In this document: positions 1-64,000 of the stretch, one piece after another
Numbering within the stretch: the first letter of the stretch is position 1
Layout of the letters: each line of letters opens with the position of its first letter
NCBI GenBank assembly: GCA_902566925.1
Contig: CACFKO010000005.1
Location: 1-64,000 of the forward strand
Reading direction: 5' to 3'
From: an uncultured Pelagibacteraceae bacterium
GTDB lineage: Bacteria; Pseudomonadota; Alphaproteobacteria; Pelagibacterales; Pelagibacteraceae
DNA: 64,000 nucleotides
Position numbers and translations under genes: made by a program
The notes under the pieces: generated by a model
What the model was told of the DNA's origin: nothing
What the model saw: the letters and a program-made list of their open reading frames with translations, nothing else
Databases searched by the model: none

Positions 1-2
1 TT

Positions 3-1226
3 CGTTCACCAGAACGACGCGTCGTTAAGGTTGATGTTGGTCAAATTCCACCAAACGAAGTGGAACAGTATATGCAGAAAGTTATTACGAGTATGAAACG
101 TAACTCGGTTGTTGACGATCAAACCGGTCGAGTTGATTTGCGATACAACCCACTTTCAGTTGAAGAAGATTATTACATTCCTGTTCGTGGAGATTCTAAA
201 ACAGAGATTTCATCTCTACCCGGCGGCACATTCACAGGCGACATTGACGACGTTAGGTATCTCAGAGATAAACTATTCTCAGCACTTAAGATCCCAGCAT
301 CGTATCTAACCAACGCCGAAGGTGCTGAAGAAGACAAGACCACACTGGCTCAGAAAGATATTCGTTTCGCAAGAACCATTCAGCGTCTGCAAAGAGCAGT
401 TGTATCAGAGTTGGAAAAGGTTGGTATTATTCACCTTTACACACTTGGCTTCAGAGATGAAGATCTTCTCAGTTTTGAGCTTGCACTCAATAACCCATCC
501 AAGATTTCGGAACTCCAAGAGTTAGAACACTGGGACAAAAAGTTCTCTGTTGCAGGAGCAGCCACCGAAGGATTCTTTTCTCGTCGTTGGGTCGCAGAGC
601 ATCTTTTCAATATGTCCCACGAAGAGTTTGAAAGAAACCAAAGAGAAATCTTCTACGATCGTAAATTTGATGCTTCGCTTGCTGCCGTTGCAGAAGCAAT
701 GCAAGAAGAGGCAGCAGGAGCAGGTCTTGGTGATCTTGGAGGAGATGAAGGTCTTGGAGACCTTGGCGATGACCTCGGTGGTGATCTTGGTGATGACCTT
801 GGCGGCGATCTTGGGGGAGATGAGCCCGCAGCCGAAGAGCCGGCCGAGCCTGAGATTGGTGATGACCCCCTCTTAGCCGCCCCCGGCCGAAGAGAAGATG
901 ATGGCTATACCACCCCCGGATCAAAAGGCAAAGTTTATCATCCTGTTAAGAAGGGACGCGACAACAGAGCAAAAGGTGCTATGAAGCGTCACCGTTCATC
1001 TGTGGCAGGCACAAATATGGATCCTCGCAAGACTTTCCCCGGTAAGAGTGGTTATGGAGGCTTAGATTCCTTAGCCAAGGGGATGTTTGAATCAAAAGAA
1101 ACTAATTATGATAACGGCTTTACACTGGAAGAAGCAAAGATACACGACATCAACTGGGAAGTCAAAAGTCTAATAGAAAGTTTAGGAAACGCAACGGAGA
1201 TCAGCAATGAAACTAAAGCACAATAA
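3..1226 (+). CDS. 20: Portal vertex protein, gp20-like (5' truncated)
   Basis: This is the C-terminal part of the T4-type portal, the dodecameric head vertex through which DNA is packaged and to which the neck attaches. The reading frame is open from the first complete codon, and its first residues (RSPERRVVKVDVG, then LPPNE-like and EQYMQKV) match the conserved centre of gp20. The LPGG motif (about residue 73 after the window edge) and the helix after it are also typical. The gene starts upstream of the window. After about residue 230 there is a low-complexity Gly-Asp-Leu stretch, followed by a basic tail unlike T4 gp20. It overlaps the next gene by 20 bases. Confidence 0.9.
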   Translation, partial: RSPERRVVKVDVGQIPPNEVEQYMQKVITSMKRNSVVDDQTGRVDLRYNPLSVEEDYYIPVRGDSKTEISSLPGGTFTGDIDDVRYLRDKLFSALKIPASYLTNAEGAEEDKTTLAQKDIRFARTIQRLQRAVVSELEKVGIIHLYTLGFRDEDLLSFELALNNPSKISELQELEHWDKKFSVAGAATEGFFSRRWVAEHLFNMSHEEFERNQREIFYDRKFDASLAAVAEAMQEEAAGAGLGDLGGDEGLGDLGDDLGGDLGDDLGGDLGGDEPAAEEPAEPEIGDDPLLAAPGRREDDGYTTPGSKGKVYHPVKKGRDNRAKGAMKRHRSSVAGTNMDPRKTFPGKSGYGGLDSLAKGMFESKETNYDNGFTLEEAKIHDINWEVKSLIESLGNATEISNETKAQ

Positions 1227-2034
1227 AAAGAGAAATACTGCTTTTCTTTATGAAGCACTTGTTAAGGAATTAACAAAAGCAATTGTCAATAAAGATATAG
1301 AAAAGAAAAATACTCTGGTTTCTATGCTAAAAGAAAACTTTTCTACTGGCAAGGTTTTACAAAAAGAATTAGAACTTATTAAAACTTTGTCCGAGACAAA
1401 GAAAGTAGATATGTTCACAGCGGAGCGTTTACTATCAGAATCCGTTTCACGATATTCTAAACTAGACACAGACGAGATTTTTGAGGCACAGTCAAAACTT
1501 ATTGAAAACATCAACAAGAACTTTGGCAAGGAAGTTTACAGTAACTTTGTTCCAAACTATAAGCATCTTGCTACTATCTGGCAGTTGTTTACTCAAAACA
1601 CTTCTGTTAAAGAAAAAGTGCTTTTAGAAAAGGCTTTGGTTTTTTCTATGACTGCAAAAGGCAAAGAGTCAGTTAAGGCAAAGCAGATGCCTCACGTTGA
1701 TAAATTAGTATTTAAAACTGTTATTGAAAACTTTAACAAGTCATACGACGGTGAACTCCTATCGGAGCAAAAAGAATTACTAAACAATTATATTGTTTCT
1801 TTTGGCGCTAATGAAGTTGAGTTTAAAGTTTATTTAAACGAAGAGTTAGGTAGACTGAAAGAAGAAGTGTCCTTGCTGAAAGAAAAAGAAGTGATGCTTG
1901 AAAATAAAGATCTCGCCAACAAGCTGGATGACGTTAGGGCAGCACTCGATAAATTGCAAACCAAAAAGATTAACCCTGCGATGCTAGAAAGAGTTATGCA
2001 GGTACAGAAGCTTGTAAAGGAATGCGCTGAATAA
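1207..2034 (+). CDS. Unknown protein in prohead-core position
   Basis: I do not recognise the family. The 275-residue product is Lys/Glu-rich and predicted to be nearly all helical. It has a basic start (MKLKHNKKRN) and a probable coiled coil near residues 205-255. It lies between the portal and the gp21-like protease, where T4 carries the small prohead core genes 67 and 68, so a role in head assembly is a positional inference. The start follows a CGGAG ribosome binding site inside the portal gene. It ends in TAATG, coupling it to the next gene. Confidence 0.75.
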   Translation: MKLKHNKKRNTAFLYEALVKELTKAIVNKDIEKKNTLVSMLKENFSTGKVLQKELELIKTLSETKKVDMFTAERLLSESVSRYSKLDTDEIFEAQSKLIENINKNFGKEVYSNFVPNYKHLATIWQLFTQNTSVKEKVLLEKALVFSMTAKGKESVKAKQMPHVDKLVFKTVIENFNKSYDGELLSEQKELLNNYIVSFGANEVEFKVYLNEELGRLKEEVSLLKEKEVMLENKDLANKLDDVRAALDKLQTKKINPAMLERVMQVQKLVKECAE

Positions 2035-2579
2035 TGGCCATCAAAATCACCGTTGGTTCCAAACAACCACCAGAACCCCCGAAGCCAGACCCGATAGCAG
2101 AAGTTGAACTTCAAATAAGAAGAACTGCTAATGGTGATTATTTTATTTCTGATCACGCTGATATAGATATCATCGTTATGAAGAGTAAGAATAAAGTTTT
2201 GGCAATTGCAAAAGATATTATGTCTGAGATGGTATACGGCGCTCAAGATAGGTTGTTTTCCTTTCTAGTAAAGAAGGGTCTTGTATCCCCTGATTCTGTG
2301 CAAGGTGGCTCGGTCTATGGTTCAATGGAAGGCCAATTGCTGCCGTCCGATGAGCTAAACGTTATCAATATGACTATTCTTAATATTGCAAAGTATATTG
2401 ACGAAGAGCGTCCATACTTTGAGTTTGTTGAAAAGTTTGACGAAATGGAAACAGAGTATTTTACAGAGCCAGACGAAGAGGACTCAACTGAGCTTGGTGA
2501 AATTCCACAAGAAGTTGAAAAGGGGACCATTCGCCCCGGCTATACTTATGGCCCATACTGGCAATCTTACACTTACTAG
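2034..2579 (+). CDS. Unknown acidic protein, head module
   Basis: The family is not recognised. The 181-residue product begins with a Pro-rich segment (KQPPEPPKPDP). A compact central part follows, and then an acidic C-terminal third rich in Glu and Asp. Its ATG overlaps the stop codon of the preceding gene (TAATG), so the two are probably translated together. Its position between portal and prohead protease suggests a head-assembly or prohead-core role, but no motif supports a specific function. Confidence 0.7.
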   Translation: MAIKITVGSKQPPEPPKPDPIAEVELQIRRTANGDYFISDHADIDIIVMKSKNKVLAIAKDIMSEMVYGAQDRLFSFLVKKGLVSPDSVQGGSVYGSMEGQLLPSDELNVINMTILNIAKYIDEERPYFEFVEKFDEMETEYFTEPDEEDSTELGEIPQEVEKGTIRPGYTYGPYWQSYTY

Positions 2580-2587
2580 AGGTTATA

Positions 2588-2893
2588 ATGGACTTATTGT
2601 GGTTTGCGCTCGCTTGCTACGGCTTGACTTATCTTGTCGTGTATGCGAGCATTTTTAATAGAATCCGACCAAGCAAAGAATGGCTTGGTGGTTTTGGCAA
2701 GTTATTTAACTGCACTTTGTGCTTTGGCTTCCACGCAGGCTGGTTTTTGTTTGTCATAAACCGTTGGACAGAACTATTTACTTTTGACTACACTATTGCA
2801 AACTTTTTTATTTGTGGTTGGGTAGGCGCTGGAGTTTCTTACATTCTTTCAATGATTGTTGGTGACGAAGGTATCCGGGTAACAAAGGAGTGA
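2588..2893 (+). CDS. Small inner-membrane protein, DUF1360-like
   Basis: The 101-residue product has about three hydrophobic segments (residues 2-20, 45-62 and 68-95). Between the first two is a CTLCFGFHAGW motif. A Cys-x-x-Cys in that place, followed by a short aromatic stretch and a membrane helix, resembles the DUF1360 family of small membrane proteins; this is a resemblance by eye. It starts after an AGAGG site. A membrane protein inside a head cluster is odd, but similar ones occur in other marine T4-type phages. The ACTATTTA 8-mer also occurs inside it at 2773-2780. Confidence 0.65.
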   Translation: MDLLWFALACYGLTYLVVYASIFNRIRPSKEWLGGFGKLFNCTLCFGFHAGWFLFVINRWTELFTFDYTIANFFICGWVGAGVSYILSMIVGDEGIRVTKE

Positions 2894-2896
2894 ACA

Positions 2897-2947
2897 ATGC
2901 GACGTAGAAACATACCAGAGGTTCGACGCTGCTGTAGCGGCTCTTAA
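2897..2947 (+). CDS. Possible 16-residue leader peptide
   Basis: A very short frame (M-R-R-R-N-I-P-E-V-R-R-C-C-S-G-S) follows a good AAAGGAG site that overlaps the stop codon of the gene before it. It ends just before a GC-rich hairpin and the gp21-like protease start. Five of the 16 residues are Arg and two are Cys. It may be a translated leader or only a spacer. Its strong ribosome binding site is the main argument for translation. Confidence 0.35.
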   Translation: MRRRNIPEVRRCCSGS

Positions 2948-2951
2948 CTCG

Positions 2952-2968
2952 GGCGGGTTGCGCCCGCC
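2952..2968 (+). other. GC-rich hairpin before protease gene
   Basis: GGCGGG and CCCGCC form a perfect six-pair stem around a TTGCG loop. No T-run follows, so it does not look like an intrinsic terminator. It could stabilise or process the mRNA between the leader frame and the protease gene. Confidence 0.5.
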
Positions 2969-2988
2969 AACGTCAATTGGAGATAACT

Positions 2989-3603
2989 ATGGGAAAATCA
3001 CTTTTACGAGAATACTATGCACTTTGTGATGGCGGTGTCTGTCAAGACATGCTGACCGAAGATGAAAAGAAGCTGATGGCCGCTGGCAAGAAGTTTTATA
3101 TGACTGGTTGTATGCAGAAATTTGATACACCAAACGGCAACGGTCGCGTTTATTCCAAAGAGATCCTCCAACGTGAAGTAGAAAACTATTGGAAACTTGT
3201 CAAGGAGCGCAGAGCACTTGGTGAGTTAGATCATCCTGATGATTCAGTTATTAACTTAAAGAATGCATCTCACCTTGTAACAGATATGTGGTGGGATGGT
3301 CCTGCTCTAATGGGCAAAGTTGAGGTCCTTGATACGCCATCAGGTAATATTTTAAAACAACTGGCTAACTCTGGTGTCACGCTTGGTATCTCGTCCCGTG
3401 GCCTTGGGTCAGTCAGGGAAGTCCGAGGACAAACTATGGTCGAGGACGATTTTCAACTTATCTGCTTTGATTTTGTTTCTGAACCATCTACTCCCGGTGC
3501 ATTTATGCACTCTGATAAGAAAATGCGTGAACACAAAGAACCAAACATTTTTACAAAAGCAGATAAGATAAACAGAATCTTAAATGACATTTTGAGAGAT
3601 TGA
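2989..3603 (+). CDS. 21: Prohead core protease, gp21-like
   Basis: This is the T4-type maturation protease (peptidase family S80). It cleaves scaffold and capsid precursors after L/I-x-E inside the prohead. The 204-residue product carries the GELDHP motif with the probable catalytic His82 and the GISSRGLGSV motif with the probable nucleophile Ser (135 or 136). Both are hallmarks of the family, and the length matches T4 gp21. I place the start at the ATG after TTGGAG rather than at the TTG four codons upstream. The next genes supply its likely substrates, the scaffold and capsid. Confidence 0.9.
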   Translation: MGKSLLREYYALCDGGVCQDMLTEDEKKLMAAGKKFYMTGCMQKFDTPNGNGRVYSKEILQREVENYWKLVKERRALGELDHPDDSVINLKNASHLVTDMWWDGPALMGKVEVLDTPSGNILKQLANSGVTLGISSRGLGSVREVRGQTMVEDDFQLICFDFVSEPSTPGAFMHSDKKMREHKEPNIFTKADKINRILNDILRD

Positions 3604-3604
3604 G

Positions 3605-4033
3605 ATGAAAAGAACAGAACTTAAAAAAATAATTAAGCCATTAGTAAAAGAGTGTGTCCAAGAGACTATTCTGAACGATGGACTTCTGTCTAATATAGTA
3701 TCAGAAGTCATGCAGGGAATGGGAAACCAGTTCCTCGTAGAAAATAAAGAACAGGTTGTTCCCACAATGTCTAATGAAAACAGTGTCCAAATGGAACAGT
3801 TAAAAGAAAGGCAAAACGAAACAAGAAAGCGTTTACTTGATGAAATAGGCAAAGATGCTTACAACGGAGTTGATCTTTTTGAAGGTACAACGCCTATTAG
3901 AGATAGTGGGCGCCCAAATGCAATGGGTCAGGCAAATCCCATGTCTGGCCAAGATCCCGAAGACCCCGGTGTTGATATTTCAGCTATTGTTGCTTTAGGT
4001 GGTAAAAACTGGAAGGCTTTAGCTAATAACTAA
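3605..4033 (+). CDS. Unknown head-region protein
   Basis: The 142-residue product is unrecognised. Its first 30 residues form a basic-amphipathic helix (MKRTELKKIIKPLVKE) resembling in style the N-terminus of the two genes at the end of this window. The rest is hydrophilic, with a Gly/Pro/Asn-rich C-terminal third. It sits directly behind the prohead protease. An internal head protein is possible, with the N-terminal helix acting as a capsid-targeting segment, but this is speculation. Confidence 0.7.
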   Translation: MKRTELKKIIKPLVKECVQETILNDGLLSNIVSEVMQGMGNQFLVENKEQVVPTMSNENSVQMEQLKERQNETRKRLLDEIGKDAYNGVDLFEGTTPIRDSGRPNAMGQANPMSGQDPEDPGVDISAIVALGGKNWKALANN

Positions 4034-4040
4034 CTATTTA
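4033..4040 (+). promoter_or_regulatory. Late-type motif ACTATTTA
   Basis: One of ten intergenic copies of ACTATTTA, here followed by AAGG. It ends 19 bases before the start at 4060. It is interpreted as a late promoter element by recurrence and position only. Confidence 0.55.
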
Positions 4041-4059
4041 AAGGAAGAGAGGAAAAACA

Positions 4060-4521
4060 ATGGCAACATTACCAAAGGATGCACAATCTCAAATATTCGG
4101 CGGCTCTTATGGCGTTGGATTCAATAACGTTGGAAGCTATCAGGCAAGCGCAAAGCCCTATATTAAATCAGAATTAGTTGTGCCTGCATCCTCTAGTGAT
4201 GCATCCACAGCCTTAGAAGTAAGCTTTCCAAAAGTAACAAAATTTATTACTGTCAGAAATGATGGAACTTCCTCTGAGGAAATCCGTCTTGCCTTTGCAT
4301 CTGGTGGGCTCGGTGTTAATAAGGCCGGGAACACATCTGGCAACAATTATATCAAGATTGCACAATCAGCGTCGTTTTCAGCAGATTTTAGAGTTACAAA
4401 ATTATATCTCATGTCTGAAGATGCACACACACCAAATGCAACTGTTATTGCTGGTTTGACACAAATAGATGACGCTCGCCTACCAAACTCTTGGAAAGGC
4501 GACGAAGGCGTCGGTGATTAA
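4060..4521 (+). CDS. Probable virion protein, unknown
   Basis: The 153-residue product is rich in Ser, Ala, Thr and Val, with alternating hydrophobic residues that suggest beta structure. It lacks any catalytic motif. It follows an ACTATTTA motif and a GGAAGAGAGG site, and lies among head genes, so a capsid-surface or internal structural protein is likely. I recognise no family. The composition (small and neutral, with Gly-Asn loops) would fit a head decoration protein, but this is inference. Confidence 0.7.
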   Translation: MATLPKDAQSQIFGGSYGVGFNNVGSYQASAKPYIKSELVVPASSSDASTALEVSFPKVTKFITVRNDGTSSEEIRLAFASGGLGVNKAGNTSGNNYIKIAQSASFSADFRVTKLYLMSEDAHTPNATVIAGLTQIDDARLPNSWKGDEGVGD

Positions 4522-4537
4522 TAAATTAAGAGGAATA

Positions 4538-4813
4538 ATGAGTTACCACAATAGAAGGAACAACCGGGGACGTAATCCAAGAAAGTTTTATCACAAGACA
4601 AAACACCCGGCCCACGTTGTCACCTACGCCAAAGAAGGCGAGCACCCTGAACGCACTATAAAGCGATTTCTTAAGAAGTGTAAAAAAGAAAAAGTCATAG
4701 AGCAAGTAAGAAAATACGACTATTATGAAAAGCCGTCTGTTAAGCGAAAACGAGCTAGAGCCCGCCGTCAAGCGGTTCTAAAAAAGCTAAATGAGCAAAA
4801 CAAGAAGACATAA
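4538..4813 (+). CDS. rpsU: Phage-encoded ribosomal protein bS21
   Basis: Residues 36-85 match the small-subunit protein bS21. They include an ERTIKRFLKKC helix, then a YYEKPSVKRKRAR segment equivalent to the FYEKPTxxRKRA signature of bacterial bS21, then a basic helical tail. bS21 sits near the anti-Shine-Dalgarno end of 16S rRNA and promotes initiation. The 91-residue product has about 35 extra basic residues in front (RRNNRGRNPRKF), longer than the usual 70-residue protein. The start is the ATG behind AAGAGG. It lies in the head cluster between a virion gene and the scaffold gene, so it is probably expressed late. Phage bS21 genes are known from metagenomic phages. Confidence 0.88.
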   Translation: MSYHNRRNNRGRNPRKFYHKTKHPAHVVTYAKEGEHPERTIKRFLKKCKKEKVIEQVRKYDYYEKPSVKRKRARARRQAVLKKLNEQNKKT

Positions 4814-4834
4814 AGGTTTTTCTGTAATTAGGGT

Positions 4835-4842
4835 ACTATTTA
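4835..4842 (+). promoter_or_regulatory. Late-type motif ACTATTTA
   Basis: The motif is extended to TACTATTTATTTA. It ends 40 bases before the scaffold gene start. Confidence 0.55.
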
Positions 4843-4882
4843 TTTATGACAAAATAAGTGTTTCTAACACGAGGATTTAAGC

Positions 4883-5842
4883 ATGCCAACACTCCTAGAA
4901 CAAGCTATTATTGATGCACAAGAACTCAGAGACGCCGCGTTAAAGAACGCCGAGTCCACTATTCTAGAAAAGTACAACAACGAAGTGAAGAATGTTGTTG
5001 AAACTCTCTTGGAGCAGGAAGAGGAAATGGTGGGAGCTATGGAAGAGCCCGCTTTCGCTGCTGCCGAAGAAGAGGAGATGTGCCCGTGTCCCGATAAAGA
5101 GGAGGAAGAAGTAGTGACTTTTAGTTTAGACGATCTTAAAAAGATGGCTGATGAGTTAGAGGGTGAGCCTGAAAGCCAAGAAGATCTTATGACTGATCTT
5201 GGAATGGAACCCGAAGAAGAGGAAGAAACTCTTCCCCTCCAAGAAGAACTTGAGTTGGTTGAGGAAGAAGTTGAGCTTGACGAGGCAACAATCAAAGAAC
5301 TAGTTGAGGAGCTGGTTGTTGATGTTATGCCTGTTAAAACCGGCTGGCTTGCAACCCCTCAAGGTGAAATGCAGTACGCAGAAGAATTAGAATTGGCTAG
5401 ATTGGCTGGAACCGAGGCCCAAGAGCAAATGAAAGCTCTTAAGGATGCCCACGACCGTCTAACCATTACAAATGAATCTTTGACAAGCGACAATAAGAAG
5501 CTTGTTGAGGGCATCTTAGCATTGAAAGAGAAGGTTGAAGAAACCCTCTTGGAAAATGCGAAACTTCTCTATATGAATCAGGCATTGAATAGTGCCTCCC
5601 TGAATGAGCGACAAAAGTCAAACGTTGTCGAGTCTATTCGCAAGGCTGATTCTGTTGAAGAGGCGAAGGTAATATTTGAGACCCTTCAAAGCGCAGCGGG
5701 TTCTTCTAGTAATAGAAAACCAAAATCGTTGAGCGAAGCAATCAGTAGACCTTCATCGACATTGCCAAGACGAAGAAAAGAAAGAGCGCAAGGGGATTCC
5801 ATTGCGAAGGATCGATTCCAAAGATTGGCAGGACTTAAATGA
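4883..5842 (+). CDS. 22: Prohead core scaffold, gp22-like
   Basis: This is the major internal scaffold of the prohead, which is degraded by the gp21 protease during maturation. The 319-residue product has a very acidic, Glu-rich first half with many L-x-E sequences that can serve as protease sites. A long helical second half (about residues 150-250) follows, and then a basic C-terminus ending in RFQRLAGLK, a typical gp22 ending. The segment ESIRKADSVEEAKVIFE is conserved in the family. It is directly followed by the capsid gene, as in T4. Confidence 0.88.
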   Translation: MPTLLEQAIIDAQELRDAALKNAESTILEKYNNEVKNVVETLLEQEEEMVGAMEEPAFAAAEEEEMCPCPDKEEEEVVTFSLDDLKKMADELEGEPESQEDLMTDLGMEPEEEEETLPLQEELELVEEEVELDEATIKELVEELVVDVMPVKTGWLATPQGEMQYAEELELARLAGTEAQEQMKALKDAHDRLTITNESLTSDNKKLVEGILALKEKVEETLLENAKLLYMNQALNSASLNERQKSNVVESIRKADSVEEAKVIFETLQSAAGSSSNRKPKSLSEAISRPSSTLPRRRKERAQGDSIAKDRFQRLAGLK

Positions 5843-5882
5843 CAGAATAATCCAATTAATTTAATAAAAGGAGGTGATTAAA

Positions 5883-7679
5883 ATGTCAGTATTAAATAAA
5901 CTAACTGAAGGAATCGTGAATCGCGATCTCCGTCAGGAAGGCGATGCTCTTATCTCCAAGTGGGAAAAGACCGGACTTCTTGAAGGCCTCAATAATGATG
6001 TCTCCAGAAACGGTATGGCTCGTCTCCTTGAAAACCAAGCCAAGCAGCTTCTGAAAGAGGCTTCTTCTATGGCAGCAGGCGATGTGGAAGGTTTTGCTTC
6101 CGTCGCTTTCCCGCTCGTTCGCCGCGTGTTCGGTGGTCTTTTGGCCAACGATCTCGTCAGCGTTCAGCCGATGAGTCTCCCAAGTGGGCTTATCTTCTTC
6201 CTCGACTTTACTTACGAGAACGGTAAACTTGGCCTCGGCGCTGCTGAGTCTGTTTACGGTGGTGGTAAGGTTGCTAGCGGCATCCAAACGGGTGTCACAG
6301 ACATCACTGAAGAGGGTGGTGGTTTCTACAACTTGCAAAGCGGCTATTCTGCCCCAACAGCATCAGTTTCCGTTTCGGTCACTGCTCGCGCATCTGGAAC
6401 TGTTGGTGTGGGTGGAGTCTTTGAGTTTGGGAAGTCGGTGGCACCTGCCGGTGCGAACGGCGCTGCATATCAGCTAGCTAACATCTTGAGATTTGATCCA
6501 GATCTTGTTTCTGGTTCTAACGTCTGTATTGCTACTGCTCCATTGACCACATTCACAAACGCTCAACTCAATGAAGACGACTTTGTTGATATTGCGTTGC
6601 TTGATGAGGCAATCGGTACCGCTGTTGCACCAGCCATTGAGGACGGTCGTATTGTTCGTCGTCTCACACAGGTTGACCCAACTGATGCTACAAGAGTTCT
6701 TTTTGTTCTTAATGCATCTGGCTCCGAAACCCGCGAGAAACTAGCAGATGCTGCTGGAACTGTTGATAAGGCTCTAATCCCTATCGTCGATAACTTTGAT
6801 CCGGGCGGCGCCATTGGTGCTGTTGTTGGTAACGACACTTGGGGTCTTGAAGAGCCTGCGTTTGGCACTGGAAACGGTAGCGGCGCAAACACAGCCACCA
6901 AGAATGAGATCCCCGAGATCGACATCAAGGTGGACAGTATCGCTGTCACGGCCCAGACCCGTAAGCTCAAGGCCAAGTGGTCACCAGAGCTTGGTCAGGA
7001 TTTGAACGCATACCACAACCTCGATGCTGAGGTTGAGCTAACCAGTGTTCTCTCTGAGCAAATTGCTCTTGAGATCGACCGTGAGATCGTCAACGATCTT
7101 ATCCAAGGTGCGACTGCTGGTAAGTTCTACTGGTCACGTTCACCCGGTCTTTTCGTGAACCGCACAACTGGTGCAGAGATTGGCGCTTCGGCTGCTGCTC
7201 CTGACTTCACTGGTACGGTTTCCGAGTGGTACGAGACTCTCATCGAGACTATCAATGATGTCTCGGCACAGATCCACCGCAAGACTCTGCGGGGTGGAGC
7301 TAACTTCTTGGTGACCTCGCCTGAAGTTGCAAACATCCTTGAGTTCACTGCTGGTTTCCGTGCAAGTGTCACTGCTGATGCTGATCGTGGTACCGCTGGT
7401 GCTGTGAACGTTGGTTCAATCTCCAAGAAGTTCGACGTGTACGTCGATCCTTACTTCCCACGGAACGTCGTTCTCGTCGGCCGTAAGGGTGGTAGCTTCC
7501 TTGAGTCGGGCTATGTTTACGCTCCGTATGTGCCCCTGCAAGTCACGCCGACTATCTTCGGTACCGAGGACTTCATCCCCCGCAAGGGCGTGATGACTCG
7601 CTACGCGAAGAAGATGGTCCGTCCTGATATGTACGGTCTGGTCATTTGTCGCGGCCTTCTCGGTGAGTCTGGCGCTTAA
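5883..7679 (+). CDS. 23: Major capsid protein, gp23-like
   Basis: This is the main shell protein of the T4-type head (HK97 fold). The 598-residue product has the conserved gp23 region starting near residue 68 (VEGFASVAFPLVRRVF, then the LPSGLIFFLD strand). An L-K-E site at residues 57-59 fits cleavage by the gp21-like protease and would remove a 59-residue propeptide, close to the 65 residues removed in T4. I choose the ATG at 5883 behind the very strong AAAGGAGGTG site rather than the GTG that is part of that site. A perfect terminator follows. Confidence 0.95.
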   Translation: MSVLNKLTEGIVNRDLRQEGDALISKWEKTGLLEGLNNDVSRNGMARLLENQAKQLLKEASSMAAGDVEGFASVAFPLVRRVFGGLLANDLVSVQPMSLPSGLIFFLDFTYENGKLGLGAAESVYGGGKVASGIQTGVTDITEEGGGFYNLQSGYSAPTASVSVSVTARASGTVGVGGVFEFGKSVAPAGANGAAYQLANILRFDPDLVSGSNVCIATAPLTTFTNAQLNEDDFVDIALLDEAIGTAVAPAIEDGRIVRRLTQVDPTDATRVLFVLNASGSETREKLADAAGTVDKALIPIVDNFDPGGAIGAVVGNDTWGLEEPAFGTGNGSGANTATKNEIPEIDIKVDSIAVTAQTRKLKAKWSPELGQDLNAYHNLDAEVELTSVLSEQIALEIDREIVNDLIQGATAGKFYWSRSPGLFVNRTTGAEIGASAAAPDFTGTVSEWYETLIETINDVSAQIHRKTLRGGANFLVTSPEVANILEFTAGFRASVTADADRGTAGAVNVGSISKKFDVYVDPYFPRNVVLVGRKGGSFLESGYVYAPYVPLQVTPTIFGTEDFIPRKGVMTRYAKKMVRPDMYGLVICRGLLGESGA

Positions 7680-7706
7680 TAGTTAGCCAGTCTTTCTAAG
7701 ACTATA

Positions 7707-7735
7707 CCCCGCTATCTTCGGATAGCGGGGTTTTT
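7707..7735 (+). terminator. Intrinsic terminator after capsid gene
   Basis: CCCCGCTATC and GATAGCGGGG form a perfect ten-pair stem closed by a stable TTCG tetraloop and followed by TTTTT. It is the strongest terminator in the window and ends the capsid transcript. Confidence 0.93.
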
Positions 7736-7747
7736 GTTTATGTGCAA

Positions 7748-7755
7748 ACTATTTA
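7748..7755 (+). promoter_or_regulatory. Late-type motif ACTATTTA
   Basis: The motif lies just after the capsid terminator and ends 19 bases before the start at 7775. Its position restarts transcription for the neck and tail genes. Confidence 0.58.
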
Positions 7756-7774
7756 TTATCAGGAGGAATGTAAA

Positions 7775-7969
7775 ATGAACATTCGTAAAAGAAAGTGGCT
7801 TAAAGCCCAAGCAAAAAAGAAAGCCGAAGCATCCCAGCCGGTCGCCCCAGCCCCAGCCCCAGCCCCAGTTGTAACACCGGCACCAGTTAAGGCCCCAACG
7901 CCGGCTAAAAAGGCCAAAGTTGTAAAAGCTACAAAAACTAAAAAAGCTACAAATAAAACCATTAAGTAG
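7775..7969 (+). CDS. Small Lys/Ala/Pro-rich basic protein
   Basis: The 64-residue product begins with MNIRKRKWLKAQAKKK. An Ala-Pro repeat (APAPAPAP) follows, and then a Lys-Ala-Thr tail, a composition like the tail of histone H1. It probably binds DNA or another polyanion and might be packaged in the head, but no fold is evident. The ATG at 7775 follows CAGGAGG with good spacing and is preferred to the GTG at 7742. It is the first gene after the capsid terminator and late-type motif. Confidence 0.75.
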   Translation: MNIRKRKWLKAQAKKKAEASQPVAPAPAPAPVVTPAPVKAPTPAKKAKVVKATKTKKATNKTIK

Positions 7970-7983
7970 AGAGGGAACTTTAA

Positions 7984-9297
7984 ATGGCAGTACCTACACT
8001 AACGCCTGCTAGCACAACAAGCAAAGTTATATTAACTTCTACTGGTAGTACCGCTACCACAGGTAATGGTGCAGGTTCAACCACACACTATCCTTTTGGG
8101 TTGTATGTTACAACCACTTCTGTTTTATATGATGCTAATTTTGTTTCAGGCGCCGCTGATCAAGTAGCTTATACATTTAAGAAGCTTGGTGGCGATGTTC
8201 TTGATATTGAATTAACGGTGGGTAATGTTTATGCCGCGTATGAGGAATCAGTTTTAGAATACGCGTATCACATTAATAAACATCAAGCCAAAAATGTATT
8301 AGGCAGTCTCCTTGGTTTTGCCACAGGAACTTTTGACCATGATGGTCAAATGACTGGTGGGGATGCATCTGGTTCTGCTGTTAATCTAGCGTTTCCTAAA
8401 TTTAAGATAGAGTATGCTAGAAAAGTTGGTGAAGGTTTTGCTGAAGAGGCAGGTATAGGTGGTGACAACACTTTTTATTCCGCTTCCTTTGCTTTAACGG
8501 CTGGGGTACAAGATTATGATATACAAACAATTATATCTCGTTCTGCTACAACTAACAAAGATGAGGCCACCGGCAAAGCGGTACCATATGCAGATCTTGT
8601 AGGTAACAAAAAAGTTAAAATACATAGAGTATTCTATAAGACACCCGGATCGATGTGGCGCTTCTATGGCTATTATGGAGGCCTCAATGTTGTAGGCAAT
8701 TTAAATTATTATGGCCAATATTCAGATGACTCCACGTTTGAAATAGTTCCTACATGGCAAAATAAACTTCAAGCTATGGCTTATGAAGACCATCTACATA
8801 CAAGATTGTCTCACTATTCATATGAGCTTTTTAATAATAAGTTAAGAATATTTCCCATACCTCACGGTTTTGTTACTAATATGTATGTCCAGTTCACTAT
8901 AGACAGTCAACCTTGGACAGAAGACGCCGATAGAAAGAACGGAACAGATGGCATTAATAATATGAACACTCTACCGTTCGATAACATACCCTACAAGAAC
9001 ATTAACGCCATTGGCAAGCATTGGATCCGTCGTTACGCTCTCGCGCTCTGTAAAGAGATGCTAGGTCAGATTCGCGGCAAGTTTGGAGGTAGTATACCAA
9101 TCCCCGGCGATAATGTAACTCTCAACTCAGGCGACCTGTTATCACAAGCAAAAGAAGAGCAAGATTATCTCAAGGAAGAGTTAAAAACTATTCTGGATGA
9201 AATGACATACAATGCTCTCGCACAACAAGACGCTGAAAAGATTGAGGCCATAGACAAAGTAAACGGCGGTATTCCACTAATGATTTATCAGGGGTAA
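7984..9297 (+). CDS. Neck protein, gp13-like
   Basis: This is likely a head-completion or neck protein that joins the portal to the tail. The C-terminal 110 residues (HWIRRYALALCKEMLGQ, then FGGSIPIPG and a helical QAKEEQDYLKEEL segment) resemble the conserved end of gp13-type neck proteins of marine T4-like phages. At 437 residues it is longer than T4 gp13 (about 309). The N-terminal 80 residues are Thr/Ser/Gly-rich. The assignment is supported by the gp14-like and gp15-like products encoded next. Confidence 0.6.
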   Translation: MAVPTLTPASTTSKVILTSTGSTATTGNGAGSTTHYPFGLYVTTTSVLYDANFVSGAADQVAYTFKKLGGDVLDIELTVGNVYAAYEESVLEYAYHINKHQAKNVLGSLLGFATGTFDHDGQMTGGDASGSAVNLAFPKFKIEYARKVGEGFAEEAGIGGDNTFYSASFALTAGVQDYDIQTIISRSATTNKDEATGKAVPYADLVGNKKVKIHRVFYKTPGSMWRFYGYYGGLNVVGNLNYYGQYSDDSTFEIVPTWQNKLQAMAYEDHLHTRLSHYSYELFNNKLRIFPIPHGFVTNMYVQFTIDSQPWTEDADRKNGTDGINNMNTLPFDNIPYKNINAIGKHWIRRYALALCKEMLGQIRGKFGGSIPIPGDNVTLNSGDLLSQAKEEQDYLKEELKTILDEMTYNALAQQDAEKIEAIDKVNGGIPLMIYQG

Positions 9298-9302
9298 GGT
9301 AG

Positions 9303-11273
9303 ATGGCAAGCACAAAACCCTCATACAGATCTGTACATCTAACAGGCACGTCCATCGCAGCGGGCGCCTTTTTTAGTCCGTTTGATCAAGGTAATTTCGT
9401 TGGTAGTTCACTTCCCCATACAACAGTCGGAACGCCTGATATTACCTTTACACCTGCAAATGGTAGGTTAACTTTTGCCGATGCAGGAGACTACCTAGTA
9501 GCCATAAACTTTGCAGTTATAGATGACGACGCGGCCGCCGAAGAAGGCTTTGCCATATTAATTCATAAGAATGGCTCAGACGTTTTTCCTGTAAGATCTG
9601 CTAACGTCTTTCGCACCGCCACTTACGGTCAAGTATTTGTCCAAACTGTGATCTCTATTGGGGCGGGTGAATACTTAGAAGTATTCGTGGAAGACGAGAA
9701 ATCAGATGCTGGCTTTGGTTGCTCAAATGGCACTTCTATAACTGTTCAGAGGATTCGTTCAGCACACGGGAGCCTTCGCTATACGCAAGAAGCAGACGCT
9801 TTTACAGTTAATAATGGCACAGGACAATACACTTCCTTTGATTCAGATCAGGGTGGCACTGTTGTGTCTAATCTTAGTGCGCCATCTGACAGCGTTCCTC
9901 ATATGCCTGTAGTATCTTACACCGCAGCGGACGGAACCTTAACCCCTGATGTTACTAGTACATACTTGGTGTTGTCAAGTTTGTACGCTAGAAATGGCAA
10001 TGGAACTCCGATTAAAAATATCATTAATATTGGCGGCAGTGATATTCTTTCTGGTAGTTTTAGAGGGACGAACCAAGACGCCGGTTTCTCCTATCTAGCC
10101 GGGATGCTTTATGACATCACGTCTGGTCAAGATGTTAAAAGAAACACATCTATAACCACTGACGGCAACCGCTCAATCACAGAAACATCAGGTAGTGGAT
10201 TAACAGTAATTGACCTTTCTTCTAGAACTGGTGGCATCTCTACGCACCCAACTAGTAAACTTAGTACACTTATAACAAGCGGAAGCGCACTTCAAATTAG
10301 TGGATCTGCCAACAAAGGTACAATTAATGTTTTTGATCAAGATAGTTATGTTGGTTCTTCTATTTCAACTACAGACCTAACAACAACAAAAGGAATTACC
10401 TATACGCCAGCAGATGGTAAATTTACTTTCAGTGAAGCAGGCGATTATCTTATCTTCTTTAACTTGCACGTTGATCAACCAGCCGGCCAGCCGCACAAGG
10501 GGTATGCGCTTAAGATTTTCAAAAACACGACAGATTTTGGAACTACCCCGTATTATCAATCATTTGTATCTTCATATCAGGAAACAACAAATTATCCTAA
10601 TCCATCTGCGGTTTCGTTTGTATATATGACAGCAGCGGAAAATGATTACATAGTTGCTGGCCTTACCGCCGATAATCACTTTGAAGCCTACCGCGTGGGC
10701 GCCGGAACAACAGCAACAATTGTCAATCTTGCCGCTTTAAATCCAGTACCAGCCCTCAATCCAGCAGACATACCAGCAAGAACTGATCAAAATGTCTGGA
10801 CACAACCCGACGCTCCTCCACCTCCACTATTCGCAGGCAAGAAAGAGCGAGACCTTGTAAAGCAAGTTAATGATGAACTTATTGAACGGGTCATAGGTCA
10901 AACGGTTGCCTATTATCCAATTGATACAATAACAACTAACTTCCACTCTCTTTATGGTGAGGCCATTGTTAAAAACTTCCTTCCGCCTATTAGGGTGAAC
11001 GCTCTTGTAGAGTTTGACGGAATAAATACAAAGTTTGAAAATAGCATAGGTCTGGATAAAGTCACAGAGATTACAGTTCACTTTCATAAACGCCGCTTAA
11101 CCGAAGACCAAGATCTTTTTGTGCGAGAAGGTGACTTTGTAGCATACGGAAAGTTTTTCTATGAGATAGTTAGTTTATCGGAGCCAAGACCACTCTATGG
11201 TCAGGTAGATCACCTTTTAGAGATTTCTGCTAAGTGTATCCGAGCACGGGAGGACTTATTCGATGCCACCTAA
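9303..11273 (+). CDS. Neck protein gp14-like fused to jelly-roll domains
   Basis: The 656-residue product is a fusion. The last 165 residues (about 492-656) look like the gp14-type neck domain, with VNDELIERVIGQ, YGEAIVKNFLPP and HFHKRRLTEDQDLFVREG. In front are what look like three beta-rich units (about 7-150, 155-320 and 330-485). At least the first and third share the pattern TPANGRLTFADAGDYLV / TPADGKFTFSEAGDYLI, typical of C1q/TNF-like jelly rolls in phage fibres. The protein may therefore combine the neck ring with whisker-like projections. It overlaps the next gene by 11 bases. Confidence 0.65.
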   Translation: MASTKPSYRSVHLTGTSIAAGAFFSPFDQGNFVGSSLPHTTVGTPDITFTPANGRLTFADAGDYLVAINFAVIDDDAAAEEGFAILIHKNGSDVFPVRSANVFRTATYGQVFVQTVISIGAGEYLEVFVEDEKSDAGFGCSNGTSITVQRIRSAHGSLRYTQEADAFTVNNGTGQYTSFDSDQGGTVVSNLSAPSDSVPHMPVVSYTAADGTLTPDVTSTYLVLSSLYARNGNGTPIKNIINIGGSDILSGSFRGTNQDAGFSYLAGMLYDITSGQDVKRNTSITTDGNRSITETSGSGLTVIDLSSRTGGISTHPTSKLSTLITSGSALQISGSANKGTINVFDQDSYVGSSISTTDLTTTKGITYTPADGKFTFSEAGDYLIFFNLHVDQPAGQPHKGYALKIFKNTTDFGTTPYYQSFVSSYQETTNYPNPSAVSFVYMTAAENDYIVAGLTADNHFEAYRVGAGTTATIVNLAALNPVPALNPADIPARTDQNVWTQPDAPPPPLFAGKKERDLVKQVNDELIERVIGQTVAYYPIDTITTNFHSLYGEAIVKNFLPPIRVNALVEFDGINTKFENSIGLDKVTEITVHFHKRRLTEDQDLFVREGDFVAYGKFFYEIVSLSEPRPLYGQVDHLLEISAKCIRAREDLFDAT

Positions 11274-12192
11274 AGATTATTCATTCACTGACTTGCCAGA
11301 TCACGGAGAGGTTTTAAAAGATGTAACTTTTATGCCCTCCACTGTTGAGAATATAGATCAGGCCATATTTAAATTTATTAATGAAGAACTAGACTTATTT
11401 ACAACCACCAATAAAGGTAGAAAAAAGGTCCCTGTTATATGGGTTTCGGCTGAGAGATCGCATCAGATCAAAAACAATCGTGATTTAAGAGATAACAACG
11501 GAGTGCTCAAACTGCCTCTTATAACAGTAGAAAGAACCGGCCTGACAAAAGATCCAGCCTTCAAAGGAACTTGGCAAGCGCATATGCCAGACTTTGCAAA
11601 AAGTTATCACAGGGTCAGGAGGGTCAATATTCCAGCAGCCAGAAGGATTAACCAACAAAAAACATCTAACTTTGCAAACGCATTCTCAGCAAGAAAGTCC
11701 GGTGTTAACAACGATGTGGGTATTGGACAGTTAAACTTTCCAGCACGCCCTAACAGGAAAAATCCAACTGTATTAGAAACGGTTTATATGCCGATACCAA
11801 TATGGGTTTCAGCAATGTACTCTCTAAAACTCAGAACACAATATATTCAACAGATGAATGATCTCACACAGCCTTTCTATACTTTTACAGGACAAGCAAA
11901 TTCATTTTTTGCAACTAGTGAAGGCCATAGATACGAGGCGTTTGTTGAGGGTGATTTTGGCAAAACAAACAACATCGCTGATATGGGCGAAGAAGAGAGA
12001 ACTTATGTAACAGATGTTAACATAAAAGTTCTTGGGTATCTTATGGGCGAAGGATCCAACGATAAGAAGCCTAAGATCACTGTAACTCAAAACTTTGTAG
12101 ATGTTAAAATACCAAGAGAAAGAGTTATTGTTGGAGACATAAATGAGTTCTTGAGAGAGGACGAGGAAGGGAAAGGTTTTTATAGAGAGTAA
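11263..12192 (+). CDS. Tail sheath terminator, gp15-like
   Basis: This is probably the protein that caps the tail tube and sheath and binds the neck. The 309-residue product contains PIPIWVSAMYSLKLRTQY followed by a helix and QPFYTF. That parallels the conserved block of T4 gp15 (a PSPIK...YELSIFTRYED...ILPYF pattern). Length and position directly behind the gp13/gp14-like genes agree. In T4 the terminase genes follow gp15; here the sheath gene comes next instead. Confidence 0.62.
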   Translation: MPPKDYSFTDLPDHGEVLKDVTFMPSTVENIDQAIFKFINEELDLFTTTNKGRKKVPVIWVSAERSHQIKNNRDLRDNNGVLKLPLITVERTGLTKDPAFKGTWQAHMPDFAKSYHRVRRVNIPAARRINQQKTSNFANAFSARKSGVNNDVGIGQLNFPARPNRKNPTVLETVYMPIPIWVSAMYSLKLRTQYIQQMNDLTQPFYTFTGQANSFFATSEGHRYEAFVEGDFGKTNNIADMGEEERTYVTDVNIKVLGYLMGEGSNDKKPKITVTQNFVDVKIPRERVIVGDINEFLREDEEGKGFYRE

Positions 12193-12213
12193 AGGCCTTT
12201 GCTTCTATACAAT

Positions 12214-12221
12214 ACTATTTA
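12214..12221 (+). promoter_or_regulatory. Late-type motif ACTATTTA
   Basis: The motif is in the context TACTATTTATAAAG and ends 51 bases before the tail sheath start. The flank TATACAATACTATT resembles the full T4 late consensus TATAAATACTATT better than the other copies do. Confidence 0.6.
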
Positions 12222-12272
12222 TAAAGTGAAAGGAACCATATTTGGACAATCGTGGTTTAAGGAGACATAGTA

Positions 12273-15254
12273 ATGCCATCAGACGCCAGAAAATTTAGAT
12301 TCGTATCCCCCGGTATTTTCATCAATGAAATTGACCAGTCACAGATACCTGCGCTCCCTGAAGCGGTAGGACCTGTTATCATCGGCCGCTCGGAAAAAGG
12401 TCCGGGCATGATCCCAACCAAAGTAAACTCATTTTCAGAGTTTGTTGAAATCTTTGGAGAGCCTATTTCTGGTTATGGTGGTAACGGTGATGTTTGGCGT
12501 GATGGTGATTATTCTGCCCCTACCTATGCTGCTTATGCTGCACAAGCTTATTTAAGAGCCGGCGTCGGCCCTGTCAATTTCTTGCGGCTTATGGGAACAC
12601 AAGCTCCTGACGCTACAGGCGGCGGAAGCAATACTGGCTTTGCTGGTTGGCAGACAACTAATACCGCTCCGGACTCTGACGCTGCCTCTAATGGTGGTGC
12701 TTACGGTCTCTTTGTCTTTGCTTCTGGCTCTAAACGAACTGATACTAACAAGGGTACGCTTGCAGCCGTTTGGTATCTTGATGAAGGCAATATTCTCCTT
12801 TCTGGTACCCTCGCCTCAACTGCTTCAACTCCTCCGACAACAGGCGCCGCAGCGGCCGTTATCAAAGGAACTAACGGAGAATTCAAAGCACAGATTTATA
12901 ACGCCTCCTCGGTAAAAGTGGAAGACATCACATTCAACCTCAAAGAAGGTAGTTCTAAATTTATTCGTAATGTTTTCAACACAGATCCTGCTGCTGTAAA
13001 CTCTTCTATTAACAATACAACTAAGACATATTGGCTTGGTGAAACTTTTGAAGGTCAAGTGCAAAGACTTAATCTTGCCGGCCAAACTTCTTTTGGTGTT
13101 ATTCTTGGTGTTGCTTCCGGTTCTTCTGGAGGCTTTACTCCTGCCGACCGTCGTATGGCTTATCGTGATGCACATTCTGGCTGGTTCTTTGCTCAAAACT
13201 TGAACGCAGAGACGGGTTCTTACACTCACGAAGGTCAGCAAAAACTCTTTAAGTTTGTTGGTATTAACGGCTATGGTTCATGGCTCCACAAAAATATTAA
13301 GATTTCTATTAACAATATCAAGGCCCCTAGCAATGAAAATATCAAGTATGGCTCTTTTGATGTTGAAATTCGGAAAGCAAACGACTCGGACTTAGCTCCA
13401 GTTATTCTTGAAAGATTCTCTAACTGTAATCTTGATCCTAAGAATGTTGACTTTATCGGACGCAAGATTGGTGATATCAAACAAGTTTATGATGAGGAAG
13501 AAGATTATTACAGGGAGCAAGGAGATTATCCTAACAACTCTGAGTATGTTCGAGTTGTTTTGGCTGAAGAACTTAAAAACAACGCCGTCAACGAAAAAAC
13601 ACTTCCATTCGGCGTCTTCGGACCTCCAAAATATCCAAGTTGGACTTACCACACCGGCGCCTCTACAGGGCCTGACCCCACCACCCTAGTCCACGAGAAG
13701 AATGTTTCTGGGATTTCCTATGCTTTTGGTTCCAGTGGTATTCCTTCATCATCTGCCCCGGCAACCCACGCGTTCGTCGGAGACCAAACCGGTGGCTCCA
13801 GCTCTCAGTATGGCACTGCTTCTATCTCATACCCAGAAGTTAACACTCGCCTAAGCTGTTCTAATGGGGCTGACGGCGCCAATCCAGTCAGGTCTGCATA
13901 CTTTGGTTTGCAAACAACCAAGACCCGTGCAAGCACCGTGTTTGATCCGGGTTATGTTGATTATCTCCGCCCTGTTGGTGCTGATACAGTTGCGGATGCA
14001 GCTTGGGTTGATACCTTTGGTGAGTCTGGGTACCCTGCAAACCTTGTTCCTCAGTTTAAGTTTACTCTTGATGAGGTGTTTGTCACAACTGGATCCAACT
14101 ACAACTTAACAAACCCAACCCTTCACATTGAAGACGCCGCGTTCATCCCCGGATGTTTTGTCAACGGAACATCTCTGACTGCTCAAAGTGCTGCCGGAGG
14201 TAACGCAAACTACGAGAACATCCTTGACGCTAAAATTAATCGTTTCACATCGCCTTTGTTCGGTGGATATGATGGAACAAATATTAAAGAGCGCGAGCCA
14301 TTTGGAAACCATTTGTTGAGCAGCAAGACAGAGCAAAACTCTTATGAGTTCTATACTCTCCGACGCGCCATTCGCACGATTGCAGATCCCGAAACTATTT
14401 CCATGAACTTGGCTTCGGTTCCGGGTCTTACTAATGAAGAACTTACTAAGTATCTTATTGACGCCTGTGAAGCACGCGGTGATGCACTGGCTGTTATTGA
14501 TGTCAAGGGAGGATTCATCCCTAGAGCCGAGTCTAAGAATCCATCAGAGTCTCGTAAGGGTGAGGTTGCAACTGTCATTTCACAAATGAAAGCTAGAAAC
14601 CTTAATTCTTCATACGGTGCAGCTTACTATCCATTCGTCAAGGTTAGAGACGACCAGACTGGCACTATTGTTACAATGCCTCCTTCTGTTGTCGCACTTG
14701 GCGTTCTTGCTAACACAGAGCGCGCAGCCGATGTTTGGTTCGCTCCTGCTGGATTTAGCCGAGGCGGCTTATCTGTCGGCGCGGGTGGCCTGACTGTTAC
14801 TGGCGTTGAAACCAAACTGACTTCGCGTAACCGAGACGATCTGTACGAGGTTAACATTAACCCGATTGCAAGCTTCCCATCTGAAGGCATCGTTGTCTTC
14901 GGACAAAAGACACTGCAAGCTACACCTTCTGCGCTTGATCGCATCAATGTCCGTCGCCTGTTGATCTTCCTCAAGAGAGGGATTTCAAGAATCGCAAGCT
15001 CTACCTTGTTCCAGCCTAATGTTCAGGCTACTTGGAATAGCTTCAAGTCTAGAGCAGACGAGTTCTTGGGCGATGTTCAGGTCCGATTTGGTTTGGATGA
15101 GTTTAGAGTCATTCTTGACGAAACCACCACTACACCTGATTTGGTTGATCGTAACATCTTGTATGCCAAGATCTTTGTCAAGCCCACTAGAGCTATTGAG
15201 TTCATTGCTATTGACTTCATCATTACACGGTCTGGCGCTTCTTTCGACGACTAA
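12273..15254 (+). CDS. 18: Contractile tail sheath, gp18-like
   Basis: This is the contractile sheath subunit around the tail tube. The N-terminus (FVSPGIFINEIDQSQIP, then GPVIIGRSEKGP and the IFGEP motif) and the last 250 residues (LFQPNVQATWNSFKS, ending with an FIAIDFIITRSG strand) are characteristic of T4-type sheaths. At 993 residues it is far longer than T4 gp18 (659). The extra sequence lies in the middle (about 130-620) and probably forms surface protrusion domains. Confidence 0.93.
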   Translation: MPSDARKFRFVSPGIFINEIDQSQIPALPEAVGPVIIGRSEKGPGMIPTKVNSFSEFVEIFGEPISGYGGNGDVWRDGDYSAPTYAAYAAQAYLRAGVGPVNFLRLMGTQAPDATGGGSNTGFAGWQTTNTAPDSDAASNGGAYGLFVFASGSKRTDTNKGTLAAVWYLDEGNILLSGTLASTASTPPTTGAAAAVIKGTNGEFKAQIYNASSVKVEDITFNLKEGSSKFIRNVFNTDPAAVNSSINNTTKTYWLGETFEGQVQRLNLAGQTSFGVILGVASGSSGGFTPADRRMAYRDAHSGWFFAQNLNAETGSYTHEGQQKLFKFVGINGYGSWLHKNIKISINNIKAPSNENIKYGSFDVEIRKANDSDLAPVILERFSNCNLDPKNVDFIGRKIGDIKQVYDEEEDYYREQGDYPNNSEYVRVVLAEELKNNAVNEKTLPFGVFGPPKYPSWTYHTGASTGPDPTTLVHEKNVSGISYAFGSSGIPSSSAPATHAFVGDQTGGSSSQYGTASISYPEVNTRLSCSNGADGANPVRSAYFGLQTTKTRASTVFDPGYVDYLRPVGADTVADAAWVDTFGESGYPANLVPQFKFTLDEVFVTTGSNYNLTNPTLHIEDAAFIPGCFVNGTSLTAQSAAGGNANYENILDAKINRFTSPLFGGYDGTNIKEREPFGNHLLSSKTEQNSYEFYTLRRAIRTIADPETISMNLASVPGLTNEELTKYLIDACEARGDALAVIDVKGGFIPRAESKNPSESRKGEVATVISQMKARNLNSSYGAAYYPFVKVRDDQTGTIVTMPPSVVALGVLANTERAADVWFAPAGFSRGGLSVGAGGLTVTGVETKLTSRNRDDLYEVNINPIASFPSEGIVVFGQKTLQATPSALDRINVRRLLIFLKRGISRIASSTLFQPNVQATWNSFKSRADEFLGDVQVRFGLDEFRVILDETTTTPDLVDRNILYAKIFVKPTRAIEFIAIDFIITRSGASFDD

Positions 15255-15267
15255 AAAACATTTGAGT

Positions 15268-15275
15268 ACTATTTA
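15268..15275 (+). promoter_or_regulatory. Late-type motif ACTATTTA
   Basis: The motif is in the context TACTATTTAAAATAG. It ends 24 bases before the tail tube start. Confidence 0.57.
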
Positions 15276-15299
15276 AAATAGATAGGGAGATACTACAAC

Positions 15300-15869
15300 A
15301 TGGCAAATAACTTCTGGACTAATGCTCCGACCAAAGATCCAAAAAGAGGCTTTCGCTTCCGGGTTCAAATCCCCGGTATCGACCCGAACTACCTTTGGTA
15401 TGCCAAGCAGGCTACAAAGCCTACGATTACTTTTGGTGAGGCATCGCACTCTTACTTGAACCATACCTACTATTGGCCCGGACGAGCAGAGTGGAATGAA
15501 GTTGATGTCACCCTTGTTGATCCTATTGAACCCGCACTTGCTGGTAATATGGCCGCTCTTGTAGAAGCCGCAGGGTACCAGATCCCAAGAAACTCTAATG
15601 ACTTTAGCACTATGTCAAAAGCTAGCTCTATTGAGCCACTGGGCAAAATCATCATTGAACAAATTGATGAAGAAGGTAACAGCATTGAGACTTGGACCCT
15701 TAACAACGCTTGGGTTAAAGAATTAACTTGGGGTGAGTTGAGCTATGAAAGTGATGATTTAATTGAGTGTACTATTAAACTTCGTTATGATTGGGCAGCA
15801 CTTACAGCCCTCTCTGATAATGGCCTTGGGCCTGCTGGGGGTCCATACTTCGCTGGCCCCTCTTCTTAA
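15300..15869 (+). CDS. 19: Tail tube protein, gp19-like
   Basis: This is the tail tube subunit, which polymerises into the inner channel. The 189-residue product has the typical start NNFWTNAPTKDPKRGFRFRV, the AKQATKPTITF strand and the IEQIDEEGN...WTLNNAWV segment of gp19-like tubes (PF06841 type). Length is close to T4 gp19 (163). It follows the sheath gene, as in T4, and has its own ACTATTTA motif, which fits high-level expression. Confidence 0.9.
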   Translation: MANNFWTNAPTKDPKRGFRFRVQIPGIDPNYLWYAKQATKPTITFGEASHSYLNHTYYWPGRAEWNEVDVTLVDPIEPALAGNMAALVEAAGYQIPRNSNDFSTMSKASSIEPLGKIIIEQIDEEGNSIETWTLNNAWVKELTWGELSYESDDLIECTIKLRYDWAALTALSDNGLGPAGGPYFAGPSS

Positions 15870-15886
15870 TGCTATAGGGGGCGCGT

Positions 15887-16699
15887 ATGCCTAAACCTCT
15901 CTCAGAGATAGATAATCAATTTTGGACTACATCCCCGTCTGTTGACCCGAAAGCTCAATGGAGGTGGCGTGTAACTATTCCTGCTCTAAGAGAAGTAGAC
16001 ACAAATCGTGGCCCCAAAGAGAGCCTCAATCAAATAAGTCATGCTTTTTATGCTAAATCTATTGAGAAACCAAGAATATCAATGGTGGACTTGGACAAGG
16101 ATGCTTATATGTCGGCGGGGAATAAGGTTCTTCCAAATATAACCGGTGACCCAAAGTTTGATTTTGTTTCAATGACATTGATTGATACTGTTTACCCAAA
16201 CACCACTAGGGCCTTGTTGAAATATTTAAGAAACAGTGGATTTCAAGATTCTCAATATGCTAAAAAAGCTGCTGTTATGGGTGGTCCCGGCCGAGCTTAT
16301 TTGCATAGGTTTGACGGTAAATCATCAAATGTTATTATAGAACAATTAGATTCAAGAGGTTCCTTTCTAGAAAGATGGACTCTAGTAGACGCTTACCCAG
16401 CCGAGATTGATTTTGGAAAACTTGATTATTCATCCGACGCACTTGTAGAGATTTCAGTTCAATGGGGTTATAGAACATTTACAGTTGAGTTCCCAGAGAT
16501 AGGAGGGGAGCCAGCAGATACATATTTTAAAGATTATCTACCGGGTCAAGCAAATATTTCTAGAGATACAGATGGCTCCATAGGGGAACAGCCAGAAGGG
16601 TTTAGAAACACAGAACAAGTTATAGAAGCACAAAGCAACAACCCGAACGCGCCAAAGCGTGCCAATGTCCCCCCGCACGGCCGAGACCCCGTAGACTAA
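15887..16699 (+). CDS. Second tail tube-fold protein (gp19/gp54 paralogue)
   Basis: The 270-residue product repeats the tube protein layout: NQFWTTSPSVDPKAQWRWRV at the start, AKSIEKPRISM, then IEQLDSRGSFLERWTLVDAY. It is therefore a paralogue of the preceding gene with extra loops and a 60-residue Pro/Asn-rich tail. In T4 the tube initiator gp54 and the cap gp48 share the tube fold, so this is likely a baseplate tube-initiator or tube-terminal ring. It starts after a GGGGG site, 17 bases behind the tube gene. Confidence 0.7.
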   Translation: MPKPLSEIDNQFWTTSPSVDPKAQWRWRVTIPALREVDTNRGPKESLNQISHAFYAKSIEKPRISMVDLDKDAYMSAGNKVLPNITGDPKFDFVSMTLIDTVYPNTTRALLKYLRNSGFQDSQYAKKAAVMGGPGRAYLHRFDGKSSNVIIEQLDSRGSFLERWTLVDAYPAEIDFGKLDYSSDALVEISVQWGYRTFTVEFPEIGGEPADTYFKDYLPGQANISRDTDGSIGEQPEGFRNTEQVIEAQSNNPNAPKRANVPPHGRDPVD

Positions 16700-16730
16700 A
16701 ATAATAAATTAATTCTAATAAGAGGTAATA

Positions 16731-17576
16731 ATGAGAGACAATAGCAAACGGTTTTCAGCAGGGGCAGATCCAGCCCCTGTCGTAGCCGATGAAGCAAAGC
16801 CATCCTTGGACTTTGCTACACCAACAGAGTTGGTGGACTTGCCATCAAAAGGCAGGTTTTATCCAGAAGGGCACCCCCTTCATAATCAAGAAACAATTGA
16901 AATCAAGTACATGACAGCCAGAGATGAGGATATCTTAACATCCCCATCACTTTTAAAAAAAGGTGTTGCAATTGACTATTTCCTTCGGAATGTGATTCGT
17001 AACCAAAGAATTAATGTTGATTCGCTTCTTTCTGGTGACAAGAACGCTATTCTGGTGGCCTCCAGAATTAACGGCTTCGGACCTGATTATACAACTAAGG
17101 TTACTTGTCCTGCTTGTGCGTCAGTGGCCGAGAACACTTTTGATTTATCAGAAGTGGATATCTACTATGGCGATGATTTGGGCGATCACAATATTGTTCC
17201 TACAGATAATGGAACATATATAATTAAGTTGCCAAGAACTGAACTGGAGGTTGAGGTTCGTTTGTTGACTAGTAAAGATGAAAACGAACTTGCGGCTAAA
17301 AACAGAAACAGCAAGAAGCGTTCTAATAGAGTTGAGACCATGTTGACAGACCAATTAAAAAAGGTTATTGTTTCTGTTAATGGTGTAGATGACATGCAAA
17401 CCTTACATAAGGTGGTTGATAATTTGCCAGCCTTTGATTCTCGATATCTGCGTGCTGCCTATCTTAAGGTGGTTCCAAGTTTGGATATGACACAGGAGTT
17501 CTCCTGTTCATCGTGTGGATATGAGAAGGAGGTGGATATACCTTTAACGGTTGACTTTTTTTGGTCTAAGCAATGA
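16731..17576 (+). CDS. Baseplate hub subunit, gp26-like
   Basis: The 281-residue product matches the T4 baseplate family PF12322. The signature is LPSKGRFYPEGHPL followed by IEIKYMTARDEDILTS and LKKGVAIDYFL, near residues 40-90. Two Cys pairs, CPAC (about 126-129) and CSSC (about 263-266), could bind one zinc ion. In T4, gp26 works in hub assembly. The 3' end contains a run of seven T and overlaps the next frame. Confidence 0.82.
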   Translation: MRDNSKRFSAGADPAPVVADEAKPSLDFATPTELVDLPSKGRFYPEGHPLHNQETIEIKYMTARDEDILTSPSLLKKGVAIDYFLRNVIRNQRINVDSLLSGDKNAILVASRINGFGPDYTTKVTCPACASVAENTFDLSEVDIYYGDDLGDHNIVPTDNGTYIIKLPRTELEVEVRLLTSKDENELAAKNRNSKKRSNRVETMLTDQLKKVIVSVNGVDDMQTLHKVVDNLPAFDSRYLRAAYLKVVPSLDMTQEFSCSSCGYEKEVDIPLTVDFFWSKQ

Positions 17577-17763
17577 GTACATTGCCGGGGTATATGAGGA
17601 ATTCTTTCTCTTAAAGTATCACGGCAATTGGTCATTTATGGAGGCATATAGCCTCCCGATAACAATCCGTAGATGGTTTCTTCAGCGTCTTGTTAAGCAA
17701 GTTGAAAAAGAAAACGAACAAGCTGAAGAAGCAAAGAAAAAGTCAAAGGCTGGTAGGCGTTAA
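17551..17763 (+). CDS. Small baseplate assembly protein, overlapping frame
   Basis: The frame is open from 17548 and gives up to 70 residues with a conserved-looking core (EFFLLKYHGNWSF, then EAYSLPITIRRWF and a Lys-rich helix). It overlaps the gp26-like gene by 26 bases in another frame and has no ATG. The first candidate is TTG at 17551, 17 bases after an AAGGAGGT. The T-run TTTTTTT at 17556-17562 lies in the overlap, so +1 (or -2) frameshifting from the upstream gene is an alternative to an independent start. The role is probably assembly chaperone, in the position of T4 hub-assembly factors. Confidence 0.65.
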   Translation: MTFFGLSNEYIAGVYEEFFLLKYHGNWSFMEAYSLPITIRRWFLQRLVKQVEKENEQAEEAKKKSKAGRR

Positions 17764-17789
17764 ACCCTCCGGTCTTTTTGCTTTGAGAA

Positions 17790-17797
17790 ACTATTTA
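17790..17797 (+). promoter_or_regulatory. Late-type motif ACTATTTA
   Basis: The motif is in the context AACTATTTATATTG. It ends 19 bases before the start at 17817. Confidence 0.56.
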
Positions 17798-17816
17798 TAT
17801 TGAGGAGAACTGTATA

Positions 17817-19019
17817 ATGCTGGATATAAACGGAGATCTCTCAGAGGCAATTGATAACTTGGTGAATGAGCAAGAGCAAGGAACGATGAAATCCCCTGCT
17901 ACTGGTGCTCGCTTTGTTGGAGGCCTCCGAGGACGCACACCAACAGCAGTCGGCCAGCAACGCGCTGCGTTGGGCGCAAACCTAAATAATCTATATGATG
18001 TTTTTGAAGACGATATTATTGAAGAAATATTTGGACTTATCAGGCTCTCTGTCATTGGAACTCAGATAAGTGGAGATGTGGGCCGTCGTTTATCTCCCGC
18101 TTTCTATGGCACCATGTTCCAAGAATTGTTGTCAACAGTAGACCTAGACACACAAACCGGCGAGATAAAAATAAAGAAGCCAGAAGAGTTACAAAACTAT
18201 CTTAAAGACAAGACTGAAGATGTTCTCAAGATAATCAAGACTGGCAAAACTTATAAGAAAGCTGCTAAAGCTGTGACATCACCCGATGATGATCGCGAAT
18301 CCCGAACCTCGCGAGAACTTAGGCGGAACACAATTCGTAGGAGGCTCGGTCTTCCAGACGACGCAGACTTGCCCCGGCGAGCAGAGCCCGAAATGTTTTC
18401 GGCAGTCGGTAAACTTAAACCCGGTCAGGGGCTTCCAAGAGCAACGAGTTTAGCTCAAAATTATGCCAGATATAAAAGACTTGGCGAAGGTCTTATGCCA
18501 AGCGAATTAAGAAGTAAAGATAGAGTTGCTTATGATATAGTTTCAGCTTATTTAAGAAAGAATTTAGATAAAGTCAACAAAGGTGTTCAAAAAGTTATGG
18601 ACCAATTTGTTGAAGAATATTATAAAAAAACGGTTGATTTATTAGATAATGAACTTGAGCGTTTGACTTCACCAGAAGCCATGGCAGCAATCACCGAGGG
18701 TAAATTAGTTCAGACTATTATTGACTTTGATGAACTAAGATCTCAAAAAGTAAATGAAATCTTTTTGAAGCAACTTGGTGGTGTCATTGAACTTATTTTG
18801 GGTGCTATGTTTGATAATCGCCCACTGCCTATAGCCTTTAGAGGAAGAGATAAAGATATAGCAAGATTTGCAGATGCAATTGGTGGAGAGAAAAGATATA
18901 TCGAAGCAGCCAGAAAATATGGTTTAGACCACCCAACAACTTATAAGAACAAAGCTAAACTCAATAACGCCATAAGAAAATTTGAAAAAGACACAGGCAT
19001 TAAGTGGCCATTTAAATAG
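17817..19019 (+). CDS. Unknown tail/baseplate-region protein
   Basis: The 400-residue product is not recognised. It is mostly helical and charged, with a helical segment near 50-85 (LYDVFEDDIIEEIFGLIRLS), a basic stretch near 150-190 and a Lys-rich end. It sits between the gp26-like hub gene and the tape-measure-like gene and has an ACTATTTA motif in front, so a tail assembly or hub role is likely. There are no signal peptide, membrane segments or catalytic motifs. Confidence 0.65.
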   Translation: MLDINGDLSEAIDNLVNEQEQGTMKSPATGARFVGGLRGRTPTAVGQQRAALGANLNNLYDVFEDDIIEEIFGLIRLSVIGTQISGDVGRRLSPAFYGTMFQELLSTVDLDTQTGEIKIKKPEELQNYLKDKTEDVLKIIKTGKTYKKAAKAVTSPDDDRESRTSRELRRNTIRRRLGLPDDADLPRRAEPEMFSAVGKLKPGQGLPRATSLAQNYARYKRLGEGLMPSELRSKDRVAYDIVSAYLRKNLDKVNKGVQKVMDQFVEEYYKKTVDLLDNELERLTSPEAMAAITEGKLVQTIIDFDELRSQKVNEIFLKQLGGVIELILGAMFDNRPLPIAFRGRDKDIARFADAIGGEKRYIEAARKYGLDHPTTYKNKAKLNNAIRKFEKDTGIKWPFK

Positions 19020-19030
19020 GAGGTTACTGA

Positions 19031-20986
19031 ATGTCTACAGAGGAAAACAAGAAAAATCTAGATTTACTAAAAGAGTTGGCAGATCAGCTTGAAAAGAATA
19101 AGCGATCTAGAAAAGAAGAAATAGACAGCCTTGAAGAACAAATTGCTCTTGCTGAAGAATTAAAGGGCTTAGGCGACTCTCTTATTGGTATTGATATAGA
19201 GAGGCTTGAGGTAGAGAAAGAATATCTGCTGTTGAAGACGGAAGAAGACCGCCTAGCTAAGATCCGCGCTGAAGGCAGAGAACAAGAATACCAAGACGGT
19301 ATACGAAAGCTAGCCCAAGACAGAATAGCCCTTGGCATTCGTGAAGATTCCACGGCAGCAACCGATAATCTTCTTAAAATTACTTTAGGAGTTAGCGATG
19401 CGTCCAAACTAATGGGCGAAAGGCTAATGAATCCTACTGCCGCATTCACAGGCATGATGGGATCTCTAAAAAAGTTAAATGTTCAAGCTATAGTCGGGTC
19501 CATCGCACAAAACTCGTTAGAGCTAGCCGTAGCACAAGACCGTGCAGTTGTTAGTTTTCGTGCTGCCACCGGAGCGTCTGGCGAACTAGATGATAATATC
19601 CGTGGTTTGGAGCGTTCTACACTTGAGGCAGGTGTGACAGCAGACGACGCGGCCGAAACAATTCAAAATCTTTTTGTTAATGTAACTGATTTTACTATGA
19701 TGTCTCAACGCCAACAAGAGATACTTGGTGAAACAGTTGCAATACTAGATAAGCTTGGTGTATCAGCAGCAAACTCAACAAAGAACATTCAGTTTGCGAT
19801 AAAAACCCTTGGCATGAGCACTAGCCAAGCGGAAAGACTACAAAGAGAATTGTTTACTTTCGCTCAGGAACTAGGTGTGTCTGCTGATCAGATAGCACAA
19901 GACTTTGGGCAACTAGGTCCACAGATCGCCGCTCTTGGCAGTGAAGGGGTTGGAGCATTTAAAGAGTTGGCCGCCCAAGCCAAGTCAACAGGCATTGCCA
20001 TCGGTGATTTAATACAAATAACTGATCAATTTAATAAGTTTGATTCCGCCGCGCAAGCAGTTGGAAGATTAAATGCTTTGCTTGGTGGTCCTTTCCTTAA
20101 CACGCTGGAACTTGTTAATGAAACTAATCCGGCAAGAAGAATGGAAATATTAAAAGGCGCCTTAGACGACGCTGCCGTATCATTTGATAACATGGATTTC
20201 TTCCAAAGAAAGGCTCTTGCAAGCGCAATGGGTCTTAACGAGGAACAACTGGCTCTATTATCACGCGGCTCTCTTGACAAAATTATGCCCACTCCTAAAT
20301 CAGCCGCAGAGATAGAAGAACTAGCAGCACAAACAGCACAGTTTAATACAATTATGGAAGAATTAGGGCAAATAACAAGAAGTCTTGCTATTTCTTTTGG
20401 TCCGTTCATCGGTTTTCTTAAAGATTTTTTACAGTTTATCCAACCGGCTATCCCCTATATCACTGCCGCAGGCATTGCACTTGCAATAATGACGCTTCCA
20501 TTAAGTAGTACAGCTATTGCGATTAGTGCGGTGATTGCAGGACTACTGGCCTTGACCAGTGCGTTTCACGATTTTAATGTCGGTACTTTTGTTGGATTTT
20601 CTCCATCAACAATGGATTCATTAACAAGCCTAAGACAAGGCTTTGCGGATTTAAAAGACGAGGCTGCTGATACTCCTGAACTGTTTACTAAAATAACAAC
20701 AGAACAATCAATGATGTCTACTAGTGCCACACAAGCAGCTAACGCTTTAAACAGAACAACTGCCGCCGCAACAAATGCTGCTGCCACTGTTGCACCCGCA
20801 GTAACTGTACCCGCAGCGGCCCCAACAGGCCCACCACCAGTTATTAATGTAAACTTAAGTATTGATGGGCAACAGTTCTCAACCGTGGTAAATTCTGTGG
20901 AAGTATCTAAATATAATAGTGGGACCAAAAGCACAATGTATGATTCAATCATATCTATGATTGAACAAGGACTTGTAAAGGGGTAA
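19031..20986 (+). CDS. Tape measure / tail length protein, gp29-like
   Basis: The 651-residue product is largely helical, with a coiled-coil start (residues 1-90). Its hydrophobic stretch (about residues 455-520, IPYITAAGIALAIMTLPL) is typical of tape measure proteins. The rest is Ala/Gln-rich, with an Ala/Thr/Pro-rich C-terminal linker and a final beta segment. T4 gp29 (590 residues) has the same hub and tail-length role. It directly precedes the gp48-like tube cap gene, which supports the assignment. Confidence 0.75.
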   Translation: MSTEENKKNLDLLKELADQLEKNKRSRKEEIDSLEEQIALAEELKGLGDSLIGIDIERLEVEKEYLLLKTEEDRLAKIRAEGREQEYQDGIRKLAQDRIALGIREDSTAATDNLLKITLGVSDASKLMGERLMNPTAAFTGMMGSLKKLNVQAIVGSIAQNSLELAVAQDRAVVSFRAATGASGELDDNIRGLERSTLEAGVTADDAAETIQNLFVNVTDFTMMSQRQQEILGETVAILDKLGVSAANSTKNIQFAIKTLGMSTSQAERLQRELFTFAQELGVSADQIAQDFGQLGPQIAALGSEGVGAFKELAAQAKSTGIAIGDLIQITDQFNKFDSAAQAVGRLNALLGGPFLNTLELVNETNPARRMEILKGALDDAAVSFDNMDFFQRKALASAMGLNEEQLALLSRGSLDKIMPTPKSAAEIEELAAQTAQFNTIMEELGQITRSLAISFGPFIGFLKDFLQFIQPAIPYITAAGIALAIMTLPLSSTAIAISAVIAGLLALTSAFHDFNVGTFVGFSPSTMDSLTSLRQGFADLKDEAADTPELFTKITTEQSMMSTSATQAANALNRTTAAATNAAATVAPAVTVPAAAPTGPPPVINVNLSIDGQQFSTVVNSVEVSKYNSGTKSTMYDSIISMIEQGLVKG

Positions 20987-20989
20987 ACA

Positions 20990-21844
20990 ATGACAACAGC
21001 AGCGCCATTAAAAATCAGACACCTTGCAACTGGATTATCAGCCCAATTTAGCAACTATTTTCTTACTGAGTTTCAAGATACAATTGATTCTACTTATAAC
21101 AAAACTGCAACTTTTGGTAGGATGGACCCACTTGTTACTTTCCAAGGCGCTCAAAGGAAAATAGCATTAGCTATTGAAGTCCACCCTATAGACGATTTAG
21201 ATCGCCAGCGGATTCAGAAAAGGATTAGAGATATGCAAAAAATGCAATATCCTATGTATGAGCAAGCTGGTAACGCTTTAACTATCTCTAGGCCTCCTTT
21301 GGTTGGGGTCACTCTTGGAAATTTGATCAGAGGTGGTGACGGCGCCGAACTTTTGTGCGCTATGGATGGTTTTGCTTTCACGCCTCGTACTGGTTTTACC
21401 CCTGAAGATTCACCATTTATTCGCTTTGGCGCAGGCGCAGGAGGAGAATCTTTGGTTACCACGAGCACCACCACCACCAACGGCTCGTCATACACCACAC
21501 GAACCGGCGAGCTAGATGGCGGAAATGCAACAGAAGTAACTTTTAAGAAGTATTCACTAAGATTTGATCTTATACCTCTTCATCGCTTCCCCATGGGGTT
21601 TTCTATCGGACCAGAAGAAATATCAGACACAGAATTTCAAGGAAGGATAAACCCACCTAGATACTATGGAGGGCAAGCCGCCTCAATTCGTTTTCTTGGC
21701 GGTTTTTACTTTGGTCCCCACACACAAAAAATAGACTCAGCCGCTGAAGATCAGCCACCACCAAATGTTTTTAATACAGCCGGCGAAGATGAAGAAACAA
21801 GTATACATGTTATTGCAGCAGAAAGTTCAATTTTTGATTTGTAA
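20990..21844 (+). CDS. Baseplate tail tube cap, gp48-like
   Basis: The 284-residue product has the pattern of gp48-type tube-baseplate connectors: TFGRMDPLVTFQGAQRKI, in which a GRxDPxxTFQxTxR element is typical, followed by a helix (DDLDRQRIQKRIRDMQKMQYP) and beta strands. T4 gp48 and gp54 sit on the baseplate hub and start the tube. A Ser/Thr-rich insert lies near residues 160-180. It starts four bases after the tape measure stop, consistent with coupled assembly genes. Confidence 0.68.
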   Translation: MTTAAPLKIRHLATGLSAQFSNYFLTEFQDTIDSTYNKTATFGRMDPLVTFQGAQRKIALAIEVHPIDDLDRQRIQKRIRDMQKMQYPMYEQAGNALTISRPPLVGVTLGNLIRGGDGAELLCAMDGFAFTPRTGFTPEDSPFIRFGAGAGGESLVTTSTTTTNGSSYTTRTGELDGGNATEVTFKKYSLRFDLIPLHRFPMGFSIGPEEISDTEFQGRINPPRYYGGQAASIRFLGGFYFGPHTQKIDSAAEDQPPPNVFNTAGEDEETSIHVIAAESSIFDL

Positions 21845-21860
21845 CAGGAGTAAATAACAG

Positions 21861-22205
21861 ATGCCAAGACACGGAACAGAAGATGTCATTGTAAACAGAA
21901 GTGAGTTTTATGAAGAATTCTACGAAGCCAGAGGCCTTGATAGAATAATTCATTATAGATCTCCTGTATTCCCGCCAATGAACTCCAGCGTTGCTAAAGA
22001 TTTTACCTCTGAAAGGTATATCTGGAAGCTTGGAGACAAATATTATAAAGTTGCTGAACAAGCGTATGGAAACCCTAAGTTGTGGTGGGCGATCGCTTGG
22101 TTCAATCAGAAGCCCACAGAAGGCAGTTTAAAACAAGGTGATGTAATTTATATTCCACGACCAGTTGGCAAACTTTTATCGTACATGAACACGGCTGATC
22201 TGTAG
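21861..22205 (+). CDS. Baseplate wedge protein with LysM-like domain, gp53-like
   Basis: The 114-residue product carries a LysM-type element: GDKYYKVAEQAYGNPKLWW, then IAWFNQ and LKQGDVIYIPRP. T4 gp53 is a LysM-like wedge protein that bridges neighbouring wedges, and many contractile tails have a similar small LysM protein. It lacks a signal peptide, so a wall-binding exported role is unlikely. Position between the tube cap and a large baseplate-type protein agrees with a wedge or hub role. Confidence 0.68.
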   Translation: MPRHGTEDVIVNRSEFYEEFYEARGLDRIIHYRSPVFPPMNSSVAKDFTSERYIWKLGDKYYKVAEQAYGNPKLWWAIAWFNQKPTEGSLKQGDVIYIPRPVGKLLSYMNTADL

Positions 22206-22213
22206 GAGTTATT

Positions 22214-25200
22214 ATGAGTGGACCCATTAGCCCAGCCAATTTAACAAGCCATCATGCTACTGTACTCCAAGGCATTCAGGATCAGGTATCTTCAAGTCGT
22301 AACGGAGATTTTTACAATTTAGAGAATTCTGAAGTAGTAGATCCTAAGACCGGTCAAACTTATGGGGAGTTTGTCGCAGAACGCGAAGATAGCATTAGAT
22401 ATAGAGCAGGAGAAAAACTTCCCTTTAACGCCAATAAACCCCACGTTGAGAAGTTTTATGATTTAAACATACAATCTGAGGGTGGCACTCTGGAGACGCC
22501 GAACTATGGCGCAATACTTCAGAACCAACTTGGGCAGTATAATTTTCTTCTTCAACAATGTGCCGAAAACCCACCAAAACCCGGTACTCCCGAAGCTGCT
22601 GCATGCGCTACCGCTAGAACAGAATACGAGGCATTAAAAAGTGCAATTTCATCTCCATCGTTTTCTGATCTGGGTATATATGGAGTTGAAATACCGGGAG
22701 TTGAAACTGGTATCGACGAATTAGGTGAAAAAGGCGCCGCCATTGGTTTAGCAGGAGGCGATTTAGAACTTGAGAACGAAATTATTTCTGGAGAAACTCC
22801 AAAAGATACGGCTGAACGAGCCTTTGCTATAAGAAGTGCCATACAATGTTGGTTGTTATATAACATGGAGTCATTTGCAGATTTCCATAAATCTCTAGTT
22901 GACACAGATCCTACCGATTCATATATTATTGAACCGGGATATACATCAAGTAATTTAAAGCCAGATTCATCCTCTAATTTTAATTATAAGCAAAGAATAT
23001 TGCTGACAAGCGATGAAACAGACGGTGCTTCTTTGCCCTCTAAATTTAGCATGAGGAAAGGCACTAAGGCCTTCAACATTATTCAGCCTCATGAATATGC
23101 TCAACTTATGCCATCAATGAGGATATTTAAAACTTATAAAGACGGGGGCACAGATCAAGTTGTTGAAATGGAATTTACTAACGATACAACACTTGATGGT
23201 ATAGCTAGAGAACTAACTTTAGAGCGACCAATTAATGTTGGTGGCGCAGGTATGCCAGATAGTGTATATACAAGAGGTTCCGAAGTCGGTGTTAAGGCCT
23301 TTGAATGGACATATCTGGGAACAGATCCCTACACAGCTACAAAAGATATCGAAGCTACTTTAACATTGACTGCTCAAAGTTTTGCTGCGCTAGCAAAAAC
23401 ACGATATAGTCAAGTTTTAGGCTCAAAAGATAGAAAAGGATACCGTTATTTAGATTTAATTGTGCAGCCAGAATGTAGTGACGGCAACTATTCTCCTACC
23501 TGTTATGAGATACGGATTGATGTGGGGTATGCCGCACAACACGAGATCTCAACTATAATGTCCGAGGATCTTAAAGATAACATTGAAGCTCAGAAAGATA
23601 TATTGTTTTTAACATTGACAGATCACACAGTCAACATAAACGATGATGGAACCCTTGACTTGGTTGTTAATTACAGAGGCCGTCTTGAAGGTATAATGAA
23701 GAGCAAAAAGATGAATATTCTTTTACCTGCCGGTGGTTATCTCGCTAATGAATTAAAGTTTGAAGTTGAGGGCGAACCCGGTGGCAAGATGTACAATATT
23801 GATCTTGCTGAAAATCTTGTCAAAAAGCTCCGAGCAAAAAAGAATCCAACCAGTGGAGATGAAAGAAGGATTAGTAATTTTGAGACTGCACTAACCAATA
23901 TTAATGTTAGATTTAAGCAAGTTATTCATTCTTACATTATGGGGAGAATGTATGCATCAAATAAAGTGTACGAGTACGAAATACCCCCAGATGATTTAGC
24001 CAAGTTTAAACAGTTTAAAGCTGATCTTTCTGGAAAAGCTGTGCTCCCACCTAATGTTAGCTTCACAGATATTGACGCGAATGTAAAAGTATTGGGAAAA
24101 GCAGACGGCAATATTCCTATTAGAGTAGCTTTGGGGCAAACTAATCAGAGCACAACTGGAGTAGCCAATTCTGAAGATCAAGACGAGGTTGTTGAGAATG
24201 TAGATAGAGCAAACAATGAGATTGATCGTAGACAACTTACGACTCCAAATAAAGCAAAGTTTTTTTATTTAGGCGATTTATTAGGCATTGTTTTGGACCA
24301 TGTTGTGGGCGATAACACAGTTGTTGGAGATATAGTTGTAAAATCTCTACAGGACACCGGCATATTCAAAAGATCTTTATCAGAAGGTATAACAGGGAGA
24401 GTAGGTTCGGCCGAAGACCTCGCAAAACATACAGGTTATGTAAACGCCCAAACATTAAGGAATGCCAAAGAAGTTAGAAAAGCTTTTGAAAATTTTAGAA
24501 TGGTATTGGGAAATTTGGATTTGGACACCTCTAGAACGCCATCCTCTTCAACCCGTTCTAAGGTTAATTTAGCTGATGTTCCAATTTCAATTGACGCATA
24601 TAATACATTTTTTATCAACTCTGTATTGGCTAAGGAGCGGACAAACTATCCATTTTTTGATTTTGTAGATGATTTATTGGTTGAATTTGTTATGGACCCA
24701 ATTACAACTGCATGCTTCGGAGGATTATTTAATATAGATTTTATACCAAGAGTACAAAACTATGCAGTTCCCAATCTTATTGATTCAAAATATTTTGTAG
24801 AAGAGGATCTTACCGCCGCCGGTATCAGGTCTGGTAACTTTGCAATTCAAAAAATTAATTTAAATGAAGCTGATGAGAAAAACCCTGTATTTAATTACGA
24901 TATGTCTTCTAGAAGCATTAAAAAGCTTCATGACTATGTTGTTGTAACTGGTGAGATTAATAATTTTGATAATCTTACTGGTGATGAAGCTGAAGATACA
25001 AAGAACGGAATCCTTCATTTACATTTTGGCAACGCGCTTGGCTTAGTCAAAAAATTTAACTTCTCAAAAACAGATCAAGAATATCTGCCCGAGGCTCGCT
25101 ACGCTGAAGAGGGGAGTTTTATTTTCAACCAATTGGCAAATGTTTACGATGTGACCATTGAAATGATAGGAAACAACTTGTTTAGACCGGGCATGCATCT

Positions 25201-25435
25201 ATACATTAATTCTGAGGCTATTGGTGCTGGAAAAACAAGTGAATTAGTCCAAGACGCAGATGGAGAGATTCTATATCGTTCGTGGTCTAACTTGATGGGG
25301 CTTGGCGGTTACCATTTAGTCACAGAAGTGTCTCATTATGTAGGTCCGGATGGTTTTAATACATCAGTCAAGGCCCGCTGGGTTTCATCAGGTAGATCTA
25401 AGAGTTCAACAATACCAACTGCTGCTGGACCCTAA
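22214..25435 (+). CDS. Large tail/baseplate protein, unknown family
   Basis: At 1073 residues this is one of the largest virion-type products in the window. I recognise no full-length family. The last 80 residues (a lipid-free region with GGYHLVTEVSHYVGPDGF and TSVKARW) resemble the C-terminal part of baseplate hub or late-control proteins. The middle is beta-rich. The gene follows the gp53-like gene by nine bases, so it belongs to the baseplate operon. A hub or wedge protein is the most likely role. Confidence 0.6.
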   Translation: MSGPISPANLTSHHATVLQGIQDQVSSSRNGDFYNLENSEVVDPKTGQTYGEFVAEREDSIRYRAGEKLPFNANKPHVEKFYDLNIQSEGGTLETPNYGAILQNQLGQYNFLLQQCAENPPKPGTPEAAACATARTEYEALKSAISSPSFSDLGIYGVEIPGVETGIDELGEKGAAIGLAGGDLELENEIISGETPKDTAERAFAIRSAIQCWLLYNMESFADFHKSLVDTDPTDSYIIEPGYTSSNLKPDSSSNFNYKQRILLTSDETDGASLPSKFSMRKGTKAFNIIQPHEYAQLMPSMRIFKTYKDGGTDQVVEMEFTNDTTLDGIARELTLERPINVGGAGMPDSVYTRGSEVGVKAFEWTYLGTDPYTATKDIEATLTLTAQSFAALAKTRYSQVLGSKDRKGYRYLDLIVQPECSDGNYSPTCYEIRIDVGYAAQHEISTIMSEDLKDNIEAQKDILFLTLTDHTVNINDDGTLDLVVNYRGRLEGIMKSKKMNILLPAGGYLANELKFEVEGEPGGKMYNIDLAENLVKKLRAKKNPTSGDERRISNFETALTNINVRFKQVIHSYIMGRMYASNKVYEYEIPPDDLAKFKQFKADLSGKAVLPPNVSFTDIDANVKVLGKADGNIPIRVALGQTNQSTTGVANSEDQDEVVENVDRANNEIDRRQLTTPNKAKFFYLGDLLGIVLDHVVGDNTVVGDIVVKSLQDTGIFKRSLSEGITGRVGSAEDLAKHTGYVNAQTLRNAKEVRKAFENFRMVLGNLDLDTSRTPSSSTRSKVNLADVPISIDAYNTFFINSVLAKERTNYPFFDFVDDLLVEFVMDPITTACFGGLFNIDFIPRVQNYAVPNLIDSKYFVEEDLTAAGIRSGNFAIQKINLNEADEKNPVFNYDMSSRSIKKLHDYVVVTGEINNFDNLTGDEAEDTKNGILHLHFGNALGLVKKFNFSKTDQEYLPEARYAEEGSFIFNQLANVYDVTIEMIGNNLFRPGMHLYINSEAIGAGKTSELVQDADGEILYRSWSNLMGLGGYHLVTEVSHYVGPDGFNTSVKARWVSSGRSKSSTIPTAAGP

Positions 25436-25451
25436 TAAACCTTTGTTAGGG

Positions 25452-25459
25452 ACTATTTA
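25452..25459 (+). promoter_or_regulatory. ACTATTTA motif abutting a start codon
   Basis: This copy ends only four bases before the ATG at 25464. If it is a -10 element, the transcript would begin at or after the ATG. It is therefore a test case for the promoter interpretation. Confidence 0.45.
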
Positions 25460-25463
25460 AAGT

Positions 25464-26810
25464 ATGGCTAAAATATACATTTATGGCAATAACGGCTTAA
25501 AAGCCAAAGAGATGTTCACCCAAAGGAACACTTATGATATATTTGCATTGTCTGCTCTGGATAAAGTCCAGAGGCCCCAACTTGAAACAAGGCAAATAAA
25601 AGACTTTATAAAAGATGAAAAAATGCTTATTGGCAGAGTAGATGCGCTTGGCAACCCTATTCTTCTTGATACTGGCTTGCTGAAAAGCTTTATTTCTACA
25701 GTGGGTGGCTCTCAAGGCGCCGCAGCAAATTTTGTTGTTGATTCCTTTGCTGATATGCAGAAAGAATTTAATCACGCTCTTAGGGTGGGCAAGATAGATA
25801 CACAGTCAACCGCGTTGTCGGAATTGAAAGTTAAGAAAGCATACACTGATCCAAAAGATAGTTATTTAAAATATAGAGATACGCAGATTGAAGTGTTTAG
25901 ACGCTTTGTGATGCGTAAAAACAGGATTGATAAAATAAAAGATTTTGATTCCTTTGTCCCGGTGTTTATGGATTTTGTTAACACATCAGCACCTGATTAC
26001 CCACTAACTGAAACGATGTATATATTATCAAAGCGTAACTCAGTTCTAGCATCTGGTCTAGCAGTTGAAATATATGATGGAGACTATGGTGATGATGCTT
26101 CAAAGATAGACTTGTTTTATAACGATATCAATTTTGAATACTTAAAAAATCTTGCATACGGACATGGTTTTGTAATTGATAAACATATACCTTGGAGATT
26201 AATAGCCGATATGAATTCGCCTCAAATGAAGCCGTATATTGGAAATGCCATTGGCCTACCCGGAGATGAATTTGGAGCAAACGCCGCATTATTTTTAATG
26301 TTTAACCAACCGCATTATGATGGAATAAATAGTATTTCTGATTTAATGCTTAAATCATATAATAAAATTGCTAAACTGCGCCCAAGAACAATTAGAAAAA
26401 TGTCATCTGCCACTGCTTCACCTGATTCTTCGACAACCGCGTTTAGAAAATGTGCATCCCGTACAATTATAAACCGAAGACTGGTTTCTTTAAGGGGAAT
26501 ATCTACATATCCAATGTCTTTTTGGCTTGATAAGTATGTTAGAATCCGTAATGCTGAAACAGGCCTAAAGTATGATGAGCCTACAATAAACATTATCGCC
26601 AGAAATGCATTTGATTTAAACAATTCGCTTGACAACTACACCGCGATGAGATATATTGGTACTAAGTTTGATAATGTAGAACATTTTGGTGGCTCTTTAT
26701 TCCACGATATCGTCAGATTAGAGATGCGAGAAGATCCAAACGCAACTGGGAAATCAGTAGATGAAAGGGTGCAACGAAGTGTTCAGTCATCAAACTTTGT
26801 AGTATACTAA
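25464..26810 (+). CDS. Unknown virion-region protein
   Basis: The 448-residue product is unrecognised. It has no signal peptide, membrane segment or catalytic motif. The composition is that of a folded soluble protein with many aromatic residues and a basic patch near 295-345. It closes the structural module and is preceded by an ACTATTTA motif, so it is probably a tail or baseplate component. The start context is weak: no good ribosome binding site is visible, only AGGGAC about 12 bases upstream. Confidence 0.65.
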   Translation: MAKIYIYGNNGLKAKEMFTQRNTYDIFALSALDKVQRPQLETRQIKDFIKDEKMLIGRVDALGNPILLDTGLLKSFISTVGGSQGAAANFVVDSFADMQKEFNHALRVGKIDTQSTALSELKVKKAYTDPKDSYLKYRDTQIEVFRRFVMRKNRIDKIKDFDSFVPVFMDFVNTSAPDYPLTETMYILSKRNSVLASGLAVEIYDGDYGDDASKIDLFYNDINFEYLKNLAYGHGFVIDKHIPWRLIADMNSPQMKPYIGNAIGLPGDEFGANAALFLMFNQPHYDGINSISDLMLKSYNKIAKLRPRTIRKMSSATASPDSSTTAFRKCASRTIINRRLVSLRGISTYPMSFWLDKYVRIRNAETGLKYDEPTINIIARNAFDLNNSLDNYTAMRYIGTKFDNVEHFGGSLFHDIVRLEMREDPNATGKSVDERVQRSVQSSNFVVY

Positions 26811-26831
26811 TTATAGGTCCGTGGGGGACGA

Positions 26832-28019
26832 ATGTATTTTCAGACGCTCGACGATAAGGGCGAATGTGTAGGAGTGTATAAAGATGGAAACCTGTATTTC
26901 GAGGACATCCCAAGTGGGTGTGTCCGGACGTGGAAATACGCCGAATATCTTGAAAAAGATGATGTGGACTACGGCAGTATTTTCTGCGGAAATCGGAGTC
27001 TTAATGACGCTTGTCCAGCTTTCCTGATCGACGATTGGGTTGCTGTTGAGGACAAACTAAAGGCTTATTATCGCTCGTTTGTGTTGGCCAAGGTCAATAT
27101 GGACGAGAATTGTTTTTTTGACCTTGTTCCAAGGCCATTTTTGCTTGAATACTGCGAAATTCGCAACAAAATCACGCAATATGTCTTTGAAAACTACGAA
27201 AAACCGCAAAACTATGACTTTATGGTTGATTTGACCAAGGTATTGGCACGCATACGACACCAAAAGCTAAACATTGACGTATCATCCCTCTCTAATCAGG
27301 CTCATTTGGCCAAGTTTCGGAAGGCAATGAAGAAGTTTAGCCAGATTGACCCGTATTGCCGGTATAATATCAACGGAACCAAGACAGGTCGCTTAACGAC
27401 CCAGAAGAACTCGTTCCCTGTTATGACAATGGACAAAGATTTTCGTTCTATCGTCAAGCCGACCAATGACTGGTTCGTTGAGCTAGATTTCAACGCCGCC
27501 GAGGTGCGAACACTTATGGCACTAGGAGGCTCTGAGGTGCCCTTAGAAGACATCCACGACTGGAATGTGCGTAACCTATTTAATGCGGGCGTCACACGCG
27601 AGGAGGCCAAGCAGAAGTTCTTTTCGTGGCTGTATGACGAGAATAAAACCAACCCAAGACTCTCCAAGTATTACGACCGAGACAAGGTGCGTGAAATGCA
27701 CTGGGATGGGCAAGTTGTCAAGACTATGTTTGGCCGTGAGATTGAAGCAGACCGCAAACACGCCCTAAACTACATCATTCAGAGCACCACAGCAGATCTT
27801 GTGCTCCGTCAGGTTATCAAGGTCCACGAAATGCTGCGAGATATGAAGTCTTTCATTGCATTTACGATTCACGACAATATTGTGCTTGACATCGTGGACG
27901 AAGAGCGTTACATTATTCCTAAGTTGATTGAAAAGTTCTCTGACACTGATCTTGGCAAATATCTCGTAAACGTCAAGGCAGGCAAGAACTTTGGTGACTT
28001 AAGGACGTTAAATCTATGA
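26832..28019 (+). CDS. DNA polymerase, family A, without exonuclease domain
   Basis: The 395-residue product holds the family A polymerase core. It has TGRLTT (185-190), motif A ELDFNAAEVR with catalytic Asp219, DIHDWN (240-245), and motif B with Arg256, Lys260, Phe264 and Tyr268 in the R-x3-K-x3-F-x3-Y pattern of the O helix. It also has a QSTTADLVLR helix and motif C FTIHDN with Asp348. The usual HDE is HDN. The N-terminal 130 residues do not resemble a 3'-5' exonuclease, so proofreading is absent or supplied elsewhere. It starts after GTGGGGG and overlaps the FtsZ-like gene by ATGA. Confidence 0.88.
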   Translation: MYFQTLDDKGECVGVYKDGNLYFEDIPSGCVRTWKYAEYLEKDDVDYGSIFCGNRSLNDACPAFLIDDWVAVEDKLKAYYRSFVLAKVNMDENCFFDLVPRPFLLEYCEIRNKITQYVFENYEKPQNYDFMVDLTKVLARIRHQKLNIDVSSLSNQAHLAKFRKAMKKFSQIDPYCRYNINGTKTGRLTTQKNSFPVMTMDKDFRSIVKPTNDWFVELDFNAAEVRTLMALGGSEVPLEDIHDWNVRNLFNAGVTREEAKQKFFSWLYDENKTNPRLSKYYDRDKVREMHWDGQVVKTMFGREIEADRKHALNYIIQSTTADLVLRQVIKVHEMLRDMKSFIAFTIHDNIVLDIVDEERYIIPKLIEKFSDTDLGKYLVNVKAGKNFGDLRTLNL

Positions 28020-28846
28020 ATATTATCGGTTTAGGACAAGCAGGCTGCAACATCGCAGATGCACTAGCACAATACCCACAGTATAACATCTACAAGATTG
28101 ATGTTGGCTTGGAAGGTAAGAAGTGTTTGAATATCAAACAACAATCTGGTCCCGAGGAGTATGAGGCCAATGCACCATCAATGAAAACTTTCTTCCGTAA
28201 CATCAAGGGCGATACTCTTCTTGTTGTCGGAGGCTCAGGAAGTATTTCTGCTATGTCTCTTCGTATTATGGAGGCAATCAAAGATAAGTGCAAGATTGAT
28301 TTGCTTTATATTCAGCCAGATAAGAGTCTCTTGACTGGAAAGCGCCAGATGCACGAAAAAGTAACATACAATGTGTTGCAAAACTATGCTCGTTCTGGTG
28401 CCATCAGCCGGATGTATCTTATTTCAAACCCACAGTTGGAGAACATTCTTGGTGATGTTCCGATTATGGGCTACTTTGATAAGTTGAACGAACTGATTGT
28501 TTCAACGATTCATATGATTAATGTTTTTAAGAATTCTACCCCTGTTCTAGGTGGGCTCCGTGAGCCTGCTGGGACACGACGAATTTGCACAGTTGGAATC
28601 TACGATATGGAAAAAGATGAAGAAAAGTTGTTTTTTTCGCTTGACACCATCCGTGAGACGTGCTATATTTATAGTGTTGGGGAAAGAAGACTGCGCGAAG
28701 ATGGATCTCTTCACAAGACCATCGTCACGCAGATGAAGGGCAAGACAAATGATGAGACACCAAATGTCTCGTTTGGCGTCTTTCCCACCAACTACGAGAC
28801 GGATTATGGGTATGTCATTGCTTATAGTCCCAATATACAAAACTAG
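28016..28846 (+). CDS. Divergent FtsZ/tubulin-like GTPase
   Basis: The 276-residue product begins with IIGLGQAGCNIADAL, which fits the GxGxxGxN nucleotide-binding start of FtsZ. A short Gly-rich segment (VVGGSGSISA, about residues 64-73) stands where FtsZ has GGGTGTG. It is followed by a segment parallel to FtsZ strands and helices (LLYIQPDKSLLTGKRQM, then YLISNPQLENILGD, against FtsZ KPFxFEGxxRM and IPNDxLLxxLG). The synergy-loop aspartate is not evident (INVFKNSTP), so GTP hydrolysis may be altered. It overlaps the polymerase gene and lies before SSB. An internal promoter occupies codons near residue 210. A filament or a scaffold is possible. Confidence 0.62.
   Translation: MNIIGLGQAGCNIADALAQYPQYNIYKIDVGLEGKKCLNIKQQSGPEEYEANAPSMKTFFRNIKGDTLLVVGGSGSISAMSLRIMEAIKDKCKIDLLYIQPDKSLLTGKRQMHEKVTYNVLQNYARSGAISRMYLISNPQLENILGDVPIMGYFDKLNELIVSTIHMINVFKNSTPVLGGLREPAGTRRICTVGIYDMEKDEEKLFFSLDTIRETCYIYSVGERRLREDGSLHKTIVTQMKGKTNDETPNVSFGVFPTNYETDYGYVIAYSPNIQN
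28641..28669 (+). promoter_or_regulatory. Sigma70-type promoter inside FtsZ-like gene
   Basis: TTGACA, a 17-base spacer and TATATT, with TGC directly before the -10 element (extended -10). It lies inside the FtsZ-like coding region, about 225 bases before the SSB gene, which it would drive. Confidence 0.65.
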
Positions 28847-28894
28847 TAGAACGGAAAATTTGCTGTTCTAACTTTATTAAGGAGAAAAAACAAA

Positions 28895-29647
28895 ATGGCT
28901 ATTGATCTAAACAAGATGCGTGCAAAACTGACTGCACTTCAAAACCGAGGCGAAAAGAAGGATTCTGCTTTTTGGCGTCCAGAGGATGGCGAACAAACGA
29001 TTCGTATCGTCCCGACTGCTGATGGCGACCCCTTCAAGGAGTATTGGTTCCACTACAACTTGGGTAAGAACCCCGGTTTCCTGTCCCCGAAGCGTAACTT
29101 CGGTATTGACGACCCGCTGAACGATTTCGTTCGTCAGTTGTTCAAGGATGGAACAGAGGATTCTATCAAGATGGCGAAGAACCTTATGGCTCGTCAACGT
29201 TTCTTTGCTCCCGTGTTGGTTCGCGGTGAGGAAGAGAAGGGAGTCCGTATCTGGGGCTTTGGTAAGATGGCGTATCAGGAGTTGTTGAACCTTGTTCTCA
29301 ACCCCGAGTATGGCGACATCACCGACGTTGAAACTGGCACCGACCTTGTTCTCAAGTATGGTAAGCCAGCAGGGGCACAGTTCCCACAGACAACGTTGAC
29401 TCCACGACGCCGAACATCTCCACTTTGCGATGATGCACTTGGTGGACCAGAGAAGTGTGCGGAACTTCTCGAAAGCATTCCAGACTTTGACGGTCTGTTT
29501 CCGCGCAAAAGTCCAGAGGAAATCCAGACAATGCTCGATGAGTGGTTGGCTGGTGAAGATTCCGCTGGCGATGATGTTGTCAAGTACGACAACAATGGCA
29601 CCACAACTTCGGTTGACAGTGCTTTTAACGAACTAATGAACGCATAA
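28895..29647 (+). CDS. 32: Single-stranded DNA-binding protein, gp32-like
   Basis: The 250-residue product has the layout of T4 gp32. A basic N-terminal helix for cooperativity (LNKMRAKLTALQNRG) comes first, then FWRPEDGEQTIRIVP, equivalent to the start of the gp32 core, the VRIWGFGKMAYQELLN segment, and an acidic C-terminal tail (from about residue 210) that would bind partner proteins. The zinc-binding Cys/His set of T4 gp32 is not present. It coats single strands during replication and recombination with UvsX, helicase and the polymerases in this window. A strong AAGGAG site precedes it. Confidence 0.88.
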   Translation: MAIDLNKMRAKLTALQNRGEKKDSAFWRPEDGEQTIRIVPTADGDPFKEYWFHYNLGKNPGFLSPKRNFGIDDPLNDFVRQLFKDGTEDSIKMAKNLMARQRFFAPVLVRGEEEKGVRIWGFGKMAYQELLNLVLNPEYGDITDVETGTDLVLKYGKPAGAQFPQTTLTPRRRTSPLCDDALGGPEKCAELLESIPDFDGLFPRKSPEEIQTMLDEWLAGEDSAGDDVVKYDNNGTTTSVDSAFNELMNA

Positions 29648-29661
29648 AGGAAAATATCAAA

Positions 29662-29967
29662 ATGTTCAGTTTTATAAATCGTGATCACGTCTTCGGCGCG
29701 GTCTTTGGTGTGGCAGCACTCGCCGCTCTCTCTTTTGTCACTGGTTGTGGCGAGGAGAAGGCTGATGAGACCGCTGATACGGCAATCGTCGCCACTTCTA
29801 CCACGGTCACTGAGACCACCACCGGAACCACGACTGGGACCACTGGAACTACCACGGGTACGACCACTGGCACCACGACTGGCACTGGCACCGGAACCAC
29901 GACCGGAACTGGTACCACCACTGGTACTGGGACTGGAACGGGCACCGGAACTGGCACTGGTAGCTGA
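29662..29967 (+). CDS. Predicted lipoprotein with Thr-Gly repeat tail
   Basis: The 101-residue product has a hydrophobic N-terminal stretch (residues 10-28) ending in V-T-G-C, a lipobox with Cys29. It would therefore be exported, lipidated and anchored in the envelope. After a short acidic linker (GEEKADETADTA), the last 55 residues consist only of Thr and Gly, apart from a final Ser, in TTGT/TGTG units encoded by an imperfect DNA repeat. Phage lipoproteins often act in superinfection exclusion or lysis, but nothing here identifies which. It follows SSB by 14 bases and is followed by a hairpin with T-run. Confidence 0.75.
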   Translation: MFSFINRDHVFGAVFGVAALAALSFVTGCGEEKADETADTAIVATSTTVTETTTGTTTGTTGTTTGTTTGTTTGTGTGTTTGTGTTTGTGTGTGTGTGTGS

Positions 29968-29975
29968 TTCACGAC

Positions 29976-30013
29976 CCACGGGGAGGCACAGGGATAACAG
30001 GTGCCTCATTTTT
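29976..30013 (+). repeat. Hairpin repeat copy 1, terminator-like
   Basis: First of four related elements. CCACGGGGAGGCAC leads into a perfect seven-pair stem GAGGCAC/GTGCCTC around the loop AGGGATAACAG, followed by ATTTTTT. With its T-run it should also act as an intrinsic terminator for the lipoprotein gene. Confidence 0.8.
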
Positions 30014-30032
30014 TAACTTTAAAGGAAATATT

Positions 30033-30335
30033 ATGAGTGAACAAAAAACAAGCAACTTTATTACTATGGGCGCAGGCATTGCCATCGTATTCGCCTTGGT
30101 GAGTTGGTTCTCGGTCACATCTAACATTCCAGCAGAAACGGTTGCTGTGAATGAGACTGAGACGGAAGAAAAGGTTGTCCACGTCCACAGCACCGAAGCA
30201 CCCGAAGAGGTTGCAGAGGAAGTTATCGTTGTAGCTGATGAACTCGTCGAGAAGGCACAGGAAGCGGCCATCCGCAACCAAGTCAATCAAGCGATGAAGA
30301 AGTCAGAAGACACGGACATTGCAGACGCGGAGTAA
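30033..30335 (+). CDS. Small single-pass membrane protein
   Basis: The 100-residue product has one membrane segment (residues 9-29, FITMGAGIAIVFALVSWF), then a Glu/Val-rich acidic region and a helical C-terminus. No family is recognised. With few positive residues ahead of the helix, the orientation is uncertain. It is bounded on both sides by copies of the hairpin repeat, as are the neighbouring lipoprotein and ParB-like genes, so it looks like one unit of a small accessory cassette. Confidence 0.68.
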   Translation: MSEQKTSNFITMGAGIAIVFALVSWFSVTSNIPAETVAVNETETEEKVVHVHSTEAPEEVAEEVIVVADELVEKAQEAAIRNQVNQAMKKSEDTDIADAE

Positions 30336-30341
30336 ATCCCC

Positions 30342-30374
30342 CACCGCAGGAGGGCATGGGTTTACAGATGTCCT
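30342..30374 (+). repeat. Hairpin repeat copy 2
   Basis: CACCGCAGGAGGGCAT forms a seven-pair stem AGGGCAT/ATGTCCT (one G-U pair) around the loop GGGTTTACAG. No T-run follows. It lies seven bases behind the stop codon and directly before copy 3. Confidence 0.78.
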
Positions 30375-30380
30375 AACTTA

Positions 30381-30410
30381 CCGCAGGGAGGCACGGGTTC
30401 AGAGGTGCCT
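30381..30410 (+). repeat. Hairpin repeat copy 3
   Basis: CCGCAGGGAGGCAC with stem AGGCAC/GTGCCT around the loop GGGTTCAGAG, then TTATTCATTT. It is tandem with copy 2, separated by only six bases, and precedes the ParB-like gene. Confidence 0.78.
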
Positions 30411-30436
30411 TTATTCATTTATAAAAGGAGAATAAA

Positions 30437-31360
30437 ATGAGTATTAAAGTATATGGAAATATTCCAAAAAAACAACTAGACACAATTAATAGTACAGCAC
30501 ATGTGACCGAAGTCCCTGTGGAGATAAATTCTTATAAGAATAGGAAAACAAACGCCAGTACGCTAAAGTCATACCTCAAGGCTCGCGGTGGTAAATTTGA
30601 CCGAGGACTATGGCAACCACCATTGGTAGCAGAGCTTCCAGATAAAACACGATTTCTGTTTGATGGTGATCACCGAAGAGCTTTATGGCGCTGGGCATTC
30701 CCAAAACAAGAAACAATGCCAGCACAGATTGTTCCTGTGAAAAGCAGGTCTGAAATTAGTCGTCTTTTTGTCGCAATCAATAAGACAGCAAGAAAAGCTT
30801 TAAGTGCTAATGAGGTTTTTGTACATGAAGTTCTTGGCGGCGATGAGGAAGCCGGAAAGATTGCTAAACACCTAGAGGATTGTCAATTAAAAGTTAGTTT
30901 GGGGACAGGAGAACCCGGCTCGCACGCCGGCGATATCAAAGGACCAGAGGTTAGTATTGGAGGCTTTAAGCAAGCCATTAAAGAGTCTAACGCAACAGCC
31001 GTGAGAAGATCTTCTGAAACTATTCAATCTTTGTGGAAAGATGATACCGTGATTGGTATTGAATTTTTGCGAGGGCTTGCAAGTGTATATAAGCACACTC
31101 CTGCTTACGAAAAACACAAGACTTATCTTGAAGATTTCATCAGTAGTCGCAAAAGTGCGGATATTACCCAAAAGGAGGTTTCTGCTTCTTTCAAACAAGA
31201 AGGCGGAAATATTAACCACAAAATTGAAACTTGTGTTACTCTTGGATTACTGACAAAATTTAAGAGATGGTCTATTGCCAACAAATATATTTCTAAGAGC
31301 ACTTTTAATAGAGATTATGGCTCTTACATTAAAAACTTAAAAGCCGAACTGGTTAATTAA
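30437..31360 (+). CDS. ParB/sulfiredoxin-like domain protein
   Basis: The N-terminal 140 residues of the 307-residue product resemble ParB/Srx-type domains. The segment FLFDGDHRRALWRW corresponds to the DGxHR nucleotide-binding motif of the fold, and FVAINKTARKALSANEVF matches the element that follows it in phage ParB-like proteins such as DUF6551. The C-terminal half is helical and basic and may bind DNA. A role in DNA binding, nicking or CTP-dependent regulation is possible. It has an AAAGGAG site and is flanked by hairpin repeats on both sides. Confidence 0.65.
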   Translation: MSIKVYGNIPKKQLDTINSTAHVTEVPVEINSYKNRKTNASTLKSYLKARGGKFDRGLWQPPLVAELPDKTRFLFDGDHRRALWRWAFPKQETMPAQIVPVKSRSEISRLFVAINKTARKALSANEVFVHEVLGGDEEAGKIAKHLEDCQLKVSLGTGEPGSHAGDIKGPEVSIGGFKQAIKESNATAVRRSSETIQSLWKDDTVIGIEFLRGLASVYKHTPAYEKHKTYLEDFISSRKSADITQKEVSASFKQEGGNINHKIETCVTLGLLTKFKRWSIANKYISKSTFNRDYGSYIKNLKAELVN

Positions 31361-31369
31361 GTTTGTAAT

Positions 31370-31400
31370 CCGCAGGGAGGCATGGGTTTACAGATGCCTC
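31370..31400 (+). repeat. Hairpin repeat copy 4
   Basis: CCGCAGGGAGGCAT with a seven-pair stem GAGGCAT/ATGCCTC around the loop GGGTTTACAG, identical to the loop of copy 2. It lies between the ParB-like gene and the prolyl isomerase gene. Confidence 0.8.
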
Positions 31401-31424
31401 AACATTTTAAATAAGGAAGATATT

Positions 31425-31862
31425 ATGACTAGTACAGTACAAAGCGGTCAAACAGTCAGTGTCCACTATCGTGGCACTCTTGATGACGGCAGTGAGTTTG
31501 ATAACTCACGAAATCGCGGACAAGCAATGGAAGTTCAAGTTGGTTCAGGCCAACTAATTGCAGGCTTTGATGCAGCCCTTTTGGGTATGACCGTGGGTGA
31601 GGTCAAAAATATCCACCTTGGAGCCGAGGAAGCATACGGGCCGGTTGATGAAGCCGCTGTCCAAGAAGTGCCTAAAACAATGTTCCCACCTAGTTTTGCT
31701 TTCAAGACAGGCGAAGTTGTGCAGGGTCAAGCGCCCACAGGTCAACCTCTAGTGGCGACTATTATGGAAGAAAAAGATGAAACCGTGGTGTTGGACTTTA
31801 ACCATCCAATGGCCGGTAAAGATCTTAATTTTGAGATCGAAGTTATGAGTATTAATGAATAG
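31425..31862 (+). CDS. FKBP-type prolyl isomerase, SlyD-like
   Basis: This is a peptidyl-prolyl cis-trans isomerase of the SlyD type. The 145-residue product has the split FKBP domain (VSVHYRGTLDDGSEF, then LIAGFDAALLGMTVGE) with an inserted flap domain containing EAYGPVDEAAVQEVPKTMF. The closing strand HPMAGKDLNFEIEVMSI is the counterpart of the SlyD ending HMLAGQNLKFNVEVVAI. The His-rich metal-binding tail of E. coli SlyD is absent. Such enzymes fold nascent proteins and act with GroEL, which this phage also encodes. It starts after AAGGAAG. Confidence 0.9.
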   Translation: MTSTVQSGQTVSVHYRGTLDDGSEFDNSRNRGQAMEVQVGSGQLIAGFDAALLGMTVGEVKNIHLGAEEAYGPVDEAAVQEVPKTMFPPSFAFKTGEVVQGQAPTGQPLVATIMEEKDETVVLDFNHPMAGKDLNFEIEVMSINE

Positions 31863-31871
31863 GAGGGAGTA

Positions 31872-32339
31872 ATGAGTTTATACGAGAAGATTAAGGCACT
31901 TGGTGTCGAAGATGATACAAAAGTTAATTTCAGCATTGAAGAGGGAGCAGAAGTTTTCCATTTTAATGAAACACACATCGAAACAGCGATGGGCGAAACT
32001 GGTTTTGCTTACACATTGGCAGAGGCTATCACAAGTGGCGTTCTCTACGAGAAAGGCAACGAGATCCTTGATGAAATGCGAGAGGAAGGCTTGCTTGACG
32101 AGTATGAGCGAGGCGACGAAGCGTTCACCGACTTTGTATCAGAAATCATTGAGGAAAATCACTGGAACTTTGGTTGGATTGAACATTCAACCGAGAAGTA
32201 CGACCATAAGCGTGGTTACACTGAGCTTTCGGCTGAGTTTGATATTCCTCTTGCTGATCTAAAGAACGATCCCTATCCGCTTATTGGATGGAAGGCATCT
32301 GTTCAGACCCCTAACGGCTATTTGACGGTTGACCGATAA
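31872..32339 (+). CDS. Unknown acidic protein upstream of UvsX
   Basis: The 155-residue product is acidic and shows no known motif. It has a helical centre (EGNEILDEMREEGLLDEY) and several Trp/Phe/Tyr residues near the end, and is probably soluble and compact. It follows the prolyl isomerase gene behind GGAGGG. Its stop codon overlaps the UvsX start (TAATG), so it is co-translated with the recombinase and could be a partner or regulator, which is inference only. Confidence 0.68.
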   Translation: MSLYEKIKALGVEDDTKVNFSIEEGAEVFHFNETHIETAMGETGFAYTLAEAITSGVLYEKGNEILDEMREEGLLDEYERGDEAFTDFVSEIIEENHWNFGWIEHSTEKYDHKRGYTELSAEFDIPLADLKNDPYPLIGWKASVQTPNGYLTVDR

Positions 32340-33460
32340 TGGCTAGGGCAAAGAAGCAAAAGGCAGGAAGACTTTCTATCGCAGATATGCGAAAGATTGT
32401 TAATAAGAAAGCAGGTGAGGAGGTTGCCCACAACCTTTCGGGTACAAACCCGACCGAGGTCAAAGAGTGGATTCCAACTGGATCTAGATGGCTAAACTCT
32501 ATCATCTGTCGCGGCAAGTATGCTGGTATTCCAATCGGTAAAATCAGCGAGATTGCTGGCCTTTCCGCTTCTGGTAAATCATATATGGCGGCTCAGATTG
32601 CAGGCAACGCCCAGAAAATGGGGATTGACGTTGTTTATTTTGACTCTGAGTCCGCTGTGGACCCAGACTTCTTGGCAAACGCTGGTTGTGACATTGATAA
32701 CTTACTTTACATTCAAGCACAATCAGTTGAGTTTGTCTTAGAAACTATTGAAGAGCTTTTGGCAGGTAATGAAAACCGAATGCTCTTTATCTGGGATTCA
32801 CTTGCGATGACGCCTGCTATTACTGACATCGAGGGCGATTTTAACCCTCTATCCAGTATGGCAGTCAAGCCTCGTATTCTTTCAAAGGGATTTGCTAAAT
32901 TAACAGTCCCTATTGCAAACTCTCAATCAACCTTGCTGATTCTTAATCAGCTAAAAACGAACATTACAAGTAACATCGCGGAAGCGCGTCTGGAGCCTTA
33001 TTTCACCCCCGGTGGAAAGGCCGCAATCTACGCCTATTCTCTTCGCATCTGGCTGACAGCGAGACGAGGTAAGGCTAGCTATCTATATGATGACAAAGGC
33101 TTCCGTGTTGGTACTGAGGTGAAAGCAAAGATTAAGAAGTCCCGTTTTGGGTCTGATGCGAGAGAATGTACATTTAAGATTATGTGGGCTGGCGATGATG
33201 TGAAGATTCAAGACCAAGAGTCTTGGTTGGAGGCGGTAAAGTCTTCCACTCAGATTAGCAACGCAGGTGCATGGTTTACACTGAAGCACGAAGATGGCTC
33301 AGAAGAAAAATTCCAAACAGCAACTTGGATGAAGAAACTCGAAGACGACAAGTTCAGAAACCGTATTCTACAGATTATGGAAGAAGAAGTTATCTTGAAG
33401 TTTGAGAAGAAAGAGGTTGACGCAAAAGAATTTTATGATATTGATGGAGAAGATGAATAA
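32339..33460 (+). CDS. uvsX: RecA-like recombinase, UvsX
   Basis: This is the strand-exchange ATPase for recombination-dependent replication and repair. The 373-residue product has Walker A GLSASGKS (residues 74-81), a Walker B region MLFIWDSLAM near residue 140-150, and a loop-rich DNA-binding segment near 195-225 (LNQLKTNI, then PGGKAAIYAYSLRIWL). T4 UvsX has 391 residues. It lies with SSB, exonuclease and helicase genes. Translation starts at the ATG that overlaps the preceding stop. Confidence 0.92.
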   Translation: MARAKKQKAGRLSIADMRKIVNKKAGEEVAHNLSGTNPTEVKEWIPTGSRWLNSIICRGKYAGIPIGKISEIAGLSASGKSYMAAQIAGNAQKMGIDVVYFDSESAVDPDFLANAGCDIDNLLYIQAQSVEFVLETIEELLAGNENRMLFIWDSLAMTPAITDIEGDFNPLSSMAVKPRILSKGFAKLTVPIANSQSTLLILNQLKTNITSNIAEARLEPYFTPGGKAAIYAYSLRIWLTARRGKASYLYDDKGFRVGTEVKAKIKKSRFGSDARECTFKIMWAGDDVKIQDQESWLEAVKSSTQISNAGAWFTLKHEDGSEEKFQTATWMKKLEDDKFRNRILQIMEEEVILKFEKKEVDAKEFYDIDGEDE

Positions 33461-33511
33461 ACTTTGTTTTTGGCCGTCTAATAAAGACAAGTAGCTTTTG
33501 GAGGGCTCATT

Positions 33512-33790
33512 ATGAAGTTTATTTTTTCTTTTTTCGTTGCTTTGGGGATGATGTTTGGATTCGCACCCGAAGCAAAAGCACACACAGTTAGAACAACGGT
33601 AGTGCAAAAGGTATGTTCTGTCCAGAAACAGTATGTACCCGCTCACTATAATAGACGAGGACTTTGGGTCCGAGGGCACTTCAAAAATGTTACTTTTTGT
33701 AGAAACGTCCCACGCACCGTTGTTCGCAGAGTGCATCATCATAGGCACCATCGCCATAGGCACGGTGTAAGGTTCGTTTTCAAACTTTAA
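33512..33790 (+). CDS. Secreted His-rich small protein
   Basis: The 92-residue product has a signal peptide (residues 1-23, hydrophobic FIFSFFVALGMMFGF, ending A-K-A before His24). The mature part is basic, with two Cys, a motif PAHYNRRGLWVRGHF similar in style to GxWVxGH repeats of bacterial periplasmic proteins, and a His/Arg-rich end (VHHHRHHRHRHG). It would be exported to the periplasm and could bind metal ions or polyanions. It starts after GGAGGG and is followed by a terminator-promoter element. Exported small proteins are unusual in a replication cluster. Confidence 0.72.
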   Translation: MKFIFSFFVALGMMFGFAPEAKAHTVRTTVVQKVCSVQKQYVPAHYNRRGLWVRGHFKNVTFCRNVPRTVVRRVHHHRHHRHRHGVRFVFKL

Positions 33791-33801
33791 TTTTTTTATC
33801 C

Positions 33802-33830
33802 TTGACTACACCCCCTGACGATGTTATACT
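33802..33830 (+). promoter_or_regulatory. Sigma70-type promoter of exonuclease gene
   Basis: TTGACT, a 17-base spacer and TATACT, with TGT before the -10 element (extended -10). Transcription would begin near 33837, only about 15 bases before the exonuclease ATG. The -10 element lies in the loop of the overlapping terminator hairpin. Confidence 0.8.
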
Positions 33831-33850
33831 ATAACAGTCAGGGGGTTTTT
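33811..33850 (+). terminator. Terminator overlapping the promoter
   Basis: CCCCCTGAC and GTCAGGGGG form a perfect nine-pair stem with a 17-base loop, followed by TTTTTT. It would stop read-through from the UvsX side, while the promoter in its spacer and loop starts the next transcript. The right arm also supplies the GGGGG ribosome binding site of the next gene. Confidence 0.8.
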
Positions 33851-33851
33851 T

Positions 33852-34820
33852 ATGCAACGTGTAGTAGTTATTGACGCACTAAATATGTTTATTCGGAATT
33901 ACATTGTTAATCCGATGATTTCAACCAACGGCAACCCAATCGGTGGGGCTGTTGGTTTTGTTAACTCGGTCAAGAAGTTGATGCGAGAGTCTAAGCCAGA
34001 CCAAGTTATCATTTGTTGGGACGGCGCAGGAGGCTCACAGAAGCGTCGTCAGACCGTCAAAGAATACAAGAAGGGTAGGAAGCCTCTCCGTAAGAACTAC
34101 GAGGTAGAGGGTATGTCAGAGCAGTCTGAGAAAGAGAATATGGTCTGGCAACAGCGCATCCTTATGGAAATGCTGAACGAGATGCCCATCATTCAACTTA
34201 TGCTCGACCGTGTTGAGGCAGACGACATCATTTCTATGATCGCAGGCTCACCCAAGTATAAGGGTTGGCAAAAGGTTATTGTTTCATCAGACAAAGACTT
34301 TTTACAGTTGCTTGACGACGAGACTGTCCTTTATCGCCCCATCCAAAAGAAGGCGTGGACGAAGAACACAGTTATTGAGGAATACGGAATCTCGCCGGAA
34401 AATTTTGTTATTGCAAGAGCGATTGCCGGTGATAAGTCCGACAACCTCGCAGGAATCAAAGGTGCAGGCCTACCAACCATCGCAAAGCGCCTGCCTTTCC
34501 TTATTGACAACGAGATGCACACACTTAGTGAAGTTTACGACCATTGTGCCAACGCAGAGGGTAAACTTAAATTTCACGAAAGAATTGTAGAAGATTGGGA
34601 TGTGGTAGAGACTAACTATAAAGTTATGAATCTTACACCGCCAAGCATCTCTGTCCAAGGGCGACGAAAAGTCAACTATGCCCTTGATAACTTTGAATTT
34701 GAGTTGAACGCAACCGAGCTAAAACGTGCGTCTGTCGAGCATGGCTTCGGTTCTTACGATTGGTCCGAGCTTATGGCGATGCTCCGAGGAATCGTAGAAA
34801 AAAATAAGATGATTGCTTGA
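33852..34820 (+). CDS. 5'-3' exonuclease / RNase H, FEN family
   Basis: This is a flap endonuclease-type enzyme that removes RNA primers and flaps, corresponding to T4 RNase H. The 322-residue product has VVVIDALNMFIRN at the start, CWDGAGGSQKRR near residue 55, EADDIIS near 125 and SSDKDFLQLL near 145. It also has the helix-hairpin-helix region AGDKSDNLAGIKGAG near 195, all metal-binding or DNA-binding hallmarks of the family. It follows its own promoter with a very short leader. The next promoter overlaps its stop codon. Confidence 0.92.
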   Translation: MQRVVVIDALNMFIRNYIVNPMISTNGNPIGGAVGFVNSVKKLMRESKPDQVIICWDGAGGSQKRRQTVKEYKKGRKPLRKNYEVEGMSEQSEKENMVWQQRILMEMLNEMPIIQLMLDRVEADDIISMIAGSPKYKGWQKVIVSSDKDFLQLLDDETVLYRPIQKKAWTKNTVIEEYGISPENFVIARAIAGDKSDNLAGIKGAGLPTIAKRLPFLIDNEMHTLSEVYDHCANAEGKLKFHERIVEDWDVVETNYKVMNLTPPSISVQGRRKVNYALDNFEFELNATELKRASVEHGFGSYDWSELMAMLRGIVEKNKMIA

Positions 34821-34845
34821 CAGCAGCCGCTTTATAGGCTATATT
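34817..34845 (+). promoter_or_regulatory. Sigma70-type promoter of helicase gene
   Basis: TTGACA, a 17-base spacer and TATATT. The -35 element overlaps the stop codon of the exonuclease gene. The helicase start is about 16 bases after the expected transcription start. Confidence 0.75.
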
Positions 34846-34867
34846 AATAATCCACGGGGGAGTTCAC

Positions 34868-36232
34868 TTGGAAAACAACAAACCAAGTTTCAGTAAATTT
34901 GGTAAAGATTTTCAAGAGTCATTGTGTCAAATGATTCTTCAAGATCGGCCATTCGCAGACCAGATTATGGAGGTTCTAGACACTAACTTTCTAGAGCTTC
35001 ACTATCTCCGTGTCTTCGTAAAGAAAATATTTGAGTATCGTGAGGAGTTTGGTGTTCATCCAACTTATCGTATTATGATCTCTGTTATTCGCGCAGAACT
35101 TGACGATGAAAATGCAGCAACTCAACAACAATTGAGAAATTATTTTGCTCGCATTCACAACGCCGAGGTAAGCGGTTCAGACTATATTAAGAAGATTTCT
35201 CTTGAATTTTGCCGTAAGCAAAAACTCAAAGAAGCGATGATTAAGTCTGTTCCGCTGCTTGAAAAGTCCTCTTTTGATGAAATTGCTAAGATTATTAACG
35301 ATGCCATCAAATTGGGTGACCACTCCGACCACGGCTATGACTACCTAAAAGACTTCGAACGTCGCTTTGAAATCAAGGCCCGAAATCCTATTTCTCTGGG
35401 CTGGAACGACATCGACGGACTATGTAAAGGTGGACTCGGCAAGGGCGAGTTAGGCGTAGTTATCGCGCCAACGGGGGCAGGGAAGTCAATGGTGCTTGTA
35501 CACTTGGGGGCAGAAGCCTTAAAGTTAGGGAAAACTGTTGTTCACTATACGCTTGAGTTGGCCGACACTGTTGTGGCGAGTCGTTATGATTCGTGCATCA
35601 CTAAGATTCCCCTTGGTCAGTTACACTCTTTCAAAGAAGAGATTTATGAGCAGGTGCAAGACGTGGAGGGAACACTAATCGTGAAGGAGTATCCCACGAA
35701 GTCAGCATCTACGCGCTCATTAAAGACTCACTTAGAAAAACTAAAAATGCGGGATATCAATCCTGATATGGTGATTGTTGACTATGGCGATTTGTTGCGG
35801 CCAGTTTCTGCCCAAAAGGAGAAAAGAAACGAACTCGAATCTATTTATGAAGAGTTGCGAGGATTGGCAAAGGAATTTGACTGTTGCCTTTGGACCGCAT
35901 CACAAACAAATAGGTCAGGACTAAATGCAGAAGTTATCACACTGGAATCTATATCAGAAGCCTTTAACAAGTGTTTCGTTGCTGACTTTATCTTTTCACT
36001 TTCGAGAACCGTAGAGGATAAGCAAGCCAACACAGGCCGTATTTTCGTCGCCAAGAACAGAAACGGTCCTGATGGTATTGTGTATCCAATATCTATGCAT
36101 ACCGCAAATGTTCAAATAGAAGTATTGCAGCAAACAGGCGAAGAAAAAGCAATGTTAACTGCGAAAGACCAAAGTGAAGTGTTAAAAGAAAAATATAAGA
36201 AATTTAGAGACAAACAAAAGAAAAAAGATTAG
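34868..36232 (+). CDS. Replicative DNA helicase, DnaB/gp41-like
   Basis: This is the hexameric helicase that unwinds DNA at the fork. The 454-residue product has an N-terminal helical domain (about 1-150) and a RecA-type motor with Walker A APTGAGKS (200-207). It continues with a YTLELADTVVASRY segment, Walker B MVIVDYGDLL near 300, and WTASQTNRSG near 345, a typical DnaB-family pattern. T4 gp41 has 475 residues. Translation starts at TTG after a GGGGGA site. I see no separate primase gene in the window. Confidence 0.92.
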   Translation: MENNKPSFSKFGKDFQESLCQMILQDRPFADQIMEVLDTNFLELHYLRVFVKKIFEYREEFGVHPTYRIMISVIRAELDDENAATQQQLRNYFARIHNAEVSGSDYIKKISLEFCRKQKLKEAMIKSVPLLEKSSFDEIAKIINDAIKLGDHSDHGYDYLKDFERRFEIKARNPISLGWNDIDGLCKGGLGKGELGVVIAPTGAGKSMVLVHLGAEALKLGKTVVHYTLELADTVVASRYDSCITKIPLGQLHSFKEEIYEQVQDVEGTLIVKEYPTKSASTRSLKTHLEKLKMRDINPDMVIVDYGDLLRPVSAQKEKRNELESIYEELRGLAKEFDCCLWTASQTNRSGLNAEVITLESISEAFNKCFVADFIFSLSRTVEDKQANTGRIFVAKNRNGPDGIVYPISMHTANVQIEVLQQTGEEKAMLTAKDQSEVLKEKYKKFRDKQKKKD

Positions 36233-36244
36233 GGAGAAACCAAA

Positions 36245-38101
36245 ATGGAGTTAGCGTCAGAGATTTTGTCGGACATCACTGTGCATATGAAGTATGCTCG
36301 CTATGTTGCGGATAAATATCGTAGGGAAACATACGAGGAGTTGGTGGATCGTAATAAAGCGATGCATATCAAGAAGTTCCCAGCAATGAAAGAAGAGATT
36401 GAGGCAGCATATAAGTTTGTGTATGAAAAGAAAGTTCTGCCTTCCATGAGATCAATGCAGTTTGGAGGTAAGCCGATTGAGGTTGCGCCAAACCGAGTGT
36501 TTAACTGTGCTTATATGCCTATTGATGATGTCCGTGCTTTTGGGGAAGCTATGTTTTTACTCCTCGGCGGCACAGGCGTGGGTTATTCAGTTCAAAAACA
36601 TCACGTTGAACAGCTTCCTGCTATCCTAAAGCCAAACGGTAAGCGTACTTATCGCTATCTTGTCTCTGATTCCATCGAAGGTTGGGCTGATGCTGTTAAG
36701 GCTCTTATTGGCTCGTATTTCAAAGGTACATCCAAACTCCGTTTTGACTTCTCCGACATCCGTCCCAAAGGTGCCCGTTTAGTGACATCTGGCGGTAAAG
36801 CACCCGGACCACAGCCTCTTCGTGAGTGTCTTGTTAAACTACGCGGCGTTTTGGACACAAAAGAGAACGGCGACAAACTAAGTCCCATTGAGGTTCACGA
36901 CATGGTGTGCCACATCGCTGATGCAGTGCTTGCAGGCGGCATCCGACGAGCAGCCCTCATCTCCCTATTCTCCGCAGACGATGATGAGATGATTGCTGCA
37001 AAGTCAGGAAACTGGTGGGAAATCAACCCGCAACGAGGCCGAGCAAACAACAGTATTGTTCTTATGCGACACATCGTAACCAAAGAGTTCTTTAATGATG
37101 TTTGGGAGCGTGTACGAGCAAGCGGAGCAGGAGAACCCGGTTTCTACTTTACTTTTGATAAAGACTGGGGAACCAACCCTTGCTGCGAGATCGCACTCCG
37201 TCCGTATCAGTTCTGTAACTTGACCGAGGTTAATGTTTCAAATGTGGACACACAGGAAGAGTATGAAGCCCGCGTTAAAGCAGCAGCCTTTATTGGCACA
37301 CTCCAAGCTTCCTACACAGACTTTCACTATCTTCGTCCAGTATGGCAGCGCAATACAGAAAAAGATTCTCTTATCGGAGTTTCTATGACAGGTATTGCAT
37401 CAGGTAATGTCTTGAAGTTAGATATGAAAGCAGGGGCAAAGGTTGTTAAAGAGGAAAACAAGCGTGTTGCTGAACTTCTTGGAATCAACCCCGCAGCCCG
37501 TACAACCTGCGTTAAGCCTGCTGGAACCACGTCTTTGACATTAGGGACATCATCAGGCATTCACGCTTGGCACAATGACTATTACATTCGTCGTATCCGA
37601 GTGGGTAAGAACGAGGCCATTTATCAGTATCTTGTAGAGAATCACCCAGAGTTGGTCGAAGACGAGTTTTTCCGTCCACACGATACAGCAGTGATCTCCG
37701 CACCACAGAAGGCACCAGAGGGATCCATAACACGCTCAGAAACAGCCTTAGAACTCCTTAATCGAGTTAAGAAGGTCAGCACAGAGTGGGTCAAAGGCGG
37801 TCATTGGAAAGGCCAAAATACTCACAATGTAAGTGCAACCGTCACTATCAAGGAAGACGAGTGGGACGAGGTTGGCGAGTGGATGTGGGAGAACCGTGCA
37901 ACTTATAATGGACTATCTGTCCTTCCGCACTCTGACCACTCTTACAAGCAAGCACCGTTTGAGGACTGTGATGAAGAAACATACAACGAGATGTTGAAAT
38001 CGCTATTATCTGTGGATCTCACTAACATTGTTGAGATGCAAGATGATACAGATCTTCAAGGCGAGTTGGCTTGTGCCGGCGGCGCTTGCGAAATCAAATA
38101 A
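36245..38101 (+). CDS. Class II (B12-dependent) ribonucleotide reductase
   Basis: This is a monomeric adenosylcobalamin-dependent ribonucleoside-triphosphate reductase that makes dNTPs independent of oxygen. The 618-residue product has the Cys set of the Lactobacillus leichmannii enzyme: Cys88 (VFNCAYMP), the thiyl Cys313 in NPCCEI with Glu315 two residues on, Cys324 eleven residues later (FCNLTEVN), and a C-terminal C-A-G-G-A-C pair. It needs cobalamin from the host. Electrons may come from the thioredoxin and glutaredoxin encoded further on. It starts 12 bases behind the helicase stop, in the same transcript. Confidence 0.93.
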   Translation: MELASEILSDITVHMKYARYVADKYRRETYEELVDRNKAMHIKKFPAMKEEIEAAYKFVYEKKVLPSMRSMQFGGKPIEVAPNRVFNCAYMPIDDVRAFGEAMFLLLGGTGVGYSVQKHHVEQLPAILKPNGKRTYRYLVSDSIEGWADAVKALIGSYFKGTSKLRFDFSDIRPKGARLVTSGGKAPGPQPLRECLVKLRGVLDTKENGDKLSPIEVHDMVCHIADAVLAGGIRRAALISLFSADDDEMIAAKSGNWWEINPQRGRANNSIVLMRHIVTKEFFNDVWERVRASGAGEPGFYFTFDKDWGTNPCCEIALRPYQFCNLTEVNVSNVDTQEEYEARVKAAAFIGTLQASYTDFHYLRPVWQRNTEKDSLIGVSMTGIASGNVLKLDMKAGAKVVKEENKRVAELLGINPAARTTCVKPAGTTSLTLGTSSGIHAWHNDYYIRRIRVGKNEAIYQYLVENHPELVEDEFFRPHDTAVISAPQKAPEGSITRSETALELLNRVKKVSTEWVKGGHWKGQNTHNVSATVTIKEDEWDEVGEWMWENRATYNGLSVLPHSDHSYKQAPFEDCDEETYNEMLKSLLSVDLTNIVEMQDDTDLQGELACAGGACEIK

Positions 38102-38105
38102 TCGC

Positions 38106-38134
38106 TTGACACGAACCTGTTTAGGTGTTATTAT
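38106..38134 (+). promoter_or_regulatory. Sigma70-type extended -10 promoter
   Basis: TTGACA, a 17-base spacer and TATTAT with TGT before the -10. The spacer contains ACCT-GTTT-AGGT. It would drive the metabolic run starting at 38153, which includes the GroES-like and glutamine synthetase genes. Confidence 0.78.
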
Positions 38135-38152
38135 ATAAAGGTGAGGTGAGTT

Positions 38153-38380
38153 ATGAAATTTAACCACTTAGTGCCAAAGTTCGAGATGATGAGAAAGTGC
38201 AAAGGGGAGAAGCAACACTACTTCGTCCCCAGCGGGCACATCGAGGCTTCGATAGGCCACGTTGCAGTCAGGTTTGAGTGCAAACACTGTGGAAATCAGG
38301 CCACATCATTTTTAACTTTTGGCGAGTTCAAAACAAATGAAAGAATTATTAGAGATTATGTATATGGAGGCAATAAATGA
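38153..38380 (+). CDS. Small unknown protein with Cys motif
   Basis: The 75-residue product is unrecognised. It contains FECKHCGNQ, a Cys-x-x-Cys that may be half of a metal site, along with Cys17 and several His residues. It is the first gene of the transcript from the promoter at 38106 and starts after AGGTGAGG. Its stop overlaps the GroES-like gene by ATGA. A zinc-binding regulator or adaptor is possible, but nothing specific supports it. Confidence 0.68.
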   Translation: MKFNHLVPKFEMMRKCKGEKQHYFVPSGHIEASIGHVAVRFECKHCGNQATSFLTFGEFKTNERIIRDYVYGGNK

Positions 38381-38649
38381 AATTAGATCCTAAAAACAAC
38401 TGGATTGAAGTTGAATTATCTTTCGATAAGAAAGAAGAGCAGGAGAGTTTGATTGCCCTGCCGGAAGACTATAAACCTGCTGAAAAGCCGTATAAGGCTG
38501 TTTCTATGAAGAGCGACCCACAGGGTGATTATAAGTACGGCGACATTCTTATTGTTCCAACGCATATTATCAGAGAAATCGAAGTTAGAGATAATAAGTT
38601 TTATCTTGTTGAGCGTAGCCACGTTATGGCAGTCGTAGAACCAGAATGA
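38377..38649 (+). CDS. GroES/gp31-like co-chaperonin
   Basis: The 90-residue product follows the GroES plan. A first strand (NNWIEVELSF) is followed by a loop with a hydrophobic tripeptide (SLIALPEDYK) where GroES has its mobile loop GGIVL. Then come the turn and strand YGDILIVPTHII, equivalent to GDIVIFNDGYGV, and KFYLVERSHVMAVVE, equivalent to EVLIMSESDILAIVE. It would cap the GroEL encoded at 57292. The similarity is by pattern, at low identity. It is coupled to both neighbours by ATGA overlaps. Confidence 0.68.
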   Translation: MKLDPKNNWIEVELSFDKKEEQESLIALPEDYKPAEKPYKAVSMKSDPQGDYKYGDILIVPTHIIREIEVRDNKFYLVERSHVMAVVEPE

Positions 38650-38933
38650 GCGATCCAAATGCGTATAGAACCAAGAGAGAGTGGATCTCAGCGACAGTGC
38701 CCTCATCAGAGCCTTTTCCAAGAGAAAAGGTAGATCACCCAGACCACTATGGTGGAGAAGAGAACCCTTACGAAGCCATCAAGATTATTGAGGCTTGGGA
38801 TCTTAACTTTCACTTGGGAAATGTTATTAAGTATGTATCAAGGGCCGGAAAGAAGAATAAAGATACGATTGAAGATTTGAAGAAAGCAAGGTGGTATATC
38901 GACCGCCATATTCAGAACTTGGAGCAAAAATGA
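38646..38933 (+). CDS. DUF3310-family protein
   Basis: The 95-residue product has the DUF3310 pattern: VDHPDHYGG, YEAIKIIEAW, LGNVIKYVSRAGKK and EDLKKARWYIDRHI. The family is common in phages and often annotated as a nucleotide-kinase-like protein, although its reaction is not settled. Here it lies in a nucleotide-metabolism run, between the GroES-like and glutamine synthetase genes, with ATGA overlaps on both sides. Confidence 0.85.
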   Translation: MSDPNAYRTKREWISATVPSSEPFPREKVDHPDHYGGEENPYEAIKIIEAWDLNFHLGNVIKYVSRAGKKNKDTIEDLKKARWYIDRHIQNLEQK

Positions 38934-39940
38934 GAATAGCAGAATATATTTGGCTGGATGGGAATAGTCCAGCGCAACTTAGAAGTAAGACAAAGGTTTT
39001 GTCTGGTGACAGTGATTTAAACAACTTGCCTATCTGGGGTTTTGACGGTTCAAGTACAAAACAAGCCGTAGGTGATGCCTCTGATTGTGTTCTGCGGCCT
39101 GTAATGGCAACCGCCGATCCCATTCGTGGAGGTGACAACCTGCTTGTTTTCTGTGAGGTACTAAATGTAGATATGACGCCTCACACAACGAATACACGCC
39201 GGTCTTGTCAGGACATAGAAGCAGACTATGAAGATCAAGAGCCTTGGTTTGGTATTGAGCAAGAATATACTTTAATGCACAACTCACGTCCACTCGGCTT
39301 TCCCGCCAACGGATACCCAGCACCACAAGGACAATATTATTGCAGTGTGGGAGCCCCAAATGCATTTGGTAGAGAGATTGTAGAAGCTCACTTAACAGCT
39401 TGCCTGAAAATCGGACTTAAAATCTCTGGTGTTAATGCCGAGGTTATGCCCGGACAATGGGAGTTTCAGGTCGGCCCTTGCGGCCCAGTAGAAGTCTCAG
39501 ACCACCTTTGGATGGCTCGTTACTTGTTGGAGCGCATCGCAGAGAGCTTTGGTGTAACTGTGTCTTATGCTGCCAAGCCAGTCAAGGGTGATTGGAATGG
39601 AGCAGGAGCACACACTAACTTCTCTACAAAAGCTATGCGAGAAGAAGAAGGTCACATTGAGAAAGCCTGTGAAGCACTAGGTAAGGAAGTGGAAGCGCAC
39701 CTTGCTGGTTATGGCGATGGCATCGAGGAACGTCTCACGGGTGACCACGAAACTTGTTCTTACAAAGACTTTCGTTATGGAGCCTCTGACAGAGGTGCAT
39801 CAATCCGCATTCCGTGGCAAGTTGCCAAGGAAGGAAAAGGATATATCGAAGATAGGCGACCTAATGCAAACATTGACCCTTATGTCGTATCAAGTTTAAT
39901 CACAAACACTGTTTGTTCAGCATTGCGAGTAGCAAAATGA
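38930..39940 (+). CDS. Glutamine synthetase type II (eukaryote-like)
   Basis: The enzyme joins glutamate and ammonia with ATP to give glutamine. The 336-residue product has the GSII layout: IAEYIWLDG at the start, WGFDGSSTKQA, an EQEYTL element with metal-binding Glu residues, KPVKGDWNGAGAHTNFST (the GSII ATP-binding signature), and SDRGASIRIPW near the end. Length fits GSII (about 350), not GSI (about 470). I place the start at the ATG overlapping the previous stop. Glutamine is the nitrogen donor for purine and CTP synthesis, which fits neighbouring nucleotide genes. Confidence 0.93.
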   Translation: MRIAEYIWLDGNSPAQLRSKTKVLSGDSDLNNLPIWGFDGSSTKQAVGDASDCVLRPVMATADPIRGGDNLLVFCEVLNVDMTPHTTNTRRSCQDIEADYEDQEPWFGIEQEYTLMHNSRPLGFPANGYPAPQGQYYCSVGAPNAFGREIVEAHLTACLKIGLKISGVNAEVMPGQWEFQVGPCGPVEVSDHLWMARYLLERIAESFGVTVSYAAKPVKGDWNGAGAHTNFSTKAMREEEGHIEKACEALGKEVEAHLAGYGDGIEERLTGDHETCSYKDFRYGASDRGASIRIPWQVAKEGKGYIEDRRPNANIDPYVVSSLITNTVCSALRVAK

Positions 39941-40656
39941 AAAACACTAAAAATAGGAGTATAGATGTCTATGGAGACGGAATTGGCCGTGTTGACCTCG
40001 TTCAGCACATGGGTACTGATCTCACTATCGTTAATAGTGCCCGCGTTAGCTTTGGCAAGCACAAGGAAAAGTTAGATGAGAAAGATGAGCGACTTATTAA
40101 CTACTTGGTTAAGCACAAACACACCTCTACGTTTGAGCACAACGTTGTTACTTTACGTTTTGTGGTTCCTTTGTTTGTTCGTAGCCAGCATCACCGTCAT
40201 CGGACTTGGAGTTATAATGAAATTAGTCGTCGCTACACTGATATAAACATTCAGTTCTATGAGCCGACTGAGTTTCGTACACAACACAAGTCTAACCGGC
40301 AGGCGAGTAATCCAGACGAGACAGCAGATCCGATGCTTTTCACACCAGTTGAAAAAACAAGTGAAGCAGTCAGGAAGCACCACGAAGAAAGTATGCGTCT
40401 TTTTGATAAGATGATTGAAGCAGGTGTCTGCCGTGAACAGGCCCGTGGAGTGTTGCCACAAAATATGTATACTGAGTATTATGGCACAGTAAATCTAAGT
40501 AACCTCTTGAAGTTTATTGACCTCCGCACACACGAAGGCGCTCAATGGGAGATCCAGAAGGTGGCAGAGGCCTGCTTAGATATTGTAGAAGACCTATGGC
40601 CAGTTGCAGTGAGTTCCTATCGGAAGGTCAAAAATGAAAAAGACTCTGTTTCTTAA
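39937..40656 (+). CDS. thyX: Flavin-dependent thymidylate synthase ThyX
   Basis: The enzyme methylates dUMP to dTMP using methylene-tetrahydrofolate and FAD. The 239-residue product has the ThyX signature RHRTWSYNEIS (87-97), followed by RRY, and a TSTFEHNVVTLRF segment in front that belongs to the FAD/dUMP site. The start is the ATG overlapping the glutamine synthetase stop. It acts with the dUTPase and ribonucleotide reductase of this phage. The downstream gene starts inside its last 23 bases. Confidence 0.94.
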   Translation: MKNTKNRSIDVYGDGIGRVDLVQHMGTDLTIVNSARVSFGKHKEKLDEKDERLINYLVKHKHTSTFEHNVVTLRFVVPLFVRSQHHRHRTWSYNEISRRYTDINIQFYEPTEFRTQHKSNRQASNPDETADPMLFTPVEKTSEAVRKHHEESMRLFDKMIEAGVCREQARGVLPQNMYTEYYGTVNLSNLLKFIDLRTHEGAQWEIQKVAEACLDIVEDLWPVAVSSYRKVKNEKDSVS

Positions 40657-40858
40657 AACGGAGTCAGGTATTGTGGTTGTTCCCAGACTTGAAAACTCTT
40701 CTTGGCTGGGTCGCTGGGCATACGACAGGTGGCTAAAAGCATACTTTAAAACAACAGTCCAAAAATCAGCCCCAAGAGGCTGGAAGATATTGAGTAAAAT
40801 GTTTGAAGTCAAAACACTAATAGAAGAAGAAGGCAAATACAGGGTGGAAGATGAGTGA
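40634..40858 (+). CDS. Small unknown basic protein
   Basis: The 74-residue product shows no family. It is basic with several Trp residues (SSWLGRWAYDRWLKAYF) and probably folds as a small alpha/beta unit. Its ATG lies inside the 3' end of thyX and its end overlaps the next gene by eight bases, so it is part of the compact operon. Function unknown. Confidence 0.6.
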   Translation: MKKTLFLKTESGIVVVPRLENSSWLGRWAYDRWLKAYFKTTVQKSAPRGWKILSKMFEVKTLIEEEGKYRVEDE

Positions 40859-41345
40859 TCCCGTCAAAGATTACATTAATAATGTCTTAGACGAGAAAAG
40901 ACCCGAGTTTGGCGGTAAAAGAGTTTGCCCTTTCGCATCCCGTGAGCTAGAAACAAATAAACTGATGATAGCAGAGGTTGGCGATAAGAGTTTGATAGAT
41001 TTAATAGATCAATTTAAAGGCTCTAAATATGACAGTGCTTTACTAATTATTAAAGACGATATTCCTGCTGACCAAACAAACGATTTCAAGATCTTTGTAA
41101 ATAAACTTTTAGAAGCACGCGGATTGGGAGATCACAAAAACATTTGTTTTAATCCCAACGATCAGGCAACAGTTGACGGGTATAATCCAAGGTCATTAGC
41201 ACCTTATTTTATGGTCAACATTGCCCCGAGAGAAATATTAAGTAAAGCAGCAAAGACACTTAGAAAAACAAACTATTACGATAGATTGCCAGATGAGTAT
41301 CTATCTTTTCTAAAAATCAAAGAAAGACCAAAGAGTAAACGATGA
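40851..41345 (+). CDS. Unknown protein in nucleotide operon
   Basis: The 164-residue product is not recognised. It has a VCPFASRELE motif near residue 26 and a strand-helix pattern (YDSALLIIKDDI) followed by a helix, suggesting an alpha/beta fold. It has no membrane segment. Overlaps of eight bases before and four bases after place it firmly in the operon between thyX and the glutaredoxin gene. Confidence 0.65.
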   Translation: MSDPVKDYINNVLDEKRPEFGGKRVCPFASRELETNKLMIAEVGDKSLIDLIDQFKGSKYDSALLIIKDDIPADQTNDFKIFVNKLLEARGLGDHKNICFNPNDQATVDGYNPRSLAPYFMVNIAPREILSKAAKTLRKTNYYDRLPDEYLSFLKIKERPKSKR

Positions 41346-41671
41346 GATTAGATGAGTTAGTATCCAAAATCAGAACATATACACCATTTGTAACACCAGA
41401 ATACGAGTTGTACGTTGTAAATGGCCTGTATTGTAGGTTTGGTGCCAATACTCTGAGGCGGTACAATTTTAAGTTCCCAGAAGATGTTGACAAAGACAAC
41501 GTTAAACTTGTTTACAGAACAACTTACTCAGGCAAACTACATTATTGGGATTACACTAACAACTATCCGGGCCACGTCAGGGAAGATAGCGATGTTCGTC
41601 CAATAACCAAAGATCAGGAGGCAGTTTTGGCCAAGATCTTAGAAGATTTTATTAACAGCGAGAGAGAATAA
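41342..41671 (+). CDS. Unknown small protein
   Basis: The 109-residue product is unrecognised. It is rich in Tyr and Asn and probably beta-structured in its centre (LVYRTTYSGKLHYWDY), with a helical end. The ATG overlaps the preceding stop (ATGA) and its stop overlaps the next start (TAATG), showing tight translational coupling. Function unknown. Confidence 0.62.
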   Translation: MRLDELVSKIRTYTPFVTPEYELYVVNGLYCRFGANTLRRYNFKFPEDVDKDNVKLVYRTTYSGKLHYWDYTNNYPGHVREDSDVRPITKDQEAVLAKILEDFINSERE

Positions 41672-41889
41672 TGTGGGAACTTTGGCAATGGGATGGCCGA
41701 TATATCAAAGGCAAGAAACTAAAAAGATCTAAAACCAAGCAAACTGTTATGAAACACGCCGAAAAGCATATGGAATATGACAGGATTGTAAAGGGAAACA
41801 AAAAAGGTGAGTTTTTCTTTGAAGATGAAGAAGGCCGAGCCGTAGGTATGTTAATAGAGAAGCAAGATGCGAAAAAAACTAAGAAATGA
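41671..41889 (+). CDS. Small Lys-rich unknown protein
   Basis: The 72-residue product is Lys-rich (KGKKLKRSKTKQTVMKHAEKH) with an acidic patch near residue 50. It is likely a small nucleic-acid or protein-binding factor, but no family is recognised. It begins at TAATG, coupled to the preceding gene. Its 3' end overlaps a short membrane-protein frame. Confidence 0.6.
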   Translation: MWELWQWDGRYIKGKKLKRSKTKQTVMKHAEKHMEYDRIVKGNKKGEFFFEDEEGRAVGMLIEKQDAKKTKK

Positions 41890-41995
41890 GCTATTGGCTC
41901 TCGCAGTCATTAGAGAAGTTACAAGAATGGTTACAGGTACGGCGATTGCAGTAACCATAACACTTTTAGTGTTTAAATATTTAATTTGGAGTTAA
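41867..41995 (+). CDS. 42-residue single-pass membrane protein
   Basis: This short frame encodes 42 residues with a basic start (MRKKLRNELL), then a membrane segment (GTAIAVTITLLVFKYLIW) reaching the C-terminus. It overlaps the preceding gene by 23 bases and ends one base before the glutaredoxin start. It is preceded by AGAAGCAAG, a weak ribosome binding site. Small phage membrane peptides of this kind can affect lysis or host membrane proteins, but this is untested. Confidence 0.5.
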   Translation: MRKKLRNELLALAVIREVTRMVTGTAIAVTITLLVFKYLIWS

Positions 41996-41996
41996 T

Positions 41997-42320
41997 ATGT
42001 TAGGCGAAAGACCAGTATTTAAAATGTATGTAAGGGATGGGTGTCCATATTGTGACAAAGCCCGCGATTTTATTTTGAATGAAATGCAAATGTCGTTGCA
42101 TACGATCAATATCACAAAAGATCCCCATATGCGAGAAATAATCACCGAAGACACAGGACAAAAGACGCTACCTGCTATTTTCCTTGGTGGGGTGTTCCTC
42201 GGTGGATGCGACGATATGATTAAGTCTTATGAGGATGGGGAATTAGAATTGATGGCTCTCCGCGAAGAGAACGCTATTCTTAAAGGCATTATTAAAAACG
42301 TTAGGAAGAGTGTAAATTGA
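41997..42320 (+). CDS. Glutaredoxin
   Basis: The 107-residue product has the glutaredoxin active site CPYC (16-19) after a VFKMYVRDG strand. The TLPAIFLGG segment carries the cis-proline, and FLGGCDDMIKSYEDG binds glutathione. It would reduce disulfides with glutathione and can donate electrons to ribonucleotide reductase. About 25 extra residues at the end form a charged helix. It starts after TTTGGAG and overlaps the protease gene by TTGA. Confidence 0.92.
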   Translation: MLGERPVFKMYVRDGCPYCDKARDFILNEMQMSLHTINITKDPHMREIITEDTGQKTLPAIFLGGVFLGGCDDMIKSYEDGELELMALREENAILKGIIKNVRKSVN

Positions 42321-42760
42321 AAGCCACACTTACCAAAGCGATTGTAGGTGGAGCAACGATAAGTTTTATTCCATCTGTAATCGTTGGTTGGTTAGCTAAA
42401 ACCTTCCCGAGTATTGCCCCAGAGGAGTTACAGGTTGTATCTGACTTCTTTGGTTCGGGGATTGGTCCGCTACAACTGATAGTTTTTGCGATGATCGTTT
42501 TTGTTATTCCTCCAATCGAAGAAATACTGTTTCGTGGCTGGTTGTGGAAGATGTGCAAATGGAAGTTCAGCACCAATCAAACGTGGATTATTACTTCACT
42601 TATTTTCGCAGCAGTTCACGTTGAGCCACTACATATACTAGGGTTGCTTCCACTTAGTTTTTTCTTGGGTTGGTTACGAAAAGACGGCGGCGGTATTGAG
42701 TATTCAACAATCGCACACATGACAAATAACGCGGTGGCTTGTTTATTGATGATCATTTAG
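42317..42760 (+). CDS. CPBP/CAAX-type membrane protease
   Basis: The 147-residue product has three or four membrane segments and the motifs of the CPBP (CAAX protease and bacteriocin-processing) family: EEILFRG (68-74), FAAVH (97-101) and HMTNNA (134-139). These supply the Glu-Glu, Arg, His and Asn/His of an intramembrane glutamate protease. Bacterial members process peptides or give bacteriocin self-immunity. In a phage a target in the host envelope is conceivable. It is shorter than many members, keeping mainly the core. Translation starts at TTG overlapping the glutaredoxin stop. Confidence 0.82.
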   Translation: MKATLTKAIVGGATISFIPSVIVGWLAKTFPSIAPEELQVVSDFFGSGIGPLQLIVFAMIVFVIPPIEEILFRGWLWKMCKWKFSTNQTWIITSLIFAAVHVEPLHILGLLPLSFFLGWLRKDGGGIEYSTIAHMTNNAVACLLMII

Positions 42761-42768
42761 GGGACAAA

Positions 42769-43632
42769 ATGAAGTTAGATAGACACATTTACGAAAAAAA
42801 CCAAATCGTTATTGGCGGCTGTCTCTCTTCCCTCTTATACGCATACAAAAACAATCTACCAGTTATTTTCATCAGCCCAAAGCCTCCCTTTCGCTATGAC
42901 AAGATAGAAAGCGAGTATGATTTAAGTTTTCTCGGCCTCGAACCATTTGAGATGTATTATCAGCGTCAAGTATGGGAGAGGCTATTGTTTTTGTTGGGAT
43001 TATCAGGCAATCTACCACTTTCTAATAACGCAGCAGGCTTGCGGATTGTTGATAATCTATTAACAGTTACGACCGAGAACCACAGAGTTATCAAGTTCCA
43101 GTTTGATAAACTAATAATCTTTGATGACGAGGGGATCTCTGGTTTACCTATGATGTCAGGCCAAATAGCAGGTAAGAACAGAGTTATTGACTGGGTTAAT
43201 GTTAGGAGTGGTTGTTCTCACCCACATAACGAACTAAACTCAAATGATGACTTTGTAAGCAAGATAATCTTTTATCCGTCCGACAGAAGCGACAACAAAA
43301 ACCTAAAAGACTTAGTTTCTATCTCTTATCTCACTGACGAGCAACTACAAGACCACGACTACTCAGATACAATGGTCAGGTTTAAAGTTAAGAAAATGAT
43401 GAAAGCGGTTGGTATCCGTGGCGCAAGAAATGGACGAGATGTCAAAAACCCCAATAAGTACAAGTATTATGCCGTTAGGGTTGAACCTGCCGAGAGGGTG
43501 GTTGAAAAAAACGTTAAAAGGTACTATGAGCCAGATGAAAGGTTTGAGTTCCGTTATGATGAAGTATTTGACCTTATAAAAGACCCCAAGAAACCGCCTA
43601 ACTACTTAGGCATATTAAGCGAGATCCTATGA
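42769..43632 (+). CDS. Unknown protein with Rossmann-like start
   Basis: The 287-residue product begins with a pattern like a dinucleotide-binding fold: a strand and Gly-rich turn NQIVIGGCLSSLLYAY, then a second strand PVIFIS, and later KLIIFDDEG. It might be a divergent FAD/NAD-binding enzyme, although the normal GxGxxG is degraded to GGCLSS. The ATG at 42769, after a GGGGAC site, is preferred to upstream ATGs inside the protease gene. It overlaps the next gene by ATGA, and the two form a pair. Confidence 0.6.
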   Translation: MKLDRHIYEKNQIVIGGCLSSLLYAYKNNLPVIFISPKPPFRYDKIESEYDLSFLGLEPFEMYYQRQVWERLLFLLGLSGNLPLSNNAAGLRIVDNLLTVTTENHRVIKFQFDKLIIFDDEGISGLPMMSGQIAGKNRVIDWVNVRSGCSHPHNELNSNDDFVSKIIFYPSDRSDNKNLKDLVSISYLTDEQLQDHDYSDTMVRFKVKKMMKAVGIRGARNGRDVKNPNKYKYYAVRVEPAERVVEKNVKRYYEPDERFEFRYDEVFDLIKDPKKPPNYLGILSEIL

Positions 43633-44474
43633 CGACACACCTTGCCGGTATTGTTCCAGTTGTAACCAAACAAATGGATTTTCAGTTGGACTGGCACGAC
43701 TGTCTGATGCCCATCGCACCCAACTTTTATGCTATTGAAAGGGCAGTTTTGGAGTGCGCTTACGCAGGTTGCAAAACCATCTGGATTATAGCGAACGACG
43801 ACACAACACCACTCGTCAGACACCGTATCGGGGACTTTGTGCAAGACCCAGTATACTTAAAGCGCAAATCAAGGTTTCCGTCGCAACATAGGCAACAAAT
43901 ACCGGTGTTTTATGTCCCAATCGCGTCAAATCACAGTAACAAAGCCAACTGTATTTCTTGGTCTATCCTGTTTGGTGCCAAAACAGCACTTGAAGTAGGA
44001 AACACGATCAGCAAGTGGATCTCACCAAGCAAATACTATGTTTCTTTCCCATATTCCGTTTACCCAGCAGACATTTTAAGACCTGCGAGACAAGATATAT
44101 CTAATCACGACTTCTTTTTGACATTTGACGGCAAATCTTTTAAAACTAATGATTTATTAGGGTTTACCTTTAATAACGAGCATATGGTAAAGATCTTGGA
44201 TGTGTTTAGGGACACAGAGAACAGCTTTTTGTTAGGAGACAATCTGTCAAATGAAGAAGTTTTCTTTGAGAACAACTTTACGCTTGACAAAACGTTTGGT
44301 CGTGTTATAATGAATAAGGAGATGGGGCTAGAAGTTCCTTGGTACTATCCGATTGATAGTTGGAACGCTTATTGTAAATATCTGGGGTCCGAGGAGAAGG
44401 CGTTTATCCGCCATCCCGGCAGACTAGTTATGTCCTATCGAGAATTTAATCCAGTGGGGGTGAATGATGAGTAA
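43629..44474 (+). CDS. Unknown protein, nucleotidyltransferase-like start
   Basis: The 281-residue product starts with AGIVPVVTKQMDF, then a helix and strand AVLECAYAGCKTIWIIANDD. This order is like the GT-A fold of sugar nucleotidyltransferases (a strand with a Pro-rich loop, a helix, then a KxIxIVxxDD strand). The classical G-x-G-T/S-R loop is missing, so the assignment is weak. It is coupled to the preceding gene by ATGA. A sigma70-type promoter lies within its last 200 bases and drives the polymerase gene, whose start overlaps its end. Confidence 0.58.
   Translation: MTTHLAGIVPVVTKQMDFQLDWHDCLMPIAPNFYAIERAVLECAYAGCKTIWIIANDDTTPLVRHRIGDFVQDPVYLKRKSRFPSQHRQQIPVFYVPIASNHSNKANCISWSILFGAKTALEVGNTISKWISPSKYYVSFPYSVYPADILRPARQDISNHDFFLTFDGKSFKTNDLLGFTFNNEHMVKILDVFRDTENSFLLGDNLSNEEVFFENNFTLDKTFGRVIMNKEMGLEVPWYYPIDSWNAYCKYLGSEEKAFIRHPGRLVMSYREFNPVGVNDE
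44284..44311 (+). promoter_or_regulatory. Sigma70-type extended -10 promoter for polymerase III
   Basis: TTGACA, a 16-base spacer and TATAAT with TGT before the -10. It lies inside the preceding coding region, about 150 bases before the DNA polymerase III start. Confidence 0.75.
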
Positions 44475-47400
44475 GATTGCGTTTGTTGGTTTGCACGCAC
44501 ATAGTGTAGCCGGTTCTATTTTTGATGGGCTTGGTTATCCACAAGAGCATATGGACTTTGCCTATGAGAATGGTATGGATGCCCTTGCGCTGACAGACCA
44601 CGGCAATATGAATGGTCTAGCGTGGCAGGTTCTACACGCCAAGAAGATGAAGGCTGCTGGCAAAAACTTCAAGCCTATCTTCGGCTGTGAAGCCTACTTT
44701 GTGCCGTCTATCGCAGAATGGCGTGAAGACTATGACAAGATTATGCAGGATAAGAAGGCAGCAAGAGCAGCCAAGAAGGAAGAAACATCCGGTGCAACGG
44801 TAGAAGACGAGAACGCATCTAAGAAAGCCGTTCGCAACATTCTAAACCGTCGCCGTCACTTGGTTCTTCTGGTTCAGAACCAGACTGGCCTAAACAACCT
44901 GTTTAAACTGATCTCTGAGTCGTATCAGCCAGAGAACTTTTATCGCTATCCCCGTATTGACTTTGATCTGCTGGAGAAGTATAACGAAGGCATTATTGCG
45001 TCCTCTGCTTGTCTTGGAGGCGTTTACGCCGGTTGTTATTGGGAGAACCGAGAGCAAGGTGAGAAAGCCGTCCTAGACGCTATGAGAATCGTTACCGAGC
45101 GTATGATTGACATCTTTGATGATCGTTGGTACGGTGAACTCCAATGGAATAACATCCCCGAGCAACACGAACTCAACAAGTACATCATCCAAGTGTGCAA
45201 AGAGTATAATGTCCAGATGATTTCAACGGCTGACTCGCACTATCCCAACCCTGATGCTTGGCGCGACCGTGAACTTTACAAGCGGCTTGGCTGGCTTGGT
45301 AAAGGTCGCCCATCGTGGGGTGGTGATGGTGAGTTGCCTATTGATGTGGATGAAATCGGCTATGAACTTTATCCTAAGAACGGCGATCAGATGTGGGAGT
45401 CTTACAAGAAGTATTCTAAGTCCTGCGATGTAGAGTATGATGACCAGCTAGTCTATGACTCACTCACGACTACACACTTTATCGCACACGAACGCATTGA
45501 ATCGTTTATGCCCGATAACACAGTTCGTTTGCCTGACTTCGTGATTCCGGTTGGCGAGACAGCAGACTCAGCCCTTCGTAAGTTCTGTTTTGAAGGACTA
45601 CGAGCCAAGAACCTGCACAATGACGATGAATACACAGATCGTCTGGAACACGAACTTTCGGTTATTGCAGACCGTGGTTTCTCTAAGTATTTCTTGACTA
45701 TGAACGAGATTGCTACCATCACCAACGAAGTGATGCTCACAGGCCCCGGTCGTGGTTCTGCGGCTGGTTCTCTGGTCGCTTATGCACTGGACATTACGCA
45801 AGTTGATCCTCTCAAGTACGGACTTCAGTTTGCACGTTTCCTTCGTGCCGATGCGACAGACTATCCAGATATTGACTATGATGTAGCCGAGCCGATGGAG
45901 TTGAAAGAACTTCTAGTAGAGAAGTGGGGTAACGATGTTGTCGCTCCTATCTCTAACTGGAACACACTCCAGTTGAAGTCTCTTATCAAAGACATTTCTA
46001 AACTTTACGACATTCCTTTCCAAGAGGTTAACGCCGTTACTGGAAAAATGATGTTTGAAGCAACAGTTGCCGCGAAGAAAAAGCACGGCATCAAGGCTGG
46101 TGTTTATACGCCAACTTTCGAGGAGGTCAAAGAGTTTTCAACAACCCTGCAAGCCTTCCTTCGCAAGTACCCGAATGTTGCAACCCACGTTGACGCCCTT
46201 TATGGGCAAGTCCGCTCTTGTTCCCGTCACGCTGGTGGTGTGGTGATTGCAGAGGATTTGGACCGTCATATGCCCCTTATCTCTTCCAAGGATGTTCGTC
46301 AGACTCCTTGGTCCGAGGGGCAAAACGTCAGACACTTAGAGCCTATGGGCTTTATCAAGTTTGACCTTCTGGGACTCTCTACTCTCCGCATGATTGAAGG
46401 TGCCATCCGGCATGTTCTCAAGCGTTACGAGGGTATTGAGAATCCATCATTCAAGGATGTTATGAGTTACTATAATAGCAAACTCCATCCAGATGTCGTT
46501 GATTTCAACGACCAGAAGGTCTATAAATCGGTGTTCCAGAAAGGTAAGTGGGCTGGTGTATTCCAGTTTACAGAAACCGGAGCACAAAACCTATGTAAGC
46601 AGGTTCAGCCAACGAATCTTATTGATATCTCGGCTATTACCTCTATCTTCCGTCCCGGCCCTCTGTCAGCGAATGTTGACAAGGACTTCGTGAAGACACG
46701 CAGTAATCCCGGTATGGTGACTTATATCAACGAGATGCACCGTGAAGTAACGGAAGAAACAAATGGCTTCCTTATTTTCCAAGAGCAGATCGCTATGTTG
46801 GCTCACAAGCTAGGTAAAGACTTGACACTGGACGAGGGCAATATGCTCCGTAAAGTTCTGACAAAGAAAGGCACGGGTAAAGCAGCAAAAGTCAAGATGG
46901 CACTCCACGGCAAATTTATTACAGGCTGTGTTGAGAAGGGGATGAAGGAAGCAGAGGCCGAGCGCCTATGGCAGACCTTTGAATATTTCTCTGGTTATGG
47001 CTTTAACAAATCACACGCTGTATCGTACTCTATGATCTCGTTCCAGTGTGCGTGGCTACTAACTTACTATCCAGAGTGCTGGATGGCAGCGTTCCTTGAT
47101 AAAGAGCCTGAAACTCGTAAAGAGAAGGCTATCGGTATTGCCAAGCAGTTTGGTTTTGAAATTGAGCCGCTAAACATCAATACTTCTGGCCGTGTCTGGG
47201 AGATCAGTCAAGATGGCAAGCGACTAATCCAGCCGCTTACTTCAATCAAGGGTCTGGGCGATTCAGCAATTGACCAAGTGTTTGTGGGCCGTCCGTTCCA
47301 TTCTATTGAAGATTTTATTTTCAACGAAGAGATGCGATACTCCAAACTTAACAAGAAGTCGCTTGATGTTCTGGTCAGGTCTGGAACCCTGTCTCCGCTG

Positions 47401-47898
47401 ATGGATAATCGGTTTACAGGACTGAAACACTTCTGGTCAGCAGTGGCAGTGGATAGGCCACGAAAGCCAAAGAACCTCGAAGAGAACATTGAGTTGTATG
47501 CTCCCGAAGGAGACTTCTCCGAGGAAGAAAAGATTCAATCTCTTGTTGATCTTACGGGCCAGTTTCCGCTTGACCGAGTTGTCAAGGAAGAAGTTATGGA
47601 GAAGTTGAACGCAATGGCGATCCCTCCAATCTCCGAGTATGATCCCGACCTACAAGTTGTGTGGCTTATCCCTCGTAAGATTATCCCGAAGAAGACCAAG
47701 AACGGCAAGGACTATTTGATTGTTGAGGCGACTGATTCTAACTCTTCTAATGTTCGCATCCGTTGTTGGGGTGTTGATTTAAATGGTGGCGACCATATTC
47801 AAACAAATAAATTGTATATGATTCGTCCCAATTATAGTATGGAATGGGGATTCTCTACCCGAGGCAGAGCATATAAAACGTGGAAGGCACTTGCATAG
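44464..47898 (+). CDS. dnaE: DNA polymerase III alpha subunit, DnaE-type
   Basis: The 1144-residue product is a full-length bacterial-type replicative polymerase (E. coli DnaE has 1160). The N-terminal PHP domain has GLHAHSVAGS and ALTDHGNMNG, with metal-ligand residues kept. The polymerase core has GRGSAAGSLVAY, YPDIDYDV with the catalytic Asp pair, SRHAGGVVI, and KFDLLGLSTL with the third Asp. FRPGPL and an HHH region follow, and the last 100 residues form an OB-like domain. It starts at ATG-ATG after GGGGGTG. A chromosomal-type polymerase alongside a family A enzyme is unusual for a T4 relative. Confidence 0.94.
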   Translation: MMSKIAFVGLHAHSVAGSIFDGLGYPQEHMDFAYENGMDALALTDHGNMNGLAWQVLHAKKMKAAGKNFKPIFGCEAYFVPSIAEWREDYDKIMQDKKAARAAKKEETSGATVEDENASKKAVRNILNRRRHLVLLVQNQTGLNNLFKLISESYQPENFYRYPRIDFDLLEKYNEGIIASSACLGGVYAGCYWENREQGEKAVLDAMRIVTERMIDIFDDRWYGELQWNNIPEQHELNKYIIQVCKEYNVQMISTADSHYPNPDAWRDRELYKRLGWLGKGRPSWGGDGELPIDVDEIGYELYPKNGDQMWESYKKYSKSCDVEYDDQLVYDSLTTTHFIAHERIESFMPDNTVRLPDFVIPVGETADSALRKFCFEGLRAKNLHNDDEYTDRLEHELSVIADRGFSKYFLTMNEIATITNEVMLTGPGRGSAAGSLVAYALDITQVDPLKYGLQFARFLRADATDYPDIDYDVAEPMELKELLVEKWGNDVVAPISNWNTLQLKSLIKDISKLYDIPFQEVNAVTGKMMFEATVAAKKKHGIKAGVYTPTFEEVKEFSTTLQAFLRKYPNVATHVDALYGQVRSCSRHAGGVVIAEDLDRHMPLISSKDVRQTPWSEGQNVRHLEPMGFIKFDLLGLSTLRMIEGAIRHVLKRYEGIENPSFKDVMSYYNSKLHPDVVDFNDQKVYKSVFQKGKWAGVFQFTETGAQNLCKQVQPTNLIDISAITSIFRPGPLSANVDKDFVKTRSNPGMVTYINEMHREVTEETNGFLIFQEQIAMLAHKLGKDLTLDEGNMLRKVLTKKGTGKAAKVKMALHGKFITGCVEKGMKEAEAERLWQTFEYFSGYGFNKSHAVSYSMISFQCAWLLTYYPECWMAAFLDKEPETRKEKAIGIAKQFGFEIEPLNINTSGRVWEISQDGKRLIQPLTSIKGLGDSAIDQVFVGRPFHSIEDFIFNEEMRYSKLNKKSLDVLVRSGTLSPLMDNRFTGLKHFWSAVAVDRPRKPKNLEENIELYAPEGDFSEEEKIQSLVDLTGQFPLDRVVKEEVMEKLNAMAIPPISEYDPDLQVVWLIPRKIIPKKTKNGKDYLIVEATDSNSSNVRIRCWGVDLNGGDHIQTNKLYMIRPNYSMEWGFSTRGRAYKTWKALA

Positions 47899-47919
47899 TG
47901 CTCCGAAGTGTGTTATAAT
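47891..47919 (+). promoter_or_regulatory. Sigma70-type extended -10 promoter
   Basis: TTGCAT, a 17-base spacer and TATAAT with TGT before the -10. The -35 element overlaps the polymerase stop codon. It drives the UV endonuclease gene. Confidence 0.7.
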
Positions 47920-47940
47920 AAATATACAAAAGGGGGGAGA

Positions 47941-48873
47941 ATGAATCTCGGTTACGCTTGTATCAATATGTCTCTATCTGGCTTGCCCAAGTCAAAGAGG
48001 ATTACCACTAACAGAAGTATGATTAAGAGGACGTTCAAGCAGAAAGGTATTGCCTATGCTTCTGAACTGGGTCTACTCAACTGTAAAGATCTATACAAGG
48101 TTCTTGAATGGAACTTAGCCAACGGCTTCTCGTTCTTTCGGTTGTCATCAGACATTTTTCCGTGGTCATCCGAGTATCGCTTGGAAGAGATGCCAGACTA
48201 TCAAGAAATCAAAGCAGTGCTCAAGAAGTGTGGCGACTTTGCTAAACAACACGGTATGCGTATTACAACACATCCCGGCCCATTCAATGTTCTTGGTTCT
48301 CCTAATCCTAATGTTGTAACCAAGACCATTAAGGAACTAAACACACATTCAGAAGTGTTTGACCTGATGGGACTGCCAGCAACACCGTGGGCTAAGATCA
48401 ACATCCACGTTGGCGGCACATACGGCGGTGACTTTGAAGGCACAGCCAAGCGTTGGTGCGAGAACTTCTATCGTCTGGACGAGAACACACAGAAGCGATT
48501 GACCGTTGAGAACGACGACAAAGCATCAATGTGGTCCACCAAGCACCTGTTTGATTACATTCATTCAGAGATTGGCATCCCTATCGTGTTCGACTATCAC
48601 CATCATCGTTTCTGTACTGGTGGGCAAACCGAGAAAGAAGCACTGGAACTGGCGATGAGCACTTGGCCAGATGGTATCACACCCGTTGTCCATTATTCAC
48701 AATCCCGTGCCGAGGAGCACAACGATCCTAAGATTCGCCCACAAGCACATTCGGATTCCTACTGGGCCTTTCCGAATCTCTATGGGCACACACTACACAT
48801 TATGTGTGAGTGCAAACACAAAGAGTTGGGCGTCTATGCCCTGCGAGAACTTCTAAACCGTGCAGCAGCGTGA
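47941..48873 (+). CDS. UV damage endonuclease, UvdE/UVSE-like
   Basis: This is a TIM-barrel endonuclease that nicks DNA 5' to UV photoproducts. The 310-residue product has LGYACINMSL at the start, FFRLSSDIFPW, RITTHPGPFNVLG with metal-binding His, NIHVGGTYG, LTVENDD with the Glu ligand, and VFDYHHHRFC, all typical for the family. The ATG at 47941 follows AGGGGGGAG and is preferred to ATG 47908. It gives repair in sunlit habitats without the T4 DenV enzyme. The next gene starts close behind. Confidence 0.92.
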   Translation: MNLGYACINMSLSGLPKSKRITTNRSMIKRTFKQKGIAYASELGLLNCKDLYKVLEWNLANGFSFFRLSSDIFPWSSEYRLEEMPDYQEIKAVLKKCGDFAKQHGMRITTHPGPFNVLGSPNPNVVTKTIKELNTHSEVFDLMGLPATPWAKINIHVGGTYGGDFEGTAKRWCENFYRLDENTQKRLTVENDDKASMWSTKHLFDYIHSEIGIPIVFDYHHHRFCTGGQTEKEALELAMSTWPDGITPVVHYSQSRAEEHNDPKIRPQAHSDSYWAFPNLYGHTLHIMCECKHKELGVYALRELLNRAAA

Positions 48874-48880
48874 GGATAAG

Positions 48881-49912
48881 ATGAGCGAGTTGAAAGTAGA
48901 TGTAATCGTTGGATTGCAGTCAGGAGACGAAGGAAAAGGTAAGATTACCCATCACCTTCTTAAATCAGGGAAGTATACACACTGCGTTCGTTATAACGGC
49001 GGTGGTAATGCGGGACACACTATCTACCACAACGGTAAGAAGTTTGTGACCCATTATATCCCAGCAGGCGTATTCTTTGGTATTAAGTCTATTATCGGCC
49101 CCGGCTGTGTGGTAAACATTAATAAGTTCTTTCAAGAGATCCGATATTTGAATAACAATGGTATAAAAACAGATGGCCTTGTTTACATAGCGGACAACGC
49201 GCACATCACTATGGAAAAGCACGTCAAGGAAGATTCAAAAGACGAAGAGATCGGCACAACCAGAACAGGCAACGGCCCGACCTACCGCGACAAGTATTAC
49301 CGTAAAGGATACAGGGTCCAGCAGTTTGATATTTTGTATCCTTATGCTATTGACTTTTATGAAGAGTTCCACGAACGTGAGGAAGACATTCACGCATTAT
49401 TTGAAGGAGCGCAAGGTTTTGAACTGGACATTGACTGGGGAGACTACCCCTACGTCACATCCAGCCATTGTACCACAGCAGGCGCACTTCTAAACGGTAT
49501 TCCACCACAAGCACTAGATAGGGTTTGGGGTGTCGCAAAGGCATACGAAACTTATGTTGGGACAAAAGAGTTTGAACCTAAAGAAGAAGTTTTCTCAACT
49601 CTCAGGGATCTAGGCTCAGAATACGGTGCGACAACAGGACGACCAAGACAATGTAACTGGATGGACATTGGCCGATTGAAGCGAGCATCAAACATTAATG
49701 GTGTCCAATCTTTGGTTATTAATAAGATGGACATCCTTAGAGAACTAGGTCAGTGGACTTTGCGTAATGGTAATATTACTGTATCGTTTGAGTCAGAGAA
49801 AGATTTTAAAGATTATATTGTTGAGCAACTGCCCAATGTGGAAATCTATTTCTCAGGTTCGCCGCACGGTTTCAGCAGTACAGCCTACAACAAAGACAAG
49901 GCAGTCGCATAA
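48881..49912 (+). CDS. purA: Adenylosuccinate synthetase, short PurA type
   Basis: The enzyme joins IMP and aspartate with GTP to give adenylosuccinate. The 343-residue product has QSGDEGKGK with the catalytic base Asp16, NAGHTI with His46, TGNGPTYRDK, and TTGRPRQCNWMD near the end. The length fits archaeal PurA and the phage PurZ lineage rather than bacterial PurA (about 430). PurZ enzymes of diaminopurine phages replace the Asp with another residue; here Asp is kept, so the ordinary reaction is expected. The ATG behind GTGAGGATAAG is chosen over the upstream codon inside the UV endonuclease gene. Confidence 0.9.
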   Translation: MSELKVDVIVGLQSGDEGKGKITHHLLKSGKYTHCVRYNGGGNAGHTIYHNGKKFVTHYIPAGVFFGIKSIIGPGCVVNINKFFQEIRYLNNNGIKTDGLVYIADNAHITMEKHVKEDSKDEEIGTTRTGNGPTYRDKYYRKGYRVQQFDILYPYAIDFYEEFHEREEDIHALFEGAQGFELDIDWGDYPYVTSSHCTTAGALLNGIPPQALDRVWGVAKAYETYVGTKEFEPKEEVFSTLRDLGSEYGATTGRPRQCNWMDIGRLKRASNINGVQSLVINKMDILRELGQWTLRNGNITVSFESEKDFKDYIVEQLPNVEIYFSGSPHGFSSTAYNKDKAVA

Positions 49913-49927
49913 ATTTTATTTTTATGC

Positions 49928-49956
49928 TTGACGTGAGCACCAACAGGTGTTATAAT
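49928..49956 (+). promoter_or_regulatory. Sigma70-type extended -10 promoter
   Basis: TTGACG, a 17-base spacer and TATAAT with TGT before the -10. The spacer carries CACC-AACA-GGTG. It drives the thioredoxin gene behind a GAGGAGAGAGG leader. Confidence 0.8.
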
Positions 49957-49979
49957 ATATAAGTAAAGAGGAGAGAGGA

Positions 49980-50252
49980 ATGATTCCGACCGAAGGAAAA
50001 GTGCTAGTAGATTTTTATGCTGATTGGTGTGGCCCGTGTAAGGTGATGAGCCGAGAGGGTGGTACACTAGACGCATTTCAACAGATCTCAGACGTACCAC
50101 TAGTAAAGATTAATGTGGACCAAGAACGAGAGATCGCCACAAAGTATGATGTGCGAGGGATCCCCTGCTTTATCTACTTTGAAGACGGTATTGCCAAAGC
50201 GCGAGCAACAGGTGTGCACTCCCTACAACAACTCAAGAACTTAACAAAATAA
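49980..50252 (+). CDS. trxA: Thioredoxin
   Basis: The 90-residue product has VLVDFYADWCGPCK, with the active-site WCGPC at residues 16-20, and VRGIPCFIYF with the cis-proline. It is a slightly short thioredoxin (E. coli 108). It would reduce the class II ribonucleotide reductase and other proteins. It could also be a processivity factor for a polymerase, as host thioredoxin is for T7, but that is only an analogy. It has its own promoter. Confidence 0.94.
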   Translation: MIPTEGKVLVDFYADWCGPCKVMSREGGTLDAFQQISDVPLVKINVDQEREIATKYDVRGIPCFIYFEDGIAKARATGVHSLQQLKNLTK

Positions 50253-50270
50253 ATAACTGTGGAGGTTAGT

Positions 50271-50552
50271 ATGTTTGGTAACGAAAGTGCCATTGTTGAA
50301 CAAGTCCGTGATGAAAAGACGGAAAAGATGATTGATTACATTAAGAGTTTGAAAGCTATTGAAGATGCTATTGAACCTTATGCCGAGCAAAAGCGTGAAC
50401 TTCGCAAGGAGTTTAAGGAGCAAGGTTGGCTTACAGCGGACGAGATTTCAATGACTGTTAAGGCTTATCGGATGATGAAGAACGATGTGGATATTGACCA
50501 GTTCGTATCTGTGTTTGATTCTCTGTCTAACGCCGCCCGAGGTGGAGCGTGA
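50271..50552 (+). CDS. Small helical unknown protein
   Basis: The 93-residue product is predicted to be entirely helical (EKMIDYIKSLKAIEDAIEP, then EQKRELRKEFKEQGW). The pattern faintly recalls small nucleoid proteins of the GapR type, but this is not secure. The ATG at 50271, after GGAGG with correct spacing, is preferred to GTG at 50259. Its end overlaps the dUTPase start by four bases. Confidence 0.62.
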   Translation: MFGNESAIVEQVRDEKTEKMIDYIKSLKAIEDAIEPYAEQKRELRKEFKEQGWLTADEISMTVKAYRMMKNDVDIDQFVSVFDSLSNAARGGA

Positions 50553-51010
50553 TTTTAGAGTATTACTCAATGCCTCACGCCAAGCACAAGCCCGTCCGAG
50601 CTAATCCTTCGGACGCAGGCTTGGACTTAAAGTATAACCCAGATGTTGGCTCGCAGCCGGTTAGTATTGAGCCGGGGCAAAGTATGATTTTGGGAACAGG
50701 TCTGAAGTTTGGTGTGCCGCACGGATACATGATTCAGATTATGAACCGAAGCGGAAACGCTGCTAAGAAACAACTTATGGTTGGGGCCTGCGTGGTAGAC
50801 TCTGGATACAATGGAGAGGTATTTGTAAATCTTCATAACATCGGCTCAGAGCCACAAACTATCAATCCCGGCGATAAGATCGCACAAGCAGTAGTAATCC
50901 CCGTTGTACCTGTAAGGTTCTTGGAGACAAAGAATGACAACCTCTATGACTGGAGCCCTATTACTATTAGTGGGCGTGGGGATGGTGCTCTCGGCTCTAC
51001 TGGAGACTGA
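50549..51010 (+). CDS. dut: dUTPase, trimeric type
   Basis: The enzyme hydrolyses dUTP to dUMP and diphosphate, keeping uracil out of DNA and feeding ThyX. The 153-residue product shows the ordered motifs of trimeric dUTPases: SDAGLDL (motif 1), NRSGNAAK (motif 2), GACVVDSGYNGEVFV (motif 3), GDKIAQAVVIP (motif 4) and a Gly-rich end GRGDGALGSTG (motif 5). Translation starts at GTG or TTG-like context overlapping the previous stop. It overlaps the TadE-like gene. Confidence 0.93.
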   Translation: MILEYYSMPHAKHKPVRANPSDAGLDLKYNPDVGSQPVSIEPGQSMILGTGLKFGVPHGYMIQIMNRSGNAAKKQLMVGACVVDSGYNGEVFVNLHNIGSEPQTINPGDKIAQAVVIPVVPVRFLETKNDNLYDWSPITISGRGDGALGSTGD

Positions 51011-51438
51011 TGATGAGTAGACGGGGCAGTTACGCTGTTGAGTTCGCATTGATCTTCCCGATCTTTCTATTTCTTATCTTTGGGGGTATTGAACTTCTTT
51101 GGTATTCAATAGAAACAGGCAAGGTCACTTCGGCGCTGACAGCAGGTTGCAGAGGTGGAGCGGCGACAGGCATTAACATCTTTACCGATCCCTTTGCCCG
51201 TGCTGGTGAATACATCAACGAAACTGTATCCAGAAACAGTAGATTTAATTGTGGAGCCGGTGACTGTTTTATTGTTATTTCAGAATCCGACTTATCAACA
51301 CCAGATGTATTGTGGATGGATTGCAGAGTAGAGGTGGATTATACTTCACTAACTAACTTTGTCCCCGGACTACCTACTCTTATCGTGGCTACATCGTCAC
51401 AACCAATCACCAGACCTTTAGAGGAAGAAGATGAATAG
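51010..51438 (+). CDS. TadE-like pseudopilin protein
   Basis: The 142-residue product starts with MMSRRGSYAVEFALIFPIF, then FLFLIFGGIELLW. This is the TadE/TadG prepilin-like N-terminus (a short basic head, Gly, a conserved Glu, and a membrane helix). The remainder is an extracytoplasmic domain with three or four Cys (CRGG, FNCGAGDCF, MDCRVEV) that may form disulfides. In bacteria TadE proteins are minor components of Flp pili. Here it is wedged between dUTPase and a zinc-ribbon gene with overlaps on both sides, so it is a resident gene. Its role in a phage is unknown. Confidence 0.78.
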   Translation: MMSRRGSYAVEFALIFPIFLFLIFGGIELLWYSIETGKVTSALTAGCRGGAATGINIFTDPFARAGEYINETVSRNSRFNCGAGDCFIVISESDLSTPDVLWMDCRVEVDYTSLTNFVPGLPTLIVATSSQPITRPLEEEDE

Positions 51439-51715
51439 AGAACAACGCCGAGCCGCTGAGAAGCAGGCCAAGAAAGATGGTAGTGGAGAAGTGCAGGAGA
51501 AAGTTGCGCTTTTTGGCAAACTAGGAGATGAATGTCTTGCTTGCTCTAAGCCTTTCGATAAGAAGAATAAAGAAATGGTTATGTCTTGGCAGGTGATTGT
51601 TCACGAAAAAGAAGAAAAAGTTAATCTTTATTGCCCCGATTGTTGGAATAAGGCTCAAGAAGTAATACATAGTTTCATTGAGCATATTGAAAACAAGAAC
51701 GGGGGTGAGGAATGA
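51431..51715 (+). CDS. Zinc-ribbon small protein
   Basis: The 94-residue product has a basic helical start (MNREQRRAAEKQAKK) and two Cys pairs, CLACSKPF (about 35-38) and YCPDCWNK (about 68-71), spaced like a zinc ribbon. It is probably a nucleic-acid or protein-binding factor. The ATG overlaps the TadE-like gene by eight bases and its end overlaps the IMPDH-family gene by four. Confidence 0.7.
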   Translation: MNREQRRAAEKQAKKDGSGEVQEKVALFGKLGDECLACSKPFDKKNKEMVMSWQVIVHEKEEKVNLYCPDCWNKAQEVIHSFIEHIENKNGGEE

Positions 51716-52749
51716 TGGCCTATATGGAAAAGCATAGAGTGGCACTTAGTTTTGACGACGTGCTACTTGAACCAAAGTATTCAGAGGTTATGTCACGCAA
51801 AGAAATAGAGATTAAACAAAGGCTTAAAAATGTTAGATCTGAACCATTCACGCTTCCTATTATTGCAAGCCCAATGGACACAATCTCAGAAGTAGATATG
51901 GCCCGCGCCGCATCCGATTGTGGAGGTGTGGCTATTATTCACCGTTATAATTCTATTGAAGAACAAGCCGCAATGGTTATGGATGTTATTAATACAGGCC
52001 ATACAGTAGGCGCAGCAATCGGTGTTGGAGACGACTTTATAAAGAGAGCAGAGGCCCTCGTCCGTGTCGGCGTTAGTTTTCTTTGTATTGACGTAGCTCA
52101 TGGTCATCACGCCAAAGTTCGCTATGCACTACAAGTATTAAAGAATACGTTTGGCGATGAAGTTCATCTTATGGCTGGCAATGTAGCAACACTGCAAGCC
52201 TTTAATGATTTAGCCGACTGGGGCGCTGACTCTATCCGCGTGGGTATCGGAGGAGGTTCTATTTGTTCCACCCGCATCCAGACAGGGCACGGTATGCCAA
52301 CTTTGCAGTCAGTTATGGACTGTGCCCAGTCAGACAGAGATGCAACACTTATTGCAGACGGAGGTATCCGAACCAGTGGCGACATTGTAAAAGCACTGGC
52401 CGCAGGAGCAGACTTTGTAATGTTAGGCTCCCTCTTGGCGGGAACAGACGAAACTCCCGGTGCAGTCATCAACACAAAGAGCGGTAGAGAGAAGATCTAC
52501 CGAGGTATGGCAAGCAAAGAAGCGCAACGAAACTGGCGTAATAGAGTTTCATCCATTGAAGGCGTGTCACACACAGTGCCACTAAAGGGGCCAGTAGCAG
52601 ATGTTTTGGGAGAGTTACGAACCGGTATTACAAGCGGCATTTCTTATTCTGGTGCTACTTGTGTTAAATCACTTCAGTCCAGAGCGACCTTTGTACGACA
52701 AACACAATCAGGACAGGTAGAAAGCTCTACCCACATTAAGAGAATCTAA
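51712..52749 (+). CDS. IMP dehydrogenase / GMP reductase family
   Basis: A TIM-barrel enzyme of guanine nucleotide metabolism. The 345-residue product has SFDDVLLEPKYS at the start, IASPMDTISEVDMA, and GGVAIIHRYNSIEEQ. It also has the catalytic Cys loop GIGGGSICSTRIQTG, ADGGIRTSGDIVKALAAGA and YRGMASKEA. The CBS domains of most IMPDHs are absent, so the length equals GMP reductase. The GVAIIHRYNSIEEQ and GPVADV segments look IMPDH-like, while the flap lacks the Arg-Tyr pair of IMPDH. I leave the direction of the reaction open. With PurA it gives the phage control over IMP use. Confidence 0.88.
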   Translation: MMAYMEKHRVALSFDDVLLEPKYSEVMSRKEIEIKQRLKNVRSEPFTLPIIASPMDTISEVDMARAASDCGGVAIIHRYNSIEEQAAMVMDVINTGHTVGAAIGVGDDFIKRAEALVRVGVSFLCIDVAHGHHAKVRYALQVLKNTFGDEVHLMAGNVATLQAFNDLADWGADSIRVGIGGGSICSTRIQTGHGMPTLQSVMDCAQSDRDATLIADGGIRTSGDIVKALAAGADFVMLGSLLAGTDETPGAVINTKSGREKIYRGMASKEAQRNWRNRVSSIEGVSHTVPLKGPVADVLGELRTGITSGISYSGATCVKSLQSRATFVRQTQSGQVESSTHIKRI

Positions 52750-53090
52750 TGAGTGAACCTAAGTACGGCACGATGAATAAGAAAGTCGTATTCTACGACT
52801 CAGATAAACGTTTTGCAGAGTTAAAGATACGATTACAGCACGACGGCATCTCACAAGCCCAGTTCTTTCGTGGCATTGTAACAGGCTATTTAATGCAGGA
52901 TGGAGACGTATTATCTTACGTCGATAAACTAAAAGCATCAAAAAACATAGGCAACCGAACCAAAAAGAGTATAAAAGAAGAAAGAGAACTAATTAATACT
53001 GGAAAAGAGCAATTGGATAAGTTGGCTCTTGGTGATGAAGAGATAGAGAACATTTTCGACATTCTTGAAAAGCAAAACCCAGACCTTTAA
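52749..53090 (+). CDS. Unknown protein, possible ribbon-helix-helix
   Basis: The 113-residue product has a segment RFAELKIRLQHDGISQAQFF followed by a helix GIVTGYLMQD. The strand, turn and two helices would fit a ribbon-helix-helix DNA- or RNA-binding unit. The second half is charged and helical (Lys/Glu-rich). It begins at the TAATG overlap with the IMPDH-family gene. A regulator is possible but not shown. Confidence 0.58.
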   Translation: MSEPKYGTMNKKVVFYDSDKRFAELKIRLQHDGISQAQFFRGIVTGYLMQDGDVLSYVDKLKASKNIGNRTKKSIKEERELINTGKEQLDKLALGDEEIENIFDILEKQNPDL

Positions 53091-53112
53091 GGTGCTTTTC
53101 TAAAAGTTAGTT

Positions 53113-53120
53113 ACTATTTA
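53113..53120 (+). promoter_or_regulatory. Late-type motif ACTATTTA
   Basis: The motif is in the context TACTATTTATTATAC and ends 32 bases before the start at 53153. It marks the return from metabolic to late genes. Confidence 0.57.
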
Positions 53121-53152
53121 TTATACAATCTACTACAGGAGATTTTTTTATT

Positions 53153-53824
53153 ATGAGCAAGAAAACACTTTTGAATGAAGCTACCGTGCGTCAGTTTATG
53201 AAATACGCTAACATCGGCGGTCTGGCACAAGGCTTTATCAATGAAACATATAAAATGGAAGAAGAGCTTGACGAGGCTGCTCACGATGAAGGTCGTGAAG
53301 ATAAGCTAGAAGAAGCCGAGCTTGATGAAGGTCGTCACGACGAAGGCCGCGAAGACAAGATGGAAGAGGCCGCACACGAAGAGGCTATGCACGACGAAGG
53401 TCGCGGCGTACCACCTATGGAAGAGGCTGCACACGAAATGGAAGAAGCTGCTCACGAAGACGAAGCAGACTTGGATCTTGATGCTGATGAAGCCGAAGTT
53501 GAAGATACTTCCGAGGCTTCCGTTGAGGCTCTTGTTGACGCTCTCGCAGACACTATCACCCGCGTGACTGGCGTTGAGGTGAGTGCTGCTGACGATGCTC
53601 CTCCGATCGACGATGCTCCAGACCTCGAAGCAGACGCCGACCTTGATTTGGACGCCGCTGCTGCCGACGAAGAAGAAGCCGCAGACGATCTCCTCGACGA
53701 AGAAGAGATGATCGAAGAAACGGTTCGCAGAGTAACCAAGAGAATCGCTGCTGCTAAGAAGCGCGATCAATTGGCTGAGACAATCACTAGCCGCATTATG
53801 GAAAGACTCGCGAGCAAGAAGTGA
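53153..53824 (+). CDS. Highly acidic repeat protein, probable late
   Basis: The 223-residue product begins with a helical segment (LLNEATVRQFMKYANIGG). Imperfect repeats of HDEGREDKMEEA follow (about 45-105), then an Asp/Ala/Glu-rich stretch, and finally a Lys/Arg helical end. About a third of the residues are acidic. Acidic head-core proteins of T4-type phages have similar composition, and its late-type motif and private terminator suggest high late expression. A prohead-core or packaged protein is my inference. Confidence 0.68.
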   Translation: MSKKTLLNEATVRQFMKYANIGGLAQGFINETYKMEEELDEAAHDEGREDKLEEAELDEGRHDEGREDKMEEAAHEEAMHDEGRGVPPMEEAAHEMEEAAHEDEADLDLDADEAEVEDTSEASVEALVDALADTITRVTGVEVSAADDAPPIDDAPDLEADADLDLDAAAADEEEAADDLLDEEEMIEETVRRVTKRIAAAKKRDQLAETITSRIMERLASKK

Positions 53825-53845
53825 TTTTAAAACTGTAGTAGATTG

Positions 53846-53880
53846 AAGGCCACGGTGGGTTATCTTACCGTGGCCTTTAT
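53846..53880 (+). terminator. Intrinsic terminator
   Basis: AAGGCCACGGT and ACCGTGGCCTT form a perfect eleven-pair stem with a ten-base loop (GGGTTATCTT), followed by TATTTT. It ends the transcript of the acidic repeat gene. Confidence 0.9.
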
Positions 53881-53892
53881 TTTGAGGCATCG

Positions 53893-54276
53893 ATGGATTG
53901 GTTAATATTATTTATTGGTTTTTTTAGTGGCGTGTTAGTGCATCGCGTGTTATCTTCTTTTATGGAGTTGGGACAGACAGGTCTGTATGTTAGAGAGGCC
54001 GAAAAGAACGCTCTTGTAATGCTGGCGACCGTAGCGGAGTCAGTTGCATACATACAAAGCATCAAATACCGCGTCATGGAAGAGATGGAAGTCCCAGACC
54101 ATACTATAAAGTTAACAAAGAATGTTGACGATTATAACTTTACTGCTTGGAAAAACGCAGCAGTTAGTAATCTACTTGCAGCATACCCAGAGAAATACAG
54201 AAACATGGCTAGATATGTGGACTGGAAGACTGGGATGAAAATGTTAAATCAAATCTACAAGAAAGGACAAAAGTAA
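53893..54276 (+). CDS. Membrane-anchored unknown protein
   Basis: The 127-residue product has an N-terminal membrane segment (LILFIGFFSGVLVHRVL, residues 4-20) and a helical cytoplasmic or periplasmic domain. There is no signal cleavage site. It starts after a GAGG site, 13 bases behind the terminator. Its stop overlaps the ClpP-like gene start (TAATG), so it may be a partner or membrane anchor for that protease, which is inference. Confidence 0.65.
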   Translation: MDWLILFIGFFSGVLVHRVLSSFMELGQTGLYVREAEKNALVMLATVAESVAYIQSIKYRVMEEMEVPDHTIKLTKNVDDYNFTAWKNAAVSNLLAAYPEKYRNMARYVDWKTGMKMLNQIYKKGQK

Positions 54277-54947
54277 TGAGCAGGGTTAAGAAGTTAGAAG
54301 ACGAAAAGCCTGATACCGAAAAGGAAAGCACAGATGATGCGCTATCCAAGATTTTAATGCTGGGCGCTGGCTCGCAGGAGCCAGAACTTCGCACCATGAC
54401 ACTTATTGGGGATATTAGCGAGGAGATAAGCAAAGATATTTTATCTGCCCTCTGGTATCTTAAACACTCAGCCAAAACACAAGAGTTGGCAAACCCAGAA
54501 GATCCCGAGTGTGAGGAGCTGGTGGATGTTGTTTTGCCCATTGAGATTATCGTATCTACAAACGGCGGCAACGCAGACGATATGTTTGCTATCTATGACG
54601 CTATGCGATACATCAAAGAGGAAGTTGAGATTGAAACTTTCGGTTTGGGCAAGGTTATGTCAGCCGGGACTCTTATTCTCGCTGCTGGTACAAAGGGCAA
54701 GCGTAAAATTGGCAGGCATTGTCGTGTTATGATCCACTCCGTTATCGGTGGTTCAGTGGGGCCTATGCACCAGTTGGACAACGAGATGAAAGAAGTCAAG
54801 GCTATTCAGGAGGCTTATATCAAAGCCATCTGCGAAGAAACTAACTTGACCGAGCGTAAACTACGCTCCCTTCTTAAAAAGAAAGTTAATATTTATCTCA
54901 CAGCAGAAGAGGCTGTTGAGCACGGCTTTGCCGACATAATTGTATAG
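54276..54947 (+). CDS. ClpP-like serine protease
   Basis: The 223-residue product has the ClpP fold signatures: STNGGNADDMFAIYDAM (oxyanion Gly pair), GKVMSAGTLILAAG with nucleophile Ser129, and MIHSVIGG with His154. In the third position, the sequence KVNIYLTAEEAVEHGFAD puts Asn205 where ClpP normally has the catalytic Asp (RDRFLSAPEAVEYG). Activity may therefore be lowered or changed. No Clp ATPase is seen in this window, so it would need a host ClpA/X or work alone. The first 35 residues are an acidic extension. Confidence 0.88.
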   Translation: MSRVKKLEDEKPDTEKESTDDALSKILMLGAGSQEPELRTMTLIGDISEEISKDILSALWYLKHSAKTQELANPEDPECEELVDVVLPIEIIVSTNGGNADDMFAIYDAMRYIKEEVEIETFGLGKVMSAGTLILAAGTKGKRKIGRHCRVMIHSVIGGSVGPMHQLDNEMKEVKAIQEAYIKAICEETNLTERKLRSLLKKKVNIYLTAEEAVEHGFADIIV

Positions 54948-54958
54948 GAGATTAAAGT

Positions 54959-55507
54959 ATGAAAATCGCAGATAAGGGCTGGATTGTATTAGACAAACGA
55001 TCCTCATTAACCAAGATCGCACAGGACCAAAACCTTCCTTGTTGCACACTTTGTGCAATGTGGTGTTTGGATGTGGCTGACGGAGTTAACGAAATCTCTG
55101 TTACGCGCTACGCAGGCCAAGATACGGCGTGGTGGAAGATGGCCAATGTTTATGAGTGGACTGATCCTTGGAGCGCACTTACAGCAATCCAGCATAAGCT
55201 AGGTGGGACCATTGCTTATTGCGCTGATGTTGAAGACCTCGCACCACCACTAACTCCCGGTCGTTGGCACATTATCCAGAGATGGAGCAGGTTAGAGCTT
55301 AACGATGAGGAACTAATGGAAGATGATGAAGTAGTAAATGGCTCATACGGTCACACTTATCTTGCTTATGCCGACGAAAACGAAGAAGGTAAAGTAACTA
55401 TCGTCCAGAGCAGTATCAAGAAAGGATACCGTATTAACACTGGAACTTGGGAAGGCAGCGCAGGACTTAAAGGTTTTTCTGTGGGTGTCCTAACTTTACC
55501 TGCATAA
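54959..55507 (+). CDS. Unknown Cys-rich-start protein
   Basis: The 182-residue product has a Cys cluster near residue 28-36 (LPCCTLCAMWC), a Trp-rich centre (WKMANVYEWTDPWSAL) and a GHTYLAYAD segment near residue 130. The order Cys helix, then Gly-His strand resembles the catalytic layout of papain-like or NlpC-type cysteine peptidases, but the similarity is weak. It follows ClpP behind TAGGAG. An ACTATTTA motif follows its stop codon. Confidence 0.6.
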   Translation: MKIADKGWIVLDKRSSLTKIAQDQNLPCCTLCAMWCLDVADGVNEISVTRYAGQDTAWWKMANVYEWTDPWSALTAIQHKLGGTIAYCADVEDLAPPLTPGRWHIIQRWSRLELNDEELMEDDEVVNGSYGHTYLAYADENEEGKVTIVQSSIKKGYRINTGTWEGSAGLKGFSVGVLTLPA

Positions 55508-55510
55508 AAT

Positions 55511-55518
55511 ACTATTTA
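55511..55518 (+). promoter_or_regulatory. Late-type motif ACTATTTA
   Basis: The context ATAAAATACTATTTATTG resembles the complete T4 late consensus (TATAAATACTATT). It ends 19 bases before the start at 55538. Confidence 0.6.
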
Positions 55519-55537
55519 TTGTATTATAGGAGCCTTT

Positions 55538-57223
55538 ATGATGAGCACCAACTGGGATTTATTGATTGAGAACCATTTTAACAAGAAAGGAAACGAAGAA
55601 GAAAAATTATCTTTGGACCTTTTGATGGAGTCTATTGGGGAAGTTTTAGCAGAGATGCCAGCCCCAGATGATTACTTACTGACCGAGAGAATGGGTACTC
55701 AAACCCTGACTTTCAGTTCTATTCCTGAGATCCCCGTCTCGGAGATCGGCTGGTCCGCAATGGAAACCAGAGAAGGCGTGGAAGTGCCCTCCGAACAGCG
55801 CAGCCAGTTAGCCCAGTTTTTATCTGGCATTGCTCCCGGTGCAGATCTTCCTGTTAAAATCGCAGATCTATCCGAGTTTTATCGTATGGATGATGAGATG
55901 ATGCGTAGCCTTGAAACTGGCAATATGAAAGAGAATATTGGAAAAGCAATGTCTTACCTAGTTTTCTTCAAGACACTCACCCAGATCCTAACTCAGTTTA
56001 ACGCATCCTCCGCAGGCTTCTCTTTTGAATCTTTCTTGGGTGTCTTGCTAGGTGGTAAACAGGTTCCAACCGGCGAAGGCACAATTGCAGACTTGACCGA
56101 TGAAAACGGCGTACCTATCAGCTTGAAGCTTTATAGAGAGGGATCACTTGAAGTTGGTGGGTCATTTACTGATTTGTCCCGAGACTTGAGAAAGAGTGAA
56201 TACAAAAACACAATGCAATATATTGTTGTTACAAAGAATCTTTCTGGTGGTGCAGGCGAACAAGAAGGTACTCTAAATTGGTACAGGTTCAACTTTAACC
56301 TCAGCAATGTTTATAACATCATCGCCAACTCAAGTAAAGAATCACGCAAAAACATTCTTCTTCCAAAAGTATTTATTGAGTCAAACGGTCAGAGTGTTGA
56401 AGGAGTGCCCGAAAAGGGCGCAAGTATGCCCAGTGCAGAAGAAATGGAGAACCAATTCTTTGAAATCTTATCTGGTATCGTTTCAGACAATGAAGAACTC
56501 GCCGCGATTGATCTTGAGGGACTGAAGCAATCTATGGATTTTGCCAAGAACGATCAGTTGTTTGGTGGCAAGAAAATACGCGGCAAGGACGGTATGAAGG
56601 TAGCCCCTGTTATACAGGTTTTAAGAGCCTCGGTTTTCAAAGATAGTGATCTAAACAATGCTGAAGTTAAACAAACTGCTATTTATAAAGCCATTTCCCA
56701 AGCTAGCAATGCATTGCTTAATCGCTACAAGCGTGACGCACAAACTAAAAGACGACAAGCCACTCTAAACGAAATGTATTTTTATGATGGCTTGAATGAG
56801 AAAGAACTTATTGAACGATCCCGAGTCTTTTATAATAGTGCCTCACCCGAAGTTAAACTAAAGGCGTTGGCTGTAGCATATGGTTTCATTTCCAATGGAC
56901 ACTTTAACTTGGCACAAGGTATGGTTCTCAATGTTGCCAAACTCGCAGGAGATCAAGCAGGAGACTTATTCCCCGGCGATCAGTCACAAGTTGGTATCGG
57001 CCAGTTGGAGATCGGAGCATCTAATGTCCAGCAAGTGCTTAATAAGATCGGCGCTCTGTTAAATCAAAACATCTTTGAGATTTTTGAAAACCTTAAACTT
57101 TTGACTACAAACATTCAAGGTTACTTTGCTGGTGGTTTGCAAGATAATACAAAAGCCACGACAGCGATTACTGCCGCTGAAACCATTGAAACCAAGACGG
57201 CAGACATCGCAGACACAGAATAA
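55538..57223 (+). CDS. Large unknown late protein
   Basis: The 561-residue product is unrecognised. A segment near residues 165-200 (SFESFLGVLLGGKQVP, then TIADLTDENGVPISLKLY) has the look of a nuclease-type fold. It has an E/D strand, a turn and a strand ending in S-L-K, as in PD-(D/E)xK enzymes with Ser in place of the second acid. It has neither signal peptide nor membrane segments. The ACTATTTA motif in front and a strong AGGAG site suggest a late, possibly virion-associated protein. Confidence 0.65.
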   Translation: MMSTNWDLLIENHFNKKGNEEEKLSLDLLMESIGEVLAEMPAPDDYLLTERMGTQTLTFSSIPEIPVSEIGWSAMETREGVEVPSEQRSQLAQFLSGIAPGADLPVKIADLSEFYRMDDEMMRSLETGNMKENIGKAMSYLVFFKTLTQILTQFNASSAGFSFESFLGVLLGGKQVPTGEGTIADLTDENGVPISLKLYREGSLEVGGSFTDLSRDLRKSEYKNTMQYIVVTKNLSGGAGEQEGTLNWYRFNFNLSNVYNIIANSSKESRKNILLPKVFIESNGQSVEGVPEKGASMPSAEEMENQFFEILSGIVSDNEELAAIDLEGLKQSMDFAKNDQLFGGKKIRGKDGMKVAPVIQVLRASVFKDSDLNNAEVKQTAIYKAISQASNALLNRYKRDAQTKRRQATLNEMYFYDGLNEKELIERSRVFYNSASPEVKLKALAVAYGFISNGHFNLAQGMVLNVAKLAGDQAGDLFPGDQSQVGIGQLEIGASNVQQVLNKIGALLNQNIFEIFENLKLLTTNIQGYFAGGLQDNTKATTAITAAETIETKTADIADTE

Positions 57224-57237
57224 GTTTAAATAACCAC

Positions 57238-57266
57238 TTGACAAGCAAGTGTAGGGTGGTTATAAT
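57238..57266 (+). promoter_or_regulatory. Sigma70-type promoter of groEL
   Basis: TTGACA, a 17-base spacer and TATAAT. The -35 element is flanked by CACTTG and CAAGTG, a six-base inverted repeat that could be an operator. It lies 26 bases before the groEL start. Confidence 0.82.
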
Positions 57267-57291
57267 ATAAGAGACAACAGAGAGGTGTGTA

Positions 57292-58845
57292 TTGTCCAAG
57301 AGTTATGACGCGGGATCTTCGTTAAGTCAGAAGATCATCGCTGGTGTTGATAAACTTGCTGATAATGTTGCTTCAACGCTTGGCCCCCGTGGGCGTAATG
57401 TAATCATTAAACAAGCAGGAAAGCGACCTATCATTACAAAAGATGGTGTGACCGTTGCAGAGTTTGTGGACCTCGATGATCCCTTTGAGGATGTCGGAGC
57501 ACAGATTATTAAGCAGGCTTCACGCCAGACTAACACGGTTGCCGGTGATGGCACCACAACCGCTACAGTGCTCGCCAGAGCCATCCTACACGGCGCACAA
57601 CGCCACATTGTGGCTGGCGCATCACCTATTGATGTGAAGCGCGAGATTGATGCGACCGTTGAAGATTATGTTAAAAACCTAAAAGAGATGGCCAGACCTA
57701 TCCAAAGCGAAGAAGACATTGCACACATTGCAACTATCTCCGCGAACAACGATGAAACCATTGGAAAGTTGGTTGCTAAAGCAGTTGACTGTGTTGGTAA
57801 GGACGGTTCTATCTCTGTGGAAGAGGCTCGTTCCCTAGAGACAAGCCTTGATCTGACCGAGGGCTTCCGTTTTGATTCTGGTTATACAGCGACAGCATTT
57901 ATTAATGACGAGCGCCGTGGGGCAGTTGTATACGAAGATCCTCTTATTCTTGTTGCAGACTGTAAGATTGACAAGGTGGAAGATATTCTACCAGTCCTTG
58001 AAACGGTTGCAAGGGAAGGAAGACCGCTGGTTATTGTGGCTTCTGACATTGAGGGGCAAGCACACGCAGCACTTATTATGAATATGATGCGTGGTACTAT
58101 GAAGATTGCAGCGGTTAAAGCTCCTCGCTACGGAGAAGAGCGCAGGAACATCCTTAAAGATTTGTGCCTGTCCACAGGTGCAGCGTATGCAACGAAGTCC
58201 GCAGGACTTAAACTTAAAGATGTGAAACTGGAACACCTTGGAACTTGTAAGAAGATTGACATCCTAAAAGGTTGGACTACGATCGTCGGAGGCAAAGGCA
58301 ACTACGAGGACGTAGACACTCAGATTGACAATCTTAAAGTAGAACTTGAACAAACTGATAATCTCCGTGAGTGTGAGCGCATCCAAGAACGGATTACAAG
58401 ACTTGCATCTGGTGTTGCAGTTATTAAAGTTGGTGCTGCGACAGAAATTGAAATGATTGAGAAGAAGCACCGTATTGAAGATGCACTTGAAGCAGTGCGA
58501 GCAGCACAGTTAGAAGGTATTGTTCCGGGCGGTGGTGTTGCTCTTGTCCGTGCCAGAAAGTACACAAAGGGCTATGGAAAGATTGTTTACAAAGCAGTTG
58601 CAGAGCCACTACGACAGATGGCCAAGAACGCAGGCGAAAGCCCAGATGTAATCCTATCTATGGTTCAGCGAGCAAAAGGTGACCGAGGCTGGGACTTTAA
58701 GTCAAGCAAGATGAAGAATATGATTGCTACTGGTATTATTGATCCTGTTAAGGTTACAATCACAGCATTGCAGAACGCAGCATCGGCAGCAGGAACTTTG
58801 ATCACAACCGATCACGCTATTATCGAGGCCGAAGATGGAAGTTAA
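57292..58845 (+). CDS. groL: GroEL-like chaperonin
   Basis: The 517-residue product is a full-length group I chaperonin. It has STLGPRGRNVIIKQ, ITKDGVTVA and GDGTTTATVLA (85-95), and an apical domain with EGFRFDSGY. AAVKAPRYGEERRNILKDL follows, then DALEAVRAAQLEGIVPGGG with the catalytic Asp, and DPVKVTITALQNAASAAG. The GGM-repeat tail of E. coli GroEL is absent. It would fold phage proteins with the GroES-like product (38377) or with host GroES. It starts at TTG after AGAGAGG and has its own promoter. Confidence 0.96.
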   Translation: MSKSYDAGSSLSQKIIAGVDKLADNVASTLGPRGRNVIIKQAGKRPIITKDGVTVAEFVDLDDPFEDVGAQIIKQASRQTNTVAGDGTTTATVLARAILHGAQRHIVAGASPIDVKREIDATVEDYVKNLKEMARPIQSEEDIAHIATISANNDETIGKLVAKAVDCVGKDGSISVEEARSLETSLDLTEGFRFDSGYTATAFINDERRGAVVYEDPLILVADCKIDKVEDILPVLETVAREGRPLVIVASDIEGQAHAALIMNMMRGTMKIAAVKAPRYGEERRNILKDLCLSTGAAYATKSAGLKLKDVKLEHLGTCKKIDILKGWTTIVGGKGNYEDVDTQIDNLKVELEQTDNLRECERIQERITRLASGVAVIKVGAATEIEMIEKKHRIEDALEAVRAAQLEGIVPGGGVALVRARKYTKGYGKIVYKAVAEPLRQMAKNAGESPDVILSMVQRAKGDRGWDFKSSKMKNMIATGIIDPVKVTITALQNAASAAGTLITTDHAIIEAEDGS

Positions 58846-59194
58846 AGTACAGTATGTATCAGAATTAAACAAGGTTCTAAATGAAATAAGAAGACTTATG
58901 CCCACTTCGATGGATTGGACTTATGAGTTGAACACTGCCTCTACATTTCTTGACAGAGGTCAAGTAGAAGTAGCAGCTAGTATTATTGATGCGACCAGAC
59001 AATCAATGTACCAAGTAGATCAAAGATTGGCTGATTGCCAAGCTATGTTAACTGGTTATTTATCTGCGACCTCTCCGAAACAACAAGAGACGCAAGATAT
59101 AGATATTGAAAAACTGGAGCAGATGAGCGAAAAATTAAAAAGTGTAGCAGGCATGATGCAACCACAGGAGGACACAAATGGTACAACTAGTTGA
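58835..59194 (+). CDS. Unknown helical protein after groEL
   Basis: The 119-residue product is unrecognised. It is mostly helical with a hydrophilic, Glu/Gln-rich C-terminus. Its ATG lies inside the groEL 3' end (11-base overlap) and its own end overlaps the next gene by 17 bases. Close linkage to the chaperonin may only reflect the compact operon. Confidence 0.62.
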   Translation: MEVKVQYVSELNKVLNEIRRLMPTSMDWTYELNTASTFLDRGQVEVAASIIDATRQSMYQVDQRLADCQAMLTGYLSATSPKQQETQDIDIEKLEQMSEKLKSVAGMMQPQEDTNGTTS

Positions 59195-59474
59195 GGTATT
59201 TAATGAAGTATCTTCCGCAATGCGTGGAACTTCAAAGTATACATTAAGAGAAATTTATATTAACCCAAAGCACGTCGTTGCTATTCGCCCAGACAACCGG
59301 ATGAATACAGTGTTGAAAGAAGGTCTACTACCAGAGGGTATGGACGAAAGACAGTCTTTCACCAAAGTTTTCTTGGACCGAGGGCAGACTGGTATTGACA
59401 TCACAGTCGTTGGCGAAGCAGCACTTGTCGGCAAGAAACTAGGACTTTACGAGAAAGATCTATTGAAGGGGTAG
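59178..59474 (+). CDS. Small unknown protein
   Basis: The 98-residue product has a segment YTLREIYINPKHVVAIRPD followed by KVFLDRGQTGIDITVVG. This is a beta pattern seen in small proteins such as FlbD (INPxHVxxI, then a T-type strand). The similarity is too short to be used as an assignment. It has a good GGAGG site inside the preceding gene and is followed within three bases by the metallopeptidase gene. Confidence 0.6.
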   Translation: MVQLVEVFNEVSSAMRGTSKYTLREIYINPKHVVAIRPDNRMNTVLKEGLLPEGMDERQSFTKVFLDRGQTGIDITVVGEAALVGKKLGLYEKDLLKG

Positions 59475-59477
59475 GCT

Positions 59478-59930
59478 TTGGACGATCAAGTCTACCAGCA
59501 AGATATAGATGCTGTTGAGATTTATTTAATAGAAGAACACGGTGTAGACGTGATCTTTGGTGACGATGAGGAAAATGCTTATTGGAAGCCAAATGGTCAC
59601 GCTTGCATTTCTGTGAACACAAACCAGCGCAAGCGATTGCAACTTTATACCATTCTGCACGAAGCGGGTCACGTTATCATTCGGTCAAGAGACAGGTATG
59701 AAATACTTTATCCTTACGGCCAGAAAGATAAAAGTAAAACCATTGCACGCAGGATTGATGTTCTGCGCGAAGAGGTTGCAGCGTGGGATGAAGGCGAGAA
59801 ACTAGCTATACGACTAGGCATAGAACTGGACAGAAGATTGTATCATAACTTTTATAAGAAACATTTGTTTGAATATGTTAAGTGGGCAAACGACCCCACT
59901 ACTTATGGAGCGGACATTGGAAAACCTTAG
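59478..59930 (+). CDS. Zinc metallopeptidase, ImmA/IrrE-like
   Basis: The 150-residue product has LHEAGHVII with the zinc motif HExxH (His61, Glu62, His65) and LREEVAAWDEG near residue 97, where the third ligand Glu and the following AAWDxG match the ImmA/IrrE (DUF955) family. Such enzymes cleave repressors of mobile elements or stress regulators. It may attack a host repressor or a resident prophage regulator. No repressor gene is adjacent. It starts at TTG. Confidence 0.8.
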   Translation: MDDQVYQQDIDAVEIYLIEEHGVDVIFGDDEENAYWKPNGHACISVNTNQRKRLQLYTILHEAGHVIIRSRDRYEILYPYGQKDKSKTIARRIDVLREEVAAWDEGEKLAIRLGIELDRRLYHNFYKKHLFEYVKWANDPTTYGADIGKP

Positions 59931-59943
59931 TCCGGGGGGACAA

Positions 59944-60291
59944 ATGATGAATATAATCTATTGGAAAGCCATCGCGCTTTTCATGACAGGTCACGCTTTA
60001 TCGTGGTTTCAACTAAACAGTCATATGGTATTTGATTGGTGGAAAGGCAAAGAGTATCTTGCCGTTCTGGTGTTTGGTGTGCCTGCTGGCTTTATGTTTT
60101 TATTCGGCTGGGTAATGGCCGCAGGTGAAAGTGGAGAGTTATGGATGCCCAGATTCTTGGCGTTCTGCGCCTCTTGGGTGCCGTTCCCACTTTTAACTTG
60201 GTATTTTATGGGAGAAACACCCTTTACTTGGAAAACAATAACGTGTTTCTTTTTAGCGTGTTGTATCCTTGCGGTACAACTTTGGAGGTAA
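59944..60291 (+). CDS. Small multi-pass membrane protein
   Basis: The 115-residue product has about four membrane segments (residues 5-20, 32-52, 64-84 and 96-114) with short loops, in the style of small DMT-type transporters. The first ATG of ATG-ATG behind GGGGGG is chosen; upstream ATGs inside the preceding gene lack a ribosome binding site. No catalytic motif is visible. A holin is a possibility because of its size and topology, but no endolysin lies beside it. Confidence 0.65.
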   Translation: MMNIIYWKAIALFMTGHALSWFQLNSHMVFDWWKGKEYLAVLVFGVPAGFMFLFGWVMAAGESGELWMPRFLAFCASWVPFPLLTWYFMGETPFTWKTITCFFLACCILAVQLWR

Positions 60292-60319
60292 TATAGTTTC
60301 TCGCGCCATTTTTTTCCAA

Positions 60320-60350
60320 GGCACCCTCAAACGGGGGTGTCTTTCTTTTT
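60320..60350 (+). terminator. Intrinsic terminator
   Basis: GGCACCC and GGGTGTC form a seven-pair stem (one G-U) with an eight-base loop, followed by TTTCTTTTT. It closes the metallopeptidase/membrane protein transcript before the next late-type motif. Confidence 0.78.
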
Positions 60351-60357
60351 GTCGCAA

Positions 60358-60365
60358 ACTATTTA
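60358..60365 (+). promoter_or_regulatory. Late-type motif ACTATTTA
   Basis: The motif lies directly after the terminator, in the context AACTATTTAATAG. It ends 19 bases before the 938-residue late gene. Confidence 0.58.
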
Positions 60366-60384
60366 ATAGTACGGAGAACCACAA

Positions 60385-63201
60385 ATGGACTTTCACACAA
60401 TGGTTTCCAGCTTTAAGCGGAGTGTGCTTGAAGAGGAACAACAAGTTACCGAGCTATCAAAGAACGCCCGCAAGTTAGTCAGGAAGTATATCGCAGACGG
60501 CACACCGGGACGCCACACCCCAAAGTATTCTTTTAAGGAACTCTTTAGAGATGTGCCCAATTTTGATCGTTTGGGTAAGGCAGGACCAATGCGAACTATG
60601 TTCCCGATGGGCAACACGACCCAACGAGGCGGCACCGAACTGTTCAAGCGTATCGTAGACCAAGGGTGGGAGCCAGCCTTTACAACCAAGACGGTTATCC
60701 AAAAGAACCGGGACGGAGACGGCAACGAATACGATGTTCCGATGGACCTCCCCGTCCTTGAAATGAAAAAGGAAGAAGAAAAGGTTATTCCGAAAGGCCC
60801 AAGAGCAGGCGAGAAAGTAACAAGCACAAAGAAAGTATCTTTGGGTAAGTTAATCCAAAGAATAGGAACCGACGAAGATAAAGCGTGGTGGAAGGAAAAC
60901 CAAAACGATCTCCGCGAGATGGAGAACGTCAGAAATTTCTTTTTGAAGCCTTACCTTAACGACTTCGACGGCCTCACCAGAACACCAAACCACATTATTA
61001 TTTCCCGGCACCCTATCGATGTTGCCCGTATGTCCGACTTTAGCACCACTCGTTCTTGCCACTCCGAAGGTTCCTCGCATTTCAACTGCGCTATTGACGA
61101 GTCGCGAGGTCACGGTATGGTTGCTTACCTTGTGCGAGGTCAAGAAGTTGATGAGTATGATTTAAAGAATAGGTTGAACGCCGAAGAAATCTTTGGCGAC
61201 AACGCTATTGGTCTTGAAGGCCCCGAGCCTATTTCGCGAGTCCGTATTTACAAAATGTTTAATAAAGAAACCGACGAAGAGTTTGGTGTGGTTGAAGACC
61301 GCGTGTATGGTATCGCCGTTCCCGACTTTCTACCTTCTGTTCGCCGTTGGATGCGCGAGAAACAAAAAGATATGTGGGCAGACGAAGAAGGAAACTTTAA
61401 AGAAGGCTTCTTGAATCCTAGTGAATGGATCCGCGTCGGTGGCGACTACGCAGACCAAGAGCAAGGCGGTGGCCAGATAGGCGACCTTGTTCTTGCGCTA
61501 TTTGAAGATACGCCATTCTACGAGGCTTTGATTGATGATTACGAAGGCGTAGCCTACGACCACGAAGATTATTACGGCGAGGCTGTTGGCGATGTTCAAA
61601 GCGAAATGGAAAATGCCGCCGAGCGGGTAGAAGAGATCGTCCGCGTTGCTAATACAGACCGCACCGGGCAAGGCAAAGGGCTTACTAGCATCTACGGCAA
61701 TGTTGAAGAAGGTTGGGATGAAATGCCGTTTTACGTCCAAGGTGGCGGCAGCGTAGAGTTTAGCTTTGAGTTTGGCGACGACTGGGAGATGAAAGAAGGC
61801 AGGACTATGGTCCCAGAATCAGATTCCGACTACAGCGCACAGCGTGAGTTTGAAGAACTTATTCATACAGCCCTTTATGACTATGGTATCTATTACAGCA
61901 ACGACTATCACATCACAGCCGAAGAAACAGACATCCCTGATAGCAACAAAGGCGCAAGGATTAAAGTAACGCTTAATGTTAACTTTGAGGTTGAACGCAC
62001 TGGAACACCGGGTGTTGATGATTTTGATGAATCTGTTGATGCGTTTATGCGAGATTTTGATGTTAACTACGATAGCGCCTACGGTATCGTTAGACGCGCC
62101 CTTCTCGCCGAGGAGTATCTGCCACCGGGTAAGTTTGAAAAAGCCGTTGAGAAGTATTATGGAGACGATTTTGAAGGGTTTAAGAACCTTGCTGTGATGT
62201 ATGACGAGGACGATCCCGGCGATGGCATCGACATTGCGCTAAACATCCCACGGGATAAGATAATGATCCTTCCTCGCAAGCCGGGGTTCTATGAGCTAGA
62301 GAAGCGACCGAAAAACGATTCACAAGGTAGAAATGTTTATAACACGTTCGCCCGAAGTATGGAACTTAACGCCGACAATCTTTCGGCCTCACTGCGTAGA
62401 GAGTTTAAGAAACTCGCGAACGAAGGTTTCAAGGCAGCAAACCAGCAGGTTCCTCTTCCGTTTGCTACAGAGTTCAAACGAAAGCCGATGGATATGCGGA
62501 GGATGATGCCTTATTCTTTCCATTCTGGGTTTGCTACGCAGATTATTCCGTCTAGGGAGATCGCAGGTGCGTCCGGTGAGGAGTTTAGAGTAGGGTTTAA
62601 CATCAGGTTTAAACTGTCTCCTCGGACCATTAATAGTGTTATCTTTGAACATGTCGAAGCGTTCTTGGATTATCTTGATAAACACATCGATGTTTTATAC
62701 CAAGCGGCAGAGAGGGCGATCGACCGGCTTTATGATCGGTCAGCAGACTCAGTGCAAAAAGCAGCAGCAGCGAGAGAAAAGTTGTCTGGTGGTCTTGCCG
62801 GGAAACTTGGAGAACCGCAGGCACTTGAAGAAGAATTTAGAAAAGAACTCCGTGAGATTGCCAAGTCTTTGATTATGGAGCAGGCTGAGTTTGAAACAAG
62901 GCTGTACCAAGTTAACTTAAAGATCCAAGTTGATCGCGACACTGGTGGTGGTATTGAGCAAAAACTAAATCGTATCCGCGCTATTGAAGGCGTGACCGTT
63001 GTTAGTCACGATGACCTAAGTCAAGGCAGAGCAAGACAAGTTATTGAGGCAAGGATTAAGTTTCACCCGGACTCTGATTCTATGCGCCCCGTAACATTCG
63101 TAAGACAGGTTCTAGTACCAGAAATCAACTCATCCAAGCTCGTTCCCGGCGTCCGCGTTATTGATATTGTAGGCGGCTCGTTGAAGAGATTGGATAAATG
63201 A
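60385..63201 (+). CDS. Very large unknown late protein
   Basis: The 938-residue product is not recognised. A conserved-looking segment near residues 205-250 (IIISRHPIDVARMSDFS, then TTRSCHSEGSSHFNCAID and GMVAYLVRGQEV) has Cys and His residues that could form an active or metal site. The middle (330-560) is acidic, and the end has helical and ferredoxin-like beta patterns. There is no signal peptide. The ACTATTTA motif and an ATGA overlap with the Nudix gene place it in a late operon. It may be a packaged or virion protein. Confidence 0.7.
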   Translation: MDFHTMVSSFKRSVLEEEQQVTELSKNARKLVRKYIADGTPGRHTPKYSFKELFRDVPNFDRLGKAGPMRTMFPMGNTTQRGGTELFKRIVDQGWEPAFTTKTVIQKNRDGDGNEYDVPMDLPVLEMKKEEEKVIPKGPRAGEKVTSTKKVSLGKLIQRIGTDEDKAWWKENQNDLREMENVRNFFLKPYLNDFDGLTRTPNHIIISRHPIDVARMSDFSTTRSCHSEGSSHFNCAIDESRGHGMVAYLVRGQEVDEYDLKNRLNAEEIFGDNAIGLEGPEPISRVRIYKMFNKETDEEFGVVEDRVYGIAVPDFLPSVRRWMREKQKDMWADEEGNFKEGFLNPSEWIRVGGDYADQEQGGGQIGDLVLALFEDTPFYEALIDDYEGVAYDHEDYYGEAVGDVQSEMENAAERVEEIVRVANTDRTGQGKGLTSIYGNVEEGWDEMPFYVQGGGSVEFSFEFGDDWEMKEGRTMVPESDSDYSAQREFEELIHTALYDYGIYYSNDYHITAEETDIPDSNKGARIKVTLNVNFEVERTGTPGVDDFDESVDAFMRDFDVNYDSAYGIVRRALLAEEYLPPGKFEKAVEKYYGDDFEGFKNLAVMYDEDDPGDGIDIALNIPRDKIMILPRKPGFYELEKRPKNDSQGRNVYNTFARSMELNADNLSASLRREFKKLANEGFKAANQQVPLPFATEFKRKPMDMRRMMPYSFHSGFATQIIPSREIAGASGEEFRVGFNIRFKLSPRTINSVIFEHVEAFLDYLDKHIDVLYQAAERAIDRLYDRSADSVQKAAAAREKLSGGLAGKLGEPQALEEEFRKELREIAKSLIMEQAEFETRLYQVNLKIQVDRDTGGGIEQKLNRIRAIEGVTVVSHDDLSQGRARQVIEARIKFHPDSDSMRPVTFVRQVLVPEINSSKLVPGVRVIDIVGGSLKRLDK

Positions 63202-63620
63202 AACTACTTATTGAGAGGTTTAATGAATTCTTGAGGGAGGAACGGGACATGCAAAGAGTCGTCAAGGTTGTAATGGTCAGAGACGATGACAAAGTATTGA
63301 TCCTCCGTCGTTCGGGCAAAGTTATTAGTAAGGAATCACCGTGGGAATGGGACTTGCCCGGTGGCCACGTCGAAAAGGACGAAGCACTGGACGACGCATT
63401 AGACCGAGAAGTCTGGGAAGAAACAAGTTTAGACCTAGACAAAGCAACAAAGATTTATACAGATGAAAAGACAACTTTCTTTGCCGCATATGATTGGGAA
63501 GGAAAGATAAGTTTGAGCCAAGAACATAGCGATTACGAGTGGATTAAACCAGAAAACATAACTAATTATAACATTGGAGACAAATACAGTCTCGCCGTTG
63601 GAAGGATAGCAATAAAATGA
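63198..63620 (+). CDS. Nudix hydrolase
   Basis: The 140-residue product has the Nudix box GGHVEKDEALDDALDREV followed by WEETSLDL (G-x5-E-x7-R-E-x2-E-E), with Thr where Gly is usual after EE. It hydrolyses nucleoside diphosphates linked to another group; substrate unknown. T4 NudE and related phage enzymes remove ADP-ribose derivatives or caps. The gene is coupled by ATGA to the large late protein before it and to the small gene behind it. Confidence 0.88.
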   Translation: MKLLIERFNEFLREERDMQRVVKVVMVRDDDKVLILRRSGKVISKESPWEWDLPGGHVEKDEALDDALDREVWEETSLDLDKATKIYTDEKTTFFAAYDWEGKISLSQEHSDYEWIKPENITNYNIGDKYSLAVGRIAIK

Positions 63621-63847
63621 AAATCACAAAATCACAACTTAAAGAGATCATCAAGGAAGAACTCTCAACCTTGGAAGAAGGCTCGCATCAGTTTACTGTT
63701 GGTCAGTTACAAGATCTTATGATGGACACAGGTCGCGACGGCAAGGTGCGGATCCAACTCGATGGAAGCGGCCCAGACCTTGACGTATTTGAATGGATGA
63801 CTACAGATGATGGTGACATACTCTTATCAGTGGAGCACAAACGATGA
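63617..63847 (+). CDS. Small protein with MKITKSQLK N-terminal module
   Basis: The 76-residue product starts with MKITKSQLKEIIKEELSTLEE, a helical module that is repeated almost unchanged in the following gene. The rest is a small acidic alpha/beta domain (GKVRIQLDGSG, VFEWMTTDDGD). The module contains I-K-E and L-E-E sites suitable for the gp21-type protease. It overlaps both neighbours by ATGA. Function unknown. Confidence 0.65.
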   Translation: MKITKSQLKEIIKEELSTLEEGSHQFTVGQLQDLMMDTGRDGKVRIQLDGSGPDLDVFEWMTTDDGDILLSVEHKR

Positions 63848-64000
63848 AAATCACAAAATCACAACTTAAACAAATTATCAAGGAAGAGCTTGCAGAAATT
63901 CGTGATTATCAACAACCCGAAGAGGGTTCTGTGGAATATCATATTATGGACGCTATTAGGATGCTCCAAGGCGAAGATGATGTCTCTGGCACCCTACACC
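63844..64000 (+). CDS. Paralogue of the preceding module gene (3' truncated)
   Basis: The frame runs off the window after 52 codons. It starts with MKITKSQLKQIIKEELAEI. The first 27 coding bases are the same as those of the preceding gene, showing a recent or strongly conserved duplication of the 5' part, while the remainder (EEGSVEYHIMDAIRMLQG) differs. The ATG overlaps the previous stop. Confidence 0.65.
   Translation, partial: MKITKSQLKQIIKEELAEIRDYQQPEEGSVEYHIMDAIRMLQGEDDVSGTLH

What the first reader, a model, noticed from the sequence alone, without database searches (positions are those of the whole stretch)
28016..28846. FtsZ/tubulin-like protein in a T4-type phage
The N-terminal GLGQAGCN motif and the later QPDKSLLTGKRQM and SNPQLENILGD blocks follow the order of FtsZ, while the synergy-loop acidic residue and the full GGGTGTG loop are altered. 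Phage tubulins (PhuZ) are known from nucleus-forming giant phages; one encoded between a polymerase and SSB genes of a T4 relative would be new to me. It could centre replication complexes, disturb host FtsZ, or be a non-polymerising GTP sensor.
Basis: partly seen in the sequence, partly recalled or inferred. Interest (0 to 1): 0.75.

Follow-up and report, generated by a model that had tools for sequence, protein, structure and literature searches.

The report
Tubulin-fold protein in T4-type phages
A widespread group of uncultured viruses related to phage T4, found at least partly in the ocean, carries between two DNA-copying genes a small protein predicted to fold like tubulin and the bacterial division protein FtsZ, but so altered that it may be a docking part of the copying machinery rather than a GTP-burning filament.

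The parts
28016..28846 (+). gene for the 276-aa tubulin-fold protein ('TUB' in this report)
28028..28051 (+). T1 nucleotide loop, residues 5-12 GLGQAGCN (G5 180/180, G7 176/180 rows)
28082..28084 (+). Y23, 180/180 rows, just before strand S2, T7-side end of the sheet by topology
28100..28102 (+). D29, end of strand S2 (T2 position), Asp in 172 of 180 rows
28229..28255 (+). altered T4 phosphate loop, residues 72-80 GGSGSISAM instead of the tubulin signature GGGTG[ST]G
28379..28396 (+). residues 122-127 QNYARS, C-terminal end of helix H5, with Q122 (179/180), R126 and S127 (180/180); next to a stretch five residues longer than in FtsZ
28427..28429 (+). N138, T6 guanine-contact position (aligned to the Asn of FtsZ IPND)
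28487..28489 (+). N158, helix H7 guanine-contact position (FtsZ D187 / tubulin N228 by recalled numbering)
28511..28522 (+). H166-M-I-N169, last third of helix H7, H166 179/180 and N169 177/180 rows
28523..28585 (+). residues 170-190, in place of T7/H8; no NxDxx[DE] synergy motif in any of 180 rows
26832..28019 (+). PolA-type DNA polymerase domain protein (395 aa); its stop overlaps the TUB start
28895..29647 (+). gp32-type single-stranded DNA-binding protein
32339..33460 (+). UvsX/RecA recombinase of the same replication block
33852..36232 (+). exonuclease and DnaB-type helicase genes of the same replication block

Best explanation
Shown by computation: the protein is predicted to have the tubulin/FtsZ/CetZ/TubZ fold, is a regular member of the replication gene block of a large T4-type (Far-T4-like) phage group, lacks the FtsZ synergy loop and the tubulin signature, and in two lineages also lacks the guanine-contact asparagines. 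Inferred: the ancestor was a guanine-nucleotide-binding tubulin relative, taken into the replication operon and turned into a mostly structural subunit. GTP or GDP still sits in the pocket of most members and steadies the fold, but the protein does not run a GTP-hydrolysis polymer cycle. What all sampled lineages keep is the face where a normal tubulin would touch its neighbour (T7 side: Y23, Q122, R126, S127, H166, N169). That face most likely docks a conserved partner of the phage replication complex made from the same operon (PolA-type polymerase, SSB, or another replisome protein), so that the protein acts as an adaptor or scaffold at the phage replication site.
Against: No partner has been identified. 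The T7-side placement is read from strand order, not from coordinates. The fixed residues could be structural or could form a rewired self-interface. 174 of 180 rows keep both guanine contacts, and T1 is the most conserved segment, so nucleotide binding matters for most members. The pocket-less lineages are few (5 near-identical stretches; L226, L227 and a partial relative L358), and the dN/dS rests on 11-14 changed codons per pair. The L256 model was built with 48 relatives in its alignment and is no independent test of fold. The protein diverges faster than SSB or UvsX (median identity to the window 46% against 63% and 66% in the TUB-anchored loci), which is not what a tightly packed replisome subunit usually shows.
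Confidence: 0.45

Rival explanations
1. A PhuZ/TubZ-like filament: the protein polymerises, perhaps slowly or statically, and positions phage DNA, replication sites or capsids in the infected cell.
For: Nearly all studied tubulin-fold proteins polymerise (recalled). Known phage tubulins position or segregate DNA (passages of PMC10299810, and PMC7824862). T1 and the guanine contacts are kept in most members. The T7-side face is where a longitudinal contact would lie.
Against: No FtsZ-type synergy loop in any of 180 rows. By the DSSP elements against the recalled FtsZ topology, helices H8 and H9 are missing. In the L256 lineage the nucleotide side changed at seven key positions while the six fixed T7-side residues did not, which is hard to reconcile with one face packing on the other. 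No match to phiKZ chimallin in 9 of 9 large records, control phiKZ positive (single-sequence search, records may be fragments). No significant sequence relation to phiKZ PhuZ (P 0.089, inside the range of the unrelated controls).
Confidence: 0.2
2. A decoy that joins or caps host FtsZ filaments and blocks cell division during infection.
For: FtsZ heads the Foldseek list. Several phages inhibit FtsZ (recalled). A subunit with a nucleotide face but no synergy loop could poison a filament.
Against: 12-15% identity to the FtsZs listed; the S2-to-H3 stretch with T3 is about 18 residues shorter, T4 differs and the FtsZ T7 sequence is gone, so FtsZ contact residues are not imitated. The regular place inside the replication block and presence in 61 of 61 testable SSB-anchored loci fit a replication role better than an accessory host-takeover role.
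Confidence: 0.12
3. A guanine-nucleotide sensor that couples replication to the GTP/dGTP pool.
For: Guanine contacts kept in 174 of 180 rows. Nucleotide-metabolism genes lie in the window: RNR, thymidylate synthase and dUTPase. In 38 of 131 polymerase-TUB pairs of relatives a gene with the motif KLVRD, by recall MazG-like, lies between the two.
Against: Two lineages keep the gene without the guanine contacts. The KLVRD protein tested has no Pfam match.
Confidence: 0.12
4. Not a tubulin relative but another GxGxxG Rossmann protein (NAD/TrkA-N type).
For: At E <= 1 members match Pfam TrkA_N more often (12 of 63, best 8.8e-6) than Tubulin (7 of 63, best 0.033); PF00091 finds 0 of 5 large records.
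Against: Structural match over 254-272 of 276 residues to CetZ/TubZ and FtsZ first in Foldseek, including helix H7 and the C-terminal domain, which NAD-binding domains lack (recalled); N138 and N158 at guanine-contact places.
Confidence: 0.02

Closest known systems
CetZ (archaeal tubulin-superfamily proteins; 3zid, 4b45, 4b46)
   Different: 14-16% identity; chains of 330-342 residues against 276; cellular
FtsZ
   Same: Heads the Foldseek list; T1, T5, T6 and H7 blocks in the same order
   Different: No GGGTG[ST]G and no NxDxx[DE] synergy loop; T3 stretch shortened; five extra residues at the end of H5
TubZ (plasmid/phage partition tubulin)
   Different: Chains of 381-414 residues against 276; TUB lies in a replication block; tubR was not searched for
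PhuZ (nucleus-forming jumbo phages)
   Same: Phage-encoded tubulin fold; BFVD match to Noxifer PhuZ, E 1.6e-7, TM 0.53
   Different: No chimallin match in 9 of 9 large records; records of 102-194 kb, possibly fragments; no significant sequence relation
A0A6J5RW92, 'FtsZ Cell division GTPase' of an uncultured Caudovirales phage
   Same: Best viral structural match, E 1.5e-13, TM 0.78
   Different: 452 aa; 12% identity; context not available here. BFVD also lists tubulin-fold proteins of Myoviridae sp. ctcyQ27 and ctijX18, not studied here
Immutovirus immuto (Flavobacterium phage), first isolate listed by gp23
   Same: Same order: polymerase A, SSB, recombinase, exonuclease, DnaB, RNR
   Different: Two small genes (151 and 171 aa) stand where TUB would be; no TUB match in the whole record

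Membership tests
Tubulin/FtsZ/CetZ superfamily (by fold) | Rossmann-type GTPase domain, long central helix H7, C-terminal domain | tested here: met
Tubulin/FtsZ/CetZ superfamily (by fold) | Guanine-contact residues at T6 and H7 | tested here: met
   N138 and N158 in the window and in 174 of 180 rows; both lost in 6; positions by alignment, binding not measured
Canonical tubulin/FtsZ GTPases (Pfam PF00091, signature loop) | Signature loop GGGTG[ST]G and Pfam score | tested here: not met
   0 of 180 rows (phiKZ PhuZ also lacks it); no PF00091 hit for the window protein, best E 0.033 among 63 members
FtsZ | Synergy loop NxDxx[DE] after H7 | tested here: not met
   0 of 180 rows against 30 of 30 FtsZs
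FtsZ | GTP-dependent polymerisation into the division ring | not testable with these tools
   needs biochemistry and microscopy
PhuZ | Sequence relation to PhuZ | tested here: inconclusive
   phiKZ PhuZ P 0.089 in profile alignment, within the range of the controls; structural match only
PhuZ | Nucleus-forming phage with chimallin | tested here: inconclusive
   0 of 9 large TUB records match phiKZ chimallin, control positive; single-sequence sensitivity, records may be fragments
TubZ | tubRZ partition cassette | not tested
   no search for tubR or centromere repeats was made
T4-type phages | gp20, gp21, gp23 capsid genes | tested here: met
   window; Gp23 in 9 of 9 large TUB records
Far-T4 clade | gp23 nearest to RM378-type phages | tested here: inconclusive
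   best-listed isolates are immuto, Mel-JY01, RM378, ahead of cyanophages; ranking only, no gp23 tree

The most novel reading that the evidence does not exclude
A 'pseudo-tubulin': a tubulin-fold protein that has become a dedicated replisome subunit, nucleotide-optional and non-polymerising, using the former filament-contact face to hold a polymerase, SSB or helicase. To my knowledge it would be the first tubulin-fold replication protein, and its pocket-less lineages would parallel pseudokinases.
Probability: 0.3. Interest if true: 0.85.

Novelty: new variant of a known kind. Interest (0 to 1): 0.66.

Why it matters
In the passages I saw, phage tubulins are tied to nucleus-forming jumbo phages or to DNA segregation. 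Here a tubulin-fold protein is a regular part of the replication gene block of a large T4-type group in which no chimallin was detected (9 records). The natural loss of the guanine pocket in a gene that is still kept gives a direct way to ask what a tubulin fold can do without GTP. It also gives a marker gene for this phage group.

Tried and rejected
NAD-binding Rossmann protein: suggested by TrkA_N hits, rejected on the fold. RM378 ORF at 3445-4395 as a hidden homologue: E 0.033, best part 8.8 bits over about 50 residues, taken as chance. Weak hits in 10 of 80 immuto-type loci (E 0.13-0.92): nine lie downstream of SSB, one (L304) far upstream; taken as chance; the script's tally marks six of 66 loci 'TUB' only because its cut-off was E <= 1. 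PDB sequence hits to a designed repeat protein: no single stretch significant, repeat artefact. Host inference from the WOR-3 genome hit: the phage part lies between 100-N gaps, so no host is claimed. SSB C-terminal tail as a TUB docking peptide: immuto-type SSBs without TUB end in a tail of similar look, so not specific. FtsZ hits in isolate-phage records: many look like mislabelled bacterial contigs; not used. PhuZ is not among the 50 entries listed; that list is no test of PhuZ.

Literature: six searches with FtsZ or tubulin plus phage or virus terms, one on non-polymerising tubulins and one on Far-T4. One search found no paper; the others gave lists, most of them capped, of which I saw titles and abstract starts only; none of those listed reports in its title or abstract start a tubulin or FtsZ in T4-type phages. 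By word count 'FtsZ' and 'tubulin' do not occur in the main text of PMC4360716, PMC7198788 and PMC13037479 (passages seen; supplements not searched). PMC7162821 mentions PhuZ homologues in huge phages (passage). Preprints and most subscription papers are not in the library.

Limits: residue placement is from DSSP order plus the matched fold, since no coordinates are returned. Residue numbers of FtsZ and tubulin contacts are recalled. The 180 rows contain near-copies of the same contig; weighted at 80% identity they count as 110. At least 19 of 77 SSB-anchored loci lie on sequence also held as TUB-anchored loci. SSB- and immuto-anchored sets are the best 80 of 271 and of 167 relatives. The tree is a quick ML tree with midpoint root: two independent losses are likely, not proven. 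'Ocean' rests on Tara labels of 2 of the 120 listed homologues and on recall of sample numbers; habitats were not looked up.

Full report
What is there. The window is part of a T4-type phage: portal gp20, prohead protease gp21, major capsid gp23 and a tail sheath are found by Pfam, tail tube and baseplate hub by PHROGs. The best-listed isolates for its gp23 are Flavobacterium phage immuto, Microcystis phage Mel-JY01 and Rhodothermus phage RM378, ahead of the cyanophages, so it is Far-T4-like; I made no gp23 tree. The ORF 28016-28846 (+, 276 aa) starts inside the stop of a PolA-type polymerase-domain gene (26832-28019) and ends 48 nt before a gp32-type SSB gene (28895-29647).

It is a real and common gene. 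Pfam, PHROGs and NCBIfam have no family for the window protein, and the isolate-phage collection has no match by tblastn at E 0.01. The large protein database has 935 homologues with E <= 0.01 among 1520 candidates. In the 155 loci held from these two, the nearest recognised upstream gene is the PolA gene in 130 and none in 25 (the gene lies within 2.0 kb of the locus start there); the nearest downstream is SSB in 148 and none in 7 (within 310 nt of the locus end).

A test not chosen by the protein itself: I searched IMG/VR with the SSB (271 relatives, best 80 kept). Of the 80, 61 have at least 1300 nt upstream, and 61 of 61 carry the tubulin-like gene; of the other 19, 15 show a piece of it. 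With the SSB of immuto instead (167 relatives, best 80 kept), 66 have at least 1600 nt upstream and none of the 80 has a match below E 0.13; ten have weak matches (E 0.13-0.92) that I take as chance. The immuto, RM378, Mel-JY01 and LR756508 records have no match to the family profile at E 0.1. Immuto has the same replication order, with two small genes in this place. So the gene is regular in one large group and not found in its nearest isolated relatives.

Residues that do not change are Y23, R126 and S127 (180/180), Q122 and H166 (179), N169 (177). By DSSP order they lie before S2, at the end of H5 and near the end of H7, which in the parallel sheet of this fold is the side away from the nucleotide, the T7 side. 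Q122-S127 adjoin a stretch five residues longer than in FtsZ. Segment 121-132 is second in conservation to T1 among my 19 segments.

Reasoning to mechanism. If the T7-side face packed on the nucleotide face of a neighbour, as in a filament, the wholesale change of the nucleotide side in the L256 type should have forced changes on the other side; the six fixed residues did not change. I therefore prefer a hetero-partner on the T7-side face, and the gene block suggests a replication protein. This is inference; an intramolecular structural role of these residues is not excluded. The missing FtsZ-type synergy loop argues against a self-stimulated GTPase cycle.

Co-occurrence. A DnaE-type replicase is encoded 15.6 kb downstream in the window (44464-47898), in 7 of 9 large records with the gene, and in 0 of 6 records without it (immuto, RM378, Mel-JY01 and three immuto-type IMG/VR records; of these three only the fetched locus was searched for TUB). 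In the seven it lies 10-17 kb downstream; the two misses end 6.3 and 12.3 kb after the gene, so the first and perhaps the second is cut short. This is one clade against others and no independent statistic.

Known systems. PhuZ phages have chimallin; none of 9 large records matches phiKZ chimallin, with phiKZ itself as positive control. A review calls the PhuZ cytoskeleton unique to nucleus-forming jumbo phages (PMC10311714, passage), and the jumbo-phage overview speaks of two distinct FtsZ/tubulin representatives from jumbo phages (PMC7824862, passages). Three papers on or including Far-T4 phages do not contain the words FtsZ or tubulin in the main text. I found no paper on this protein in the searches listed under Tried and rejected.

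Verdict. Mechanism remains inferred.

Noticed in passing
window 44464-47898: A second DNA polymerase, bacterial DnaE type (TIGR00594 above cut-off), besides the PolA-type gene; also in 7 of 9 large records with the tubulin-like gene and 0 of 6 without.
   Followed up: partly
window 48860-49912 and 51712-52749: An adenylosuccinate-synthetase-like protein (PHROG name PurZ-like; below the NCBIfam cut-offs of both PurA and PurZ) and an IMP dehydrogenase/GMP reductase-like protein; the former family found in 1 of 15 records. A modified-purine pathway is possible.
   Followed up: partly
relatives such as L033, L042, L064, between the polymerase and tubulin-like genes: A small gene with the motif KLVRDxIPEI (about 105 aa, by recall MazG-like) stands between the two in 38 of 131 pairs; the one tested has no Pfam match.
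   Followed up: partly
relatives such as L020, L116, between tubulin-like and SSB genes: A small gene of about 85 aa with a VWDLD-type motif in 25 of 149 tubulin-SSB pairs; the cut piece tested has no Pfam match.
   Followed up: no
window 28895-29647, C-terminus: The SSB ends in SVDSAFNELMNA, and many of the 45 of 139 distinct tails that I saw share AFxEL(L/M); immuto-type SSBs end in KFDDLFN. It looks like a docking peptide for an unknown replication partner.
   Followed up: partly
window 29662-29967: A 101-aa ORF with a hydrophobic start and a long Thr/Gly low-complexity tract lies just after SSB.
   Followed up: no
L090 (CP070664.1, WOR-3 MAG): A piece of this phage group lies between 100-N gaps in a bacterial 'chromosome' record, probably a mis-binned viral contig.
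   Followed up: partly
window 47908-48873, 50549-51010, 57292-58845: UvsE UV endonuclease, dUTPase and GroEL-like genes carried by the phage.
   Followed up: no
BFVD proteins of Myoviridae sp. ctcyQ27 and ctijX18: Other uncultured myoviruses with tubulin-fold proteins (387 and 347 aa) appear in the viral structure library; their genomes were not looked at.
   Followed up: no
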